From Blautia parvula (GTDB lineage: Bacteria; Bacillota; Clostridia; Lachnospirales; Lachnospiraceae), in assembly GCF_020215665.1 (NCBI RefSeq), contig NZ_CP084061.1, forward strand, positions 3,642,501 to 3,706,500: a stretch of DNA of 64,000 bases, written 5' to 3'. The position numbers and the translations under genes were made by a program. Numbering within the stretch: the first letter of the stretch is position 1; the number at the start of each line of letters is the position of its first letter. The notes under the pieces are model-generated. The model saw only the letters and a list, made by a program, of their open reading frames with translations. It was not told the DNA's origin and ran no database searches. This document shows, one piece after another, positions 1 through 64,000 of this stretch.

Positions 1-275
1 ATGTCCATTGGCGTAAAGGGCCTCTTTGCCTCCCGTAAAAGTCCTTCAAAATATTCTACTGCCTTACGGGATGCATCCTGCCCATACTGTTCTCCCCCCA
101 TCCCGTCACAGACTATGTAGATCTGCTGTTTTGTTAATTCTGAAGTTCCTTTATAGCAGAATTCTCTGCTCTGATCGCTTATTTTCTCTGTATCAATCAG
201 AAAATCATCCTGATTTTCCGACCTGCCTCCCACTCTGGAACTGGCTGATATTTTAACACTGTTAATAGTCTTCAT
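1..275 (-). CDS. PP2C-type Ser/Thr phosphatase, N-terminal fragment (cut by window edge)
   Basis: Reading the minus strand from an ATG at 275 gives 91 codons open to the window edge. A Shine-Dalgarno GGGGAGA stands just upstream. The product has the PP2C opening: an S-R-V-G-G-R-S-E-N-Q-D-D stretch near residue 12 (metal-binding Asp in the ENQD motif), then the I-V-C-D-G-M-G-G motif near residue 60. These are family hallmarks of Mn/Mg-dependent protein phosphatases. It is the last visible gene of the FHA/kinase/phosphatase locus and would be a second PP2C besides the one at 5158-5922. It probably dephosphorylates targets of the two local kinases; that role is inferred from context. The C-terminal two thirds lie outside the window. 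Confidence 0.85.
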   Translation of the reverse strand, partial: MKTINSVKISASSRVGGRSENQDDFLIDTEKISDQSREFCYKGTSELTKQQIYIVCDGMGGEQYGQDASRKAVEYFEGLLREAKRPFTPMD

Positions 276-311
276 AGTCTCCCCATTCTTTATCACACTT
301 GTCATTGCTTC

Positions 312-3300
312 TTATTGCTCCAAAATAGCTTTTAGCTCTTCTTTCCCCAACTGATTCTTAGCCAGGAGCTGCCTGACAAGAAGGTCGATGGTATTCCGGG
401 ACTCTTTGACAATCTCGATGGCCTTTGTAAGCTCCTGTTTCAGCATCTCATTAACTTTCTGCCTTACTTCATCGCCCAGTGTTCCATGCTGCATTTCTTT
501 CTCTGAATACACGGCCAATCCGAATTCCTCATCCATTCCGTAACTGCAGATAATACTCCTGGCAATGCCGGTAGCCTGGCGCAGATCACCTGATGCTCCG
601 GTAGAATTACCGTCTTTTTTCCCGTAATAAACGATTTCTGCCGCTTTTCCTCCCAGTGCCGTGCGAATCATGCCCAGCATCTCCTCATAGGTACGGATAG
701 GCCTTTCACCGGAAGACTTCTGCATATACCCCCCATGTCCGCCTCTGGCTGCAATAGTCAGATAACAGGGCAGTTCCCCGTTCTTCCAGCTCAGAAGTGC
801 ATGGCCGGCTTCGTGCCTGGCTACACGTTCCAGATATTCCCTTCCCCAGTCTTTCTTTTCTCCGTGCATCGTGAGTTCAAAAGCTTCATCCAGAATCCTG
901 TCTGTGACAGCCGTTCGCATTTTATGAGCATTTCTTTTTGCCAGCTCCACCACAGATTCCAGATTCGCCAGACTCATTCCCACAGAACGTTCCGCAATCT
1001 GTTTTAAAATATCTTCTGATATCGCTGCCTGACATTTCCCTGTCTGCAGTTTCAGATACCGGTATCTGGCAGCCTCGTCCGGCAGTCCTACGCGTATCTT
1101 CCTGTCAAATCTGCGGGACAGGGCCTGGTCAATCACACCGATTCCCTCTGCCGAACGGTCTACCTCATAATTTGTGGCTGCCAGTACGAATATGGGGCGC
1201 CGGGGATCTGTCTTTATGCCATCCATTTCTGTAAGCAGGGCATTCAGTGTTGCCTCCTCTGCTCTTCCGGACTCTCCACCGGTGCGCTGCCGCCCAATCG
1301 TGTCTATTTCATCAATAAAAACTACAGAAGGCGCGTATTTTCTGGCTTTTCCAAACAGTTCCCGTATGGCTGCCGGACCGGTACCCGTATACTGTTTAAC
1401 AAAACTGCTGGCCTCCGCTGCCAGAAAAGTCACTCCTGATTCTCCCGCCATAGCTTTTGCCAAAAGTGTCTTTCCTGTACCCGGAGGACCGTACAGCAAT
1501 ACACCTTTTGGGGCAGTCAGCCCTTCTGCCAGGAATCTTCCGGGTTCCTTCAGATACTGTACAAAAAACTTCAGCTCTTCTTTCGCCGCATCTGCCCCAA
1601 TCACATCCTCAAAACGGACTTTGGGTCTTTCCGCATCAGTCATCACATGTTTCTCATCTCCGGCTGACAGTACCTGCTCCAGGGCAAAATCCCGAAGCCG
1701 GATTTTTATGGTTTTTCCGCCTTCCTCAATAATCGGCGCCGTGTCAAAAGTAAGAATTTTAGCCTGTTCCTTCAGCTGCCTGGCCATTCTCTGCATATAT
1801 GTGGCTTTCGCTATTCTGCGTATCTGTTCTGCTGCACCATCCCCGCTTTTCTGTCCTCCGCGTATCACCCCGCACACGCCTTCTGCTGCAAGCCTGCGCT
1901 CCAGCTCTTTATCTATGACAGCTTTCTGCCCGGCTCCTTCCACTTCTCCTTCCATCAAATAAATGGGAAGTTCCGGTATCTGTCTGTGGAGCATCCGGAT
2001 CCATCCCCTTATTTCTGCCAAATCGGAAGCACCCAATGGTACATGGTCAAAACAGCATATTGTTTTGGACATATCCGCATCCCGGCCGCTTCTGCAAAGA
2101 GGCTTCATCTGCAGTACAGCAAACTGTATATTCTGCGCCTCTACGATACCCGCAGCTTCCTCTTCCTCTTTCGCTGTATGGATGCGCAGCTCTTTCAGTT
2201 CCTTTTCCAGTTCCTTTTCCCCTGTGCCCAGAAGCAGCATGTCCGTCTGTCCGGGATTCTTGTAAAGCCGCCGAATCTCTTTCTTATCTTCCGGAATCTC
2301 GGTGACAAATTTCACGGTCTGAAGCGCGGAAAGGGACTTCTCTATATTTTCTTTTGTAAACAATTCAAACACTTTGCGCAGCTCATCCCGCAGAAAGTTT
2401 CCTGCTTTTGCGGACAGGTTCCTGGCATCCGGCTGACCTCCCTGGGCAAAAAGAAGACTTGTAAAAATGCTCTTTTCTCCCACAACTTTTATCTGATATG
2501 TATCTTCAAACTGCTTGGCAGCTTTGACGAAGGATTGTTCGCATATATTTTCCAGGTCTTTTGCCTGCAAATGACGAAACATCAGTACATACCCTGTACT
2601 CATTCTGGAACAGACTGCCTGAGGAAAGTAGGGAATACCGGTTGCCGGATCCACATCTGCGCCCAAAGCATCCAGTATTTTCTTTGGTGATAAATCTGCC
2701 GCATCCGGAGCATCCTCCGCCTCATATATGGTCCTGCCCGCATTCGTGGTAAAGATAATGATAGTGTCTTTGAAGGAGATCTTATTTCCTTCATATAAAT
2801 CTGTCAGACTTCCTGCATCCAGAATTTGAAGAAAAAGATGAATAACTCCCCTGGAAGCCTTTTCCACTTCATCAAAGAGCAAAACACACCTGGGATTTTT
2901 TTCTACGAATTCGGTCAGAATACCTTTTTTCGCATTGTTGTACGTTTTTGCAAATCCTGCCAAATCGCATTCGGAATCCTTGTGTGAATAACCACTCATA
3001 TCCAGACGTAAAAATGGCAGTTCCATTTCTTTTGCCGCTTCCTCTGCAAGGAATGTCTTACCGACCCCCGGAGGACCTGCGAATAGGAAAATACCGCTGG
3101 GTTTTCTCCGCTCCGGGTTGACGGCCTCTGTTATGCCGGCGTTCCAGATTCCGTCTGCAAAAGCATTTACCGCATGTTCCTGCCCATGTATCCGTGCAAG
3201 AAGTGTTTCCCTGAGTCTGCCTACTTTATCCACAAGGTGTTGTATCTGCTCTTTCCTGTGTATTTCCACCTCACTCAGGGGGGTTGTATGGTTTATATAT

Positions 3301-3674
3301 GTTTTCAGCACTCTCACCGAAGTCAGCACTCTCTCCCCACGCCGTTCCGCACCTGCAATACACAGGGCCAGGAAAAGCTTGCAGCTCTCCTCTGCCCTTT
3401 TGTCATCTGCTGTCTCCTGATTTCCGTGATGCCTGATATAGCGAATAATATCCTCAGCCGGTACTTCCTTCAATACACTGTTCAAATCAAAAACTTCCTG
3501 CAGCATCGCATCATCCGGTGCCAAATGCAGATATCCGGCCATAAGCTCTACAGGCATTCCTGCAGCTTTAATAATTTCCAGAAGGATCCGGTCCTCTCCA
3601 CTGAACCCGGCATTTTCTCTTTTATGATTTTCCGCCATTTTGATGGCATAAAGAAAAACTTTTGAATACTTCAT
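312..3674 (-). CDS. Tandem AAA+ protein: ClpA/B-type ATPase fused to FtsH-type zinc metalloprotease
   Basis: This 1120-residue protein carries two different AAA+ modules. The first has a Clp-type Walker A (GPPGVGKT near residue 200) and Walker B (LLFDEVEKA near 265), as in the second ATPase domain of ClpA/ClpB. After a linker of about 250 residues comes an FtsH module: Walker A GPPGTGKT near 730, Walker B FIDEID, the second region of homology, the zinc site HEAGH near 953 and a downstream D-L-R-Q-A-T that fits the third ligand. FtsH normally has N-terminal membrane helices and one AAA domain in about 620-650 residues. Here the helices are missing, so the protein is probably cytosolic. It lies 17 bp after the FHA-kinase gene. 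Energy-dependent proteolysis is well supported; substrates and the role of the Clp-like half are unknown. Confidence 0.85.
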   Translation of the reverse strand: MKYSKVFLYAIKMAENHKRENAGFSGEDRILLEIIKAAGMPVELMAGYLHLAPDDAMLQEVFDLNSVLKEVPAEDIIRYIRHHGNQETADDKRAEESCKLFLALCIAGAERRGERVLTSVRVLKTYINHTTPLSEVEIHRKEQIQHLVDKVGRLRETLLARIHGQEHAVNAFADGIWNAGITEAVNPERRKPSGIFLFAGPPGVGKTFLAEEAAKEMELPFLRLDMSGYSHKDSECDLAGFAKTYNNAKKGILTEFVEKNPRCVLLFDEVEKASRGVIHLFLQILDAGSLTDLYEGNKISFKDTIIIFTTNAGRTIYEAEDAPDAADLSPKKILDALGADVDPATGIPYFPQAVCSRMSTGYVLMFRHLQAKDLENICEQSFVKAAKQFEDTYQIKVVGEKSIFTSLLFAQGGQPDARNLSAKAGNFLRDELRKVFELFTKENIEKSLSALQTVKFVTEIPEDKKEIRRLYKNPGQTDMLLLGTGEKELEKELKELRIHTAKEEEEAAGIVEAQNIQFAVLQMKPLCRSGRDADMSKTICCFDHVPLGASDLAEIRGWIRMLHRQIPELPIYLMEGEVEGAGQKAVIDKELERRLAAEGVCGVIRGGQKSGDGAAEQIRRIAKATYMQRMARQLKEQAKILTFDTAPIIEEGGKTIKIRLRDFALEQVLSAGDEKHVMTDAERPKVRFEDVIGADAAKEELKFFVQYLKEPGRFLAEGLTAPKGVLLYGPPGTGKTLLAKAMAGESGVTFLAAEASSFVKQYTGTGPAAIRELFGKARKYAPSVVFIDEIDTIGRQRTGGESGRAEEATLNALLTEMDGIKTDPRRPIFVLAATNYEVDRSAEGIGVIDQALSRRFDRKIRVGLPDEAARYRYLKLQTGKCQAAISEDILKQIAERSVGMSLANLESVVELAKRNAHKMRTAVTDRILDEAFELTMHGEKKDWGREYLERVARHEAGHALLSWKNGELPCYLTIAARGGHGGYMQKSSGERPIRTYEEMLGMIRTALGGKAAEIVYYGKKDGNSTGASGDLRQATGIARSIICSYGMDEEFGLAVYSEKEMQHGTLGDEVRQKVNEMLKQELTKAIEIVKESRNTIDLLVRQLLAKNQLGKEELKAILEQ

Positions 3675-3691
3675 AATATTCCCCCTTAATT

Positions 3692-5035
3692 TTATTTCAA
3701 AGCCTCCAGAATCTGATTTTTAAATTCTCTGGCTGTTGTATAGGTACTGCTCTCTTTCTCTTCCTCTTTGAGCACTTTATCAATTACCTTTGCCAGTCTG
3801 ACCGGGATTCCGGGGTTTCTGGTCAAAATAGGCTGAACATCATTTTTATAGATATATTCATAAATATCTTTACAGCCGTTTTGGTCGCGCACATACCTTC
3901 CTGTAAGAAGATAATAATATGTAGCTGCTGCTGACCATACATCCACCTCAGGCTTTGCGTCCCGATAGTGATTAAGCTGCTTTCTGGAGCAGAATAAGGC
4001 GGAGCCGCAGTACTGTCCTGACAATGTAGGTAATCCCCCTGCAGTCTGTCCTGCAAGTTCAAAGGCTTTGGCAAGACCAAAGTCAGAAAGTTTAACCGTG
4101 CCGTCCTCTGCCAACAGTATATTCTGAGGTTTAATGTCTCTGTGCACCACACCTCTTACCTGCCTTTTACCTCCCTTTGATTCCATGATAATCTGCGCAT
4201 TATGAGCATAATCCAGGGCATCTAATATCTGGCATATAATTTCCGTTGCAAGACGCAGCCCCAATTTGCCTCCATTGTTTGCACACAGATCCTCCAGGCT
4301 GCCCCCTTTGCAGTATTCCATAAGAATGTGAAAATCCCTGCCGCTGAAAAGCAGCTGATGGGTTGTTACAATGTTTGGATGCTTCAGCTGCATCATAACA
4401 GATGCTTCCCGCATGAACCAGAAGCGTTTCTGGGGATTCGTCTGCGCAGCGGGATGCATGAGCTTTAATGCCATCTGTTTATGGGTTTTTACATCCTCCA
4501 CTAACTGTACACTGGCAAACCCTCCATGCCCCAGCGTTTTCAATATTCTGAGACCCACAACTGCGTTGGCATACTCCCGTTCTGCTTCTTCCTGTTTTTT
4601 AATGGCTTCATTGACTATATCGGAAATCTGCATTTTTCCGTCCGGCTTCTCTTCTTCGATATTCACGATGAACTGTTCCCTGTGCCCTGCAGTTCCCATA
4701 CCTATCACGTCACTGTCCTTAAGCCTGACCTCACGGTAGGAGCCTCTTCTTCCCTCCTCCGCTGACATGCCGTCCTCTCTTTTTCCGATGATCCTGCCGT
4801 TTACATAGGTTCCGTTAAGACTTCCCATATCTCTGACAACGACATATGGAGGGTCAATTTTGAAAAATGTATTAAACCTGGAAATCCTGTCATTACCTGT
4901 TACATTTATTTTATTTACAATGGTTCTGTCTTCTTTTGCCGTTCTTCCGATGATTGCTGTATCTACGCAATGAAATGTCCATGTCTGTCCCTTCAGACTT
5001 CCTTCTATACATTTGATGGTTACCATATCACTCAT
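3692..5035 (-). CDS. FHA domain-Ser/Thr protein kinase fusion
   Basis: 447 residues, soluble, no membrane segment. Residues about 20-115 form an FHA phosphothreonine-binding domain, with I-I-G-R near the start and G-S-L-N-G-T-Y-V-N-G near the end. The usual Ser-Arg-x-His motif reads S-R-F-N, so the His is replaced. Residues about 165-440 form a Hanks-type kinase: glycine loop L-G-H-G-G-F-A-S-V, catalytic Lys in M-A-L-K, H-R-D-I-K-P-Q-N near 297 and D-F-G. The start is supported by GGAGGAGG upstream of the ATG. An FHA domain attached to a kinase usually targets it to phosphorylated partners, plausibly the membrane LRR kinase or FHA protein upstream. It sits between the PP2C and AAA+ genes. Confidence 0.9.
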   Translation of the reverse strand: MSDMVTIKCIEGSLKGQTWTFHCVDTAIIGRTAKEDRTIVNKINVTGNDRISRFNTFFKIDPPYVVVRDMGSLNGTYVNGRIIGKREDGMSAEEGRRGSYREVRLKDSDVIGMGTAGHREQFIVNIEEEKPDGKMQISDIVNEAIKKQEEAEREYANAVVGLRILKTLGHGGFASVQLVEDVKTHKQMALKLMHPAAQTNPQKRFWFMREASVMMQLKHPNIVTTHQLLFSGRDFHILMEYCKGGSLEDLCANNGGKLGLRLATEIICQILDALDYAHNAQIIMESKGGKRQVRGVVHRDIKPQNILLAEDGTVKLSDFGLAKAFELAGQTAGGLPTLSGQYCGSALFCSRKQLNHYRDAKPEVDVWSAAATYYYLLTGRYVRDQNGCKDIYEYIYKNDVQPILTRNPGIPVRLAKVIDKVLKEEEKESSTYTTAREFKNQILEALK

Positions 5036-5157
5036 GATTCTTCCTCCTCCATATCTGTTTGTTATCTTACTGGTAACTGTTCCGTACTCCCGCCTTTGGC
5101 GATGAAATTTTTACCGCTGCTGAATAGTAACTATTATTGTACCATATACCAATTTAC

Positions 5158-5922
5158 TCATATCATTACTTTCAGGCAGATCACGGAAATATTATCTCTT
5201 CCTCCGGCAGAATTTGCTGCCTGAATCAAACCTGTACATATTTTTTCCGGCTTCTTTCTGTTTCTGATTATTTTAAGCATCCGGGAGTCCTTCACAAGCC
5301 CATGAAGGCCGTCACTGCAGAGTAGAATGGTCTCTCCCGGTTTGGTATCCGTAACAGTTACGTCTGCTGTGGCCGGACTCTGCATCCCCACGTATCGTGT
5401 AAGCATGGAAGAGAAATGCTCTCTTTTTATCTCTGTTTCAGACATATCTCCATGCTCCCGGGCAGCCTGTGCAAAATTATGGTCTACTGTAACCTGACGC
5501 ATTTTCGTATCATAGCGGACAATTTTATATCCCCTGCTGTCACCCATGTGAATCCAGATGGCCTTCCCACCCAGAAGCATGACACCTGTAAAAGTGGCAC
5601 CGTACTGGATAGCTCCATGGCAATTCCCCTTTTCATAAATTTTATTGCTGACCTCCTCCAATCCCTGTCTGAGTTCTTCTGCTGCCCGGTTCACATCCTG
5701 GTGTTCTATATAGTTTTTCCGTACCTCTTTTGCCACCACAAGCATTGTCTTAACTGCTAATTCTGCTGTAAGCGTCCCATACAAAACGCCTCCCATTCCA
5801 TCCGCCACCGCAAAAAATTCTGCCGCCCGGGAACAAAGAATCCTGTCCTGGTTTTCTGTTCTTACTTTTCCTATATCTGTTCTTACAGCCGCCAATACTC
5901 CGCATTGTTTTTTCATCTTCAT
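5158..5922 (-). CDS. PP2C-family Ser/Thr protein phosphatase (PrpC/Stp-like)
   Basis: 254 residues, the usual length for bacterial stand-alone PP2C enzymes. All core motifs are visible: R-T-E-N-Q-D with the first metal Asp, V-A-D-G-M-G-G, G-D-S-R-G-Y near the middle, L-L-C-S-D-G-L and the terminal G-R-D-N-I-S-V-I. It should remove phosphate from Ser/Thr residues in a Mn/Mg-dependent way, opposing the adjacent kinases. It lies between a membrane FHA protein and the FHA-kinase, an arrangement like pstP in the actinobacterial cluster. The upstream ribosome site is modest, so a start two codons later cannot be excluded. Confidence 0.9.
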   Translation of the reverse strand: MKMKKQCGVLAAVRTDIGKVRTENQDRILCSRAAEFFAVADGMGGVLYGTLTAELAVKTMLVVAKEVRKNYIEHQDVNRAAEELRQGLEEVSNKIYEKGNCHGAIQYGATFTGVMLLGGKAIWIHMGDSRGYKIVRYDTKMRQVTVDHNFAQAAREHGDMSETEIKREHFSSMLTRYVGMQSPATADVTVTDTKPGETILLCSDGLHGLVKDSRMLKIIRNRKKPEKICTGLIQAANSAGGRDNISVICLKVMI

Positions 5923-5973
5923 AATTCCGCCTGTCCTTTCTTATCACTGACTGTTTCTATGGATTCTTCTGAT

Positions 5974-6540
5974 TCAATCTCTTTTTATTTCAGACTTACC
6001 GCCTTTTACCTGCGTACCACTTCCCCATACTCGTGTGTGGCCTTCATCGTTTCGGGAAAAATCATCCATGATATTTGCCCTGGATATCCTGCAGGCTACA
6101 TTTCCAAGATAAAGTGTCATCCTGTCTTCCAAATCTATCTGATATACTTTCTTATTCTTATAATATACACCATTCCTGGAACCGCAGTCTTTTAGAAAAA
6201 AACCTTTTTCATCACTGGCAATAACCGCATGCTTTTCTGACACATAGGAACTCCTGATTCTCAGGTCACACATCCTCCCCCTTCCTATATAGAACCCTTT
6301 CGTTCCCACATCACCGATTTCCTTTCGCTTTACCACATTTCCCTTCGAATCCAACACTTCTATTTTCCAGAACCCCATAATGTGTGTCTCCATCATTCTG
6401 TCTTTTACTTCCTGAAACTCCTCCCCGAGCTCTCCCATCTCCGGCGGAATTTTTCCCAGCCCACCGCATACCCGGGTGATCACAAAAATAATCACTCCCA
6501 ATATTAAAATAACGGTTATCTGACCTAATAAACTTGACAT
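5974..6540 (-). CDS. Membrane-anchored FHA domain protein
   Basis: 188 residues. One N-terminal membrane helix (residues about 6-25, rich in V/I/L) is followed by a short linker and an FHA domain from about 75 to 165. The FHA hallmarks are intact: Y-I-G-R-G-R, S-E-K-H and G-S-R-N-G. The domain should face the cytoplasm and bind a phosphothreonine peptide, making the protein a docking point at the membrane like FhaB/FipA of the mycobacterial cell-division cluster. Start chosen from AGGAGGTAAGGAGC directly before the ATG. A terminator separates it from the LRR kinase upstream, so it probably has its own promoter; a TATAAT lies at 6581-6586 but with a poor -35. Confidence 0.88.
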   Translation of the reverse strand: MSSLLGQITVILILGVIIFVITRVCGGLGKIPPEMGELGEEFQEVKDRMMETHIMGFWKIEVLDSKGNVVKRKEIGDVGTKGFYIGRGRMCDLRIRSSYVSEKHAVIASDEKGFFLKDCGSRNGVYYKNKKVYQIDLEDRMTLYLGNVACRISRANIMDDFSRNDEGHTRVWGSGTQVKGGKSEIKRD

Positions 6541-6626
6541 GCTCCTTACCTCCTGTGTGGATTATTTTTTAACTATCCTCATTATATCTCTTTTGATTAC
6601 AGGACTTTATTTATAAATAACCACCT

Positions 6627-6655
6627 AAAAAAAGAGGCGCCCCCCGGCAGCCTCT
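6627..6655 (-). terminator. Rho-independent terminator after the LRR kinase
   Basis: On the minus strand a GAGGC/GCCTC-based GC-rich hairpin (6634-6655) is followed by a run of seven T. It lies 17 bp after the kinase stop codon and before the FHA gene, so it divides the signalling locus into two transcription units or attenuates read-through. Confidence 0.75.
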
Positions 6656-6671
6656 TTTCCGTGATTGTTCC

Positions 6672-9437
6672 TTAATTTTTTTTATTTAACTCCCTGATTT
6701 CCTCCATCTTTTCCTTCATTTCCTCTTCGCTCCAAAAGGGAAGCTGCATATAAGAAGCCTCTTTGTGTTTCTCTTCAAATGCTTTGGAGTAATTTGCCTG
6801 CTGCTCCACAGGCACTCCCACAAACCAAAGCCCCTTTGTATAAGAGGATTCCATGATCGCTGAGTAATCCAGATCCTCTGTATAACTGATAATTACTCTG
6901 TCCTGACTGCTATTCACCTTTTGAAGACTGGTGAGGGGAGTATAGTCAGCTATTGGATTGCCCTGAAGGGCAAGCACTTTATACTCGATGCCTGCAGGAA
7001 GCCCGGAAATATCCGTTATCCGGTTCTGATCCAGCAGAAGCCCCTCCACGTCTGTTCCAAGTGCGCTCAAAACCGTAATATCCTGTATCCGATTTCCTCC
7101 CAAATCCATATAAGACAGTTCCTTGCTGTCCTTCACCGCTGTGATATCTTCTATCTGATTTCCCCGGACAGACAGTATCTTCAGATTCCATTTCTTCTCA
7201 AGCCCTGCAAGGGACGAAAGCTGATTGTTATCTGCCCTTATTTCGGACAGCTTCTGACATCCTGCCAAAGGTTCCAAAGTCGTAATCTGATTATCCGAAA
7301 TTCTCAGGGTCATAAGCTCAGTAAAGGAATTATCTAAGGCGGAGATATCCGCAATCCGGTTTTTTTCCAGATTCAAATATTCTAACTTACTGCAGCTTCT
7401 GATCGGGCTGATATCCGTAATCCGGTTCCTGTCAAGTTCCAGGCTCACAAGTCTTGTCATTTCCAAAAGGACGGAAACATCCTGAATCTGGTTTTCCCCT
7501 AAATCCAGCAGCCGCAATTCCCTGCATCCGTTCAATGGTGACATATCCGAGACCTGATTGCCTCTAAGCCGCACTGAGCTGAGGTCCTGACAGAACGTCA
7601 AAGGGGTAATGTCTGTAATTCCGGCCTGGCCTGTTTCTTCTGTCCGGCTTACATTTAATTCTTTTAATTTTCCACATGCCTCCAATGCTGACAGATCATC
7701 TATGCCTGAGTTTTCTCCGCTAAACCTGGTAAGATTCGTACAATATCCTATGAAGGACCAGTCACACCCCTGTATAAATGTATTGTCCAGCTCCAGAGTG
7801 CGAAGATTTCCCATCCCTTTCAAAAATTCCAGGGTACGAATCCCCTTTGTATCGGACAAAACCAATGTATCCAGGCCGGTAAATCCCGCAAGAGAAGCGC
7901 CAACCTCCGATAAATCAGCATAATTTATCCTTAATTTTTCAATCTGAGGATAACTGCCGTCCGCAAATATCTGCCCGTTAAGACTCTGAAAATTTTCCCG
8001 GTCTCCGATTATCTCCAGATATTTCAGATTCTCCAGCTTCTCCAGGGGTTTCAGCGAAGTAAATCCGATACAGTCTCTGATCCGGATCTGCTCCAGATTC
8101 TCCATAGCAGCCATCCCTTGGATTGCCTGATCATCCAGCCTGCAGGATTCAAGATACAGAGATGTCCTTTTCTTGTCTTTTCCCACTTGTTTCAGTATCT
8201 CCGGTGTTACTGTCATATCCCGTATGAGAGATGACATATCTGTATACTTATAAGGATTGGCTCTCCACGCAGTGATAATACTGATCAGTATTATAAATAG
8301 TATAAGCCCTGCTGTTCCCATTAAAAGAAATTTCTTATTTCTAAATATTCCTGTTTTCTCTCTTTTTTCCTTTCTTTTTACTTCGTATACTTTAGTATCC
8401 GCTTCTGAGCTCTCTTCGTTTTTTGCTTCTATGACCTCTGCTTCTGCACTCTTTTCTTTCTCATTCTCCCATCCCTCTCCCCCTACTGTAGCCAGGTCTT
8501 CTGAAAAGTTCTCCGCTCCTCTTTCCCCGGCAGTTCTTTCCTGTTCCCCCAAAGCAGTTTGTATTTTGTCAAGCAGTTCCTCCATGGACTGTATACGGTC
8601 CTCCCTGCGGACTGCCATTCCTTTCATCAGCACCTCTTCCAGTGCGGGAGCAATCTCCACGCCAAGGTCAGAAGGCCTGGAAATCCGGTCCTCGTGCAAG
8701 CGCTGCAGGCTGTATTGGGGGGTAACCCCGGTTATGCATTTATAGATTGTGGCACACATTGCATATACATCGGTCCATGGTCCCTGATCGTGACCACCTC
8801 TGCACTGCTCTTCCGGAGCATAACCCGGTTTATAAATGATACTGAGCGTCCCCTCTGCATTTTCCACATCCCTGGCCGCCCCAAAGTCCAGCAGTTTTAT
8901 CTCATTTCCTTCCAGCACCATAATATTGTCCGGACTGATATCCCTGTGTATCAATCCTTTTTTGTGAATCTTCTCCAAAACCCGCATTACCGGTTTCATG
9001 TAATCAAGAGCCAGAAAAACGGGCAGCCTTCCGTACTTTTCTATATATTTTTCTAAGGTAATACCATCCAGATACTCCATGACAATATAGACTGTCTGAT
9101 TGGCTTCAAAATAATCTCTTACATTTACAATACCCGGATTACCGGCAAGCCTGGCCATGGTTCTGGCTTCCTCCAAAAATCTCTGTTTCTCTTTTTCCGA
9201 AACATAACTCTGCTTTTTATATTCTTTGACTGCTACCGGCATCTTCAGAACCAAATCCTGCGCCAGATATGTAGTCCCAAAACCACCGGAGCCGATCACT
9301 TTCTGAATCTCATATTTTTCATTCACAACGGTTCCCAATGGCAATCTTCCCAGTATAGCTTCATCCAACACTTTTTCCCCCTCACACTGTCTCAACGTGC
9401 AATGTTCTATGGTACATCTAAAACTTTTTTTAATCAT
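6672..9437 (-). CDS. Membrane Ser/Thr kinase with extracellular leucine-rich repeats
   Basis: About 921 residues. A short Cys-containing leader precedes a Hanks-type kinase: glycine loop G-S-G-G-F-G, V-A-V-K, H-R-D-I-S-P-D-N, L-L-D-F-G and the A-P-E motif in the activation segment. A charged low-complexity linker leads to one membrane helix near residues 372-392. The outer half is a long internalin-like LRR array with many L-x-x-L-x-L-x-x-N units (for example the repeated N-x-I-x-D-I-S pattern). This is an inside-out counterpart of plant receptor-like kinases, with the kinase N-terminal and the LRR sensor C-terminal outside. The frame also opens upstream to an ATG at 9494 inside the PBP gene; I prefer 9437 because it avoids that overlap, but the ribosome site is weak at both. 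Ligand unknown; location beside SEDS/PBP genes suggests envelope sensing. Confidence 0.88.
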   Translation of the reverse strand: MIKKSFRCTIEHCTLRQCEGEKVLDEAILGRLPLGTVVNEKYEIQKVIGSGGFGTTYLAQDLVLKMPVAVKEYKKQSYVSEKEKQRFLEEARTMARLAGNPGIVNVRDYFEANQTVYIVMEYLDGITLEKYIEKYGRLPVFLALDYMKPVMRVLEKIHKKGLIHRDISPDNIMVLEGNEIKLLDFGAARDVENAEGTLSIIYKPGYAPEEQCRGGHDQGPWTDVYAMCATIYKCITGVTPQYSLQRLHEDRISRPSDLGVEIAPALEEVLMKGMAVRREDRIQSMEELLDKIQTALGEQERTAGERGAENFSEDLATVGGEGWENEKEKSAEAEVIEAKNEESSEADTKVYEVKRKEKREKTGIFRNKKFLLMGTAGLILFIILISIITAWRANPYKYTDMSSLIRDMTVTPEILKQVGKDKKRTSLYLESCRLDDQAIQGMAAMENLEQIRIRDCIGFTSLKPLEKLENLKYLEIIGDRENFQSLNGQIFADGSYPQIEKLRINYADLSEVGASLAGFTGLDTLVLSDTKGIRTLEFLKGMGNLRTLELDNTFIQGCDWSFIGYCTNLTRFSGENSGIDDLSALEACGKLKELNVSRTEETGQAGITDITPLTFCQDLSSVRLRGNQVSDMSPLNGCRELRLLDLGENQIQDVSVLLEMTRLVSLELDRNRITDISPIRSCSKLEYLNLEKNRIADISALDNSFTELMTLRISDNQITTLEPLAGCQKLSEIRADNNQLSSLAGLEKKWNLKILSVRGNQIEDITAVKDSKELSYMDLGGNRIQDITVLSALGTDVEGLLLDQNRITDISGLPAGIEYKVLALQGNPIADYTPLTSLQKVNSSQDRVIISYTEDLDYSAIMESSYTKGLWFVGVPVEQQANYSKAFEEKHKEASYMQLPFWSEEEMKEKMEEIRELNKKN

Positions 9438-9471
9438 ACTATATTTTTCACGCCTGTTCCATATATTTCTA

Positions 9472-10809
9472 TTATCTGCTATACAATTTATCATACATAT
9501 TCATGACCGCTCCTTTTAATTGGATTCCGTATCCGCTCTCCTCCAGTTTACAGGCAGCCACCACATAATCCTCATTGAATGTGACCAGATAGCACTTGTT
9601 TTTATCACCGGCCACTTCTGCCGTCCCGCTCTTTGCACAAATTCCGTATTCTGTCATTCCGTAATACTGACCTGCTGTTACCTGCATAAGATTTTTTAAT
9701 GTTTCAGCGTTTTCTTTACGAAGGGGAATCGCCAGTTCTTCTTCCTTTCCCTTATACAGTGTCTTTCCGTCCAGAGTAATCTCGTCAACCAGGTAGGGGC
9801 GCAGCATGACGCCTCCGTTTCCAATACTCTGGGCTATCATTGCCAGATGAAGAGGCGTCACCAGAGTTTTTCCCTGACCGTAACCGGTATCTGCGATCAG
9901 GGCCTCACTGTAATCCCCCATATCCAGATGTGATTCCAGTGTAGTAAAATCCAGTTCTATATCCTGCCCGATCAGATACTGAGACGCTTTCCTCTCCAAA
10001 GTGCTTCCCCCAATCCTGAGAGCCATAGTGCCGAAATATACATTTGAGGAATTACCTAAAGCTTCCTGCAATGCAATGGTACCAAAAGCCGCATTTCCAC
10101 TGTTTTTCACCACATGACCTCCAAGGACCGTATTTCCCTTATCTTCTATGATATCTTTTTCAAGCCCTTGCTCTAAAAGGGCAGCAGCGGTAACCATTTT
10201 AAACGTACTCCCCGGTTCTGCTGCATCCTTAAACCCATTTGGGAGGAAAAACCCCTCCGTCTGATTCCACTCCTCCATGTGGTCAGCAATCTGATTCGCA
10301 TTAAATTCTACTGTTTTTGAGGAAGCTAAAGCAAGTATTCTGCCGGTACGGATATCCAGAACTATCATAGAACCTTCCATCCCTTCAATGAGGCTGTATG
10401 CCTTTTCCTGAATCTGATGGTTTAAGGTAAGTGTTATATCTGCTCCCTTTTTATTTTCCCCCTGCATATAAAGATAGCTCTCATATCTTCCCCGCAGCCC
10501 ATATTTGCCATAAACCGGATCATTATACCCAAGAAGCCAGGAGTAAGATTCCGGATAAAACAAAGTACCGCTTTTCCCCGGCTCTGTTCCCTGGGAAAGA
10601 ATAGTTTTGCTGCTATCCCAAATCGCACCTTCTATGGTCTCCTGACGATACATATTTTTTAATGTACTCTTCTTTAGTTCATCTGTGCCGGTGTTGAGCC
10701 CTTTAACTGCAGAGGTTCTTCCCATAAGAAAATAGCAGAATACCACCACCAAGGCCAGGATAACTGCCAGCAATACTTTAGTTCTCTCTAATAACTTTTT
10801 CTTCTCCAT
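9472..10809 (-). CDS. Class B penicillin-binding protein (transpeptidase, FtsI/PbpA type)
   Basis: 445 residues from the ATG at 10809, chosen because GAGGAGAGGG lies 6 bases upstream; an earlier in-frame ATG at 10872 would overlap the previous gene by 95 bases. An N-terminal membrane helix is followed by the transpeptidase domain with all three active-site motifs: S-T-F-K (S-x-x-K) near residue 200, S-S-N (S-x-N), and K-S-G-T (KTG box variant). The pedestal region is short compared with full-size FtsI, resembling actinobacterial PbpA. It should cross-link peptidoglycan outside the membrane, paired with the SEDS polymerase encoded just upstream with a 32-base overlap. Ser/Thr kinases often regulate such pairs; that link is inferred from gene order here. 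Confidence 0.9.
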   Translation of the reverse strand: MEKKKLLERTKVLLAVILALVVVFCYFLMGRTSAVKGLNTGTDELKKSTLKNMYRQETIEGAIWDSSKTILSQGTEPGKSGTLFYPESYSWLLGYNDPVYGKYGLRGRYESYLYMQGENKKGADITLTLNHQIQEKAYSLIEGMEGSMIVLDIRTGRILALASSKTVEFNANQIADHMEEWNQTEGFFLPNGFKDAAEPGSTFKMVTAAALLEQGLEKDIIEDKGNTVLGGHVVKNSGNAAFGTIALQEALGNSSNVYFGTMALRIGGSTLERKASQYLIGQDIELDFTTLESHLDMGDYSEALIADTGYGQGKTLVTPLHLAMIAQSIGNGGVMLRPYLVDEITLDGKTLYKGKEEELAIPLRKENAETLKNLMQVTAGQYYGMTEYGICAKSGTAEVAGDKNKCYLVTFNEDYVVAACKLEESGYGIQLKGAVMNMYDKLYSR

Positions 10810-12157
10810 ATCTTTCCCTCTCCTCTTTTCCATTTGCTTTTCTTCCAAAGTTTCTGTGGTCTGTACTGCCACACCCCAGGTACAAAATCAGCGCTGCCAT
10901 CATAAATGCGGCCATAAGTGCTGTTCCCCCATTACTGACAAATGCAATCGGAACTCCTGTCATCAGGAAGAAACCTGTGGAGCCCAGAATCATGAGCATA
11001 GATTCTGCAAACAAATAATAGACACATCCAACCACAATACCGGTATTTTTCCCTGATTCTGCCCCCAGATAAAGTTTAATACCTTCCACCAACAATGCCA
11101 AAAACAACAAAACCATAAGAATTCCAACTGCCAGCCCCATATGCAGCAATATGGATGTAAAAATGTAATCAGAATCCTCCACAGGTATCTTAACCGGATA
11201 GTCACTGCCAAACCAACCGCCCAGAGCCATGGCTTCTCTGGCTTTCATTCCCTGGTATCCGGTCCCCAGAGGATCATTCTCCGGATGCAGCCATATGGTA
11301 ATTCTGGACTGGATTTTTATGACCATGCTACAGCACTTTTGTAAAAACGCAGAGATATCTGCCCTGCCATTGGCATACCAGAGAATCCCTGCACCAATAC
11401 CTGCTCCTGTAATTCCCACACCTGCAAAAGAAACCAAAAGACCCAATAAAAAACGCCACGATTTTAAAAACAAAATGCAATAAACACCATAAACCAGAAG
11501 CATGAGAAGAAAAGATCCCATCTCGCTGATACCTACGGAAAATAATAAATTGATGCCCAGATATCCTCCCGAGACCAGCAGTTTCATCCAGTCTTTCCAC
11601 TCCATACAACAGAAAATCATTGTATTCACATACACAAACAGTATTTTTATAAATTCTGTTGGCTGGATGGAAAACGCTCCAAATGTAATCCATGCCCGCG
11701 TTCCCTGGGCATCTGTTCCCAAAATCAGCAGTACAAGATAAATCATCACTGTGGCAAGCACAGCAGACACAAGTATTTTTTCAGGTTTCCAGATACTGAG
11801 CCATTTGTAATGGGTAAATATCATAATTCCTGCTGCCGCCACTGATGCAAGAAATATAATCTGTTCTTTTACCGCATAAGATGAAGATTCATTCTGGATG
11901 ATACACTGCATGGCAATTCCCATATACAGCAGTAAAATGCAGAAAACAGGAAATTTGAAACTTGTTTTATGATAAAATGAAAATATAAGGGCAAGAGCTG
12001 TCACTGCCAGCATAGGCAGAAACAACGCCAGATAATGCTCCAGGCTTCCTCCTCTTGCTTTCACAAAAAAAACCGTTACCGTTTCTGCGCCTAACAGGGA
12101 CAGCATTATTCTGCTAAATGCTGGATTTCTTACTGCGGATTCTATTTTTCTTCTCAT
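10778..12157 (-). CDS. SEDS-family peptidoglycan glycosyltransferase (FtsW/RodA/SpoVE)
   Basis: 459 residues from the ATG at 12157, preceded by GGGAGG at a good distance; an in-frame ATG at 12193 lacks such a site. The protein has about ten hydrophobic helices. SEDS signatures are visible: R-A-W-I-x-x-G with the following Q-P-T-E-F-I-K (family: QPSE-x-x-K), S-D-Y-I-F near the catalytic Asp loop, and the C-terminal T-G-V-P-I-A-F-V-S-N-G-G stretch. It should polymerise lipid II into glycan strands and is translationally coupled to the PBP gene. An AT-rich TATAAT sits at 12207-12212, but no clear -35 box accompanies it. It is the first gene of the signalling/cell-wall locus. Whether it serves division, elongation or sporulation cannot be told from sequence. 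Confidence 0.9.
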   Translation of the reverse strand: MRRKIESAVRNPAFSRIMLSLLGAETVTVFFVKARGGSLEHYLALFLPMLAVTALALIFSFYHKTSFKFPVFCILLLYMGIAMQCIIQNESSSYAVKEQIIFLASVAAAGIMIFTHYKWLSIWKPEKILVSAVLATVMIYLVLLILGTDAQGTRAWITFGAFSIQPTEFIKILFVYVNTMIFCCMEWKDWMKLLVSGGYLGINLLFSVGISEMGSFLLMLLVYGVYCILFLKSWRFLLGLLVSFAGVGITGAGIGAGILWYANGRADISAFLQKCCSMVIKIQSRITIWLHPENDPLGTGYQGMKAREAMALGGWFGSDYPVKIPVEDSDYIFTSILLHMGLAVGILMVLLFLALLVEGIKLYLGAESGKNTGIVVGCVYYLFAESMLMILGSTGFFLMTGVPIAFVSNGGTALMAAFMMAALILYLGCGSTDHRNFGRKANGKEERERYGEEKVIREN

Positions 12158-12310
12158 ATTGCAACCTCCCGGCCTCATTGCCTGTGTTTTCATTTCCTTT
12201 ATATTTATTATATATAATTTATTTTGAGGTTCTGTTTTTATTTGACCACTTTACCCGGCGCATGTTTATGCACTGTACTCTGAATAGGTACGGAACAGGG
12301 GGAAGGAAAT

Positions 12311-12395
12311 TTTTACACAACAAAAAAACCCGCAGAACCTAAGTTCTACGGGCATCTTATGCTCGGATACAATATGCCATATGGTACTCTATGTG
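12311..12395 (-). repeat. Copy A of the tuf-terminator repeat (diverged)
   Basis: About 75 bp resemble the tuf terminator region at 14657 onward: the shared opening TTTTACACAACA, a hairpin at the same place, then CATCTTATGCT-GGA-ACAAT-T-CCAT. The hairpin at 12329-12352 followed by seven T on the minus strand is a working-looking terminator for the anti-sigma gene. Unlike copies B and C it carries no tuf coding remnant. Confidence 0.7.
12329..12352 (-). terminator. Rho-independent terminator of the ECF sigma/anti-sigma operon
   Basis: Ten-base stem with one mismatch (CCCGTAGAAC/GTTCTGCGGG on the minus strand), 4-base loop, then a run of seven T. It lies about 50 bp after the anti-sigma stop codon. 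Confidence 0.8.
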
Positions 12396-12403
12396 ATAAA
12401 ATG

Positions 12404-12883
12404 TCAGTAAATTCTTTTAAACATTTTTTTTGCTGTATTCTTTCTGATCATCTTTCTGATAAGCAGTATGAGCAAAAAATAAACTGCACATACTATAATC
12501 CCCGCAACACAACTCCATGACGCCAATACATACCAAAGACTTTTTACTCTTTGAATTTGATAATTGGCTATCTCTCCCCGTTCGAGAACCGTAAGCCCTA
12601 ATACAGCAATTGGGAAACATGCACCCAAAATAAAAGCTATAATTGCCCCCAAAGCCGTCAGCGCTTTTTGATAAAATCTAACTTTTTTTAAAGGATTATT
12701 TTTTAATTCAACATCAGAAGTTTGAACATCTATCTGCATTTTCATATCATCCATCTTTTTTTTACAATCTTTGCATTGGCTTAAATGTCTATCAATATCC
12801 TTTTTCGTTTGTTCCGATAATATATCATCCTGATACAGCGGTAATAGATCCGAAATAATATAACATGGAAGCTCTTTATTCAT
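12404..12883 (-). CDS. Zinc-finger anti-sigma factor
   Basis: 159 residues. The N-terminal 60 residues fit the zf-HC2 anti-sigma zinc-binding domain, with the H-L-S-Q-C-K-D-C motif (H-x3-C-x2-C) near residues 33-40. Two or three hydrophobic helices follow (about 75-100 and 115-140). The gene starts 8 bases inside the end of the ECF sigma gene, with AAGGAGA upstream of its ATG, so the two are translationally coupled. It probably holds the sigma factor at the membrane until an envelope signal releases it. The pair sits in an islet between two copies of the tuf-terminator repeat. Function is inferred from motif and pairing. Confidence 0.85.
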   Translation of the reverse strand: MNKELPCYIISDLLPLYQDDILSEQTKKDIDRHLSQCKDCKKKMDDMKMQIDVQTSDVELKNNPLKKVRFYQKALTALGAIIAFILGACFPIAVLGLTVLERGEIANYQIQRVKSLWYVLASWSCVAGIIVCAVYFLLILLIRKMIRKNTAKKMFKRIY

Positions 12884-13352
12884 CTTTCAAAATCTCCTTT
12901 ACAATTTTTTGTTTTCCCCTAAAGAAAGTGACCCTTGTCCAGTTTTCTGTTTTGCCTATAATCTCTCCGATTTCAGCAAAAGATAAATTGCTGATCAACC
13001 TCAGATACATGACTTCACGTACCGGCTCATTCAAATCATGTATCAACTGTAAAATCTCTTTTTGTTCCCATTGAACATTTATATCTTTTTTATCTTCTAT
13101 TTCCAGGATATCATCCTCTATGGATAAAATCTCCTGATGTTTTCTTACATATTTCAGCCAAACATTTTTAGCGATTCCACACAACCATGTCAATATGGAG
13201 CTATTCCCCTTAAACCGGTCAATACATTGAACAGCTTGAAAAAAAGTCTCCTGCGTAAGCTCTTCTGCAAGATGTTCATTATTTGTCTTACTCAATAAAA
13301 ACAAAAATACTTTTTTTGAATACATCTCGTATATTTCTTCTATCGACTGCAC
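12876..13352 (-). CDS. ECF-type RNA polymerase sigma factor
   Basis: 158 residues, a typical ECF length. Region 2 is recognisable as A-E-E-L-T-Q-E-T-F-F-Q-A and the following F-K-G-N-S-S-I-L-T-W-L; region 4 as E-V-M-Y-L-R-L-I-S-N-L-S-F-A-E-I-G. It starts with GTG at 13352 behind a strong GGAGGGGAGGG site. It directs RNAP to a small regulon controlled by the coupled anti-sigma factor. A minus-strand TGTAAC (13401-13406) lies upstream and resembles some ECF -35 elements, so autoregulation is possible but unproven. Its regulon cannot be read from this window. Confidence 0.9.
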   Translation of the reverse strand: MQSIEEIYEMYSKKVFLFLLSKTNNEHLAEELTQETFFQAVQCIDRFKGNSSILTWLCGIAKNVWLKYVRKHQEILSIEDDILEIEDKKDINVQWEQKEILQLIHDLNEPVREVMYLRLISNLSFAEIGEIIGKTENWTRVTFFRGKQKIVKEILKDE

Positions 13353-13438
13353 GTTTACCCTCCCCTCCTTCTATTCGTTAGTACCAAATTCTCCTATTTT
13401 GTTACAACCTTATATTATATTTTTACACAACAGAAAAA

Positions 13439-13463
13439 CCCCGGAAACCTTACGGTTCCGGGG
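13439..13463 (-). terminator. Terminator hairpin in repeat copy B
   Basis: CCCCGGAA/TTCCGGGG stem, then five A on the plus strand (T on the minus strand). Identical to the tuf terminator. In its present place it would terminate transcripts from the HEPN/nucleotidyltransferase pair. Confidence 0.8.
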
Positions 13464-13517
13464 CATCTTATGCTTGGACACAATGTACCATAGATACGAA
13501 TCTATATTTAGATTATA

Positions 13518-13571
13518 TTACTCGATGATTGCAGCAACATGGCCTGAACCAACAGTACGTCCGCCTTCACA
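13518..13571 (-). pseudogene. tuf: Remnant of a tuf 3' end (last 16 codons and stop)
   Basis: Minus-strand translation gives [16 protein letters not shown]-stop; intact tuf ends [16 protein letters not shown]-stop. Two replacements and the loss of everything upstream show a decayed or displaced fragment. It may be the old chromosomal end of tuf left behind by integration, or the relic of a second tuf gene. Confidence 0.85.
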
Positions 13572-13673
13572 TTTTAATCTGACCCAAAACGCGGACCTTT
13601 AAGGACAGTTTTTATCCTAATTGCCGCTATTACCGCTATTTTTACAAATTATAATGTGCCACCGCAATTTTTT

Positions 13674-13699
13674 TAGAACCATATTAGAACCACGGCTTA
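13674..13699. repeat. 26-bp direct repeat, left copy
   Basis: TAGAACC, four to five variable bases, then AGAACCACG-CTTA. It matches 14574-14599 with about five differences in the same orientation, exactly 900 bp away. The stop codon of the HEPN gene lies inside it. The two copies bracket the HEPN/nucleotidyltransferase pair, so they may be ends or core sites of a small inserted element. Confidence 0.6.
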
Positions 13700-14104
13700 T
13701 ATCACTATACCTCTGTTCTGCTCCAGATAGATCCTTACACTAACCACAATGTCCTCAGCAGAATGTAATTGCTCCGCAGTCTCATCTAATGAAGCAATGT
13801 AGAAATCATCATAATCGCTGGCTTCTCTTTTCCGTTTTAGGCGCCCCAGCTTTCTCCCAATCTCTCTAGGAAAAATATCTGTAGCCACAAAATACTGATT
13901 AAAATATGCAACCGCATCTTTGTGTCTTTTAAAATCAACCTCCCCCAAAGCTAATACTGCCTTTATTGCATAAAATGCAGCATAATAGCCCCGATTAATA
14001 GCATCCTTATAATGTCGGTTTTCCATACACAATTTTGCCGTTTCTAAAGTCTCCAACGCGGTCCGATACCTATATATGCATAAATCTTCCGCTTTGCTAT
14101 CCAT
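13697..14104 (-). CDS. HEPN-domain protein (probable toxin of a HEPN/MNT module)
   Basis: 135 residues, almost all helical. The centre matches HEPN proteins of the HI0074 type: N-R-G-Y-Y-A-A-F-Y-A-I-K-A-V-L followed by a K-R-H-K-D-A-V-A-Y-F-N-Q-Y-F stretch. In known HEPN/MNT pairs the HEPN protein is an RNase or an adenylylated partner, neutralised by the nucleotidyltransferase. The start overlaps the upstream gene by 8 bases, giving tight coupling. The pair lies between direct repeats in an islet at the tuf 3' end. Toxin activity is inferred from the family; a catalytic R-x4-6-H motif is not clear-cut here. Confidence 0.82.
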   Translation of the reverse strand: MDSKAEDLCIYRYRTALETLETAKLCMENRHYKDAINRGYYAAFYAIKAVLALGEVDFKRHKDAVAYFNQYFVATDIFPREIGRKLGRLKRKREASDYDDFYIASLDETAEQLHSAEDIVVSVRIYLEQNRGIVI

Positions 14105-14432
14105 TTATCACTACCCCTTCATCTCTTACATTTCTGTAGAAAGGCAAAGTGTCCACCCAATATTCATACTGTGCTTCATTCTTTATTATCGGAGAAATAT
14201 CTATGCCCGTCTCGATTTCTATTTCAAAGGCTATATCATACACATCATTTTCAATCCGCTTAATTTCCGAATCACTCATTTTAACCAATATCATTAAATC
14301 CACATCGGAAAAATCATGATTATCCCCCCGAGCATAGGAACCATAAAGAATCACCTTCGATAAGCTGCTGCCCAACAGCTTTCTCAACTGCAAAGAAAAC
14401 TTATATACTACATTCCTTACATCATCTGGCAT
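14097..14432 (-). CDS. Minimal nucleotidyltransferase (MNT), probable antitoxin partner of HEPN
   Basis: 111 residues from the ATG at 14432, chosen because AAAGGAGG stands 8 bases before it. The protein has the pol-beta nucleotidyltransferase core: I-L-Y-G-S-Y-A-R-G near residue 27 and F-S-D-V-D-L-M-I-L, giving the G-S-x10-D-x-D catalytic pattern. In characterised pairs the MNT antitoxin adenylylates the HEPN toxin. A promoter with TATAAT at 14455-14460 precedes it. Part of the islet between tuf and the ECF sigma gene. Confidence 0.87.
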   Translation of the reverse strand: MPDDVRNVVYKFSLQLRKLLGSSLSKVILYGSYARGDNHDFSDVDLMILVKMSDSEIKRIENDVYDIAFEIEIETGIDISPIIKNEAQYEYWVDTLPFYRNVRDEGVVING

Positions 14433-14454
14433 ATCACATCCTCCTTTCATTTTT

Positions 14455-14483
14455 ATTATATCCCATCCAATTTCCTTTGTATA
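14455..14483 (-). promoter_or_regulatory. Candidate promoter of the MNT/HEPN pair
   Basis: Minus strand: -10 TATAAT (14455-14460), 17-base spacer, -35 TATACA (14478-14483; four of six consensus bases). It lies just ahead of the MNT ribosome site. Confidence 0.5.
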
Positions 14484-14573
14484 CAAGAATATATGATCAT
14501 CTTACTAATGCCGCTTGTCCAACAATAACAATTTGCCATTAAAACATGCTGAATCCACATCAGCTATCAAAAA

Positions 14574-14599
14574 TAGAACCAAAACAGAACCACGCCTTA
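14574..14599. repeat. 26-bp direct repeat, right copy
   Basis: TAGAACC-AAAAC-AGAACCACG-CCTTA, the partner of 13674-13699. It lies outside the MNT gene on the tuf side, so the two copies frame the module. Confidence 0.6.
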
Positions 14600-14656
14600 C
14601 GTTCTGTCGCCCACACACTGCTCTGCTGCAAACACTGAGTGCCGAATCTTTTATTC

Positions 14657-14808
14657 TTTTACACAACAGAAAAACCCCGGAAACCTTACGGTTCCGGGGC
14701 ATCTTATGCTTGGACACAATGTACCATACGGTACGAATCTATATTTAGATTTAATTACTCGATGATTGTAGCAACACGGCCTGAACCAACAGTACGTCCA
14801 CCTTCACG
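14657..14808 (-). repeat. Copy C of the tuf 3'-end/terminator repeat (at intact tuf)
   Basis: The functional copy: last codons of tuf, spacer and terminator. Nearly identical to 13421-13571 and related in its terminator part to 12311-12395. Confidence 0.9.
14675..14699 (-). terminator. tuf/str-operon terminator
   Basis: Minus strand CCCCGGAA stem with matching TTCCGGGG arm, short loop, followed by five T; about 55 bp after the tuf stop codon. Confidence 0.85.
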
Positions 14809-15948
14809 GATAGCGAAAGTAAGACCCTGGCTCATAGCGATCGGGTGGATCAGCTCGATTGTCATCTCTACGTTATCACCAGGCATGCACATCTCTGTGC
14901 CTTCCGGTAAGTTGCAGACACCTGTAACGTCTGTTGTTCTGAAGTAGAACTGCGGACGATAGTTGTTGAAGAACGGTGTATGACGGCCACCCTCGTCTTT
15001 TGTCAGAACGTAAACCTGAGCTGTGAATTTTGTATGGCAGGTGATGGAACCTGGTTTAGCCAGAACCTGTCCTCTTTCGATCTCGTTTCTCTGAACACCA
15101 CGAAGCAGTGCACCGATGTTATCACCAGCCTGAGCCTCGTCTAACAGTTTACGGAACATCTCGATACCTGTTACAACTACTTTACGTGTCTCTTCTTTCA
15201 GACCAACGATCTCAACTTCTTCAGATACGTGAAGAACACCAGCCTCTACTCTACCGGTAGCAACTGTACCACGACCTGTGATAGAGAATACGTCCTCTAC
15301 AGGCATGATGAACGGTTTGTCTGTGTCACGCTGAGGATCCGGAATCCAGCTATCAACTGCAGCCATCAGTTCCATGATCTTGTCGCCCCACTCGCTGCTG
15401 GGATCTTCCAGAGCTTTCAGAGCAGAACCCTGGATGATCGGTGTGTCATCGCCCGGGAAGTCATACTCGCTTAACAGCTCACGGATCTCCATGTCAACCA
15501 GCTCAAGCAGCTCTTCATCGTCAACCATATCACATTTGTTCATGAATACAACGATGTAAGGAACGCCTACCTGACGGGACAGAAGGATATGCTCTTTTGT
15601 CTGAGCCATAACACCATCAGTTGCAGCAACAACCAGGATAGCGCCATCCATCTGAGCAGCACCAGTGATCATGTTTTTAACGTAGTCAGCATGGCCTGGG
15701 CAGTCAACGTGTGCGTAATGTCTGTTTTCTGTTTCATATTCAACGTGAGCAGTAGAGATTGTGATACCACGTTCTCTCTCCTCCGGAGCTTTATCGATAT
15801 TAGCGAAATCTACTGCTGCGTTACCTGCAACTCTCTCAGAAAGAGTTTTTGTGATAGCAGCTGTCAGAGTTGTTTTACCATGGTCAACGTGTCCGATGGT
15901 ACCAATGTTACAATGCGGTTTGCTTCTTTCAAATTTAGCTTTTGCCAT
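14755..15948 (-). CDS. tuf: Elongation factor Tu
   Basis: 397 residues, full length. The GTPase motifs are intact: G-H-V-D-H-G-K-T near residue 19, D-C-P-G-H near 82 and N-K-C-D near 137, followed by beta-barrel domains 2 and 3 ending in V-A-T-I-I-E. It delivers aminoacyl-tRNA to the ribosome. It is the last gene of rpsL-rpsG-fusA-tuf, 150 bp after fusA, and has its own promoter with a -10 at 16059. AAGGAGG precedes the ATG. A short remnant of a second tuf 3' end lies about 1.2 kb downstream. Confidence 0.98.
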
Positions 15949-16058
15949 TTTGAATTTCCTCCTTATTCACATGCGCCCCGTCTGGGCAATTTTATTATTT
16001 TTTTGTTGCCTCATAACGAGGCGGTTGGAATATCAATATATTCAACCTGCTATCCTTG

Positions 16059-16087
16059 ATTATATTGCAAATCAAGGATATTTGCAA
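16059..16087 (-). promoter_or_regulatory. Internal promoter for tuf
   Basis: Minus strand: -35 TTGCAA (16082-16087), 17-base spacer, -10 TATAAT (16059-16064). It lies in the fusA-tuf gap and would add extra tuf transcription independent of the str promoter. The same stretch can fold into a hairpin (ATCCTTGAT arms). Confidence 0.65.
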
Positions 16088-16098
16088 GTTTTTAATTA

Positions 16099-18219
16099 TT
16101 ATTTTCCTGTTTTTACTGAAAGTACTTTTTCCTGTACGGATTTCGGAACCGGCTCGTATTTCTCGAAGAACATGGAGTAGTTACCACGGCCCTGTGTTCT
16201 GGAACGCAGGTCTGTTGCGTAACCGAACATCTCAGCCAGAGGAACGAATCCGCGGATCATCTTGCCTCCGCCGATATCATCCATACCCTCGATACGTCCA
16301 CGACGGGAGTTGATATCACCGATAACATCACCCATGTAGTCTTCCGGAGTAGTAACCTCTACACGCATGATAGGCTCCAGGAGAACCGGTGCTGCCTTCG
16401 CCATAGCTTCCTTGAATGCAAGAGAACCTGCAATGTGGAATGCCATCTCGGAGGAGTCGACCTCATGGTAAGAACCATCATATACGTTTGCGTGGATACC
16501 AACAACCGGGAATCCTCCCAGGATACCAGCCTTCATAGCTTCCTCGATACCTTCGCCGACAGCCGGGATGTATTCCTTAGGAATAGCACCACCAACAACT
16601 GTGGATTCAAACTTGAACAGTTCTTCACCATTGGCATCCATAGGCTCGAATTTAACTTTACAGTGACCGTACTGTCCACGACCACCGGACTGTTTTGCGT
16701 ACTTGCTGTCAACATCAGCGTTCTTGGTAAAGGTCTCTTTGTAAGCAACCTGAGGAGCACCAACGTTAGCTTCTACCTTGAATTCACGAAGCAGACGGTC
16801 AACGATGATCTCCAGATGCAGCTCACCCATACCGGCGATGATTGTCTGACCTGTTTCTTTATCTGTATGCGCACGGAAGGTCGGGTCTTCTTCGGCAAGT
16901 TTTGCCAGAGCCTCACCCAGTTTGCCCTGTCCTGCTTTTGTCTTAGGCTCAATAGCCAGCTCGATAACAGGTTCCGGGAACTCCATGGATTCCAGGATTA
17001 CCGGATGCTGGTCATCACAGATTGTATCACCTGTTGTGGTGAATTTGAATCCGATGGCAGCAGCGATATCGCCGGCGTAAACCTTATCCAGTTCCTGTCT
17101 CTTGTTAGCATGCATCTGCAGGATACGTCCAACACGCTCTTTTTTGCCTTTTGTTGCATTCAGCACATAAGAACCGGAGTTCATGGTACCGGAGTAAACT
17201 CTGAAGAATGCCAGCTTACCAACGAACGGGTCAGTCATGATCTTGAATGCCAGTGCTGCGAACGGTTCGTCGTCAGAAGAATGCTTCTCAACTTCGTTTC
17301 CGTCCATATCCTGACCTTTGATAGCCGGGATATCTGTAGGAGCAGGCATATATTCCAGAATGGCATCCAGTAATTTCTGAACACCTTTGTTTCTGTAAGC
17401 AGTACCACAGCATACAGGAATGGCTGCACATTCGCAGGTTCCTTTTCTCAGGGCTGCTTTCAGAGCTTCAACAGAAGGTTCTTCACCTTCCAAATATTCC
17501 ATCATTAAGTCATCATCTAACTCGCAGATCTTCTCAACTAACTCTGTGTGATACAGTTCTGCGTCATCAGCCATATCCTCCGGGATATCTGTGATGGAAA
17601 TGTCCTCGCCTTTTTCATCATTGTAGATGTAGGCTTTCATTTCAAACAGGTCGATGATTCCTTTGAATTCATCCTCTTTACCGATTGGGAGCTGAAGACA
17701 AATTGCATTTTTACCTAAACGAGTCTTAATCTGTTCTACGGCACCATAGAAATCTGCACCCAGGATATCCATCTTATTGATGAATGCCATACGTGGTACA
17801 TTGTAGGTATCTGCCTGACGCCATACATTTTCAGACTGAGGCTCAACGCCGCCTTTTGCACAGAATACACCAACAGCACCGTCAAGTACACGTAAGGAAC
17901 GCTCTACCTCTACGGTAAAGTCAACGTGACCTGGGGTATCGATGATATTGATACGATGTTCCAGTGCGCCTGGTTTGCTTTTACAGTTTTCCTGTAAAGT
18001 CCAGTGACAGGTGGTAGCGGCGGAAGTAATTGTGATACCTCTCTCCTGTTCCTGCTCCATCCAGTCCATGGTAGCAGTTCCTTCGTGAGTATCACCAATT
18101 TTATAATTAACACCAGTATAGTATAAGATACGCTCTGTAAGAGTGGTCTTACCGGCATCGATGTGAGCCATAATACCAATGTTTCTGGTTCTATCTAACG
18201 GATATTCTCTTCCAGCCAA
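16099..18219 (-). CDS. fusA: Elongation factor G
   Basis: 706 residues, full length for bacterial EF-G. GTPase motifs A-H-I-D-A-G-K-T near residue 19, D-T-P-G-H-V-D-F near 90 and N-K-M-D are present, followed by domains II-V. It drives ribosomal translocation using GTP. It lies 14 bp after rpsG in the str operon with GGAGGAAAAT before its ATG. No unusual insertions are seen. Confidence 0.98.
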
Positions 18220-18233
18220 TGGATTTTCCTCCT

Positions 18234-18761
<528 letters not shown>

Positions 18762-18769
18762 TTAGATCA

Positions 18770-18900
18770 TCGGTACTCACACAACTATTTTGTATGTCCG
18801 TACTCGGTAAATCCTATATAGAAACCCGCAGCCACAACCTGGGTCTATGGAATCCCGGTACAAAATCAGTCTTAATAGTTATATCTGTGACTTCAAATGA
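18770..18900 (-). promoter_or_regulatory. Structured rpsL-rpsG intercistronic leader (possible S7 autoregulatory site)
   Basis: The gap between rpsL and rpsG is unusually long and can pair as ATAGA-CCC with GGG-TT-TCTAT around 18820-18850. In E. coli, S7 binds the rpsL-rpsG spacer. Whether this is a homologous control site is a guess from position and pairing. Confidence 0.3.
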
Positions 18901-18910
18901 TTCTAATTAA

Positions 18911-19324
18911 TTATTTTTTCGGTCTCTTAGCGCCGTATTTAGAACGGGCCTGACGTCTGTTAGCAACGCCTGCTGTATCAAGTGTACCACGGATGATGTG
19001 GTATCTTGTACCTGGTAAGTCTTTTACCCTGCCGCCACGGATAAGAACAACACTATGTTCCTGAAGGTTATGTCCTTCACCTGGAATGTAGCTTGTTACC
19101 TCGATTCCGTTGGAAAGACGAACTCTGGCGATTTTTCTAAGAGCAGAGTTAGGCTTTTTCGGTGTAGCAGTTTTAACCGCTGTACACACACCCCTCTTCT
19201 GCGGAGAAGACATATCTGTGGTCTTCTTCTGTAAAGAGTTAAAACTCTTCTGAAGCGCCGGAGCTGTGGACTTCTTTACGGAAGTCTGACGTCCTTTTCT
19301 TACTAACTGATTGAATGTTGGCAT
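18911..19324 (-). CDS. rpsL: 30S ribosomal protein S12
   Basis: 137 residues. Unmistakable S12: [12 protein letters not shown] at the N terminus, the K-K-P-N-S-A-L-R-K streptomycin-site stretch (Lys near 57) and [10 protein letters not shown]. No streptomycin-resistance replacement is seen at the K-K-P-N-S-A or K-D-L-P-G positions. First gene of the str operon, behind AGGAGGTGAAATGGA. Confidence 0.98.
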
Positions 19325-19452
19325 TCCATTTCACCTCCTGTATTATTTCTCTTCTATATTATTATAGAAGAAATGAGTGGCTGCCAGTTATTCATTATCA
19401 TGAATAAATGATTTTACGCGCAAAAAAACTGCGTCTCCATGCACGCTCTCTC

Positions 19453-19481
19453 ATTATATCCATGGAAAATCGTGCTGTCAA
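19453..19481 (-). promoter_or_regulatory. Promoter of the str operon (rpsL)
   Basis: Minus strand: perfect -35 TTGACA (19476-19481), 17-base spacer, perfect -10 TATAAT (19453-19458). It lies about 130 bp before rpsL. Confidence 0.9.
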
Positions 19482-19506
19482 GGAAATTTTTCAAAAAAAT
19501 ACAATT

Positions 19507-20805
19507 TTACGGGTATTTCTTCATTTTCAAACGCAGAATGCGCTCCACAGAGGCGTCGATTCTCGCTTCGCTCAAATCTCCCTCCTCCACGGCATCCAGC
19601 ACACCATGGTAGGCGGCCCTGAAATCATCCGGCATCAAAAGCATGTCCGCACCGGCCAGAAGCGCTTTCACAGAAGCTTCAGCCGGACTGTACACCCCGG
19701 ATACCGCCTTCATATTCAGGGCATCCGTGATAATAAGGCCGTCATATCCGTACTTGTCCCTGAGAAGTCCTGTCAGAACCTGCTCTGAGAGTGACGCGGG
19801 CGTATCATCCCCCAGGGATTTCGGTATGGAGATATGCCCTGCCATGATGAAATCAGGCTCTGCCTTGATTCCTTCCTGAAAAGGAACCAGTTCTTCTGCC
19901 TCCATCTCCTCCAGGGTCTTGTCCGTGTAAGCCCGCCCTTCATGGCTGTCCTCCACAGTGCCCCCATGCCCCGGAAAATGCTTCAGGCAGGCGGAGACTC
20001 CATTGTCCTGCAGCCCCTTAACCACCTGTGACGCCATAGCACCAACCAGACGGGGGTCTTCCCCAAAGGAACGGTTCCCTATAACAGTATTGCCAGAATT
20101 GGTAATTACATCCGCATCAGGAGCAAAATCTATATTAAATCCTAATTCTTTCAAATAGGATGCTAAGTTTTTTCCCACATCGTAGGCACGGGAAGTATCC
20201 TTACTGTCCCCTATGGCCCGCATACTCTCATATCTGGTGACAGAGAAATTTTTGTTTCCCGCTACCCGGGACACTTCTCCGCCCTCCTCATCCACCCCCA
20301 GAAATACCGGAACCCCCGCAATCTCCTCCGCGTAGCTCTGGGTCTTTGACAGCATTTCCTTCAACTGATCCGGTCCCTGGATATTACGGGAAAAATATAC
20401 GATCCCGCCCACAGGGTACTGCTCATAGGCTTTCTTTGTATCCTCACCGGCAACGGTAGCCGCATCCACCTGGGTGATGTCCTCAGGTGTGACAAAGAAA
20501 AGCTGCGCTGCCTTCTCCTCAAGGCTCATGCTCTTCACTTTATCCTTAACCTCACGGGAGATATCAGGTGATACATAGACCTGGGCCGGCCCTGTATCCG
20601 TCTCTTTGGGGTTCTCCTGTATCGTATCTGCCGCGTTTACAGACTCTTCCTCCTTTTCCCCGCTTTGGGTATGGGAGGCAGATGCTGTCTCTGTTCTCTG
20701 GTTTCCTGACTTTAAGGTAATGACGATCAAGACAATGGATAAAACGACGATGATGACTCCCATGGGAACCAGCATCCATAAAGGTGACTTTCTTTTTTTG
20801 TTCAT
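19507..20805 (-). CDS. Membrane-anchored GH3 beta-N-acetylhexosaminidase (NagZ-like)
   Basis: 432 residues. An N-terminal membrane anchor (residues about 9-30) and a short Ser/Glu-rich linker precede a GH3 catalytic domain. The family motif K-H-F-P-G-H-G-x-T-x-x-D-S-H is present near residue 280 and the nucleophile region reads I-I-T-D-A-L-N-M near 370. NagZ-type enzymes remove GlcNAc from muropeptides or glycans; the anchor implies action outside the cell. It lies between rpoC and the str promoter with no recognised terminator of its own. It interrupts the usual rpoC-rpsL adjacency. AAAGGAGG sets the start. Confidence 0.88.
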   Translation of the reverse strand: MNKKRKSPLWMLVPMGVIIVVLSIVLIVITLKSGNQRTETASASHTQSGEKEEESVNAADTIQENPKETDTGPAQVYVSPDISREVKDKVKSMSLEEKAAQLFFVTPEDITQVDAATVAGEDTKKAYEQYPVGGIVYFSRNIQGPDQLKEMLSKTQSYAEEIAGVPVFLGVDEEGGEVSRVAGNKNFSVTRYESMRAIGDSKDTSRAYDVGKNLASYLKELGFNIDFAPDADVITNSGNTVIGNRSFGEDPRLVGAMASQVVKGLQDNGVSACLKHFPGHGGTVEDSHEGRAYTDKTLEEMEAEELVPFQEGIKAEPDFIMAGHISIPKSLGDDTPASLSEQVLTGLLRDKYGYDGLIITDALNMKAVSGVYSPAEASVKALLAGADMLLMPDDFRAAYHGVLDAVEEGDLSEARIDASVERILRLKMKKYP

Positions 20806-20844
20806 ACTTGTCCTCCTTTAAAAGACTGCATAACCTGAATATAC

Positions 20845-20880
20845 AAAACCGCTCCTCCGGTCATTTTCCGGAAAAGCGGT
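20845..20880 (-). terminator. rpoBC terminator
   Basis: Minus-strand hairpin with ACCGCT/AGCGGT outer and TCCGG/CCGGA inner arms around an AT-rich loop, followed by TTTTGT, about 20 bp after the rpoC stop. Confidence 0.75.
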
Positions 20881-20898
20881 CTTTTGTATGTTATAGCA

Positions 20899-23800
20899 TT
20901 ATTCTTCTGTCAGTTCGGCTTCCTCTTCCTCCTCGGAAAGTTCCACCTCATCAACCTCATCTGTCAGCTGAACAGCTTCCTCTTCATCCTCCGCCGGAAG
21001 TTCTTCCAGGGCTTCAGCAAGTTCAAGTTCATCCTCGTACTCCTCTTCATCCTCAGCCAGATCTGTATCCAGCTTAATGTTGGAGTAGCACTTCATGCCT
21101 GTTCCTGCAGGAATCAGTTTACCGATGATTACGTTCTCCTTCAGACCGATCAGCGGGTCGATCTTGCCCTTGATGGCAGCTTCTGTCAGAACCTTTGTGG
21201 TCTCCTGGAAGGAAGCTGCGGACAGGAAGGAGTTGGTCGCCAGGGATGCCTTGGTGATACCAAGCATAACCTGTTTTCCATCTGCCGGCTCTTTGCCCTC
21301 TTTGATCAGTCTCTCGTTCTCTTCCTCATAGTCCAGAACGTCAACCAGGGTTCCCGGCAGGAATTCTGTATCTCCGTTGTCCTCGATGCGGATCTTCTTC
21401 AGCATCTGGCGGACAATAACTTCAATATGCTTATCGTTGATCTCAACACCCTGCAGACGGTATACACGCTGTACTTCCTGGATCATATAATCCTGAACAG
21501 CGCGGACGCCCTTAATCTTCAGAATGTCATGAGGATTGACACTACCTTCTGTCAGCTCATCACCGGCCTCCAGATACTGTCCGTCCTGAACCTTGATACG
21601 GGAACCGTAAGGGATCAGGTAAGTCTTGGAGTTGCCGTCCTCATTGTCTGTGACGATGATCTCACGTTTCTTCTTTGTATCCTTCAGTGTGGCGACACCT
21701 TTGATCTCTGTGATGATGGCAAGACCTTTCGGCTTCCTTGCCTCAAAAAGCTCCTCCACACGGGGAAGACCCTGTGTGATATCGCCGCCGGCAACACCAC
21801 CGGTATGGAAGGTACGCATGGTAAGCTGTGTACCTGGTTCACCGATAGACTGGGCTGCAATGATACCTACGGACTCACCCACCTGTACCGGCTCACCGGT
21901 TGCCATGTTGGCACCATAACACTTGGCGCAGACACCGATGTGGCATTTACATGTGAGGATCGTACGGATCTTAACGGAATCATATGGTTTCCCATTCTCT
22001 TTTACCCCTTCTTTTACCACACGTGCGGCACGTTTCGGAGTAATCATATGGTTTGCTTTGACGATCACTTCGCCTTTGGCGTTCTTGATGGTCTCGCAGG
22101 AGAAACGTCCTGTAATACGCTCCTGAAGGCTTTCAATCTCTTCCCTTCCGTCCATGAAGGCTTTCACCCACATACCCGGAATCTCGCCTTTGTCTTCACA
22201 GCAGTCCACCTGACGGACGATCAGATCCTGGGAAACGTCAACCAGACGTCTTGTCAGGTAACCGGAGTCAGCGGTACGCAGAGCTGTATCGGACAGACCT
22301 TTACGAGCACCATGGGCGGACATGAAGTATTCCAGTACGTCCAGACCTTCACGGAAATTGGACTTGATGGGCAGCTCGATGGTGTGACCTGTTGTATCGG
22401 CCATCAGACCACGCATACCGGCAAGCTGTTTGATCTGCTTATCAGAACCACGGGCACCGGAGTCAGCCATCATGAAGATGTTGTTGTACTTATCAAGTCC
22501 TGTCAGCAGGGCTTTGGTAAGCTCATCGTCAGTCTTCTTCCATGTCTCAACGACTTCTTTATATCTCTCTTCTTCCGTGATAAGACCACGTTTGAAGTTC
22601 TTGGTGATAAGGTCAACCGTATCCTGTGCCTTCTGGATCATCTCAGGTTTCTGAGGCGGCACAGTCATGTCGGAGATAGATACGGTCATGGCAGCTCTGG
22701 TTGAGTATTTGTATCCTGTGGCTTTGATCTTATCCAGCACCTCTGCGGTTCTGGTAGCGCCATGGGTATTGATTACTTTCTCCAGAATCTGTTTGAGCTG
22801 TTTCTTGCCTACCAGGAAGTCAACCTCCAGCTTCAGCTCATTGCCCGGAACGGAACGGTCCACAAAACCTAAATCCTGCGGAATGATCTCATTGAACAGG
22901 AAACGTCCCAGTGTGGAATCCACAATGTCTTCCAATACTGTGCCATCCGGCTGAGTCTTGCTGCAGAGTACATGGATTCTGGTCTGCAGTGTGATATATC
23001 CGTTCTCATAAGCCAGAATGGCTTCGTTTACACTCTTGAAATACTTGCCTTCACCCTTAACGCCCGGTCTCTCCTGTGTCAGATAGTAGATACCGAGAAC
23101 CATATCCTGTGAAGGAACAGCCACCGGACCACCGTCAGACGGTTTCAGCAGGTTGTTCGGAGACAGAAGCAGGAAACGGCACTCTGCCTGCGCCTCAACG
23201 GACAGAGGAAGATGAACCGCCATCTGGTCACCATCGAAGTCGGCGTTGAACGCGGTACATACAAGGGGATGCAGCTTGATTGCTTTACCCTCAACCAGAA
23301 TAGGCTCAAATGCCTGGATACCCAGACGATGCAGGGTAGGAGCACGGTTTAACATGACCGGATGCTCTTTGATGACATCTTCCAGTACATCCCATACTTC
23401 CGGTTCCAGCTTCTCCACCATCTTCTTGGCATTCTTAATGTTATGAGCAGTACCGTTGCTTACCAGCTCTTTCATAACGAAGGGCTTGAACAGCTCAATT
23501 GCCATCTCTTTCGGCAGACCGCACTGGAAGATCTTCAGTTCAGGTCCAACTACAATAACGGAACGGCCTGAGTAGTCAACTCGTTTACCCAGAAGGTTCT
23601 GACGGAAACGTCCTGATTTACCTTTCAGCATATCGGAAAGGGATTTCAGTGCACGGTTACCCGGTCCTGTGACCGGACGGCCGCGGCGTCCGTTGTCGAT
23701 CAGGGCATCGACAGCTTCCTGAAGCATTCTCTTTTCATTGCGGACAATGATATCAGGAGCGCCCAGTTCAAGCAGTCTCTTCAGACGGTTATTTCTGTTG

Positions 23801-24612
23801 ATGATCCTTCTATATAAATCATTTAAGTCAGATGTTGCGAAACGTCCGCCGTCTAACTGAACCATAGGACGAAGGTCCGGCGGAATGACAGGTACCACTG
23901 TCATGATCATCCACTCCGGACGGTTTCCGGATTCACGGAAGGCTTCCACAACCTCAAGACGTTTTACAATACGAGCACGCTTCTGTCCTGTGGAATCCTT
24001 GAGGCCGGCTTTCAGCTCCTTGGATTCTCTTTCCAGGTCAATGGCTTCCAGCAGTTCCATAATGGACTCCGCGCCCATTCCTACGCGGAACGCACCGTCG
24101 CCGTATTTTTCTCTGGCATCCTGGAACTCTTTCTCTGTCAGTACCTGTTTGTACTGCAGCTCCGTGGTGCCTGCATCCAGAACAATATAGTTGGCAAAGT
24201 ACAGAACTTTCTCCAGGGACCTTGGGGAAAGATCCAGGATCAGTCCCATTCTGGACGGGATACCCTTGAAGTACCAGATGTGGGAGACCGGTGCTGCCAG
24301 TTCAATATGGCCCATACGCTCCCTGCGGACACTGGCTTTTGTTACTTCAACGCCGCATCGGTCGCAGACAACGCCTTTATAACGGATCTTCTTGTATTTA
24401 CCGCAGTGACATTCCCAGTCCTTGCTCGGTCCGAAAATCCTCTCGCAGAACAGGCCGTCTTTTTCCGGTTTCAGGGTTCTATAGTTAATGGTTTCCGGTT
24501 TTTTAACCTCGCCTCTGGACCAGTCCCGGATTTTCTCCGGGGACGCCAATCCGATTTTGATGGCATCAAAGGTCATTGGCTGATATGCCTCTTTATTTGC
24601 TGTTTCTGGCAT
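20899..24612 (-). CDS. rpoC: RNA polymerase beta-prime subunit
   Basis: 1237 residues. Signature sites are visible: the zinc-binding C-H-C-G-K-Y-K near residue 60, the catalytic [10 protein letters not shown] motif near 460, and the second zinc site [11 protein letters not shown] near 880. It lies 15 bp after rpoB. The last 60 or so residues are almost pure Glu/Asp/Leu/Ala with several glutamate runs, an acidic tail seen in variable form in Lachnospiraceae. It is essential and shows no disruption. Confidence 0.98.
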
Positions 24613-24627
24613 TGTGGACTCCTTTCC

Positions 24628-27600
24628 TTACTCCTCGACAAGAGTATCATCATCTAAGCTCAAGAATGCTTCTTCATCCTCTTCCGGCTCATCCTCCACG
24701 TCTACTAATTCTTCACCCTCGAATTCCTGTTTTGAGAATCCGTAGTCTCCGTAATCTTCTTCGCCGCGGTGTTTGGAATCACCTTCAATGATGGAGCGCA
24801 TATCTGTCTCGCCATAGTCGATATTCTCCATGATTTCCACTTCTGTCATGTCTTCTCTGAGGACTCTGACATCCAGACCCAAGGACTGCAGCTCCTTCAA
24901 AAGTACCTTGAAGGACTCCGGAATACCAGGCTCCGGAATATTGTCGCCCTTGATAATCGCTTCATAAGTTTTCACACGTCCGATCACATCATCGGATTTC
25001 ACTGTCAGGATCTCCTGCAGTGTGTAGGAAGCACCATATGCCTCCAGTGCCCAAACCTCCATCTCTCCGAAACGCTGACCACCGAACTGAGCTTTACCAC
25101 CCAGAGGCTGCTGTGTTACCAGGGAGTATGGGCCTGTGGAACGTGCGTGGATCTTATCATCTACCAGATGATGCAGCTTCAGGTAGTGCATGTGTCCGAT
25201 GGTTACAGGGCTGTCAAAATATTCACCTGTACGTCCGTCACGGAGCCTTACTTTACCGTCACGGGAGATCGGCACGCCTTTCCACAGTTCTCTGTGAGCT
25301 CTGTTATCGTAAAGGAACTGTAAAACTTCCGGACGCAGCGTATCTTTATGCTTCGCCTCAAAGTCTTCCCATTCCATGTTCACATAATCATTTGCAAGAT
25401 CCAGAGTATCCTGGATATCATTCTCGTTGGCACCGTCAAATACCGGTGTGGCAATGTTGAATCCAAGGGCTTTTGCCGCAAGACTCAGATGAATCTCCAG
25501 CACCTGTCCAATATTCATACGGGAAGGCACGCCCAGAGGGTTCAGTACGATGTCCAGTGCACGTCCGTTCGGAAGGAACGGCATATCCTCAACAGGAAGC
25601 ACACGGGAAACAACACCCTTGTTACCATGACGGCCGGCCATCTTGTCACCAACAGAGATTTTTCTCTTCTGGGCAATATAGATACGGACTGCCTGATTTA
25701 CGCCCGGAGACAGCTCATCGCCGTTCTCTCTCGTAAATACTTTTGCGTCCACAACGATACCGTACTCACCGTGAGGAACCTTCAGGGAAGTGTCACGCAC
25801 TTCACGGGCCTTCTCACCGAAAATAGCACGGAGCAGTCTCTCCTCTGCAGTCAGCTCTGTCTCTCCCTTGGGAGTTACTTTGCCGACCAGGATATCACCT
25901 GCGCGGACTTCAGCACCGATACGGATAATACCGCGCTCGTCCAGGTCTTTTAACGCATCATCACCAACACCCGGAACATCACGTGTGATCTCTTCCGGCC
26001 CTAACTTTGTATCTCTGGCTTCCGCCTCATATTCTTCAATATGGACAGAAGTATAGACATCATCCTGTACCAGTCTTTCACTTAACAGGACGGCATCCTC
26101 GTAATTGTAACCTTCCCAGGTCATGAAGCCGATCAGCGGGTTCTTGCCCAGCGCCAGCTCACCGTTTGAGGTGGACGGACCGTCAGCGATCACCTGTCCT
26201 GCTTCCACATGCTCGCCTTTGGTCACGATAGGCCTCTGGTTGTAGCAGTTGCTCTGGTTACTTCTCATGAACTTGGTCAGGCGGTAAGTATCTTTTGTAC
26301 CGTCATCATTGCGCATAACGATCTCTTTTGACGCTGCGCATTCTATGGTACCGGCTTTTTTCGCCACTACGCAGACGCCGGAGTCAACGGCTGCCTTCAC
26401 TTCCATACCGGTTCCTACAACAGGAGCCTCCGTGGTGAGAAGAGGCACAGCCTGACGCTGCATGTTGGATCCCATCAGCGCACGGTTGGCATCGTCATTC
26501 TGCAGGAAGGGAATCAGGGCCGTAGCTACAGAGAACACCATCTTAGGAGACACGTCCATGTAGTCAAACATATTACGTTCATACTCCTGTGTTTCATCCA
26601 GATAACGTCCGGAAACGTTTTTATGGATAAAGTGTCCTTCTTCATCCAGCGGCTCATTGGCCTGTGCCACATGATAATTATCCTCTTCATCTGCTGTCAT
26701 ATAGACAACTTCATCTGTAACCCGCGGATTCTTCGGATCTGATTTGTCAATCTTACGGTACGGCGCTTCCACAAAACCGTACTGGTTGATCCTGGCATAG
26801 GATGCCAGGGAGTTGATCAGACCGATGTTAGGACCCTCAGGAGTCTCGATGGGGCACATTCTTCCGTAGTGGGAATAATGTACATCTCGAACCTCGAAAC
26901 CTGCACGGTCTCGTGACAGACCGCCGGGGCCCAGTGCGGAAAGACGTCTCTTATGGGTCAGCTCACCCAGCGGGTTGTTCTGGTCCATGAACTGTGACAG
27001 CTGGGAGGAACCGAAGAATTCCTTCACGGCTGCTGTAACCGGTTTGATATTGATCAGGGACTGGGGAGAGATACCTTCCATATCCTGTGTTGTCATTCTC
27101 TCGCGAACCACACGCTCCAGTCTGGAAAGACCGATCCTGTACTGGTTCTGCAGCAATTCACCCACTGCACGGATACGTCTGTTGCCCAGATGGTCGATAT
27201 CGTCATCATTGCCCAGACCATACTCCAGATGCATGTTATAGTTAATAGAAGCAAGGATATCTTCTTTTGTAATGTGCTTTGGAATCAGCTCATGGATCTC
27301 ACGGCGGATTGCGTCCTTGATATCCTCAATATCCTCATTCTCTTCCAGGATCTTAGCCAGAACTGGATAGTAAACAAGTTCTGTCACTCCCACGGAAGAA
27401 GGATCAATGTCCACATAGTTGGTGATATCCACCATCATGCTTGAAAGGACTTTGATGTTGCGCTCCTCACCCTGAATCCATACATAAGGAACTGCCGCGT
27501 TCTGGATCTGGTCAGCCAGTTCTTTTGTTACAACTGTGCCGGCCTCTGCGATGATCTCACCTGTTGTGGTGTCCACAACCTCCTCAGCCAGCATATGGCC

Positions 27601-28470
27601 TGAGATACGGTTTCTCAGCAGTAACTTTTTGTTGAATTTGTAACGGCCTACTTTTGCCAGGTCGTAGCGTCTTGGGTCAAAGAACATGCTGGTGATCAGG
27701 CTCTCTGCGCTTTCCACAGCCAGCGGCTCACCCGGACGGATTTTCTTGTATAACTCCAGCAGACCTTCCTGATAACTCTCAGCAGTGTCTTTTGTAAAGC
27801 TGGCTAAAATCTTCGGTTCTTCACCGAATAACTCTATAATTTCTGCATTCGTGCCGATACCTAAAGCACGAATCAAAACTGTAATAGGGACTTTTCTAGT
27901 TCTGTCTACACGTACATAGAATACGTCATTGGAGTCGGTCTCATATTCCAGCCATGCACCCCTGTTCGGGATAACGGTACAGGAATAAAGGGTTTTGCCC
28001 AGTTTGTCGTGAGCGATAGCGTAGTAAATACCCGGAGAACGTACAAGCTGGCTGACAATAACTCGTTCAGCGCCGTTGATTACGAAGGTACCGGTTGCAG
28101 TCATTAACGGCAGATCACCCATGAATATTTCATGTTCACTGATTTCGTCATTCTCTCTGTTGTATAATTTTACCCTTACTTTCAGAGGAGCTGCAAAAGT
28201 AGCATCCCTCTCCTTGCATTCTTCGATGGAGTATTTTACCTCATCTTCACACAAAGTAAAGTCAACAAATTCCAAGCTCAATTTACCGCTGTAGTCGGCG
28301 ATTGGAGAGATATCTTCAAAAACTTCTTTTAGACCTTCGTCCAGAAACCACTGGTAAGAGTCTTTCTGTACTTCAATGAGGTTCGGCATTTCCAGTACCT
28401 CTTTCTGGCGCTGGTAGGTCATTCTCATGCTCTTACCGGTTGTAATGGGACGGATTCTATTTTTCTCCAT
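24628..28470 (-). CDS. rpoB: RNA polymerase beta subunit
   Basis: 1280 residues from the ATG at 28470, which follows AGGGGTGA and begins M-E-K-N-R-I-R-P. The frame is open 55 codons further upstream, but that stretch runs through the promoter and is not coding. The rifampicin region is wild-type in type: F-M-D-Q-N-N-P-L and [10 protein letters not shown]. It ends in an acidic tail (E-D-E-P-E-E-D-E-E). rpoB normally follows rplL directly; here about 9.2 kb of unrelated genes lies between and rpoB has its own promoter. Confidence 0.98.
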
Positions 28471-28606
28471 TGACGTTTCACCCCTTGTATGTTTTAATTT
28501 TATTATGCTTATACCTGAGCCCCCTGACCGAAAGTTTCCTTTAATAAGGTTAATTTCAATCATAAATAGAACGACAGGCATAACTTGCCATAATAGTGCA
28601 TTTCTC

Positions 28607-28635
28607 ACTATAACACACCCTGTCAAGCCTGTCAA
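28607..28635 (-). promoter_or_regulatory. Dedicated rpoB promoter
   Basis: Minus strand: perfect -35 TTGACA (28630-28635), 17-base spacer, -10 TATAGT (28607-28612) with a TG one base ahead of the -10 (extended type). Transcripts would carry a leader of about 130 bases before rpoB. Confidence 0.88.
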
Positions 28636-28699
28636 CCATTTTTTGTTAAAATATTTTCCCGCTTTTTGGGAACAATTGTCTTATATATTCTGTCGAATT

Positions 28700-29371
28700 T
28701 CACAACATTTCCTGCAGCCTTTCCACATCTTTGATATGCATTTCCTGGCCCTGTATGCTGAAAAATCCCTCTTTTTCCATCAGTTTTAATTCCTGGTTCA
28801 GTGATGACCGGCTCACATGGAGCATATTAGCCATTACAGACTGGGAAACCGGCATGGGAATCGCCGCCCCCGCTACAATGTCGTTCATTCCCACGATCCA
28901 GTAGGCAATTCTCTCACGGATCGTCTGGTAATTCAGACAGTTGAGATAAAGCTGGTCTTTCAGCCCCCGCTGTGATATATAGAGTAAAAGGGAATACATC
29001 AGCAGATTATCACGCTCCAGCATCTCCTCCAGAATCTCCACTGGAATCCAGGCCACCGTGGATTTTTTGGCAGCCACCAGGGTATAGGTGTAATACCTTT
29101 TACCGGAAAAGTAGAGAAGCTCCGGGAAAATATCATTCTTTTCAAAGTAAGCGTTGCAGAGCTCATCCCCATTGACAGTATGGCTTACTGCCTTCAGAAT
29201 GCCGTCCAGCACAATCCCAAAAGAGTTGATCTTACTGCCCTGAGGATATATGATCTCTGACCTCTGATATGTCTTTCGGTTCATATACGGCCGGTAAATG
29301 CAGCTTCCCACACAGAGATCTGCAAAGGGTACCGGACAGCTTATCTTCGGATCTTCAAAAAATCTATGCAT
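28700..29371 (-). CDS. Crp/Fnr-family transcriptional regulator
   Basis: 223 residues with the family plan: N-terminal cyclic-nucleotide-binding-type jelly roll (about 25-130), a dimer helix and a C-terminal winged helix with M-A-N-M-L-H-V-S-R-S-S-L-N as recognition element. No Cys cluster of the Fnr Fe-S type is seen at the N terminus, and the ligand is unknown. GGGAGGGG precedes the ATG. It is separated from the sulfotransferase operon by a terminator, so it is its own unit; control of that operon is a reasonable guess from position. Confidence 0.87.
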   Translation of the reverse strand: MHRFFEDPKISCPVPFADLCVGSCIYRPYMNRKTYQRSEIIYPQGSKINSFGIVLDGILKAVSHTVNGDELCNAYFEKNDIFPELLYFSGKRYYTYTLVAAKKSTVAWIPVEILEEMLERDNLLMYSLLLYISQRGLKDQLYLNCLNYQTIRERIAYWIVGMNDIVAGAAIPMPVSQSVMANMLHVSRSSLNQELKLMEKEGFFSIQGQEMHIKDVERLQEML

Positions 29372-29396
29372 TTATACCCCTCCCAACATTCCCCGC

Positions 29397-29444
29397 AAAA
29401 AAAGAAACGCAAAGAGGGGCTGTCAAAACAGCTCCTCCCTGCGT
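29397..29444 (-). terminator. Terminator of the NhaC-TrxR-sulfotransferase operon
   Basis: Minus-strand long hairpin with ACGCA/TGCGT base, GGAGG/CCTC and GCTGT/ACAGC arms, TTTG loop, followed by a seven-T run. It starts 11 bp after the sulfotransferase stop codon. Confidence 0.85.
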
Positions 29445-29454
29445 CTTATTCTGC

Positions 29455-31263
29455 TTATTCCAATGGTCTGTCCAAAATATCACACAAATCATCATAATCC
29501 TTCTCGCCATTAAATCTCTGGACCTCTTCCCCGTTTTTGTAGATCACAACGACGGGAATTCCTCCGATATGGCACGCATCCAGCAGATCCTGGTTGGAAT
29601 CCACATCCACATAGCGCACCTCGTACATTCCCTCATACTCTTCTGTGAGGGCTTCCTCCAGAACAGGATGAAGTGCCTTGCAGTGTACACAGCGCTCTGC
29701 ACCGAAGAGCACAAGCACCGGTTTTCCTTCTACTTTAAGGACATCGTCATTCCAGCTCGACATGGTCACCGGTTTGAAGAAATCTTTGTTCACCTCAAAG
29801 ACTTTCTCCCTCTGTGTCACATCTTCTTCGTCGTCTGTGGCCACACAAAGTGCCACATCTTGATAATACGGCAAAGTTCCTTCAATATCAATGACTTTTT
29901 TTGCACCAAACGCTCCGGCACCCGGTACCCGGTATGTCACATTGTCAATGGGTGCGATGGGAACCTCCGTGGGAACCGGCTCCTGCGGCACATAGCTGTA
30001 CGGATAACGGTATGCGCGGTAGATCATATTGTTCTTCGGTCCTTTTTCATTGTGTGTATAATACGGTGAAATCCATTCCCACACGATCTCATGATCCGGT
30101 GTCACTTCAATGACACGGCCGTCTGAGCCTTCCGTAACCATGGTATTTCCATTTGGCAGGCGCTGTGCGCTGCTGACATAGGGGCTGTAGAATTTGCTGG
30201 CGTCGGTGGGAACCGCATGGCCCAGTTCCTTTGGTGTCAGCTTCCAGACAACCTCCAGGGTTACCGGGTTAAACTCCAGCACACGGCTGTAATCGCGCAG
30301 AGCGTTCTTAACACCGATAGGAGCAGATGGATTGGGAACCCCGTAGCCGCCCCAGCCGCCGTTGTCAAATACCATCAGATTGCCTTCACCCGGCAGCCCT
30401 TTCGGAATCATATGGAAATGATGCTGGCCGATGATCCAGCCCAGCTTTTTCAGTTCCGGTGTGGCATTGAAGTCAGGTCCGATGCGCCATACGATCTTTC
30501 CTGTCTCTTTATCAAGGATAGCCAGAATATTGGCCTCCCTACAGTCAAAAATAATATTTTCCGGTTTAAACCGCATATCACCCTGGTCATACCATTTGTT
30601 CGGGCCAAGGTAGCTCATGCAGTTTACATGAAGATAGTCGCCTACACCGCCGTCTGAGGAGCGCATGTTCGGATCTCTGAACAGTGCGTTTTTGGCGGCC
30701 TCGTCAAATCCCAGTTCGTCAAAGTGTTCACTGATGGACCATTTCCAGAGGATGTTGCCCTCCCAGTCCACTTCGATCATGGCATCATCCAGAAGCTTTT
30801 TATCGGATATCTTCGGGTTTCTGATCGTCTGGTGTACCAGGATCAGTGTATTGCCTTCCAGGGGCTTTGCATCCATACCCGGAACATAGTATCCGACGGG
30901 ATTTCCCTCCCTCTGATAGTCATGGTGCTGACGCGCCATCCAGCGATGGTCCCTGCCCGGGTCATCAATGTTCTCAAAGTGGTCAAATTCCCAGACAATA
31001 TTTCCGTCATAGTCGATCTCGATCAGGTTGACACCGTCCTGCATACCGTAATCAGGATGACGGTATCCTGACAGACCCATCACATACCCGCCCGGAAGAA
31101 GTTTCGGCGGCATGGCATGCATATTCCAGCGTCTGATCTCATTTCCGTTCATGTCGAACAGCAGAACGCCGTCGTTGATAAGCGGAACGATCGTATATCC
31201 GCTCCAGCATTTCTCCGGATTGTAAACAGTGACTCCGTGTGGAAAAACAAGTGGCTGACCCAT
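29455..31263 (-). CDS. Arylsulfotransferase (ASST-type beta-propeller) fused to a C-terminal thioredoxin domain
   Basis: 602 residues from the ATG at 31263, 9 bases after AGGAGG. Residues about 1-480 resemble the arylsulfate sulfotransferase propeller: repeated G-N-I-V-W-E-F, G-N-I-L-W-K-W and H-E-I-V-W-E-W blades, Q-H-H-F-H near the centre and the L-P-N-G-N-T-M-V-T-E-G-S-D-G-R motif. The last 100 or so residues are a thioredoxin fold with C-V-H-C near 521. No signal peptide is visible, although E. coli AssT is periplasmic. ASST enzymes move sulfate from aryl sulfates to phenols without PAPS. The thioredoxin reductase encoded 64 bp upstream is a likely redox partner. Activity on aryl sulfates is inferred from family. 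Confidence 0.8.
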   Translation of the reverse strand: MGQPLVFPHGVTVYNPEKCWSGYTIVPLINDGVLLFDMNGNEIRRWNMHAMPPKLLPGGYVMGLSGYRHPDYGMQDGVNLIEIDYDGNIVWEFDHFENIDDPGRDHRWMARQHHDYQREGNPVGYYVPGMDAKPLEGNTLILVHQTIRNPKISDKKLLDDAMIEVDWEGNILWKWSISEHFDELGFDEAAKNALFRDPNMRSSDGGVGDYLHVNCMSYLGPNKWYDQGDMRFKPENIIFDCREANILAILDKETGKIVWRIGPDFNATPELKKLGWIIGQHHFHMIPKGLPGEGNLMVFDNGGWGGYGVPNPSAPIGVKNALRDYSRVLEFNPVTLEVVWKLTPKELGHAVPTDASKFYSPYVSSAQRLPNGNTMVTEGSDGRVIEVTPDHEIVWEWISPYYTHNEKGPKNNMIYRAYRYPYSYVPQEPVPTEVPIAPIDNVTYRVPGAGAFGAKKVIDIEGTLPYYQDVALCVATDDEEDVTQREKVFEVNKDFFKPVTMSSWNDDVLKVEGKPVLVLFGAERCVHCKALHPVLEEALTEEYEGMYEVRYVDVDSNQDLLDACHIGGIPVVVIYKNGEEVQRFNGEKDYDDLCDILDRPLE

Positions 31264-31327
31264 AATCAATTACCTCCTGAAGTTAATCATTATATTTTTT
31301 AAATAGGTTCCTGTCTGTTGATAATAC

Positions 31328-32491
31328 TTACTTTACTTCCAATAATTTTCCGTTTTCATAAAACGCAGTGGATACCGTGTGCTCTATCTTCAGATTCTGA
31401 TAGAGAAGGTTCTGGCGTGTAATGTCCTGACGGTAAACCTTCCACTCTCCCCTGAGCTGCTGTTCCAGGTCTGATACTGCCTGAATCTCTTCATTGCTGT
31501 ATGGATTGTAGAACACAAAGGCAATTTTCCCTGAATCCGGGCTTAAAATGCTCTCAATCTGCTCAAGCTCCTTCACGTAACGCTCAGAAGCCACTGCAGC
31601 CACTGCGCCGTCTGCCGCGGAGGTGACAACCTGGCGCAAAAATGTCTGCCTGCAGTCGCCCACTGCATAAAGCCCCGGGATGCTGGTTTCCATCTTGTCA
31701 TTGACCTTGATGTACCCGCTTCTGTCACAAGTGACCATATGGCGCACGGGCTCTGTCTGAGGCACCATACCCACAAAGAAAAACAGTCCGTCCGCTTTAA
31801 CTTCTCTGACCTCACCGGTCTCAACGTTTTTCAGCACAAGAGCTTCCACATGGTCTTTTCCTTTGATCTCCTGGACAGTGGAGCTCCAGCAGAAATCAAT
31901 TTTAGGATTTTTATAGGCATGTTCTGCGGACACCTCGTTGCAGTCAAGATGGCCTTTCTCATGGAGCACAATGATCGTGACTTTAGAGGCAAACCCGGTC
32001 AGATAATCCGCTTCCTCAACAGCCTGGTCTCCTGCGCCCAGCACGTAGATCTCCTTGCCTTTGAAAAATTCCGCATCACAGGTGGCGCAGTAGGCAACAC
32101 CATGGCCCACAAACTCTTTCTCTCCGGGAATCCCCAGTTCTCTTGGACGGGTGCCCAGATCCAGGATCACACTGCGTGCCTTGAAATCTCCTCTTCTCTT
32201 TGTGCTGACAATGAAAAGATTGTCTTCTTTGCTGATCGCCGTCGCTGTGGTCCGTTTCAGCTCCACTGTGGGATGGCTGGATGCGTGCTCCCGGAACCGC
32301 TCCATCAGGTGCTGGCCGCTGTCCACGATCGTGCCGGGATAATTCCGGACTTCATAGGTATCATTGATACGTCCGCCATAGCTTCCCTTTTCCAGAAGAA
32401 GCGTTTTCCGCTCCGACCTGCCTGCGTAAATAGCAGCCGCAAGACCGGCAGGCCCGCCGCCCACGATAATCAGATCATAAATAGATTCCAT
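31328..32491 (-). CDS. Thioredoxin reductase-like flavoprotein with extra C-terminal thioredoxin-like domain
   Basis: 387 residues from the ATG at 32491 (AGGAG 9 bases upstream). The first 310 residues are a standard low-molecular-weight TrxR: FAD site G-G-G-P-A-G near the N terminus, redox-active C-A-T-C-D near residue 134, an NAD(P) site G-A-G-D-Q-A and a C-terminal A-V-G-D-C FAD motif. An extension of about 75 residues follows whose F-V-F-Y-N-P-Y-S-N-E-E opening looks like a thioredoxin fold without the CxxC. It is 12 bp after the antiporter gene and 64 bp before the sulfotransferase-thioredoxin gene; it probably reduces that fused domain. Confidence 0.87.
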   Translation of the reverse strand: MESIYDLIIVGGGPAGLAAAIYAGRSERKTLLLEKGSYGGRINDTYEVRNYPGTIVDSGQHLMERFREHASSHPTVELKRTTATAISKEDNLFIVSTKRRGDFKARSVILDLGTRPRELGIPGEKEFVGHGVAYCATCDAEFFKGKEIYVLGAGDQAVEEADYLTGFASKVTIIVLHEKGHLDCNEVSAEHAYKNPKIDFCWSSTVQEIKGKDHVEALVLKNVETGEVREVKADGLFFFVGMVPQTEPVRHMVTCDRSGYIKVNDKMETSIPGLYAVGDCRQTFLRQVVTSAADGAVAAVASERYVKELEQIESILSPDSGKIAFVFYNPYSNEEIQAVSDLEQQLRGEWKVYRQDITRQNLLYQNLKIEHTVSTAFYENGKLLEVK

Positions 32492-32503
32492 AATTTTCAT
32501 CTC

Positions 32504-33955
32504 CTATTCTAATTTTTCTTTCACTTTAACCGTTTTTAAAGAACCCTCTCTTCCCACGCCCGTGACCACCCAGAAGATGCAGACTCCTGTGAGGATCAGG
32601 CAGTAAAAGGAAGAACAGAAAATCTGAAACGGTGACACAGTGGGCAGATAACTGTGTTTCTGCACCATCTCATTAATGATCGTCACACTTCCCATAACGA
32701 ATGCGCTGTTAATGGGAATGATGGAGCTGAAGTTCGTCGCATTGGCTGTCAGCAGGATACTCCGTCGTTCCGGAGAAATACTGCTCTCCTGTCCGATCCT
32801 GTCCGCTATGTCACCGAACAGCAGGATTGACGGCAGCACACAGCCGGCAAGAAGAATGTTAACTATAACTATTCCTAAAGCCAGAACTGTCTCAGCGCCC
32901 CGTTTTGTCTTTGTAAATTTCCCTGACAGGATAATGCTGCAGCATCTTTCCAGCATTCCTCCGTCCACTGCCACTGCGATCAGTCCGTAAAGCAGAATGG
33001 TGGACACTGTCACGTCAATAATCCCATAAATACCTTCAAATATAATTCCGTTCAGCCCTGCCGTTTCATAATCAATGCTCACAATATCGGAAAATGTGAA
33101 CAGACCGGTGATCAGCCCTAATACAAAGCCCGTAATAATTGCAAAAGAAACTCCTTCAAATAAGTTTCCTGTCTTAAAGCAGATACACAGAAGGACCACA
33201 ACAGGTACCAGCATCCAAAGTCCTCTTGCATCCGAGAACTGGGAAAGCTGTGTCATGTCTCCCACACTGCCCTCCCCGGCACCGAATATTAAGTACAGAA
33301 CCGTTGTGACTGCTCCCGCAGCCAAAATATAAGGAGTTCTCTGTTTCAAAACCGTCAGAAGCTTGGCCGGTCTTCCCGTTCCCCGTTCATGTTGTATCAT
33401 TACTGTGGTGTTGATCACCTGTGAACTGGGAGACAGCGCATCCCCGAAAAAGATTCCGCTGATCAGCGCTCCGCTCAGCATAGAGGGACTGGCCCCCAAA
33501 AGTATTCCCGGAGGATAAAAAATGGGAATCACCGCAAACAATGCCGCGATCGGAGCACCTGCTCCCATAGAAATCACTGCTGAAGCCAGGAATGCAAAGA
33601 CCACAAACCCGCTTTTTGTAATTCCAAGCTGAAGGCTCAGCCAGATAAATCCGCCCCCTATATTTCCCGTCATCATAAGCTTGGAAAAAATCCCTATGAC
33701 CAGGAAAATAAAAATAAGCCTTGAATTTCCGTACTGCGCCAATCCATGCACAACAGAATCCCAGTATTTCCCTTTGTTCCTGCACAGGAAAAACCCTGTC
33801 AGAAGAGAAATCACTGCAGCAAAAATCAGCCCTTTCATTGAATAATAATGTAACCCCACCGAAAATATTCCGCCTATCAGTATGTACAGCACAAAGGGCA
33901 TCATGGCAAATGCCTGTGTCCCCCAAAAAACCAGCTTTGGTTTTTCTGTTTCCAT
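32504..33955 (-). CDS. NhaC-family Na+/H+ antiporter-type transporter
   Basis: 483 residues with about 11-12 hydrophobic helices. Family motifs are visible around S-A-V-I-S-M-G-A-G-A-P-I and the G-D-A-L-S-P-S-S-Q-V-I-N-T-T stretch typical of NhaC antiporters and malate/lactate exchangers. It is the first gene of an operon with the TrxR-like and sulfotransferase genes. That company suggests it moves a substrate or counter-ion for aromatic sulfate metabolism rather than acting in general pH control; this is inference. Start supported by GGGGGTGG close to the ATG. An extended -10 (TGTTATACT) lies about 35 bp upstream. Confidence 0.85.
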   Translation of the reverse strand: METEKPKLVFWGTQAFAMMPFVLYILIGGIFSVGLHYYSMKGLIFAAVISLLTGFFLCRNKGKYWDSVVHGLAQYGNSRLIFIFLVIGIFSKLMMTGNIGGGFIWLSLQLGITKSGFVVFAFLASAVISMGAGAPIAALFAVIPIFYPPGILLGASPSMLSGALISGIFFGDALSPSSQVINTTVMIQHERGTGRPAKLLTVLKQRTPYILAAGAVTTVLYLIFGAGEGSVGDMTQLSQFSDARGLWMLVPVVVLLCICFKTGNLFEGVSFAIITGFVLGLITGLFTFSDIVSIDYETAGLNGIIFEGIYGIIDVTVSTILLYGLIAVAVDGGMLERCCSIILSGKFTKTKRGAETVLALGIVIVNILLAGCVLPSILLFGDIADRIGQESSISPERRSILLTANATNFSSIIPINSAFVMGSVTIINEMVQKHSYLPTVSPFQIFCSSFYCLILTGVCIFWVVTGVGREGSLKTVKVKEKLE

Positions 33956-34065
33956 GCCGCCACCCCCGTTTCCTTTAGATAGTTAAAAGTATAACACACC
34001 TGGAAAACAATACCTGTTTGCGCGCCAACACTTACACAATTTTTTTTAAATTCTCACAGTTTTTT

Positions 34066-34096
34066 TGACATAACCGACAAAAAACCGGCGATGTCA
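34066..34096. promoter_or_regulatory. Interrupted inverted repeat, possible operator
   Basis: TGACAT-AA-CCG and CGG-CG-ATGTCA arms around nine bases. It lies between the two divergent operons; no known regulator site is recognised. Confidence 0.35.
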
Positions 34097-34213
34097 GGTT
34101 CTTTTATCCTGTTATCATCGGTCTTTAATTTAACAAGAACATTTTCTGCATCCCATTCCATTCACTGGTATAAATAGACAATTTTATTGTACTTTATTAT
34201 ACATATATATACA

Positions 34214-34242
34214 TTGACATATATTTAAATATGTTATATGAT
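34214..34242 (+). promoter_or_regulatory. Promoter of the corrinoid methyltransferase operon
   Basis: Perfect -35 TTGACA (34214-34219), 17-base spacer, -10 TATGAT (34237-34242). The start codon is about 95 bp downstream of the predicted transcription start. Confidence 0.85.
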
Positions 34243-34260
34243 GAAGATAGTATTTATGTA

Positions 34261-34304
34261 ACTATTGTGTACGTATTCAGTTGACTGAATAGGTGCACTA
34301 TTGT
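34261..34304. promoter_or_regulatory. Palindrome with flanking direct repeats (candidate operator for the MEDS regulator)
   Basis: ATTCAGT-TG-ACTGAAT (34275-34290) is a perfect 7-bp-arm palindrome. It is bracketed by two ACTATTGT octamers at 34261-34268 and 34297-34304, 36 bp apart. It lies just downstream of the predicted transcription start, where a repressor would block initiation. Confidence 0.5.
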
Positions 34305-34343
34305 CAAGTAATCTTCTGATCACTGAGATAAGGAGGGGATCTG

Positions 34344-35612
34344 ATGAAGAACATGGAAGGCAGCAGTTACAACGACAAACTGGACAGGCTCGACAGATGC
34401 GCCGGTCTAAAGAAGGTTGACCGGGTGCCCATCGGCGCGGCCACCTTGTATTTCCCCGCAAAATACTCGCATATTTCCTACGAAGACATGTATTACGACC
34501 AGGAAAAATACAAAAATGCTTCTGTCAGATTTGCAAAAGATTTCAACTGGGACGCAGCATGTATGCTCAGAACTTTTGAAACAGTCACACTTGGCTTATC
34601 CCTGGCAGGGACTGATCCGCAAAACGCAGTAAACACAGCAGTAGCCTCTGTTCTAGGAGGCGGATTCGCACACGATATTCTAAAAGACAATTATTCATCA
34701 CATCCAGGAAGAGAAATTCCCTCAGACACAGAATCCCAGTTCAAAATCAAAAATCCGGTCATGACCTCCGAAGAGTATGATGAGTTTATTGACGACCCCT
34801 TCGGTTTTCTGAACCGCAAAGTGGTTCCCAGGGTATATGGTGCTCTTGAAGAACCCGGCAGCTCTCAGTCTATATGTGCGCTCATGAAGTTTGGCATGAA
34901 ACTCGGAACAGCGCTTGACGACCTGCAGGTATTTACACAGGAAATGAAAACAGCGGACTGTCCGCCATGGTATATGGCCATCTGCCCCAATCCCCTGGAC
35001 GTGCTGGGTGCATTTCTGCGAGATTTTGATAAAGTCATTCTGGATATCCACCGGGTACCGGACAAAGTCCACAAAGCCTGTGAGGCTCTGCTTCCCATTC
35101 TTCTGGCCGTAGGAAAAGCCACAGGTGAAATATCTTATCAGCTCACCGGATCCAGAAGAGTATTTTTCCCTGTCTGGTATAACAGTTTTCTGTCGGAAAA
35201 ACAATACAGAGAATTTCACTGGCCCTATCTCAAATACCTCTGCGAAGAACTGATCAAAGCCGGGTACACACCCCTCCTGTCCTTACAGGGTACATATGAT
35301 CATCTGCTGGAAACACTTCTGGAGCTTCCCGCAGGTAAAGCGATTGCCTGGTTCGACAGGACAGACCCGGTCAAAGCCAGAGACATCATAGGAGACCACA
35401 TGTGCATTGCGGGAGGAATCTCGCCCTCACTGCTGATCGGGGGCAGCGTTCAGGAAATTGACCTGCAGGTCAAGAAACTGCTGACCGAGATGAAAAAAGC
35501 CGCCGGCTTTATATTTACTCTGCCGTTTAATGCCATAGGTCCGGCGAAAATTGAAAATGTACTGGCAATGACAGAGGCAGTACACAGATATGGCGGTTAT
35601 ACCCAACCGTGA
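34344..35612 (+). CDS. UroD-superfamily methyltransferase (corrinoid methyltransferase I, O-demethylase type)
   Basis: 422 residues, strong AAGGAGGGG site. The fold belongs to the uroporphyrinogen decarboxylase superfamily, shown by D-R-V-P-I-G near residue 27, the central hydrophobic strands and C-I-A-G-G-I-S-P-S-L-L in the C-terminal part. Heme synthesis is unlikely: the next two genes encode a cobalamin protein and a pterin methyltransferase. In acetogens such trios (for example the Moorella MtvBCA set) take a methyl group from a methoxylated aromatic and place it on the corrinoid protein. This protein would be the substrate-specific enzyme. The true methyl donor is unknown; methoxylated aromatics are the leading guess. 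Confidence 0.82.
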   Translation: MKNMEGSSYNDKLDRLDRCAGLKKVDRVPIGAATLYFPAKYSHISYEDMYYDQEKYKNASVRFAKDFNWDAACMLRTFETVTLGLSLAGTDPQNAVNTAVASVLGGGFAHDILKDNYSSHPGREIPSDTESQFKIKNPVMTSEEYDEFIDDPFGFLNRKVVPRVYGALEEPGSSQSICALMKFGMKLGTALDDLQVFTQEMKTADCPPWYMAICPNPLDVLGAFLRDFDKVILDIHRVPDKVHKACEALLPILLAVGKATGEISYQLTGSRRVFFPVWYNSFLSEKQYREFHWPYLKYLCEELIKAGYTPLLSLQGTYDHLLETLLELPAGKAIAWFDRTDPVKARDIIGDHMCIAGGISPSLLIGGSVQEIDLQVKKLLTEMKKAAGFIFTLPFNAIGPAKIENVLAMTEAVHRYGGYTQP

Positions 35613-35625
35613 AAGGAGGTCCATT

Positions 35626-36276
35626 ATGATCGATTTAACATCACTCACAAGTGCAGTCGGCGAACTTGATGAAAAAAAGGTTATGTCCATGCTGCAGGAA
35701 TTTGTTGCAGGTGCTCCTGAGACAGAGGAAGCAGCCCAGGCCATCACTGCATGTCAGAAAGGCATGGAGAAAGTCGGCCAGCGTTTTGAAACAGGAGAAT
35801 ATTTCGTAGGAGATCTGATATTTGCCGGAGAACTCCTCACAGAGGCAATGGAAGTCTTAAAACCAATAATCGGCTCTGCCGCAAGACAAAAGGTCGGCAA
35901 AATTGTATTGGGAACTGTCCAGGGCGATCTGCATAACATTGGCAAAAATATTTTCAAGAGCATGGCGGAAGCAGCCGGATTCACTGTATATGACCTGGGT
36001 ATCAACGTATCGCCGGAAGCCTTTCTTGACAAGATAAAAGAAGTGCAGCCCGATATTCTGGGTCTCAGCGGTGTCCTCACCATGGCTGTGGAATCTATGA
36101 AAAAAACTGTTGACCTTGTAAAAGAAGCCGGACTGAGAGAGCATATCAAAATCACGATCGGAGGCGCATGTGCAAGCTATGAAGCCATGCAGGTCTCAGG
36201 CGCTGATGCCTGGTCCACCAACGCCGCAGAGACTGTGAACGTATGTCTTGGCTGGGTCGGTCAGCACCAGGAGTGA
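35626..36276 (+). CDS. Corrinoid (cobalamin-binding) methyl-carrier protein
   Basis: 216 residues from the ATG at 35626, preceded by GAAAGGAGGT. The N-terminal 90 residues form the helical cap of methionine-synthase-type B12 proteins. The B12 domain follows with G-D-L-H-N-I-G near residue 103 (D-x-H-x-x-G, whose His is the lower cobalt ligand), a S-G-V-L-T-M segment and T-I-G-G-A near the C terminus. It shuttles methyl groups between the UroD-type enzyme upstream and the pterin methyltransferase downstream. The gene starts 13 bp after the previous stop, so the three are one operon. No reductive activator (RamA-like) is encoded nearby and it must be supplied elsewhere. Confidence 0.92.
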   Translation: MIDLTSLTSAVGELDEKKVMSMLQEFVAGAPETEEAAQAITACQKGMEKVGQRFETGEYFVGDLIFAGELLTEAMEVLKPIIGSAARQKVGKIVLGTVQGDLHNIGKNIFKSMAEAAGFTVYDLGINVSPEAFLDKIKEVQPDILGLSGVLTMAVESMKKTVDLVKEAGLREHIKITIGGACASYEAMQVSGADAWSTNAAETVNVCLGWVGQHQE

Positions 36277-36282
36277 AATCAT

Positions 36283-37095
36283 ATGATAATTATCGGTGAA
36301 AAAATAAATGGTTCCATCCCCGGCATCAAACAATATATCACCACTCAAAACAGCCGGCGCATCAGGGAACTGGCCATCAAACAGACCGAAGCAGGTGCGG
36401 ATTATCTGGATATCTGTGCAGGGACTGCCGCTGCCCATGAAGCCGGAACTCTGAAATGGCTGATTGCCCAAGTGCAGGATGCCGTGGATACTCCTCTGTG
36501 CATTGACAGTCCGGACGCAGAGGTTCTGGAAAAAATGCTTACCCTTACAAAGAAACCCGGGCTGCTCAATTCAGCAGCTCTGGAAAAAGGAAAATGTGAC
36601 CTGCTGTTTCCCCTGATATCAGACACACAGTGGCAGATCATCGTACAGACAACGGATGATGACGGGGTTCCCGAAGATGCAGAAAACCGGATCAAAATTG
36701 CAGATGCCATACTTGATAAAGCAGCCAGGTACGGCGTGAAACCGGAACAAATACATATAGATCCTCTGCTCACTGCAATCTCTGCGAATAACCAGTCCAT
36801 GGTGGTTTTTACAGAGGCCGTCCGGGGTATAAGAAAACTATCTCCGAAGCTTAAGATAACTGCAGCCATCAGCAATCTTTCCTTTGGTATGCCGCTCAGG
36901 CAGGTGATCAACCAGCATTTCTACGCAGTGGCCGCTTTTCTGGGGCTGGATTCAGCAATTCTGGACCCATGCAGCCGGGAGCTGTATACATCCAGACTTG
37001 TCATGGATGCGCTGCTGGGAAAGGACCGTCTGTGCCGCAGGTTTACCAATGCCTACAGAAAAGGCATGACCGGCCACAAAAAACCCGACTGTTAA
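36283..37095 (+). CDS. Methyl-corrinoid:tetrahydrofolate methyltransferase (pterin-binding, AcsE/MtvA type)
   Basis: 270 residues, starting 6 bp after the corrinoid gene behind AGGAG. The pterin-binding TIM-barrel motifs are visible: I-I-I-G-E-K-I-N at the N terminus, G-A-D-Y-L-D-I-C-A-G near residue 45, and I-S-N-L-S-F-G-M-P near 205, which matches the N-x-S-F-G segment of methyl-H4folate enzymes. It should pass the methyl group from the corrinoid protein to tetrahydrofolate, feeding the Wood-Ljungdahl methyl branch. Dihydropteroate synthase is the related alternative but the context argues against it. Confidence 0.9.
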   Translation: MIIIGEKINGSIPGIKQYITTQNSRRIRELAIKQTEAGADYLDICAGTAAAHEAGTLKWLIAQVQDAVDTPLCIDSPDAEVLEKMLTLTKKPGLLNSAALEKGKCDLLFPLISDTQWQIIVQTTDDDGVPEDAENRIKIADAILDKAARYGVKPEQIHIDPLLTAISANNQSMVVFTEAVRGIRKLSPKLKITAAISNLSFGMPLRQVINQHFYAVAAFLGLDSAILDPCSRELYTSRLVMDALLGKDRLCRRFTNAYRKGMTGHKKPDC

Positions 37096-37130
37096 AATGC
37101 AAAACCAACGCCCGCATAAGTATCTGCCCC

Positions 37131-37186
37131 ATAATAGAAGGAGTCCCCAAATGGCAAAACTGTCATTTGAGGACTCCTTCTATTAT
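37131..37186. terminator. Bidirectional terminator hairpin between convergent genes
   Basis: Almost perfect long stem: ATAATAGAAGGAGTCC and GGACTCCTTCTATTAT, with CAAATG/CATTTG continuing the pairing around a 10-base loop. It ends 2 bp from the regulator stop codon and 35 bp after the methyltransferase stop. U-tracts are weak on both sides, so it relies on stem strength. Confidence 0.75.
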
Positions 37187-37188
37187 AT

Positions 37189-37920
37189 TCATTGTCTCAA
37201 CAATTTACACTGATTTTTCCCGTAAAATACCACACCACTATGGCAGTCCATGAGGGATATCAATTTACTAAAATTCTTGTAGTTACCAGGATTTTCAAGG
37301 GAATATGGACATATCCCGATAACCGGCATATCCTGTATTGCCTGGTTCAGCCTGGCCTCAAAAGAAAGCAGGGCTTCCGCATTACCGCCTATGCAGTCCA
37401 TTGCAGGAGAACCGGATGCCCACAGCCGGGTATGCCCCTTTGCAACGGCACTTTCAATGCCGGCGCTCCAGGCCCGGAGTGGTCCTTCTACTCCCTCCTT
37501 GCGATACAAAGACTGAAAATCAATCACATTAAGCAGACCTTCTTTTTCCAGCGTCTTCACATCCAGCCCGTTTCTCTCATACTGCTCACAGACCTTATCC
37601 GTCTCCTGCCACCAACATCCTTTCATGATACCGGCCCCCTCACTGAGAGCCCGGCGGAAAAATGAGACTTCAAATTCTGTAATTTCAGAATCTTTCTCTG
37701 TAATAAGAAGCAGGTGTTCCTTTTTATTCAGTTTATCCCACAGAGAATTGGATATCTTGCTGCCGCTGCTCATGACAGATTTTAACTGTTCCTCACTGAT
37801 TCTCCATTCTTTTCCAATCTTAACAGCAGACAGCCTCCCCTGCTTCAGCCATCTGTATATCGTAGTCGTAGTGGTCCTCAGATACGCTGCCACTTCAGTC
37901 ACCGTCAAGAGTTTCTCCAT
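37189..37920 (-). CDS. HTH regulator with MEDS (DcmR-type) sensory domain
   Basis: 243 residues. The first 55 form an excisionase/MerR-like helix-turn-helix (L-T-V-T-E-V-A-A-Y-L-R then T-I-Y-R-W-L-K-Q-G-R-L). From about 70 to the end the sequence fits the MEDS domain, found in methanogen and methylotroph regulators such as DcmR: paired blocks around F-F-R-R-A-L-S-E-G-A-G, W-A-S-G-S-P and I-G-I-C-P-Y. MEDS proteins control C1-compound genes, which fits the convergent corrinoid methyltransferase operon. It is therefore the likely sensor of the methyl donor. Promoter at 37960-37988. Confidence 0.8.
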   Translation of the reverse strand: MEKLLTVTEVAAYLRTTTTTIYRWLKQGRLSAVKIGKEWRISEEQLKSVMSSGSKISNSLWDKLNKKEHLLLITEKDSEITEFEVSFFRRALSEGAGIMKGCWWQETDKVCEQYERNGLDVKTLEKEGLLNVIDFQSLYRKEGVEGPLRAWSAGIESAVAKGHTRLWASGSPAMDCIGGNAEALLSFEARLNQAIQDMPVIGICPYSLENPGNYKNFSKLISLMDCHSGVVFYGKNQCKLLRQ

Positions 37921-37959
37921 GATTTCTGCTCCTCCTGTGAAACAAATATATCTGCTTCT

Positions 37960-37988
37960 ATCATATCACAGATGAATTTTCTTGTCGA
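37960..37988 (-). promoter_or_regulatory. Promoter of the MEDS regulator, with an overlapping palindrome
   Basis: Minus strand: -35 TCGACA (37983-37988), 17-base spacer, -10 TATGAT (37960-37965). A TTGTCG-A-CGACAA palindrome (37982-37994) covers the -35 box, a possible autoregulatory operator. Confidence 0.6.
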
Positions 37989-38026
37989 CGACAAACAAAT
38001 CCCTCTGCCAAGGTTACCCTATACGC

Positions 38027-38057
38027 AAAAAAGCCCTGGTACCATATGGATACCAGG
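38027..38057 (-). terminator. Terminator of rplJL
   Basis: Minus-strand stem CCTGGTA/TACCAGG with a CCATA-containing loop, then six T, about 40 bp after the rplL stop. It closes the rplJL unit before the inserted block, confirming that rpoBC is not co-transcribed. Confidence 0.88.
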
Positions 38058-38097
38058 ACTTAAATGATTTATTTTTACAAGCTTTTCTACGCTTAAA

Positions 38098-38472
38098 TTA
38101 TTTAAGTGTAACTTTAGCGCCTTCGCCCTCAAGTTTGGTTTTGATCTCCTCAGCCTCAGCTTTGGAAGCAGCCTCTTTAAGAACTTTCGGAGCACCGTCA
38201 ACAACTTCTTTAGCTTCTTTTAAGCCTAAGCCGGTAACTTCACGAACAACTTTGATAACTTTAACTTTGTTAGGACCAACCTCTGTCAGTTCTACGTCAA
38301 ACTCATCTTTCTCTTCTGCTGCTGCTGCACCATCACCTGCTGCTGCAACTACAACGCCTGCTGCTGCGGATACACCGAATTCTTCTTCGCAAGCTTTTAC
38401 TAATTCATTTAACTCTAATACAGATAACTCTTTGATAGCTTCAATAAACTCAGCTGTTGTTAATTTTGCCAT
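38098..38472 (-). CDS. rplL: 50S ribosomal protein L7/L12
   Basis: 124 residues. N-terminal dimerisation helices, the Ala-rich hinge near residues 36-52 and the conserved C-terminal factor-binding domain ([15 protein letters not shown]) are all present. It forms the ribosomal stalk that recruits EF-Tu and EF-G. It follows rplJ by 69 bp and ends at a strong terminator instead of running into rpoB. Confidence 0.97.
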
Positions 38473-38541
38473 TTTTATTTACCTCCAATTTTTTGTTTTA
38501 TTTTCGTTTGATTGTACGTCTGACTTTGTCAGCGTATTAAA

Positions 38542-39042
38542 TTACTCTGCTGCTGCTCCACCCTGCTGTTCAGCAATCTGGTTAAGCACACGAGCGAAGT
38601 TTGTGATAGGAGACTGGATACTTCCAAGCAGTTTTCCAAGCAGTTCTTCTCTTGAAGGAACTTTGGAAAGTGCCTCGATTCCTGCCTTGTCGTAGTAAGC
38701 GTCTTCAACAACACCTGCTACTAATTCCAGAGTCGGAACATCCTTTGCGTATTTTGCAAGGATTCTTGCCGGAGCAGTTGCATCTTCCATACATACTGCC
38801 AAAGCGTTTGTTCCCTCTAAATGCTGGCATAATTCTTCACAAGGAGTTCCTTTGAAAGCAAAGTTCATCATTGTGTTTTTGTATACTTTGTAAGTAACAC
38901 CAGCTTCTCTTAATTCCTTACGCATTTTTGTATCCTGCTCAACAGTGATACCTTTGTAGCTTACTAACACTACAGATGCGGCATCTTTAATACTGCTGGC
39001 AATCTCGTCTACGACCGGTTTTTTGAGTTCTACTTTTGCCAT
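38542..39042 (-). CDS. rplJ: 50S ribosomal protein L10
   Basis: 166 residues, normal length. Typical L10 features: V-V-L-V-S-Y-K-G-I-T-V near residue 27, the R-x-E-L-R-E-A-G-V block and a C-terminal stalk helix that binds L7/L12 dimers. AAGGAGG precedes the ATG. An L10 leader upstream gives feedback control. The usual rplK-rplA genes are not upstream; a foldase gene is. Confidence 0.97.
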   Translation of the reverse strand: MAKVELKKPVVDEIASSIKDAASVVLVSYKGITVEQDTKMRKELREAGVTYKVYKNTMMNFAFKGTPCEELCQHLEGTNALAVCMEDATAPARILAKYAKDVPTLELVAGVVEDAYYDKAGIEALSKVPSREELLGKLLGSIQSPITNFARVLNQIAEQQGGAAAE

Positions 39043-39109
39043 GAATTAGTGCACCTCCTTATTTTTTTAGGCTGCGCTGCTCATATATCGAAAGGTACTT
39101 CAACGATTA

Positions 39110-39238
39110 GTACGAAAAAAACCTCTCTGCATAGACAGAGAGGCTTCATCAATCCTAATAATTGCAAGAATGAATCTTTCCTCGGCAGGCGTTTTATCCT
39201 TATGCCTAACGGCACCTGCTGTCTTCGGCAGCTATTCC
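39110..39238 (-). ncRNA. L10 (rplJ) ribosomal-protein leader with attenuator
   Basis: Upstream of rplJ the minus-strand RNA holds GCCGAAGACAGCAGG (about 39218-39232) and CCTGCCGAGG (about 39178-39187), the paired signature of the bacterial L10 leader. It is followed by a hairpin CCTCTCTG/CAGAGAGG (39122-39143) with a seven-T run, acting as the attenuator. L10-L12 binding is expected to favour termination. Confidence 0.85.
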
Positions 39239-39244
39239 TGTATT

Positions 39245-39273
39245 AAAATACCATGCAGGACAAGTATTGTCAA
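39245..39273 (-). promoter_or_regulatory. Promoter of rplJL
   Basis: Minus strand: perfect -35 TTGACA (39268-39273), 17-base spacer, -10 TATTTT (39245-39250), ending just before the L10 leader. Confidence 0.85.
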
Positions 39274-39303
39274 GCATTTTTTCAACTTTTTTCATCTGTG
39301 TCC

Positions 39304-40338
39304 TCATGTATCCTGCTCCATGAGAACTTCTTTTGCTGCCGCTTCCAATTTGCTGTCTTTTTTCTTTACCTCTGCTTTTTGTACTTCTGTCCGGATTTCC
39401 TGTTTTGCCGCTTCTGTTTTGATCTGGCTCTCCAGTACACCTTTTACATCCTTCAGCGGCAGATATCCGTCCTCCTCCCTCTCAAGGCATTTCATGACCA
39501 GCATATTCTGCCCGGCTGCAAAAGGCTCGCTTATCTCACCTGCCTGCATGCCGGCTGCCAGCATCCAGCGCAGACCGTACACGCCACTTTTTCCCTCCTG
39601 GGTATCAAGGGAATTCATCTCCAGCTCATAAAAGCTGATATCAGGGAATGTTTCTGCCAGCTCTTCCTTCTCCATGCCGCTCTCCATAGCTTCGGCCGCA
39701 TGCCGGAGTATTTCTGTGTTCTCTGCCTTTGTCTCTGCTGCCAGCACATTCACTTTATTTTCATACCGGTAGCTTTCCAGGTTCTCATTGTATGCGGATT
39801 CCAGTTCCTTATCTGTGATAGTATGCTCCTTTTTCAGCGCCTCCGTCAGTTCTGATTCCAGTTCTGTATAGAAATACTGATAATAAGCTTCTTCCGTATA
39901 GGTGATAAGTCCATAGTTCACCTCACCGGAAGCTTCCTTCCGGCTGCGGGACGCATTCTCCTGCTCCATGGACTCCTTCAGCGATTCATAATCTGCATCT
40001 GCCCGGATTCCCCTGGCCTCTGCCATGGATGCGATCACCTTGTCCCGTATCAGTTCCTCCTCCGCAAGACCCATGATCTCTTCTAAAGGTGTACTGCCAT
40101 CTATCCTGCCGGTCCAGAAGTCCTTCCTGTTTGCCTCCTCTGTGGAATACCCGCTTTTCACCTGTGCCCGGAGTCTCTGCAGTACGAGCTGGTACTCTTC
40201 CCGTACAATGTCCTGACCGTTTACTTCCATCACGGTACGCATCTCTTCCGGCTTCTGAAATCTGATATAGATGATCAGACCTGCCAGCAGCAATAGAACC
40301 ACTCCGAAAACAGCATTCACAATATATTTTTTCCGCAT
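39304..40338 (-). CDS. SurA/PrsA-like membrane-anchored foldase (peptidyl-prolyl isomerase family)
   Basis: 344 residues from the ATG at 40338, with AGGAGCGACAG ahead; the open frame starts 15 codons earlier without such a site. A membrane anchor at residues 5-25 precedes a SurA N-terminal-like helical domain (V-N-G-Q-D-I-V-R-E-E-Y near 38) and a C-terminal region that may be a degenerate rotamase. It probably helps fold secreted proteins outside the membrane. It follows the giant surface protein gene by 64 bp on the same strand, so that protein may be a client. Isomerase activity is uncertain because parvulin motifs are weak. Confidence 0.75.
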   Translation of the reverse strand: MRKKYIVNAVFGVVLLLLAGLIIYIRFQKPEEMRTVMEVNGQDIVREEYQLVLQRLRAQVKSGYSTEEANRKDFWTGRIDGSTPLEEIMGLAEEELIRDKVIASMAEARGIRADADYESLKESMEQENASRSRKEASGEVNYGLITYTEEAYYQYFYTELESELTEALKKEHTITDKELESAYNENLESYRYENKVNVLAAETKAENTEILRHAAEAMESGMEKEELAETFPDISFYELEMNSLDTQEGKSGVYGLRWMLAAGMQAGEISEPFAAGQNMLVMKCLEREEDGYLPLKDVKGVLESQIKTEAAKQEIRTEVQKAEVKKKDSKLEAAAKEVLMEQDT

Positions 40339-40402
40339 CTGTCGCTCCTGAAAATGGGAGCTGCCGAAACAGCCCCCATACATGTCTTTTAAATTCTGTA
40401 TC

Positions 40403-43400
40403 TTAGTTTCTGTATTTCCGCTTCTTTCCGAAAATCACCACTGCTCCTCCTGATAATACCAGAAGTCCGGCCATAAGTGCAAGCGGTGTTTCATCGCCTG
40501 TCTTGGCACCGGAAGATTTTTTATTTCCGTTTGTTGTGGTGGTATTCTTCTTTTTGGTGCCGGGAGTGCTGGTTTTCTTCAGGTTCCTGACTGCCTTCTC
40601 CAAAGCCGCCTGCGCCTTGTCTACCTGAGACTGTGTTGCATCCTCATCCTCCAATACCGTCTTCGCTGCCTCCAGTGCCTTTTGGAAGTTCTTCCAGCTT
40701 GTGCTTGTATAACTTCCCTGCTTGTCATCTTTATGCTTATCATAGAGTTTCTGCAGTTCTGTCTTATCAGCCTTTTTGGAATCCGTCTTCTCCTTCAGTC
40801 CCTTCACTGCGCTTTCAAGAGATGCGGCTGCCTCATTGATCTCTTTCTGGGTTGCAGAATCATCTTTCAGGACCTTATCCGCCTTTTTCAGGGCAGCGGT
40901 AAATGTTTTCCAGGACTCATCCGTATAATTGCCCTGCTTGTCATCCTTGTGGGCTTTATAGAGTTTTTCCAGAGCGGTTTTGTCGGCTTTGATCTCCGGA
41001 TTTTCCTCAAGTGCCGCGATCGCAGATTTCAGAGCTTTCTCTGCATCGTTCACTGTATCTTGGTCCACATCATTGTCCAGAGCATTCTTTGCATCTTTCA
41101 GCGCGTCTGTAAATGCCTTCCAGCTTGCGTCCGTATAATTGCCCTGCTTGTCATCCTTGTGGGCTTTATAGAGTTTTTCCAGCGCCGTTTTATCGACTTT
41201 GACCTCCGGATTTTCCTCAAGAGCTGCAAATGCATCTTCCAGCGCTTTCTTAGCATCATTTACTGCTTCCTGGTCCACATCACTGTTTAAAGCTTCCTCG
41301 GCTGTTTTCAGCGCGTCTGTAAATACCTTCCAGCTTGCGTCCGTATAATTGCCCTGCTTTTTATCCTTGTAGGCATCATATACTTTCTGCAGTTCTTTTT
41401 TGTCTACAGCCGGAGCCGGTTCGTATTTCTCCAATGCATGAAACGCCTCTGTCAATGTATCTGCTGCTGCCTTGATGGAATCTTTTGTGGCATTTGCATT
41501 TACTTTCTCCAGTCTGGCAGCCAGAACCGCATTCCGGTATGCCTTCCAGGAGGCTTCTGTGTAATAGGACTCTTCCTCTGCAGGAGTAAGGGCCAGAGCT
41601 GTATCAATGGCGGTTGTATCCAGCTCTTCTTTTGCTATTGTATATCTCTCGTACAGGGAAACATCATCCAGCAGGACAGACGCGGCGTCACTGTTGACGC
41701 TGAGGCTTATCTTATTGTATTCCTTTGTGGTAAATGCAAGTTTTACCTTTCTCCATCCTTTATCGGAAGCTTCTGACTCGGGTTTGGCATTTCCAAGCTT
41801 GATGTCACCTGTATGAGTAACATTGTTATGATGTTTTGCCTCAATAGCAACTTTGTCAACATCGGAATCATTGCATTTTATCCAGGCTTCACATATATAT
41901 TCTGTATTAGCCTTAACCGGAACCTTGCCGATCTCCGAGTACGCTGTCCCTTCACCGGTCTTCTCCACTTTAAGACTCTGTTCACCACTGTGGGCATCCT
42001 CTTTTGTGACTCCTACACGGCTCTGCCATTCTCCCCAGTCGGATTCTTTTTTCTCAAAGCCTGCATTATCATTATCAGGATTATACTCTTTCAGGATATT
42101 GTCTGCTGAATCCGGAGTATTTTCCTTTATGTCATCCTTCTTCATCAAGTCTTTTACCGCATTTTCCAGCCTTGCTGCATAGCTGTCGATCATATCCTGT
42201 GTCACAACAGGGCGGGCAAGTGCCGTTTTCGCAGCTTCCAGAGCCTTCTGCATTGCGGTAAAACTGCCGGATTCAAAATCAGCTTCCCGGTATGCTTCTG
42301 CCATGGCTGTCAGGGCTTCCAGATATGTCTTGTCCACTTCCGGCCGCTCTGCTTCGCTTTCACCCTGGTATTCAAATGCACCCATATCCAAAACTGCTGT
42401 TCCGCTTTCTCCCGTATAAGGAGCGGGATTGCCTTCATAGTCCTTATTTTCAATGGTGATCTGTGTCGGTACCAGTTCATCTGCTACTTTCGGCATAGAT
42501 TCCTGGGGAACCGGCATATAATCCATACCTGCATCAATACAGGGTGAGGTGGATTTAAGCTTGAATCCATCCGGACTTCCCAGGGTCACCGTATTGTCGG
42601 AAAAACTTCCTTCTGTATAGTTTGTCGGATCTGTAAACTGAGGATCTGCGATGACAGCACCCTGGTCCTCATCTACCGGATATATATCCGCAATACTTCC
42701 GTATACACAGTTATTGGCATAGGTGACACCGTCGTTATTTACGAATTCATCACTGTCGCCGCAGAAGATATTGTTGTAAATATCGGTTCCGCTGGACGGA
42801 GGAGTTCCCCATGATGCCTGCTCTACTGCATTTATCTTGTACCCATGGTTCCAGTACATGGTATTGTTGTAGAACTGGTTGCCGATACTTCCGTATTCAC
42901 CGATACGCAGAATGCGGGCGCCGTTAAACAGGCCGTCGTTTACACTGACATTGTATCTTGCAACTGCATTGACCGTGTAGTTCGGTCCCGGACAGGACAT
43001 CCAGAAGCCGCCTTTGTTGTCATGGCTGTAATTGTACTGATACATAACATTCTGGTTGCCGTAGTCAAAATCAAATGCCATGCCATCCTGATAACTCTCC
43101 GTATGGGCCGCCTCATTGTACTGCATGGTCACATTATTGCAGTCCCACATCCATATAGCCGCATGGGCAGGATTTCTGCTGTAATCCCAGTCCTCGCTGG
43201 CGCTTTTCACGATCAGGTTCTTCTCTGCAATACCGCCGTCTGCATTGATCAGGACGATGCCGTCACCGGCTACATCATAGACATAGTTCTCTGCCACATA
43301 TACATTTGGCCATCCGACCCATCTTCCTTTTCCGGCTTCCTGTGAACCGCTGCCGCCGACTAATACTCTGGATGCCCAGGAGCTTTCCATATAAATAGCC

Positions 43401-45277
43401 TCATGGCAGACATTTTCCACCTTATTGCCAACGATAGTCAGGTCTGTAAAACTGGATTCAACCGCATCTCCGGTCACCAGGGCGATCACGCCGCCTGAGC
43501 CTTTCTGGGCGCCGCCCTGCATGTAGCCGTTGACATTATGCACATAGTTATTTTTCACAACAACACCCGGCAGATCCCCTGCATCGTGGTTTTCCACAAG
43601 GATACCAGTGAGCAGATACCGGCTCTGTTTCTTATTGGCATTGTCTTTTACCAGGTCTGCCGCGTCAGTCTCCCAGTTGGTCACTTCCAGGTTCTGAACT
43701 GTGATGTAACTGGAATTGTAAATATGGACTGCTGCCACATCCTGCTTCGGTGCGTTCTTATTGGTCTGCCACGGATTACCGCTGCCGTTGATAACAGGGT
43801 CTTCACCCTCGCCGTATCTGTCCACATAAACAGGGTTCTCCGGGGTTCCTGCTGCCTCCTGCAGTTTAAGCTGCTCACCGTTCCATGTACAGCCGGCTTT
43901 TAAAAGAAGTTTTCCCCCTGCCCGGAGACGGAGTCTCTTTACGTTCGCAAAGGTCTTCCATGCCTGCTCCGGTGAGGTTCCGGTATTGGAGTCATCCCCG
44001 CCAGCCGCATCAATATAGAAGGAATCGCTGCTTGTGATCGGAGTATCCTCATCCGGAATATCAGGAGTGTCAGGATTTTCCGCCTTTACGAGCCTGATAT
44101 TTCTGGCCTTTGCAGTTCCTTTTGTCAGCCAGACACTGATATTCTTTGACGTTTCCCCTGCCGGCATCTGGAATTTAACAGAAATGGTCTCCCACTCATT
44201 TGTCTTTGTATTTTCCGCAAAAGACTTATCTGTTTTGTCTGTCCCTGGTTTCTTCTGGGCTATGGAAATGGCATTTGCAGTGTCCGCATACACCTCTCCG
44301 CTCAGTTCATACCAGGCTCCCGCTTCCAGGCCGTTTACATCCCGGTTAATACCATTGGCTTCTTTACCGGCATCAAATGAGCTGTAGTTAACGCCATCCT
44401 CCTGCCCAGTAGTGATCACTGCAGTATTCGGCCATTTTCCCCAGCCGTTTAACCCATCTGAGAAGTCACCGTTTGTCAGAAGATTGGTCTCCTCCTGTGA
44501 CCCCTGCTGTTTCTCCAGGCTGCTGACAGTGTTCACCAGCTCTGCTGTAATGGCGTCCACTTCATCCTGGTCTTTCTGGGCTGCTTCATAGGAATTGGCA
44601 TCTAAAAATGTCTTTGCCTCGTCTGTCTTGCTCTGAAGCACTGCAAGAGATTCCGGTGTATAGATATCTGTCTGTCCCAGCTTCTCTTCCGCATCGGTGA
44701 CTGCTGCATTCAGGTCAGACAGATTCGGTGCTTCATACAGTTTTACATCATCTGCAAAAGCATCGCCCGCATTTGCGTTCAGCCAGGTATACACATTTGG
44801 TTTCCGGGCGCCTTCCCACATGGTAAAACGCACAGCAACTTTAACCCATTGGTTCACTTCACTCTGTGACTGTACGGCAAACTGCGGGTCACTGCCTTTT
44901 CCCTCATCCTCATGAAATCCTATAGAATAAGAACCCGGAACAGTCTGGTAAATCTGTGCTGTAAGCCAGTAATCCTTTCCCGGTGTCAGTGCAATATCCT
45001 GTGTCACCTGTGAGCCGTTGCCCTTTGCATTTTCTCTCAGACAGAAGCTGCCCTCCGCAGGCTGGATAACTTCGCTGCCAACCCGCTCCATGCTGGCCCC
45101 TCCGTCCTGGCACCAGCCATTTCTTATCCATCCGTTTAGATCTTCTTCTTCAAATCCTCCATTTACAAGCAGGCCTGCTGCAGGTTCTGCTTTGACCGGC
45201 ACAGCTATTGTTATATTCCCCATAATCATAGCCGCTGCCATCAGAATGGAAACTCCTGATTTCCATTTTTTCATCAT
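40403..45277 (-). CDS. Giant cell-surface beta-helix protein with carbohydrate-binding and FIVAR domains
   Basis: 1624 residues from the ATG at 45277 (GGAGG upstream). In order: signal peptide (about 1-30, cut after V-K-A); a CBM4/9-like jelly roll starting G-L-L-V-N-G-G-F-E; a helical linker; a second jelly roll (L-L-T-N-G-D-F-S); a right-handed beta-helix of about 500 residues opening Y-I-D-A-A-G-G-D-D-S; a third jelly roll; five FIVAR repeats of 65-70 residues with a K-Q-G-N-Y-T-D-A-S-W core; a Thr/Lys/Asn-rich wall linker; and a sorting-type tail A-K-T-G-D with a hydrophobic helix and K-K-R-K-Y-R-N. The tail lacks the L-P of LPXTG. The plan recalls GH136 lacto-N-biosidases and other glycan-active beta-helix enzymes; catalytic class is not assigned. 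LytTR-type repeats lie upstream. Confidence 0.85.
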   Translation of the reverse strand: MMKKWKSGVSILMAAAMIMGNITIAVPVKAEPAAGLLVNGGFEEEDLNGWIRNGWCQDGGASMERVGSEVIQPAEGSFCLRENAKGNGSQVTQDIALTPGKDYWLTAQIYQTVPGSYSIGFHEDEGKGSDPQFAVQSQSEVNQWVKVAVRFTMWEGARKPNVYTWLNANAGDAFADDVKLYEAPNLSDLNAAVTDAEEKLGQTDIYTPESLAVLQSKTDEAKTFLDANSYEAAQKDQDEVDAITAELVNTVSSLEKQQGSQEETNLLTNGDFSDGLNGWGKWPNTAVITTGQEDGVNYSSFDAGKEANGINRDVNGLEAGAWYELSGEVYADTANAISIAQKKPGTDKTDKSFAENTKTNEWETISVKFQMPAGETSKNISVWLTKGTAKARNIRLVKAENPDTPDIPDEDTPITSSDSFYIDAAGGDDSNTGTSPEQAWKTFANVKRLRLRAGGKLLLKAGCTWNGEQLKLQEAAGTPENPVYVDRYGEGEDPVINGSGNPWQTNKNAPKQDVAAVHIYNSSYITVQNLEVTNWETDAADLVKDNANKKQSRYLLTGILVENHDAGDLPGVVVKNNYVHNVNGYMQGGAQKGSGGVIALVTGDAVESSFTDLTIVGNKVENVCHEAIYMESSWASRVLVGGSGSQEAGKGRWVGWPNVYVAENYVYDVAGDGIVLINADGGIAEKNLIVKSASEDWDYSRNPAHAAIWMWDCNNVTMQYNEAAHTESYQDGMAFDFDYGNQNVMYQYNYSHDNKGGFWMSCPGPNYTVNAVARYNVSVNDGLFNGARILRIGEYGSIGNQFYNNTMYWNHGYKINAVEQASWGTPPSSGTDIYNNIFCGDSDEFVNNDGVTYANNCVYGSIADIYPVDEDQGAVIADPQFTDPTNYTEGSFSDNTVTLGSPDGFKLKSTSPCIDAGMDYMPVPQESMPKVADELVPTQITIENKDYEGNPAPYTGESGTAVLDMGAFEYQGESEAERPEVDKTYLEALTAMAEAYREADFESGSFTAMQKALEAAKTALARPVVTQDMIDSYAARLENAVKDLMKKDDIKENTPDSADNILKEYNPDNDNAGFEKKESDWGEWQSRVGVTKEDAHSGEQSLKVEKTGEGTAYSEIGKVPVKANTEYICEAWIKCNDSDVDKVAIEAKHHNNVTHTGDIKLGNAKPESEASDKGWRKVKLAFTTKEYNKISLSVNSDAASVLLDDVSLYERYTIAKEELDTTAIDTALALTPAEEESYYTEASWKAYRNAVLAARLEKVNANATKDSIKAAADTLTEAFHALEKYEPAPAVDKKELQKVYDAYKDKKQGNYTDASWKVFTDALKTAEEALNSDVDQEAVNDAKKALEDAFAALEENPEVKVDKTALEKLYKAHKDDKQGNYTDASWKAFTDALKDAKNALDNDVDQDTVNDAEKALKSAIAALEENPEIKADKTALEKLYKAHKDDKQGNYTDESWKTFTAALKKADKVLKDDSATQKEINEAAASLESAVKGLKEKTDSKKADKTELQKLYDKHKDDKQGSYTSTSWKNFQKALEAAKTVLEDEDATQSQVDKAQAALEKAVRNLKKTSTPGTKKKNTTTTNGNKKSSGAKTGDETPLALMAGLLVLSGGAVVIFGKKRKYRN
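40560..41400 (-). repeat. Tandem FIVAR-coding repeats
   Basis: Four units of about 205-215 bp inside the giant surface gene. The stretch coding the K-Q-G-N-Y-T-D-A-S-W core (near 40700, 40920, 41140, 41340) is almost identical between copies, which would allow repeat-number change by recombination. A fifth, more diverged unit lies just upstream. Confidence 0.85.
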
Positions 45278-45430
45278 TTTGACCTTTTCCTCCTTCAATT
45301 TGAGTTTTTGTTTATTCACTTCTCAAAGTAGGCATCCCTCCTCTGCATCTTTTTACCGTCATTTGCACTGCTAATGGGGAAATTTATCCCATTTTTTATA
45401 TAGTATCACAAGGGATGTATCTGTTTTTTT

Positions 45431-45464
45431 CAAATTCAACCATATTTTTAACAAATTCAACCAT
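45431..45464 (-). promoter_or_regulatory. LytTR-like direct repeats upstream of the giant surface gene
   Basis: Two identical 13-mers, ATGGTTGAATTTG on the minus strand (45452-45464 and 45431-45443), start 21 bp apart. Direct 9-bp repeats with about 21-bp period are the binding pattern of LytTR regulators. They lie just upstream of an extended -10-like TGTGATACT. A LytTR regulator is encoded 3 kb away at 48421. Confidence 0.55.
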
Positions 45465-45550
45465 CTTTACTAAAATTTTATCCAATCCTCCTTTTATTAG
45501 AGTTAAACTTTTACGACCGTACACATAAACTAAAAGAAAAGGCCATTTTT

Positions 45551-46831
45551 ATGAGTATACATGTTGTTTCCCAAGGCGAAACTATTGCCGACATCGCCGC
45601 AGAATACGGCGTATCCCCAAACCGTCTATCCTTTGACAACCAGTTAAGCGAGCAGGACCATCTGGTGGCAGGCCAGGCTCTGCTTGTACTTCAGCCTGAT
45701 GTGATCCACGAGACCGCCCGGGGAGAAACCATTCCCTCTATTGCAGCCCGGTATGGTGTCCATCCCCTGCAGATTGTGCGGAACAACCCCTTCCTCACCA
45801 GCCAGCCTTTTCTCAGACAAGGACAATATCTGGTCATCCTTTACCGGGGACAGTCTGACAGACCTCTGACGGCTGACGGATATGCTTATCCTTTTATCAA
45901 TAAGAGGCTTCTGGGGGAGACGCTGCCCTACCTGGGATATCTGTCGATTTTCTCCTACGGTTTTACTGAATCCGGGGAACTGATCCCCATTGATGATGAG
46001 CCTCTTCTTGAGGCTGCAAGGGTATACGGAACAAAAAGTGTATTTGTGCTGACGCCTTTTTCGGAGGCAGGGACTTTTAACAGCAATCTTGTCACGGTCG
46101 CTGCTCAGAATATGGAGGTTCAGGAAAATCTTATAGATAATATACAGAGAACCGTACAGAGTAAGGGATATTCAGAAGTAGATGTGGATTTTGAATATAT
46201 AAGGGCAGAGGACCGCCTTGCCCATGTGGAATTTGTCCGCAGACTGACACAGAGAATGAACGCCATCGGCATTACCGTCTCCGTGGCCCTGGCCCCGAAA
46301 GTATCCGCAGATCAGCCGGGACTGCTATATGAAGGAGTGGATTACAGGCTTCTGGGGGAAGCTGCCAACTCGGTACTGCTTATGACGTATGAATGGGGAT
46401 ACACCTACGGGCCGCCTATGGCCGTAGCTCCTATTCCATCTGTGAGACGTGTCCTTGAATACGCGGTGACAGAGATCCCTCCGGAGAAGATATCCATGGG
46501 CATACCAAATTACGGATATGACTGGCCTCTGCCCTTTGTCCGGGGCGAGACAGCCGCCGTGAGCATTGGCAACCAGGAAGCCGTGGCTATTGCTGCCGCC
46601 AACAACACGGTCATACAGTACGACGAAGTCTCGCAGGCACCGTTTTTTGAATATGAGGCCCAGGGCATATCCCATATTGTATGGTTCGAGGACGCGCGCA
46701 GCATCCTCGCCAAATTCCAACTGGTAAAGGAGTTCGGATTTCCCAGAGTGGATTACTGGCAGCTCATGCGGCCGTTCCGTCAAAACTGGCTGCTTCTCTG
46801 CACGGAATTCTCGCTGTCAAACCCGGCTTAA
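45551..46831 (+). CDS. LysM-GH18 N-acetylglucosaminidase (SleL/YaaH spore-cortex type)
   Basis: 426 residues, no signal peptide. Two LysM domains (about 2-48 and 50-96, each with a G-E-T-I-x-x-I-A core) bind glycan. A GH18 barrel follows, with the catalytic D-x-x-D-x-D-x-E site visible as V-D-V-D-F-E near residue 217, and S-I-F-S-Y-G-F-T near 135. The layout is that of Bacillus SleL/YaaH, coat-associated enzymes that cleave spore cortex during germination. It suggests a spore-former. Its 3' end overlaps a small minus-strand gene by 15 bp. AAAAGG stands 8 bases before the ATG. Confidence 0.9.
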   Translation: MSIHVVSQGETIADIAAEYGVSPNRLSFDNQLSEQDHLVAGQALLVLQPDVIHETARGETIPSIAARYGVHPLQIVRNNPFLTSQPFLRQGQYLVILYRGQSDRPLTADGYAYPFINKRLLGETLPYLGYLSIFSYGFTESGELIPIDDEPLLEAARVYGTKSVFVLTPFSEAGTFNSNLVTVAAQNMEVQENLIDNIQRTVQSKGYSEVDVDFEYIRAEDRLAHVEFVRRLTQRMNAIGITVSVALAPKVSADQPGLLYEGVDYRLLGEAANSVLLMTYEWGYTYGPPMAVAPIPSVRRVLEYAVTEIPPEKISMGIPNYGYDWPLPFVRGETAAVSIGNQEAVAIAAANNTVIQYDEVSQAPFFEYEAQGISHIVWFEDARSILAKFQLVKEFGFPRVDYWQLMRPFRQNWLLLCTEFSLSNPA

Positions 46832-47056
46832 ACAATTGCAGAGATACCGGCGGGCCGCCCGGGCAGATTGGAAGTACGGTGTTTTTCCCCCCAGAATATA
46901 TCCGGCAGCCTCCTCCCACTCTTTCAGTGAGTATTCTTCTGAAGATATTCCGCATACGGCATCATAGATCTTCCCCCTGCTGATATAGCCGTGCAGATCC
47001 GACAGCATTGCTGTTCCGCTTTCCCTTGCCAGTCTGTCCAGTAAATTCTCCTTCAC
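46817..47056 (-). CDS. Small protein of unknown function next to the invertible segment
   Basis: 79 residues from a GTG at 47056, chosen because GAGGAGG lies 7-8 bases before it. I do not recognise the family. The protein is charged and helical (L-L-D-R-L-A-R-E-S-G-T-A-M-L-S-D-L) with two Cys, no membrane segment and no signal. The gene converges on and overlaps the GH18 gene by 15 bp. Its start is 28 bp from the left inverted repeat of the candidate switch, so it is the natural target if the promoter inside is flipped. Confidence 0.65.
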   Translation of the reverse strand: MKENLLDRLARESGTAMLSDLHGYISRGKIYDAVCGISSEEYSLKEWEEAAGYILGGKTPYFQSARAARRYLCNCLSRV

Positions 47057-47084
47057 GCCCCGCACCTCCTCTGTCTTTCTTCAT

Positions 47085-47114
47085 AAAAACCACATAATGG
47101 TGGTTATGTGGTCA
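47085..47114. repeat. Left 30-bp inverted repeat of the candidate invertible segment
   Basis: Perfect reverse complement of 47318-47347. Each copy is itself a dyad (ACCACATAA...TTATGTGGT) typical of tyrosine-recombinase crossover sites; as RNA reading outward it also forms a hairpin followed by T residues. Confidence 0.85.
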
Positions 47115-47164
47115 CAAATCTGAAATCCAGACTTCTGTGCCTCCCGCTAAAGATAACAATCATG

Positions 47165-47232
47165 AAAAAAGACACAGGAAATAAACCGGCGCTGTCGCAG
47201 AGATGCCTCCGGTTTATTCGCTGTGTCTTTTC
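47165..47232. terminator. Bidirectional terminator inside the candidate switch
   Basis: Long stem: GACACAG-GA-AATAAACCGG pairs with CCGGTTTATT-CG-CTGTGTC (47171-47227). Six A precede it and four T follow, so it works in both directions. It insulates one side of the segment from the promoter on the other. Confidence 0.8.
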
Positions 47233-47254
47233 TCATCTTACCCTGTATAAAATG

Positions 47255-47283
47255 TTGTATTTTAAACGGAAGCATGATAAAAT
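47255..47283 (+). promoter_or_regulatory. Promoter inside the candidate invertible segment
   Basis: -35 TTGTAT (47255-47260), 17-base spacer, -10 TAAAAT (47278-47283), pointing right in this assembly. Confidence 0.55.
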
Positions 47284-47317
47284 TGCTATGTATTCAAGTT
47301 GAAATCATAAGTTCATT

Positions 47318-47347
47318 TGACCACATAACCACCATTATGTGGTTTTT
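47318..47347. repeat. Right 30-bp inverted repeat of the candidate invertible segment
   Basis: Perfect reverse complement of 47085-47114. Its outer edge reaches the stop codon of the recombinase gene. Confidence 0.85.
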
Positions 47348-48219
47348 TATATTCTAAGAACTACAAGCCCCATTCTTTCTACTTGTTTTGCATGTTCCAA
47401 TCCGCTTTCCATTGTATAAATGCGGGTAGTTGTCACGTTAGAATGTCCCAGAAGATCCGCAAGCCTGGACAGATCCTTTTCCATATGATAATAGGTTCTC
47501 GCAAACAGGTGCCGCAGATTATGAGGAAACACCTTCTCCGGTTCCACGCCGGCACTGCAACACAGGTTTTTCATATCTCTCCAGATATTGGAGCGGTCAA
47601 GAGGTTTTCTGTTTTTTGTGCGAAACACAACGCCTTCTTTGATTCCATGCTCCCGGCAGTATTCCTGCAGAGCGCGGCTTAATGCACCGGGCAGAAAAAC
47701 CGTACGTTTCTTTCCTTTGCAGTCCACCACAGTCCGCCCGGTCCTGGCTGTTTCCAGCGTGATAAACTGCAGCTCCGAAACACGGATGCCCGTGGCACAG
47801 ATTGTCTGCAGAATAAGGGCAAGACGGCAGTTCTGCTTTTCCTCGGCTGCTTTTACCAGACGGATGTACTCCTCCTTTGACAGCTCTTTCTCCGGTTTCG
47901 TAAATATCTCCCTCTGTATTTTCAGCGGTTTTACTCTGTACTGGGGATAACCGGCCCATTCCAGGAACCCATTCACTGCCGCCAGCATGGAATTTACACT
48001 GGCAGGAAGATACGTCTGTGTCAGCTTTTCTTTCCAGCACACCAGGCTCTCCTTTGTCACCGCTTCCCCCTGAAGAAAAATAAAGTAGGATTTCAGGTCA
48101 CGCATATACTTTGTGATGGTATTTCTGCTTCTCTCTTCTTCCACCAGATAATTCTCATAGTCCCTCACAAGACCTGTTTTATCCAGCCTCAACATACCCG
48201 GTACATTTCCATACTCCAT
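47347..48219 (-). CDS. Tyrosine recombinase/integrase (Xer-like), likely DNA invertase
   Basis: 290 residues. A SAM-like N-terminal DNA-binding domain (about 15-100) precedes the catalytic domain. The active-site set is visible: Arg in A-T-G-I-R-V-S-E-L near residue 145, Lys in the following beta hairpin, H-N-L-R-H near 235, L-G-H near 260 and the Tyr nucleophile in T-R-I-Y-T near 270. This size and type is common among stand-alone recombinases that flip adjacent promoters in gut Firmicutes, and its stop codon touches a 30-bp inverted repeat. A role in chromosome dimer resolution is less likely because XerC/D partners normally work on dif. Activity on these repeats is inferred. Confidence 0.88.
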   Translation of the reverse strand: MEYGNVPGMLRLDKTGLVRDYENYLVEEERSRNTITKYMRDLKSYFIFLQGEAVTKESLVCWKEKLTQTYLPASVNSMLAAVNGFLEWAGYPQYRVKPLKIQREIFTKPEKELSKEEYIRLVKAAEEKQNCRLALILQTICATGIRVSELQFITLETARTGRTVVDCKGKKRTVFLPGALSRALQEYCREHGIKEGVVFRTKNRKPLDRSNIWRDMKNLCCSAGVEPEKVFPHNLRHLFARTYYHMEKDLSRLADLLGHSNVTTTRIYTMESGLEHAKQVERMGLVVLRI

Positions 48220-48420
48220 GATTTACCAACCTTTCTGTCACATTCCAAACCTTGCGTCAATATCTGTCACCTGTTATTGTACCGAACATCTGGAATATAT
48301 ATACATTTAATTTTTCTCCAAATGGCGCACGAATTCGATATTTGTTGTTGAAATGGTAAACGCAGCGAGATGATTACATGGTATAATAATAGTGGAAATT
48401 TATGTCTGGAGGTGTAGCAC

Positions 48421-49137
48421 TTGAAAATTGCAATTGTAGATGACCAAAAAAAGGACCGGGAGGAGTTAACGGAAACTCTGATTCCCTATTTACATACATT
48501 AGATTTTGAAACAGAATTGTGCGAATACGAAAGTGCCGAAGCGTTCCTGGCAGATTTTGAGAAGGACGAATTTGACATATGTTTTATGGACATTTACCTG
48601 AAGGGAATGGATGGAATGACTGCAGCCAGATTCATCGCCCGCAAAGATCCTAACTGTTTTATCATTTTCCTCACAACCAGTCCTGACTACATGGCTGAAG
48701 GATATGATGTGAGGGCATGGAGATATATTGTAAAACCCCTGCACAAGGATGCCGTCAGAAAAATACTGGAACCATGCATAGAACAAGTTGTGCTTTCCCG
48801 GCGCTACCTTCACGTAAAATCAGACAGGCAGGAGCTGGACATTCCCTATTCCAAAATTTATTATATTATCACTTCATGCAGAAACACGATCATTCATCTG
48901 AATGATATTCAGATCACAGTCTCATCCAGAACCTCATTTTCCGAGCTCACGGAGCCGCTGCTGAAAGACTACCGTTTCTTTTGCTGCAACAGGGGGATTC
49001 TGGTCAATCTTTCAAAAATAAAAAGTATGGACAAAGATACCCTCATCCTTATGAACGGAGAGCAGATACCTGTGAGCAGAAACAAAATCAGAGATACAAA
49101 ATCCGCATATCTCCAGGTAGCCTTTGAACATATATAG
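48421..49137 (+). CDS. LytTR-family response regulator
   Basis: 238 residues starting at a TTG behind GGAGG. Residues 1-120 form a receiver with I-V-D-D acidic pocket, phospho-acceptor Asp in C-F-M-D-I near residue 58, T-T near 84 and K-P near 104. Residues about 140-238 form a LytTR DNA-binding domain, with F-F-C-C-N-R-G-I-L-V-N-L as the recognition core. It is the first gene of an operon with a surface protein and a GHKL kinase. An extended -10 (TGGTATAAT, -10 at 48382) precedes it. The direct repeats at 45431-45464 are a plausible target. Confidence 0.92.
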   Translation: MKIAIVDDQKKDREELTETLIPYLHTLDFETELCEYESAEAFLADFEKDEFDICFMDIYLKGMDGMTAARFIARKDPNCFIIFLTTSPDYMAEGYDVRAWRYIVKPLHKDAVRKILEPCIEQVVLSRRYLHVKSDRQELDIPYSKIYYIITSCRNTIIHLNDIQITVSSRTSFSELTEPLLKDYRFFCCNRGILVNLSKIKSMDKDTLILMNGEQIPVSRNKIRDTKSAYLQVAFEHI

Positions 49138-49146
49138 GAGATACCT

Positions 49147-51156
49147 ATGAAAAAAAAATATTTCTCTCTTCTCGCATATATTTTGTTTCTGACCGTCGTT
49201 TTCATTAACCCGGTACAGGCTGAACCCGCTGATATTGTACTGTATTCTTTTGACCCTCAGGACGATTATGACTGCTTCATGGAATATTCCTGCTATGCAG
49301 GCGAAGATATGTCCTACATAACGGAAGAACTCTCAAATCTCAAAGTAAATGCCTGTACAAAAAATCCATTCTCTGCTTCTCCGGATACTGTATATTATCT
49401 GCAGGCAGACTGGTCTATAGAAGGACAGGCACAGACAGACACAGAATATGATAATATCCACTTTACACTAAGCAGCACACCCGGCAGGTATGAAATAACA
49501 GGGAAAGTTATCATTCCCCGTGGTTTCCGGCTTGCGGAAGACTTACAGCCGCCCACGGTCCGGGTTTACATCAACGTTCTGGCTGAAGAGGAAAAGAAGG
49601 AGATCACCAATCTGAACATATCATCCAACCTCACCGAGATACTGCATCCGGAAATTGTATATAAGGATAACGAAAATTATATGGATGATCTCTCTTCTTC
49701 GTTTTACAGTGATTGGATTGGCACTACATCTGATTTATCGCAGTTTGCCCTTCTGGATATAAACTGGGATTTCAGTTCAGTGGATATCAGCCATGAAGGA
49801 ACTTACGAAGCCCGTCTGACCTTATCCATCAATGAGGAATTTGAAAACAGGTTTTATATCGCGGACGAAAATGCCTGCTATACCAAGACTATATATGTAT
49901 CTGATGCAGAAAGCTGGAATTTTTATGTTACCATAATCAGTCCTGAATTTTTTTCCGCCGAACTTTCCAGAACCCCGGCTGTATGGTATGACCTGGAAGT
50001 CTACTGCCTCCAAAGCGAGAAACCGCTTGATAAAAACGCTGTCCGTTACAGTGAGTTTTCACTCTGTGACACCCCCGAATTTATAAGGTTAACTCCGGGC
50101 TATATCTCTTTTAAACGCAGCCAGCTTGATCTGAATACATATTATTATTTTTTCTTTAAGGCAGAAGGGGAATACAGCAATGTTATATGCATTCTGGATA
50201 ACGGAACGAATCAGGTATTCTCTACTATGGAAGGCAACCGGGACGGCGGCGACTCTGCAGAGAGGCCGGATACCCCTGAAATTAATCAGCCTGTGCCTGA
50301 CCCACCCGATACAGAGAATCTCCCTCAGTCACAGCCGGATACGGACATTCCCCCTCAGTCACAGCCGGATACGGACGGCACTCCTCAGCCACAGCCGGAT
50401 ACAGACACTCCTCCTCAGCCACAGCCGGATACGGGCACTCCTCCACAGCCGGATACGGACATTCCCATTCCGGACAGGCAGACAGATGCCAGCGGCAGTG
50501 AGGATGGAACAGAACCGGATGATTCCTCATCAAATGGCAGCAAAGTTCAGCCGGTCAAAGACAAAACAGCCCCTGCAGACAGAATGGCCGAATCGAAGAG
50601 ACCCCAACAAAACACAAGCTCTGACTCCCCTTCAGAAAAGGCGGGAAAAGGTATAACCGGGATCTCAGGGACAAGATTGTCCTATCTGTATCAGGAATAC
50701 GGGGATTACATTCCATTTTCAGCCCAAAATATAACAGTAAAAATCCCTTCCTCATATTTAAAGGGATTAGATATGAAGAACTCTGATATCCTTACCGTAG
50801 ACATTCAAAAATCGGATGACCTGTCCTTCCGACTGCGTATACTGGTAAACAGCAGGGAAGTATTTCCCCATACCGACATGAAGGTTACCGTACGGATCGG
50901 CAGCAGTCAGATGCCTGATACCCTGTTTTTTGAGGGAAAAGAAACCGATATTGAGATAACGGAAGTAAACGGTTACGCATCTTTTGAAATACAGACCTCC
51001 GGTTTCTACGAGTTAAAATATCAGGACGATTCCTCATTAAAGTGTCCTAAAAAAAGAAAGGCAGTTCCCGCCGTCATACTGCTGGTATCCGCCATAGTTA
51101 TACTATCCGTTTATTTTCTGCATTCCAAAAGAAAGCAGGTGAAAAACAGAATATGA
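49147..51156 (+). CDS. Unrecognised membrane-anchored surface protein with Pro/Gln/Asp repeats
   Basis: 669 residues; I do not recognise the family. A signal peptide (1-25, ending V-Q-A) leads to about 350 residues of predicted beta-rich domain. Then comes a tandem repeat of the type P-Q-P-Q-P-D-T-D-x-P (about 385-443), a charged linker, a second small folded domain (about 500-620), and a single membrane helix near 640-660 with a K-R-K tail. The gene lies 9 bp after the response regulator and overlaps the kinase gene by 4 bases (ATGA). This suggests it works with the two-component system, as a co-sensor, receptor or regulated wall-spanning stalk. Confidence 0.75.
   Translation: MKKKYFSLLAYILFLTVVFINPVQAEPADIVLYSFDPQDDYDCFMEYSCYAGEDMSYITEELSNLKVNACTKNPFSASPDTVYYLQADWSIEGQAQTDTEYDNIHFTLSSTPGRYEITGKVIIPRGFRLAEDLQPPTVRVYINVLAEEEKKEITNLNISSNLTEILHPEIVYKDNENYMDDLSSSFYSDWIGTTSDLSQFALLDINWDFSSVDISHEGTYEARLTLSINEEFENRFYIADENACYTKTIYVSDAESWNFYVTIISPEFFSAELSRTPAVWYDLEVYCLQSEKPLDKNAVRYSEFSLCDTPEFIRLTPGYISFKRSQLDLNTYYYFFFKAEGEYSNVICILDNGTNQVFSTMEGNRDGGDSAERPDTPEINQPVPDPPDTENLPQSQPDTDIPPQSQPDTDGTPQPQPDTDTPPQPQPDTGTPPQPDTDIPIPDRQTDASGSEDGTEPDDSSSNGSKVQPVKDKTAPADRMAESKRPQQNTSSDSPSEKAGKGITGISGTRLSYLYQEYGDYIPFSAQNITVKIPSSYLKGLDMKNSDILTVDIQKSDDLSFRLRILVNSREVFPHTDMKVTVRIGSSQMPDTLFFEGKETDIEITEVNGYASFEIQTSGFYELKYQDDSSLKCPKKRKAVPAVILLVSAIVILSVYFLHSKRKQVKNRI
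50300..50475 (+). repeat. Tandem repeats coding the P-Q-P-D-T-D stalk
   Basis: About five imperfect 30-bp units with a CAGCCGGATACGGACA core. They encode the Pro-rich stalk of the surface protein. Unit number may vary between strains. Confidence 0.75.
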
Positions 51157-53048
51157 AGCTGCGCAAAAATCTAATACGTACTATTTCAGCCTTTTCCCTC
51201 AGTGTCATTTGTTTCTTTCTGTTCCTTTTCTTTCTCTATGAAAAGGACAATAAATATACAGACAGTTGTCTGCAGCCAATCAGCGGCATACTCTGTCCAG
51301 ATGAGGAATCCCTGGAAAAAGACATCTTTTATCTCACAAATCAGTGGCAGTTTTATCCTGACGCGAGCCTGACACCCCGGGACTTTAAGCAGGGATTGCC
51401 TGATATGCCGATGGAATTTATCACAATAGGAAAATACAATGATTTTTCTCTGGGAGACAGGGACAGGTCACCATACGGGAGGGCCACATACCGGATGTCA
51501 GTGGAGCTTCCTCAGAAAAGCAGGGTATACTCCCTGTATCTGCCGGAAATCTTTTCCTCCTATCGGCTGTATGTCAACGGTACATTGCTTACTTCCATGG
51601 GAAACCCGGATTCAAAAGACAGAAAAACAGGAATACAATCCGTCTCCTTTTCTGCCCGGGGTTCTGTTGAAATACTGATTCAGGCTGCCAATTTCAGCCA
51701 CTACTACAGCGGTATGACATACCCGCCCATTTTCGGACTGGAAAAGAATATATGGCGATATCAGTATACCCGGCTGTTCCTGCACAACGTAGTTATAATT
51801 CTTGTCTTTCTGCTGTGCCTGTTTTCTGCATATTTCTTCCTGAAACTGCGGGACAAGAGAGCAGGGACTTTCTCTCTGATGGCTCTGTTGGTGACCGTTT
51901 ACATTTCCTACCCGGTCTTCTATACATTTTTCAGCCCGGGCAATACTGTGTGGTACGGGCTGGAGCTGTTCACTACATATGCCATATATTTTTTATATGT
52001 CTATCTGCAGAATACTTTTTTAAACTGCCAGGCAAGGGGATATCGGATTTTCTCTGTGTTTCTGCTGCTGTTCAGCGCAACAGCCTTTCTATACGGCACA
52101 TTTGGAAGCGCATTGCCTGCCGTACATGCTGCTTTCCCCTATGCTGTAACTGCTGTAAAGATTCTTGTATCTCTCTATCTGGCAGCTAATGTAGTGTATG
52201 CCGCAGTCTGCGGGGAGAATTTCTCTTTCTTTGTCCCTGCCCTGACCGGAATCGTATGCGTCTCCCTCTGGGCTGACCGCATTTTCCCTCTGTATGAGCC
52301 AAAATACGGAGGATTCTTTCCGGAATACTGCAGTCTGGCTGCTGTCACAGCCGGCGCCTTTTTCCTGTGGTCACAGCTCGCAGACGCTTACAGGCTGAAT
52401 CATTTTTACGAAGAAGAAAGAAAGCGCCTGTCAACACAGGTGGCAGTGCAGAAGGCACACTACGGTGAACTGACCGAAAAGATAGAGGAATCTGCCAGGC
52501 AGAGACATGATATGCGCCACCATATGCTCACTCTGTATCAGTTTCTGGAAAAAGGCGAGGCGGAACAGGCCATGCATTATCTGGCAGGCTGCGATATCAA
52601 CCAGGCAGCAGCAAACAGGGTAACCTACTGCAAAAATCCCATTGCCGATGCTCTGCTGCAGTATTATAAAAACATGTGCAGCCAAAATCACATTGCCTTT
52701 CTGGTCACCCTGGAAATGCCCCAGGACCTTCCCATTGAGGATATTGATATCTCAATTCTCTTTGGCAACCTTCTGGAAAACGCCTACGAATCCTGCCAGG
52801 AGTACCAGGGCGAACATCCGTTTATAAAAATAAGGGGAAAATACGGGGAGAACGGATTCCTTGTACGTTTTGAAAATACATTTTCTAATCCGCTAAAGGA
52901 AACGAATGGAAAGTTTTATTCAACAAAACATAACGGACCGGGAATCGGAACAGAATCGGTAAAGAAAGTAGTACAGCAGTACCAGGGGACTGTGGAGTTT
53001 GCCAGGGAGGGGCATGTCTTTCAGGTCTCCATCATACTGCCCATTTAA
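51153..53048 (+). CDS. Membrane sensor histidine kinase (7TMR-DISM-like sensor, GHKL/AgrC-type kinase)
   Basis: 631 residues. One N-terminal helix is followed by an extracellular jelly-roll-like domain (about 60-205; R-A-T-Y-R-M-S-V-E-L and Y-R-L-Y-V-N-G motifs resemble the 7TMR-DISM sensor module). Seven or eight membrane helices follow (about 210-420), then a coiled linker. The H box R-H-D-M-R-H-H lies near residue 451, the N box L-L-E-N-A-Y-E-S near 540, and the G box G-P-G-I-G-T near 595. It phosphorylates the LytTR regulator encoded two genes upstream. The jelly-roll sensor hints at a carbohydrate ligand; this is inferred from related domains. Confidence 0.87.
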   Translation: MKLRKNLIRTISAFSLSVICFFLFLFFLYEKDNKYTDSCLQPISGILCPDEESLEKDIFYLTNQWQFYPDASLTPRDFKQGLPDMPMEFITIGKYNDFSLGDRDRSPYGRATYRMSVELPQKSRVYSLYLPEIFSSYRLYVNGTLLTSMGNPDSKDRKTGIQSVSFSARGSVEILIQAANFSHYYSGMTYPPIFGLEKNIWRYQYTRLFLHNVVIILVFLLCLFSAYFFLKLRDKRAGTFSLMALLVTVYISYPVFYTFFSPGNTVWYGLELFTTYAIYFLYVYLQNTFLNCQARGYRIFSVFLLLFSATAFLYGTFGSALPAVHAAFPYAVTAVKILVSLYLAANVVYAAVCGENFSFFVPALTGIVCVSLWADRIFPLYEPKYGGFFPEYCSLAAVTAGAFFLWSQLADAYRLNHFYEEERKRLSTQVAVQKAHYGELTEKIEESARQRHDMRHHMLTLYQFLEKGEAEQAMHYLAGCDINQAAANRVTYCKNPIADALLQYYKNMCSQNHIAFLVTLEMPQDLPIEDIDISILFGNLLENAYESCQEYQGEHPFIKIRGKYGENGFLVRFENTFSNPLKETNGKFYSTKHNGPGIGTESVKKVVQQYQGTVEFAREGHVFQVSIILPI

Positions 53049-53084
53049 AAAAAGCAGACGGCCATTATTTCACAGGCCGCCTGC
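53047..53084. terminator. Terminator between convergent kinase and GH31 genes
   Basis: GCAG-A-CGGCC pairs with GGCCG-C-CTGC around an AT-rich loop (53054-53084). A seven-T run follows on the minus strand, so it mainly serves the GH31 operon; it lies right after the kinase stop codon. Confidence 0.8.
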
Positions 53085-53089
53085 TTCAG

Positions 53090-55342
53090 TCACTCAACCA
53101 TAACCGTCAGTTCATCATCTCCAAGGACTTCCCAGGTAAAGTTTTCATTTCTTCCTTCCACTCTGAGTTTAATGGCAGCGCCTGTCCTCTCCGCTCTTAC
53201 TTCCATGACTGTACATCCTCTAACATCTGTAACAGAGGCCTCCGCCTTACTTCCCTCATCCGGAAAGTACAGAAGCAGGTTTACACCGTCTGCATAGTCG
53301 TAATCCGGCCTGTCACAGTTTCCACCCGCCGGAATAATACTGCCGGGACGTACAAGAAGGGGAAGGGTAAAGTAATCATGGCTTTCTTTCTGCCAGCCGC
53401 CGCCTGTCAGAGTCTTCCCTGTCAGTATATTTATCCAATTCCCTTTCGGAAGATAATATTCAACTTCCCCGGATTCCCTGAACACAGGTGCAACAAGAAG
53501 CGAGTCGCCCAGCATATACTGCTTATCCAGTGTTTCACAGCAGCGGTCCTCCGGAAATTCCAGGAACATCGGCCTCATCAAAGGGATTCCTTCCTCATGG
53601 GTTTTTACCGCCTGACTGTAAAGGTAGGGCATCAGCGCACATTTTAACTTAACAAATCTGCGCAGCACATCACACGCCTCCTGGTCAAACACCCAGGGAA
53701 CCCGGTATGAGGAGGAACCGTGCAGACGGCTGTGCGTGCTCAAGAGTCCAAACTGGCACCAGCGCTTGTATATATCAGCGGAAGCTGTGTTTTCAAATCC
53801 GCTTATATCGTGGCTCCAGAAACCAAAACCGGCACACGCAAGGGAAAGGCCGCTGCGGATGGTCTCTGCCATGGACGGATATGACGCGGAACAGTCACCG
53901 CCCCAGTGTACAGGGAATTTCTGGCCTCCCACTGTAGCTGAACGGGCAAAAAGAACTGCCTCGCCCTCTCCTCTTTCCCTTACCAGCAGCTCAAATACTG
54001 CCCTGTTATATAAATATGTATAATAATTATGCATTTTTACGGGATCTGAGCCGTCATGGTATACAATATCCCTGACCGGTATGCGCTCACCAAAATCCGT
54101 CTTAAAACAATCCACTCCCATGTCCAGCAGTTTCTTCAGTTTGCCCTGATACCAAGCCGCTGCGTCCGGATTGGTAAAATCCACAATTCCCATACCTGCC
54201 TGCCACATATCCGTCTGCCATACATCACCGTTCTTCTTTTTCAGAAGATATCCCTCCTTCATAGCCTCCTCAAACAGGGGGGATTTCTGGCCGATATAGG
54301 GGTTGATCCAGACACATATTCTGAGCCCTCTCTCATGGTACCGCTTAAGCATACCCTCCGGGTCCGGAAATGCAGCCGGATCCCAGGTGAAATTACACCA
54401 TTCATAAGCCTCCATCCAGTAACAGTCAAAATGGAACACATGAAGGGGAATATCCCTGTCAGCCATTCCCTGTATAAAACTGCCGGTTGTCCCCTCATCA
54501 TAATCTGTTGTAAAAGAGGTGGTAAGCCAGAGGCCAAAAGACCAGGCCGGAGGAAGTGCAGGTCTTCCCGTCAGTTTCGTGTACAGTGCCACCGTTCCTT
54601 TGGGGGTATGCCCGTTCACGATGTAATAAGCAAGCCGCTCGCCTTCCACGGAAAATTGTACTCTCTCCACCTTTTCACTTGCAATTTCATACGAGGCATC
54701 CCCCTCCTCGTCAAGAAGTACTCCATACCCCTTATTCGACAGATAAAAAGGGATATTCTTATAGGTGATCTCACTGGCTGTTCCGCCGTCCTCATTCCAC
54801 ATCTCTACACTCTGCCCGTTTTTTACAAACGGCGTAAATCGTTCTCCCAATCCGTAAATATATTCATCTACATCAAGGGCAAGCTGTTCAACCATATATA
54901 CTCTGCCGTTGTTTTCATTCTTCATGTATGCCATATTTCTGAATCCTGTATTCGTCAGCTCCCTGTCACCGTCCAGAAAACGGATTCCCCAGGATTTCGG
55001 CCTTTTGTCTACAACAGCTGTGGTCCTGCCGCTTTGAAAACTTATGATATTCTCATCTTCCTCTATCACTACACGAGGAGCACACTGGACAGTTTCAGCA
55101 GATGGCCCTCTTGAGACCGTCCCCTCAAAGTGAGTAACCGAAACTTTTATGATATTCTCTGCAGGGCTTGTCAGACGAATGGTGAGAAGCCCCTGATTCA
55201 GACAGTCACCTCTGTCAGCAATGTGTCTGCCCGGAGCATAGATGACCAGTTCCCCATTCTTTACTTTATGTGAGGAATATTCTGCCGCGTAAAGCGGCGT
55301 GATTCCTTTTTTTACACACCAGTATCCGTCCGTAAATTTCAT
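53090..55342 (-). CDS. GH31 alpha-glycosidase (YicI-like alpha-xylosidase)
   Basis: 750 residues from the ATG at 55342, after AAGGAGACGG; the open frame extends 16 codons further without support. The layout is N-terminal beta-sandwich, TIM barrel and C-terminal sheets. The nucleophile site reads F-K-T-D-F-G-E-R near residue 412 and the acid/base loop H-W-G-G-D-C-S-A-S near 480, both very like E. coli YicI, as is G-F-W-S-H-D-I. YicI releases alpha-xylose. No signal peptide, so it acts in the cytoplasm on imported oligosaccharide. Last gene of the sulfatase operon. Other GH31 activities (alpha-glucosidase) cannot be excluded. Confidence 0.87.
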   Translation of the reverse strand: MKFTDGYWCVKKGITPLYAAEYSSHKVKNGELVIYAPGRHIADRGDCLNQGLLTIRLTSPAENIIKVSVTHFEGTVSRGPSAETVQCAPRVVIEEDENIISFQSGRTTAVVDKRPKSWGIRFLDGDRELTNTGFRNMAYMKNENNGRVYMVEQLALDVDEYIYGLGERFTPFVKNGQSVEMWNEDGGTASEITYKNIPFYLSNKGYGVLLDEEGDASYEIASEKVERVQFSVEGERLAYYIVNGHTPKGTVALYTKLTGRPALPPAWSFGLWLTTSFTTDYDEGTTGSFIQGMADRDIPLHVFHFDCYWMEAYEWCNFTWDPAAFPDPEGMLKRYHERGLRICVWINPYIGQKSPLFEEAMKEGYLLKKKNGDVWQTDMWQAGMGIVDFTNPDAAAWYQGKLKKLLDMGVDCFKTDFGERIPVRDIVYHDGSDPVKMHNYYTYLYNRAVFELLVRERGEGEAVLFARSATVGGQKFPVHWGGDCSASYPSMAETIRSGLSLACAGFGFWSHDISGFENTASADIYKRWCQFGLLSTHSRLHGSSSYRVPWVFDQEACDVLRRFVKLKCALMPYLYSQAVKTHEEGIPLMRPMFLEFPEDRCCETLDKQYMLGDSLLVAPVFRESGEVEYYLPKGNWINILTGKTLTGGGWQKESHDYFTLPLLVRPGSIIPAGGNCDRPDYDYADGVNLLLYFPDEGSKAEASVTDVRGCTVMEVRAERTGAAIKLRVEGRNENFTWEVLGDDELTVMVE

Positions 55343-55353
55343 TTTCCGTCTCC

Positions 55354-56490
55354 TTAATTTCCGAATGACAGTTCCTCTGCGATTCTGCACAGTCTGTCAT
55401 AACATCTGTCAAAAAACATCTGATAAGATTTGCAAAAGCAGTTCACAGCCTGTCCCTGTTCCTCCTCCACACGGTTTCTGTGGCAGCCGCCCCGGCACAC
55501 AAAATAGTACCGGCAGTTTTTACACCGTGCAGTTTGATTGCGGGAATTCTCCACAAACCCGGATACTGCTCTTTTTTCGTATATTTCCGCAAAGGAATTT
55601 TGATTGAGATTTCCAATGCCGTATCCATCCAGTACATAAAAATCACAGGGATATACGCTGCCGTCCGCCTCCACCACATTCTGCAGACCACAGACGCCGT
55701 TCTGTTCACATGCATCAGGATAGCTTCCCATTAATATAGCAATATAGTTTTCAAACTGACGTATATACGGTTGTCTTCCCTTTCGGTAATCCATATACCA
55801 CAGCTCAAATAAATCTATCAGAAACCTGCCGTACACTTCAGGTTCCAGTCCATATTCACCGCCTCGTCCGTCATTTTCCAGGGAGTCCAAACATGCGATA
55901 TACTGCTGGTAAGAAAAGCCCCATTTCCTGTACTGCTCATAAATCCTGGAGATTCTGGGCGCTGTTTTTTTGTTGACTACAGTCAGGACATTAAACTCCA
56001 CATGATATGCCTTCAGCATCTGCGCTGCCTCAAATACTTTTGAAAATGTACCGTTTCCGTCTTTATCCCTTCTGCAGGAATCATGTGTGCATCGGATTCC
56101 GTCTATGGAAAGCCCTACAAGAAAATGGTTTTCATGGAGGAAACGGCACCAGGATTCATCCAGAACATATCCGTTGGTCTGCAGCGCGTTCTGAATCACC
56201 AAAGAATGCCTGTTATATTTTTTCTCAAGCCTTATCACATTTTCAAAAAATCCAAGACCGGCAAGCGTCGGTTCTCCGCCCTGAAAGGCAAAGGTACATT
56301 GCCCTTCCGCGAATTCCAGTGATTTTCTGATCACATTTTCCAGGGTCTCCGGGGACATGAGCCCCAGATTCCCTTTTTCCCTGTGATTTACTTCATCCGT
56401 ATAGAAGCAGTAGGTACATCTCATGTTACACAAACCTGACGCAGGCTTTATCATCACATTTAACGCAGGCACTTTTCTTTTCCCTCGCAT
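55354..56490 (-). CDS. Anaerobic sulfatase-maturating enzyme (radical SAM/SPASM)
   Basis: 378 residues. The radical SAM cluster motif is C-N-M-R-C-T-Y-C (Cys 21, 25, 28), followed by F-A-F-Q-G-G-E-P-T near 75. The C-terminal SPASM region has C-G-L, C-D-F-Y, C-K-N-C-R-Y-Y-F-V-C and G-G-C, ligands for two auxiliary clusters. anSME oxidises the active-site Cys (or Ser) of sulfatases to formylglycine without oxygen. The sulfatase gene ends 6 bp upstream and carries a Cys-type motif, so it is the evident client. Confidence 0.93.
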   Translation of the reverse strand: MRGKRKVPALNVMIKPASGLCNMRCTYCFYTDEVNHREKGNLGLMSPETLENVIRKSLEFAEGQCTFAFQGGEPTLAGLGFFENVIRLEKKYNRHSLVIQNALQTNGYVLDESWCRFLHENHFLVGLSIDGIRCTHDSCRRDKDGNGTFSKVFEAAQMLKAYHVEFNVLTVVNKKTAPRISRIYEQYRKWGFSYQQYIACLDSLENDGRGGEYGLEPEVYGRFLIDLFELWYMDYRKGRQPYIRQFENYIAILMGSYPDACEQNGVCGLQNVVEADGSVYPCDFYVLDGYGIGNLNQNSFAEIYEKRAVSGFVENSRNQTARCKNCRYYFVCRGGCHRNRVEEEQGQAVNCFCKSYQMFFDRCYDRLCRIAEELSFGN

Positions 56491-56496
56491 TCACTC

Positions 56497-58302
56497 TTAA
56501 TTTAAACGGTACGCCATCTCCATAGTGAAGCGGGCGCTCTCCCTGTCTGTTTCAGGGATTACAGTATCTATAAAACGTTCTATCACATTTCTGTCAATGG
56601 AGCGGATACCCCCTGCACTGCAGAATTCTTTGAACTGTTTTACCAGTTCCTCTTCCTTCATATAAGGTGAGGCTACATTTTTCAAAGCTGAGAACTGCCA
56701 TTTTGCAGGTTCTTCCCACTGATACTCCTCCAGACCGCTCACGGGGTCGTAGGTTTCCTTCTCTTTTCTCATCTCAAGGACCATCTCTGCGGTGACACAC
56801 TCCTCAACCGGAAATCCCATGCGGCAAAACTGTTCCTTCGGTGCATCATTCTCCTTCATAAGCCGTATCATCGCATTTATCAGCTCCGCCTCTTTATCCG
56901 GGTCATCCAGAGGATGCTTCTGTTCGGGATCATTTTCCAGATCAAACAAAAGGTCTCCGTACCGGAAGCAGGATGCCACCGCTCCCCACTCCTCAGAGGA
57001 CGGAATTTCCAGAACCGGACAGCCTTTTGTAAAGGAGAATGGCTGTCTCAGCTTCATACCCTGCAGTTTCTCCGGTGCCATTCTGGAACGCATGACAGTG
57101 GGCATAAGTGTGTATTCGGCCAACGGCTGATTTTCCTTTTTTGCCGGCCCCCTCATGTAAATATACCTGCCGTCAGTGATGTTGATCATTGACCCAAAGA
57201 GGCCGAATATTCCGTATTTTCTTACAGGTTTATCCGTTTTGATCACATCTCTTAATGCAGAGCCCTGCATATCCTTTGGAATATCGGTTTGGAAATAATC
57301 CAGAAGCGTTGGGGCCAGATCAATATTCTGCACAAGAGACTGCCTGCGTTCTCCTTTCACACCGCTTCTTGGGTCCCATATGAAAAGAGGCGTCCTGGCC
57401 ATCTCATTGTATAGAGGCATAACCCCCTTTGCCCACCAAAGATGTTCGCCCAACATAAACCCATGGTCTGTATTCACGATCAGCATGGTGTCATCCCACA
57501 TCTCATATTCATCCATCAGATCAAGGACCAGGCCCAGATAATGGTCACACATACTCAGAAGCGCCCGGTATTTATTGCGTACACCGGATACCACCTCTTT
57601 ACTTTCTGTGACAGGACCGTAGGGTGGCCAGTCAAGAGGACACAGCTCCTCCCCCTCCATCCTGTAAAGTTCCTGATACTCTTCGGGCGAGAAGAAAGGT
57701 TCATGCGGGTCAAAGGTTTCAATCTGCAGAAACCAGTTGTCACAATCCTGATTCTCCCTGATAAATGCAAGGCCGTTTGAGAAGGTCTTCGCCTGCGGGA
57801 AATCCTTTTCTTCCTTTATATGTCTGCGGTTTGCACAGTCCTGACGCCTCATGTTATTTCCAATGGGATCTCTTGGAAACGGCCCGAAAGACCCCGGGTG
57901 ATCCTCTGCCCGCACTTTCAAGTCAGCTTTCCATGGATCTCCCTCCTGGCCTCTTGAGCACTCCCAGGAATTATAACGTGTGTGGTAAGTAGCACCGCCA
58001 TCCTCCCAGTAGTGCTGATGGTCTGATACCAGGTGGGTATAGATACCGTTTTTCTTCAGTATCTCCGGCATAGAATCATCAAAGGGTTCCAGAGGACACC
58101 ATCCTCTGTGAAGAAAATTCAGTCTGCCTGTATGCAGTTCCCGTCTGGCCGGCATACACGGCAGGCTGCCCACATAGGAATTGTCAAATGTCACACACTT
58201 TTCCCCAAGGCGGCGGAAATTAGGCATCTTCGTCAGTTCATTGCCGTAATTGGGAAGGAAATGACGGTTCAGAGAATCGTACATCACCATAATTGCTTTC
58301 AT
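56497..58302 (-). CDS. Type I sulfatase (formylglycine-dependent, cytoplasmic)
   Basis: 601 residues. The maturation motif C-M-P-A-R begins at Cys 49 (C-x-P-x-R), followed by R-E-L-H-T-G-R, the standard sulfatase signature. An N-terminal M-V-M-Y-D-S (metal Asp) and N-T-D-H-G near 280 supply the calcium site. No signal peptide is present, unlike many gut sulfatases, so substrates must be imported by the ABC transporter encoded upstream. It should hydrolyse a sulfate ester on an oligosaccharide before or after GH31 action. The exact sulfated sugar cannot be read. Confidence 0.92.
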   Translation of the reverse strand: MKAIMVMYDSLNRHFLPNYGNELTKMPNFRRLGEKCVTFDNSYVGSLPCMPARRELHTGRLNFLHRGWCPLEPFDDSMPEILKKNGIYTHLVSDHQHYWEDGGATYHTRYNSWECSRGQEGDPWKADLKVRAEDHPGSFGPFPRDPIGNNMRRQDCANRRHIKEEKDFPQAKTFSNGLAFIRENQDCDNWFLQIETFDPHEPFFSPEEYQELYRMEGEELCPLDWPPYGPVTESKEVVSGVRNKYRALLSMCDHYLGLVLDLMDEYEMWDDTMLIVNTDHGFMLGEHLWWAKGVMPLYNEMARTPLFIWDPRSGVKGERRQSLVQNIDLAPTLLDYFQTDIPKDMQGSALRDVIKTDKPVRKYGIFGLFGSMINITDGRYIYMRGPAKKENQPLAEYTLMPTVMRSRMAPEKLQGMKLRQPFSFTKGCPVLEIPSSEEWGAVASCFRYGDLLFDLENDPEQKHPLDDPDKEAELINAMIRLMKENDAPKEQFCRMGFPVEECVTAEMVLEMRKEKETYDPVSGLEEYQWEEPAKWQFSALKNVASPYMKEEELVKQFKEFCSAGGIRSIDRNVIERFIDTVIPETDRESARFTMEMAYRLN

Positions 58303-58316
58303 AATTCAGTCTCCTC

Positions 58317-59210
58317 TCAGTTCTTCATTCCGGATGATACGATTCCCTGCACAAAGTATTTCTGCGCGCAGGCATATACGATCACCATAGGTATTACTGT
58401 GATAATGGTAGCTGCCATCAGGTAGTTGTAATGGGTCATGGAACTGCCCCGGAACATCTGCAGCCCAAGCTGCACAGTCTTCATCTTCTCAGACTGGGTC
58501 ATAATAAGCGGATAGAAAAAATCATTCCATGTGGCAACAGACTTCAGGATCGTCAGTGTTGCCAGTATAGTCTTGGAAAGAGGCAGGTAAATAACAAAAT
58601 ATGTCTTTATCACACCGCATCCGTCTATCCTGGCCGCATCGTCCAGAGATGTGGGGAATGTAGAGTAAAACTGTCTGCACAGAAAAATACCGAATGCCCC
58701 TGCCAAAAACGGCACGATCAGGGAACCATAAGTATCAAGAAGACCTGTCCCGCCCTGACCCAGAATGTTATTGCCTCCGAAAAGCGGAGCGGAGCGCATC
58801 ATGACATACTGAGGTATGATAATGGACTGGGGAGAGACCATCATTCCCAGCAGAACACTCATAAACAAGAATTCCCTGCCCTTAAACTTCAGCCTTGCAA
58901 ACGCATACCCTGCCATTGAGTTAAAGATCAGACTTCCCACCACAGTAACCGCGGTTATGAACAGGCTGTTCTTGAAATACTGGAACCAGTCCCCCATGGC
59001 AAATGCCTGCCGGAAGCTTTCAATATTGCCGAAACTCTCGGGAAGCCATTTGAAGCTTGCCATGGAAATCTCAGGATCTGTCTTAAATGCTGTCAGCACT
59101 GTAAAAATAATAGGCACCAGCGTGATGAGAACCCAAATGATCAAAACAGCATAGCTGATTCCTTTCACCAGATTTTCCTTTTTCTTTTTTCCCATATCAG
59201 CCAAGGTCAT
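58317..59210 (-). CDS. ABC sugar transporter permease (MalG type)
   Basis: 297 residues from the ATG at 59210, after GGAGG with a 14-base overlap of the upstream permease gene; longer starts lack a ribosome site. Six membrane helices and the EAA loop A-A-R-I-D-G-C-G-V near residue 195, which contacts the ATPase. It forms the channel with the MalF-type partner. No ATPase gene is present here; a shared MsmK-type ATPase from elsewhere is expected, as is common in Firmicutes. Confidence 0.92.
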   Translation of the reverse strand: MTLADMGKKKKENLVKGISYAVLIIWVLITLVPIIFTVLTAFKTDPEISMASFKWLPESFGNIESFRQAFAMGDWFQYFKNSLFITAVTVVGSLIFNSMAGYAFARLKFKGREFLFMSVLLGMMVSPQSIIIPQYVMMRSAPLFGGNNILGQGGTGLLDTYGSLIVPFLAGAFGIFLCRQFYSTFPTSLDDAARIDGCGVIKTYFVIYLPLSKTILATLTILKSVATWNDFFYPLIMTQSEKMKTVQLGLQMFRGSSMTHYNYLMAATIITVIPMVIVYACAQKYFVQGIVSSGMKN

Positions 59211-60090
59211 TCTCGTCACCTCCACCAAATCTCATATTAATCAGAGTGATCGCAAAGATTATCACCATAAGCACCACAGCCTGCGCGGAGGCATAACCCA
59301 TTTTATAGTATTCAAAACCGTTTCTGTATATTTGATGTGCAATTGTCGTTGTGGAGTTCATAGGGCCTCCGTTTGTCACGATCAACACCTGTCCAAAGAC
59401 CTGGAAAGAGTTGATGCACGCCATGACGAACACAAAAAAGGTCGTGGGCTTTAACATGGGAATTGTCACATGAATAAACTTTTCCCATGCAGTGGCCCCG
59501 TCAATGCTGGCAGCTTCATACAGGTAATCCGGTATGCCCTGCAGCCCGGACAGGAACAGGATCATGTTGTATCCGGTGGTGCTCCAAATACTCATAATGG
59601 CTATGGAGATCATTGCCATGGAAGCACTGCTGATCCACGGCACAGCCTGCATTCCAAGGTCTTTCAGTACCTTATTGAGAATACCTGAGGTGGTATCGTA
59701 CAGATACAGCCAGGCCATGGATACCGCTACCATGGAAAAGATATTGGGCAGATAGAAAAGCGTCCGCAGAAATCCTTTTCCTTTTAATTTCTGGTTCAGG
59801 AACATTGCCAGCGCAAGTCCCAGCAGCATAGCCGGGACAATCGCAAGCAAACAGTAAAACAGGGTATTTCCAACACTTTTTATAAAAATAGGGTCTTTTG
59901 TAAGCTGAATATAATTGCTGATTCCTACAAAATGGGCTTTGCTTAGGTTATAGTCTGTAAAAGACATGGCAATGGTCCAGATAACTGGAATCAGAACAAA
60001 AAACAGGTATATGAGATAACTGGGAGCGATCAGCAGATACGCCGCATTCTGCTGTTCCAGCTTTCCCCTCTTCTTTCCGATCCTCTTCAT
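59197..60090 (-). CDS. ABC sugar transporter permease (MalF type)
   Basis: 297 residues. Start at the ATG at 60090, 8 bases after AGGAGG, rather than the ATG two codons earlier, which is too close to it. Six membrane helices; EAA loop E-A-A-S-I-D-G-A-T near residue 190. It pairs with the MalG-type permease directly downstream and receives cargo from the lipoprotein encoded upstream. Confidence 0.92.
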   Translation of the reverse strand: MKRIGKKRGKLEQQNAAYLLIAPSYLIYLFFVLIPVIWTIAMSFTDYNLSKAHFVGISNYIQLTKDPIFIKSVGNTLFYCLLAIVPAMLLGLALAMFLNQKLKGKGFLRTLFYLPNIFSMVAVSMAWLYLYDTTSGILNKVLKDLGMQAVPWISSASMAMISIAIMSIWSTTGYNMILFLSGLQGIPDYLYEAASIDGATAWEKFIHVTIPMLKPTTFFVFVMACINSFQVFGQVLIVTNGGPMNSTTTIAHQIYRNGFEYYKMGYASAQAVVLMVIIFAITLINMRFGGGDENDLG

Positions 60091-60102
60091 AATCATAGCC
60101 TC

Positions 60103-61371
60103 CTATTTACCGGCCTCCACAACTGCGTTCCACTGCGCTGCACTGTCCTTCAAAGCTGCCGCCGCATCTGTACCGTTAAACACGGATTCCATTGCCGGAC
60201 CTATGTTAGACTGCGCCTCACCGAAATTGGGATGCATGGGTTTTCCGTAAGAAAATGATTTATCATATGAATATACAATATTCTCATAGTCCGGATTAAT
60301 CTTAATATAATCCTCATTTAAGGACTTTCTTCCTGAATAGTGGCCTGCAATCTCAGCAAACTGTTTCAGGGATTCCTTTGAGAACATATGAAGGAGCATG
60401 TCTGCCGCCACATCGGGGTTTTTGGAGTTCGCATTTGCTGCCAGATAATCTCCGATCAGCAGCGTAGGCATTTCATTCTTTATACAGCCTATCTGTCCCG
60501 GGAAAGCACTGTCGTCTGTCACATATCCCTGGTTAGCATCAATCGCCATGGCTGCCACACCTGATGCCACACCTGTCGTACCTGCCGCGGCGTCCTGGAA
60601 GCATACATTTCCCGACTCATAAAGTTTGTTCATATACTCCATTGCCTGTATGCCCGCATCCTGGTCATAAACTGCCAGATAATCATCATCCCACAGCGCC
60701 GGTTCATCTGTAAACATTCCCATATAGGTAAAGAGCTCCTGTACTTCATCCGGGTCAATCTCCAAACCATAGGTCACAACATTGCCGCTGTCATCCCTGA
60801 CTGTCATCTTTTCAACCAGTTTTTCAAAATCTTCGGGACTCTTAATATTAAGCTCCTCCTCTGTAACACCGTTCTGCTCAGCGATATCTTTTCTGTAGAA
60901 AACGGTTCTGTTGGACGGTTTGAATAAAGCATAGTAATCACCGTCGCGCTGACAGATCTCCAGGATATTTTCATAAAAATCGTCGTATCCGTCCCAGTCC
61001 TCCGGAAGATATTCACTCAGGTTCAGAAGGTTTCCCGCTCTCTGTACAGAACCGATCTGTCCGTATCCCAGCATAAAAATATCAGGACCGCTGGCGCCTG
61101 CAAGGCCTGTATTCAGCTTTGTAAAGTAATCGCTCCATGGTATGTAAGTGAGCTGATAGTCCACATCTGCGTTCTCCTCACAGTATGCATCCAGAACTGT
61201 TTTGTATGCCTTGTCTGCATCGGCATCACCACTGCCTGCGATCCAGATATTCATGACTGTTTTTTCTGTCTCTTTCCCACCTTCGGTTTTTGCTTTGTCA
61301 GAACCCCCCTGACATGCGGTACACAGCATCATGGCAGCCATTCCCAATGCGATCAAACTTTTTTTCTTCAT
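60103..61371 (-). CDS. ABC transporter sugar-binding lipoprotein (family 1)
   Basis: 422 residues from the ATG at 61371 with GGAGAGG upstream. A signal sequence ends in the lipobox L-C-T-A-C (Cys about 20), so it is lipid-anchored outside the membrane. The rest is a family 1 solute-binding protein (MalE-like), with N-I-W-I-A-G-S-G-D near 42. It captures the oligosaccharide for the two permeases. It is the first gene of a six-gene operon and lies behind LacI-type operators. The ligand is probably a sulfated glycan fragment, judged by operon content only. Confidence 0.92.
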   Translation of the reverse strand: MKKKSLIALGMAAMMLCTACQGGSDKAKTEGGKETEKTVMNIWIAGSGDADADKAYKTVLDAYCEENADVDYQLTYIPWSDYFTKLNTGLAGASGPDIFMLGYGQIGSVQRAGNLLNLSEYLPEDWDGYDDFYENILEICQRDGDYYALFKPSNRTVFYRKDIAEQNGVTEEELNIKSPEDFEKLVEKMTVRDDSGNVVTYGLEIDPDEVQELFTYMGMFTDEPALWDDDYLAVYDQDAGIQAMEYMNKLYESGNVCFQDAAAGTTGVASGVAAMAIDANQGYVTDDSAFPGQIGCIKNEMPTLLIGDYLAANANSKNPDVAADMLLHMFSKESLKQFAEIAGHYSGRKSLNEDYIKINPDYENIVYSYDKSFSYGKPMHPNFGEAQSNIGPAMESVFNGTDAAAALKDSAAQWNAVVEAGK

Positions 61372-61400
61372 ACTTTTTTCCTCTCCATTTACCATTATTT

Positions 61401-61418
61401 GGTTAAGCGCTTTCTCAT
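61401..61418. promoter_or_regulatory. Operator O1 (LacI-type palindrome)
   Basis: GGTTAAGCGCTTTCTCAT, centred on AAGCGCTT, identical over 18 bp to O2. It lies in the leader of the binding-protein gene, 30 bp before the ATG. A catabolite-control (cre) site is an alternative reading. Confidence 0.7.
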
Positions 61419-61535
61419 TTAAATTTTATTAATATTTTTATATATGGCAGCAACTTCACAAGATTTCCCCTGTTTCATGTGGCAATTCCTTCCTTTTATC
61501 CACGAATCGTTGTAAAAATCACTGTCTTCGCTTTA

Positions 61536-61553
61536 GGTTAAGCGCTTTCTCAT
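61536..61553. promoter_or_regulatory. Operator O2 (identical to O1)
   Basis: Same 18 bp as O1, 135 bp away (about 13 helical turns). It sits a few bases downstream of the operon -10 box, where bound repressor would block initiation. Confidence 0.75.
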
Positions 61554-61559
61554 GGTGTT

Positions 61560-61588
61560 ACCATACATCAATTTAGACAATTAGTCAA
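61560..61588 (-). promoter_or_regulatory. Promoter of the sulfated-glycan operon
   Basis: Minus strand: -35 TTGACT (61583-61588), 17-base spacer, -10 TATGGT (61560-61565), immediately followed by O2. Confidence 0.65.
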
Positions 61589-61694
61589 TATATTCTTTTT
61601 ATATTTTATTTTTTTATAATTTATGCACAAATACAGATATTGTTTTTTGTTAATAATGTTTTGATTCTTTTGCGTAACCGTTTACACAATTTTA

Positions 61695-61723
61695 TTGACA
61701 AATAAGGCTTTCTCATTTAAAGT
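61695..61723 (+). promoter_or_regulatory. Promoter of the LacI-type regulator, with operator O3 in its spacer
   Basis: -35 TTGACA (61695-61700), 17-base spacer, -10 TAAAGT (61718-61723). The spacer holds GGCTTTCTCATTTAAA (61707-61722), sharing 15 bases with O1, so the regulator probably represses itself. Confidence 0.7.
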
Positions 61724-61786
61724 AATACTAACAAGATTTAACTGCCCGTGCCGCGGGCGGGGCATCAAAAGGAAAAGGATAAAAAT

Positions 61787-62845
61787 ATGGAATCTCAAAA
61801 AAACATAACGATATATGATATAGCACAGGCAACGAATCTGTCTATCGCTACCATTTCCAGGATCATTAATAAAAAGGGCCGTTATTCGGCAGAGACGGAG
61901 TCCAGGGTTATCAAGGCCATGGAGGAATTAGGCTATACCCCCAGCGCCAGCGCGCAGAGCCTGGCCTCCAACCAGACACATACCATCGGACTGGTTCTGC
62001 CGTTTTGGAGCATACAGCAGCCAAATGATGACTTTACCATTCAGTTTCTGAGCGGCGCCACGATTGCAGCCAATCACCTGAAATACGACCTTCTGCTGGA
62101 CAACCGCTCTTTTGTTCCGTCAGCCTCTACCAGCCAGATCATAAAACGCCGGAGGGTTGATGGCTTTATCTTTGCGTCAGTGGGAAACAGTTATCAGCAC
62201 TTCATGGCAGAACTCATCGCTGCTGACTTCCCAACCATTTACACCGGAGTGCAGCTCCCCTTTGACAGGAACGGCAACAATGTCTACGGCGGACATGAAA
62301 TATACAAACAGGATTTCCTGGAAATCTGTTATCAGAAGGGCTACCACAACACAGCGCTGTTCACCAGCTACATGCAGGCACAGGAACTGCAGATGGTGGA
62401 GATCAGCCGGCAGATCGTGGAGGATTTCCGGCTGAAGAAGGGGCTTACTCAGGAGCAGTGCCGCTTTATCATGTATGATTATTACAATCCCAAAAGCTTC
62501 CAGTATGCGCTGGAAGAACTACTGACTCAGAAAAACCCTGTGGAGGCAATCTATCTGGATCAATTCCCCACCTGCAGCCAGGCCTATAGTATTATAAAAG
62601 CCATGGGGCTGCGCATCCCTGAAGACGTGGCTGTGGTGGCAACCAGCCACTACTCACGGGGAGGAGAAGAATTCTCTCCAAAACTGACCACTACCTATGT
62701 ACATTCCTATGAAATGGGATACCGGGCAGTGGAACTGCTGGTCAACAAAATAGAAAAGAAGGGACTGGAGATCGAACACGATGTCCCCTACTCTTTCCTG
62801 TACAGGGAGAGCTTTTCCCCGTCGAAAAAGACCCAGAATCAATAG
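61787..62845 (+). CDS. LacI-family transcriptional regulator
   Basis: 352 residues from the ATG at 61787 (AAGGAAAAGGAT upstream); an earlier ATG at 61748 would add 13 residues before the helix-turn-helix. The DNA-binding head reads I-T-I-Y-D-I-A-Q-A-T-N-L-S-I-A-T-I-S-R near residue 6, then a hinge and a periplasmic-binding-protein-like sensor domain. It is divergent from the ABC/sulfatase operon and probably represses it until a sugar ligand binds. The operator repeats in between support this. A group II intron begins right after its stop codon. Confidence 0.93.
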   Translation: MESQKNITIYDIAQATNLSIATISRIINKKGRYSAETESRVIKAMEELGYTPSASAQSLASNQTHTIGLVLPFWSIQQPNDDFTIQFLSGATIAANHLKYDLLLDNRSFVPSASTSQIIKRRRVDGFIFASVGNSYQHFMAELIAADFPTIYTGVQLPFDRNGNNVYGGHEIYKQDFLEICYQKGYHNTALFTSYMQAQELQMVEISRQIVEDFRLKKGLTQEQCRFIMYDYYNPKSFQYALEELLTQKNPVEAIYLDQFPTCSQAYSIIKAMGLRIPEDVAVVATSHYSRGGEEFSPKLTTTYVHSYEMGYRAVELLVNKIEKKGLEIEHDVPYSFLYRESFSPSKKTQNQ

Positions 62846-62879
62846 AGTAGGAGGGAGTGACTAGCTCCCGTCCTCTCAC

Positions 62880-62911
62880 ACCACCGTGCGTACCGTTCGG
62901 TACACGGCGGT
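62880..62911 (-). ncRNA. Group II intron domain V hairpin
   Basis: Perfectly arranged ACCGCCGTG-TACCG stem with CGGTACG-CACGGTGGT partner and an AA-containing tip, one base off the maturase stop codon, as in bacterial group II introns. Domain V is the catalytic core of the ribozyme. Confidence 0.8.
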
Positions 62912-62912
62912 T

Positions 62913-64000
62913 TCAATAGTTGACATGCACAGACTGATAGGCTGTGGCTAAATCATAAAAGCCACTGTTTATCAGTCTTTCTTTTAACATAGCTCTCTTT
63001 ACTGTCGTAAGATTTGAAGAGAACCAATGTCCTTTTCGACTGTTAGCCGCTATATGTGCATAGTATTCTGGAATTCCCATTCTGATTAGATTTCTCTTTT
63101 TCGTTTTAGGCAGCTTCCACTGTTTCCATATACACATGCGTATTCTGTGATAGAGCCATCCGTTGATATCTTCTATGTTGTTCTTCATGCTTGCGATTCC
63201 GTAGTAATTCAGCCAGCCCCTAGCATACACCTTTATCTCTTCAAGACTCGGTTTTATGCTCTGACACTTCTTACGGGAAGATAAGGTTTTCAGTTTTGAC
63301 TTAAATTTCTTCCATGACTTTGGATGAACTCGGACATATATGCCACTACCATTCCTTCCCAACGTAAAGCCAAGGAACTTAAATTTTCGGATTGCAAACA
63401 CACTGACAGTACGGCTTTTCTTTCTGTTCACTGTTAGTTTCAGTTTCTCTTCGAGATATTTCGTACTGCTTTCCAAAAGTCTTTCTGATGCTCGCTTGCT
63501 CTTTGCTAACAACACTATGTCATCAGCATATCTGACACAAGGCACACCTCTCTTAAAGAACTCTTGGTCAAACTCATTCAGATAGATATTTGCCAGTAAC
63601 GGCGAAAGATTTCCACCTTGCGGAGAACCTTCTTCCGTTTCCATTACCACTCCATTTTCCATTACACCACTTTTCAGATATCGTTTTATGAGTTGGATTT
63701 CTCTTTCATCTTTTACATTCTTGCGTAAAAGGTTTAATAACAGTTCATGATTTAACGTATCAAAATATCTCGATAAATCCAGCGATACCGCATAGGTATA
63801 GCCTTGTTCTGCATACTCTTTTACCTTAAGGATTGCGTCTTTTGCGCTTCTGTTCGGGCGATATCCGTAACTCGTTTCGCTAAAGAGTGGTTCATAGATT
63901 GGCATTAGCTGTTGTGCTATTGCCTGTTGTATGGTTCGGTCTATCACTGTCGGTATGCCTAGCTTTCGCACACCACCATCTGCTTTTGGGATTTCAACTC
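62913..64000 (-). CDS. ltrA: Group II intron reverse transcriptase/maturase (N terminus outside window)
   Basis: The frame is open from the window edge to a TGA at 62913, about 362 codons. Reverse transcriptase blocks are visible: F-S-E-T-S-Y-G-Y-R-P-N-R-S, S-L-D-L-S-R-Y-F-D-T, G-S-P-Q-G-G-N-L-S-P and the catalytic Y-A-D-D. The maturase domain X/GIIM region follows with G-W-L-N-Y-Y. No HNH endonuclease appears at the C terminus. It splices and moves the host intron. The first part, including RT block 0-2, lies beyond 64000. Confidence 0.93.
   Translation of the reverse strand, partial: VEIPKADGGVRKLGIPTVIDRTIQQAIAQQLMPIYEPLFSETSYGYRPNRSAKDAILKVKEYAEQGYTYAVSLDLSRYFDTLNHELLLNLLRKNVKDEREIQLIKRYLKSGVMENGVVMETEEGSPQGGNLSPLLANIYLNEFDQEFFKRGVPCVRYADDIVLLAKSKRASERLLESSTKYLEEKLKLTVNRKKSRTVSVFAIRKFKFLGFTLGRNGSGIYVRVHPKSWKKFKSKLKTLSSRKKCQSIKPSLEEIKVYARGWLNYYGIASMKNNIEDINGWLYHRIRMCIWKQWKLPKTKKRNLIRMGIPEYYAHIAANSRKGHWFSSNLTTVKRAMLKERLINSGFYDLATAYQSVHVNY

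Follow-up and report, generated by a model that had tools for sequence, protein, structure and literature searches.

A ten-gene operon in Blautia parvula joins a SEDS (RodA/FtsW-like) glycan polymerase and a class B penicillin-binding protein (PBP) to three Ser/Thr kinases, two PP2C phosphatases and a membrane-anchored FHA protein. We read it, at a probability of about 0.6, as an accessory peptidoglycan synthase under its own Ser/Thr phospho-signalling circuit, whose wiring we infer, carried on an insert. Such an operon would represent another route to Ser/Thr kinase control of a SEDS-PBP synthase, with kinases unlike the actinobacterial ones. The literature searched (titles and abstract starts, with subscription journals mostly outside its scope) held no description of this arrangement.

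The operon lies at the start of the window, the 64,000-nucleotide stretch analyzed (NZ_CP084061.1, positions 3,642,501 to 3,706,500), and its co-directional genes are all on the minus strand, in the order SEDS, class B PBP, LRR receptor kinase, membrane FHA protein, PP2C 1, FHA-kinase, ClpA/FtsH-like protease, PP2C 2, HTH-like protein and third kinase. The last three end beyond the window edge, and this continuation (the rest of PP2C 2, the HTH-like protein and the third kinase; L007:15420-18806) was read outside the window. Pfam and NCBIfam matches confirm the initial annotation in placing eight of these genes on one strand (12193..1, minus), and the full row is longer than that set. Upstream of the SEDS gene, an 11-pair stem resembling an intrinsic terminator (12328..12353, minus strand) bounds the operon and separates it from an ECF sigma/anti-sigma pair. 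The catalytic motifs searched for in the PBP, the kinases, the PP2Cs and the AAA/M41 protein are all present.

The SEDS protein (471 amino acids [aa]; 10778..12193, minus strand; PF01098, 5.7e-26) is encoded by the first gene of the operon and is the lowest scoring of the five SEDS proteins in the genome. Its residue D342, which we take to be the catalytic Asp, is invariant in all four SEDS proteins aligned. The PBP (466 aa; 9472..10872, minus strand; PF00905, 3.9e-39) has one transmembrane (TM)-like segment and carries the STFK, SSN and KSG motifs; its GTG start is uncertain, and as called it overlaps the SEDS gene by 95 nt. With intact catalytic residues in both proteins, the pair is predicted to have polymerase and transpeptidase activity. 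The genome holds five SEDS genes and nine transpeptidase places, bearing out the proposal of a dedicated pair beyond the housekeeping ones. That the operon might supply the sole division pair is ruled out, because the four other SEDS genes, with PBPs of the dcw, mre and ruvB loci, lie elsewhere. An AlphaFold model of the PBP (pLDDT of 35.5) was too poor for a structure search. Scanning viral contigs with the PBP alignment returned 600 pattern matches with no relative among them, and none of the 17 plasmid records matching the PBP covered 80% of the query.

In phylogenetic trees, SEDS and PBP each fell into a clade with 100/100 support, in both cases with the proteins of the same three kinase-linked loci of the family, in Candidatus Blautia merdipullorum (L154/L161), Lachnospiraceae SIG292 (L155/L162) and G717 (L227/L228). 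Identities to these clade-mates are low (24 to 30% for SEDS and 31 to 38% for PBP), the branches are long, and four such loci are known. For the first trees, only loci with a fitting plus-strand open reading frame were retained, which for SEDS meant 8 of the 18 in the genus and for PBP 10 of the 25 in the family; later SEDS trees leave out the L165_Rubro SEDS, and later PBP trees leave out the duplicate row L131. Genome contigs were scanned with two peptide patterns, yielding at least 35 loci; other searches used E limits of 1e-30, 1e-42 and 1e-75, scoring up to 4 (1e-42) and up to 2 (1e-75) candidates per genome. Unless Pfam is named, a neighborhood match is a blastp match to one of the ten window proteins, at limits between 1e-4 and 1e-2, rather than a domain assignment.

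Each of the three related loci shares with the operon a clade-mate SEDS and PBP, a membrane FHA protein or its homologue, a PP2C, a Ser/Thr kinase (STK) and a relative of the HTH-like protein. PP2C_2 is above the cut-off in all three, and an STK is likewise present in each. The FHA proteins are N-terminally hydrophobic and exceed the Pfam cut-off in two loci; the third, from SIG292, is a homologue at 7e-13 with no Pfam FHA match and no GR motif. Two of the HTH-protein relatives were recovered by hhalign (probability 98.2, E of 3.2e-14) and the third by blastp (9e-15); the link to B. merdipullorum and SIG292 is at the profile level only, and searching directly with the window protein did not recover G175. 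No FHA, PP2C or STK match occurred in the stretches fetched around four ruvB-type family loci and the genome's own ruvB locus, which served as controls. The proposed link of kinase, phosphatase and FHA protein to the SEDS-PBP pair thus recurs in three family loci with clade-mate pairs. The STKs of these loci form their own group (100/100), apart from all three operon kinases, and the kinase slot is therefore not orthologous.

In place of the LRR kinase, the FHA-kinase and the protease, the related loci carry a vWA-like protein, a GTPase-like protein, a large protein with no assignment and a kinase-like gene in inverted orientation. The vWA-like gene follows the STK in each and is above a Pfam cut-off in one; the GTPase-like protein, in one locus, matches DO-GTPase2 at 7e-4, below the cut-off; and a DUF4011/AAA/MTES_1575 helicase-nuclease is present in two. 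This content, together with the absence of the insert from near relatives, raises the alternative of a defence-like conflict island akin to DO-GTPase/GAP1-type systems, with wall synthesis as a protective output or repair arm. Passages of Kaur et al. (2020, PMC7159879), whose main text does not mention FtsW, present kinase, PP2C and vWA as a theme of GAP1-N2 neighborhoods and as restricted to actinobacteria. The pairing of kinase and PP2C is common to those systems and the operon, but their resemblance is to the three related loci, and their core GTPase and GAP1 were not found in the operon, where a Pfam scan of the ten genes matched no vWA, GTPase or GAP1 domain. Moreover, three candidate proteins of the related loci gave no Pfam match to GAP1 even at an E of 10, and what PADLOC returned for the operon was limited to matches of a generic kind to kinases, PP2C and AAA, leaving the conflict island an unlikely explanation. 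An AlphaFold model of the L161 GTPase-like protein (pLDDT of 31.2) was too poor for a structure search.

A simpler association of FHA, SEDS and PBP extends to the class. In 25 of the 29 class SEDS loci retrieved, own loci excluded, a small FHA gene lies beside the SEDS gene, and 18 of the 29 have a PBP match within short flanks. None of the eight class loci searched in wider stretches had a blastp match to a kinase or PP2C. Across the 29 loci, weak similarity to kinases appeared twice, in a peptidase (L203) and in a 128-aa open reading frame without a Pfam match (L213). In the trees with class rows, which include 16 of the 29 loci and from which four Blautia rows were thinned for SEDS, the window PBP nests among the FHA-linked PBPs of the class with moderate support (87/95 and 87/90); an approximately unbiased (AU) test that united the PBP and all 16 class rows in a single clade gave a P of 0.196. 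The class trio shares with the operon a small membrane FHA protein, a SEDS and a class B PBP, but its FHA gene is directly upstream of SEDS, whereas that of the operon is downstream of the LRR kinase and does not adjoin SEDS. Because FHA genes accompany SEDS in most class loci and the eight wider stretches gave no kinase or phosphatase match, the FHA-SEDS-PBP trio of the operon was probably inherited from the class-level trio, with different kinase and phosphatase sets probably added onto it. The claim that the module was independently assembled is therefore doubtful for this core.

The LRR receptor-like kinase (940 aa; 6672..9494, minus strand) has its kinase domain (PF00069, 6e-40) in the first third, a single TM-like segment (residues 386 to 415) and an LRR ectodomain (LRR_4, 5.3e-42), and the predicted topology puts the LRR region on one side of that segment and the kinase on the other. 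The FHA-kinase fusion (447 aa; 3692..5035, minus strand; FHA, 1e-6; Pkinase, 1.6e-42) has no TM-like segment, and the third kinase lies outside the window (L007:15420-16793). A domain scan found no PASTA match in any of the three, in agreement with the suggestion that LRRs stand in place of PASTA on the membrane kinase. An 18-row kinase tree puts the LRR kinase among receptor kinases of the family (100/100), outside PrkC, PknA and PknB; the FHA-kinase and third kinase obtained no placement. The PASTA-type PrkC-Stp system of Firmicutes also combines a membrane Ser/Thr kinase with a PP2C, but the genome's own copy is elsewhere (L009:6736-9596; PASTA, 3.8e-46), and its PrkC groups with PknA/B (96/92) in the same tree.

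The initial annotation had called the operon a counterpart of the actinobacterial fhaA-fhaB-pstP-rodA-pbpA-pknA-pknB locus. Both cluster an FHA protein with an N-terminal TM segment, a PP2C, a SEDS, a class B PBP and a membrane kinase, and matches to FHA, PP2C, SEDS, PBP and kinase are combined in four actinobacterial loci (Cellulomonadaceae, Acidimicrobiia and two Rubrobacter). Direct orthology, by transfer or vertical retention, is nevertheless highly improbable. It is refuted for the LRR kinase, which is no relative of PknA/PknB, such that the term counterpart holds as an analogy, and a clade of SEDS with the actinobacterial RodA was rejected in one tree (AU P = 0.0316). In another SEDS tree, neither grouping with the class FHA-SEDS (P = 0.061) nor grouping with the ruvB type (P = 0.166) was rejected. 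Joining the PBP to the actinobacterial PbpA was neither supported nor rejected (P = 0.353), and joining it to the ruvB type in a tree without class rows was not rejected either (P = 0.548), but its nesting among class PBPs argues against orthology, and the two unplaced kinases leave room for it. The operon further differs in its FHA-kinase fusion, double-AAA protease and HTH-like protein, and it is an accessory insert, whereas the actinobacterial locus is conserved. Parts of PMC6554272 describe PstP of actinobacteria as transmembrane, unlike the window PP2Cs, and note that some Firmicutes have pknB and fhaA clustered, such that the linkage of a kinase to an FHA protein is not in itself a novelty in that phylum.

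The remaining proteins complete the putative circuit. The FHA protein (188 aa; 5974..6540, minus strand; PF00498, 3.2e-14) has a TM-like segment at residues 1 to 32 and scores 43.4 bits against the FhaB model NF049868, below its cut-off of 125. PP2C 1 (254 aa; 5158..5922, minus strand; PP2C_2, 8.2e-14) is Stp/PstP-like: it scores 179 bits against NF033484 (cut-off, 230) and grouped with the genome's own Stp and with PstPs (88/87) on long branches. The N-terminal part of PP2C 2 is in the window (3..305, minus strand), and the whole gene (L007:18000-18806) encodes 268 aa; the 101-aa window piece has no Pfam match and an NCBIfam Stp1 match of 5.3e-8, and the full length matches PP2C_2 at 3.8e-10. 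Neither PP2C has a detectable TM-like segment. The protease (1,120 aa; 312..3674, minus strand) consists of a ClpA/B-type AAA domain (AAA_2), a middle region, an FtsH-type AAA domain and a Peptidase_M41 domain (2.9e-27) with an HEAGH motif; its first 175 residues and middle region (480 to 680) have no Pfam match. FtsH, a membrane protease, has TM segments; the window protein shares its M41 and AAA domains but has no detectable TM-like segment. In the 1,937 plasmid records with a match to the protease, no match reached 80% coverage of the query. The HTH-like protein (377 aa; L007:16831-17964) is encoded between PP2C 2 and the third kinase.

In the circuit that we favor, an extracellular ligand or the state of the wall would engage the LRR ectodomain, and the receptor kinase would phosphorylate threonines on the cytosolic tails of SEDS or PBP, or else in a partner protein. 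Docking of the membrane FHA protein on the phosphothreonine may then assemble or activate the pair, the signal may pass through the FHA-kinase and the third kinase to the cytosolic protease and the HTH-like protein (turnover and transcription, respectively), and the two PP2Cs would reset the circuit. The accessory synthase read in this way might also connect wall synthesis with a class of islands that have until now been treated as conflict systems. It is unlikely, if conceivable, that the receptor senses attack or a foreign ligand at the cell surface and switches on a private SEDS-PBP pair through the FHA dock, in an immune-like circuit with new peptidoglycan as its output; the operon would then be one variant in a broader family of islands under phospho-control, with the SEDS-PBP pair as effector arm.

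Compared with the related genome G305, the operon lies within an insert of 19,632 bp (1..14653 of the window, with the rest at L007:13523-18501). Its flanks are tuf and an MFS gene, which in G305 adjoin, 332 bp apart. The insert is absent at this site from two near Blautia genomes (G304 and G305), the closest relatives examined, G304 carrying other DNA there. Repeats of the tuf 3' end or terminator, one at 13415-13570 (94%) and one at 12311-12387 (80%), bracket separate cassettes. The LRR kinase, PP2C 1, FHA-kinase and protease could be independent systems brought together in a single insert, and the operon kinases do differ from those of the related loci. That an FHA-SEDS-PBP cassette and unrelated kinase and protease cassettes met by chance at a post-tuf insertion hotspot is, however, decidedly unlikely given ten same-strand genes with intergenic gaps of -95 to +131 nt, including two overlaps, and the recurrence of the SEDS, PBP, FHA, PP2C, STK and HTH-like classes in three other loci. 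Being carried on an optional insert, the operon is probably deletable without killing the cell, and if the phospho-signalling reading is correct, kinase/FHA switching of SEDS-PBP pairs becomes testable in a nonessential system. The LRR kinase and ClpA-FtsH fusion are not conserved partners, neither having been seen in the stretches fetched at the three related loci; the co-occurrence in other genomes that the initial annotation required therefore fails for the exact gene set and holds for the core. Among the matches listed from 150 genomes, a protease match covering the first AAA domain occurs only in G000 and, in another context, in G013, and the clade SEDS is present in 2 of 20 genus genomes.

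All eight genes that the initial annotation had read as a clostridial counterpart of the actinobacterial FHA/PP2C/SEDS/PBP/kinase operon are present, on the minus strand, from position 12193 to the window edge. The chromosome is a single contig of 6.25 Mb (window at 3642501-3706500), and beyond the edge the gene row continues with the rest of PP2C2, an HTH-like protein and a third kinase (L007:15420-18806, L007 being the adjoining stretch of the same genome). Intergenic gaps across the ten genes range from -95 to +131 nt. A terminator-like stem (12353-12328) separates the SEDS gene from an upstream ECF sigma/anti-sigma pair (Sigma70_r2, 6.5e-14; zf-HC2, 2.6e-8). ECF-sigma-type gene pairs lie on both sides of the operon and on the same strand (window 12404-13352 and L007:13514-15287, the latter by reading only).

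The PBP carries the motifs STFK, SSN and KSGT, and residue D342 of the SEDS protein, which we take to be the catalytic Asp, is common to all 4 SEDS proteins aligned. The LRR kinase (GSGGFG, HRD, DFG and APE) has a single TM-like segment at residues 386-415, with the LRRs C-terminal of it, and the FHA protein has one at residues 1-32. The protease contains GPPGVGKT, GPPGTGKT and HEAGH; topology scans found no TM-like segment in it or in either PP2C. The HTH-like protein (377 aa) has no Pfam match above cut-off.

The B. parvula genome has five SEDS places and nine transpeptidase places, and the window SEDS is the weakest of the five to PF01098 (93 versus 210-312 bits). The others lie in the dcw cluster, in the mre cluster, beside fab genes and beside ruvB (cluster names by reading). 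A PASTA kinase (PASTA, 3.8e-46) and a PP2C are encoded elsewhere in the genome, at L009:6736-9596, and two of the three FHA places found genome-wide are in the operon.

In a search of 20 genomes of the genus with the window SEDS, only B. parvula itself and "Ca. Blautia merdipullorum" (locus L154; 7e-33) stand out, the other 18 reaching at best 5.8e-17; a three-row SEDS profile passes 1e-42 in 3 of 397 family genomes, namely, B. parvula, Lachnospiraceae SIG292 (L155) and a third genome, G717. The three related loci share a gene order: HTH-like, small FHA protein, SEDS, PBP, inverted kinase-like, PP2C, STK and vWA-like. Their FHA proteins are small and N-terminally hydrophobic, and Pfam FHA is above cut-off in two of the three; the SIG292 protein at this position has no Pfam FHA match and lacks the GR motif but is homologous to the L154 FHA protein (26%, 7e-13). 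PP2C_2 is above cut-off in all three loci and the vWA-like gene is above a Pfam cut-off in one, while two encode a helicase-nuclease-like DUF4011/AAA/MTES_1575 protein of 1602-1651 aa (L154:1344-6152 and L155:2863-7818).

The window SEDS and the SEDS proteins of these three loci form a clade (100/100) distinct from the dcw, mre, fab and ruvB proteins, and the corresponding PBPs do the same (100/100). In the class search, 54 of 391 genomes pass 1e-30 (own, 687 bits; next, 138 bits). The 29 non-own SEDS loci retrieved at this threshold have a small FHA ORF beside SEDS in 25 cases and a PBP match within short flanks in 18; wider flanks of eight loci show FHA in 8/8 and PBP in 7/8, and blastp matched neither a kinase nor a PP2C in any of the eight. 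The FHA-kinase query matched two FHA ORFs there, via its own FHA part. Weak kinase-like matches in two of the 29 loci (E, 0.005 and 0.006) proved to be a Peptidase_S58 protein and a 128-aa ORF without a Pfam match.

The PBPs of these class FHA-SEDS loci enclose the window PBP clade, with moderate support (87/95 and 87/90) and 1 of 16 rows falling outside; uniting the clade with all 16 gave P = 0.196 (AU test). The SEDS clade had no firm placement: grouping with the class FHA-SEDS loci gave P = 0.061 and with the ruvB type P = 0.166, and grouping with actinobacterial RodA was rejected in one tree (P = 0.032). A grouping of the PBP clade with actinobacterial PbpA was not rejected (P = 0.353), nor, in a smaller tree, was one with the ruvB type (P = 0.548). 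The FHA-SEDS-PBP core looks inherited. At a ruvB-type locus of another sampled genome, SEDS and class B PBP are fused in one 926-aa ORF (L158:7052-9832).

The LRR kinase is sister to a paralogue in its own genome (96/99), inside family receptor kinases (100/100) and away from PrkC, PknA and PknB; the tree gives no placement for the FHA-kinase and third kinase, and the related-locus STKs group by themselves (100/100), separate from all window kinases. At a threshold of 1e-75, the LRR kinase has matches in 8 of 397 family genomes, own included; outside the operon these do not extend past residue 410 and cover just the kinase and TM region. Two kinases of one sampled genome have LRR ectodomains (L236 and L238; LRR_4, 2.9e-51 and 9.7e-28), which means that this receptor architecture is not in itself unique. 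PP2C1 falls with Stp/PstP and PP2C2 with the related-locus PP2Cs, but support is weak and the branches are long (88/87). A 1613-aa ClpA/FtsH-like fusion protease occurs without the operon in another genome (L062:13127-17968), beside ORFs that presumably carry a viroplasmin-like N-terminus.

The HTH-like protein resembles those of two related loci at profile level (hhalign probability, 98.2; E, 3.2e-14) and its G717 counterpart by blastp (9e-15). At 1e-3, 26 of 299 family genomes have a match, B. parvula among them, and 11 genomes other than B. parvula reach 6.1e-20 or better; this direct search missed SIG292, though it was in the sample. A kinase match is present in 11 of the 12 loci fetched from these 11 genomes, a SEDS or PBP match in none. 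An FHA match lies near the HTH-like gene in L092, L099 and L101 of these loci; L099 adjoins HSP70/GrpE-like genes and L100 pilus-like genes (names by reading).

The initial annotation had expected the genes to co-occur in other genomes; in the samples examined, the core does recur and the exact gene set does not, its combination of kinases, protease and phosphatases being found nowhere else in the sampled genomes. A pknB-fhaA cluster has already been reported in a subset of Firmicutes (PMC6554272). The operon resembles the actinobacterial locus by function class but differs in the lineage of its LRR kinase, PP2C topology and locus conservation, and is therefore not assigned to that locus type. 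The three related loci recall a kinase-PP2C-vWA theme that Kaur et al. describe as restricted to actinobacteria (PMC7159879), whereas the GTPase/GAP1 core of those systems has at best weak matches in them. The same paper reports conflict systems in which one component has two AAA domains, both of FtsH type and the first of them inactive; in the operon protease the first AAA is of ClpA/B type with an intact P-loop, which limits the comparison to a likeness. From the anatomy, and from the published finding that the actinobacterial locus controls wall synthesis (PMC6554272), we infer a possible circuit in which the LRR ectodomain would sense outside the cell and the kinase domain act inside, the FHA protein would dock at the membrane beside the SEDS-PBP pair, the FHA-kinase would relay the signal to the protease and HTH protein, and the PP2Cs would reset the circuit.

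The operon lies in an insert after tuf. In a near Blautia genome, G305 (fusA 99% identical), an MFS gene adjoins tuf with 332 bp between; in B. parvula, the interval between the aligned flanks is 19,632 bp (L007:13523-18501 plus window 1-14653). A second near genome, G304, has different DNA at this site, including a transposase-like ORF (by reading); a stretch of 179 nt around the start of the downstream ECF-sigma-like gene matches at 84%. Within the insert are a copy of the tuf 3' end and terminator (window 13415-13570; 94% over 157 nt) and a copy of the terminator only (12311-12387; 80%); these repeats suggest that one cassette after another was inserted at the end of tuf. No integrase was seen among the insert ORFs (by reading). 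The copies bracket the ECF sigma/anti-sigma cassette and a nucleotidyltransferase/HEPN-like pair (13697-14486; the pair named by reading). At the far end of the window, a reverse-transcriptase-like ORF, by reading of group II intron type (62913-63998), runs off the edge.
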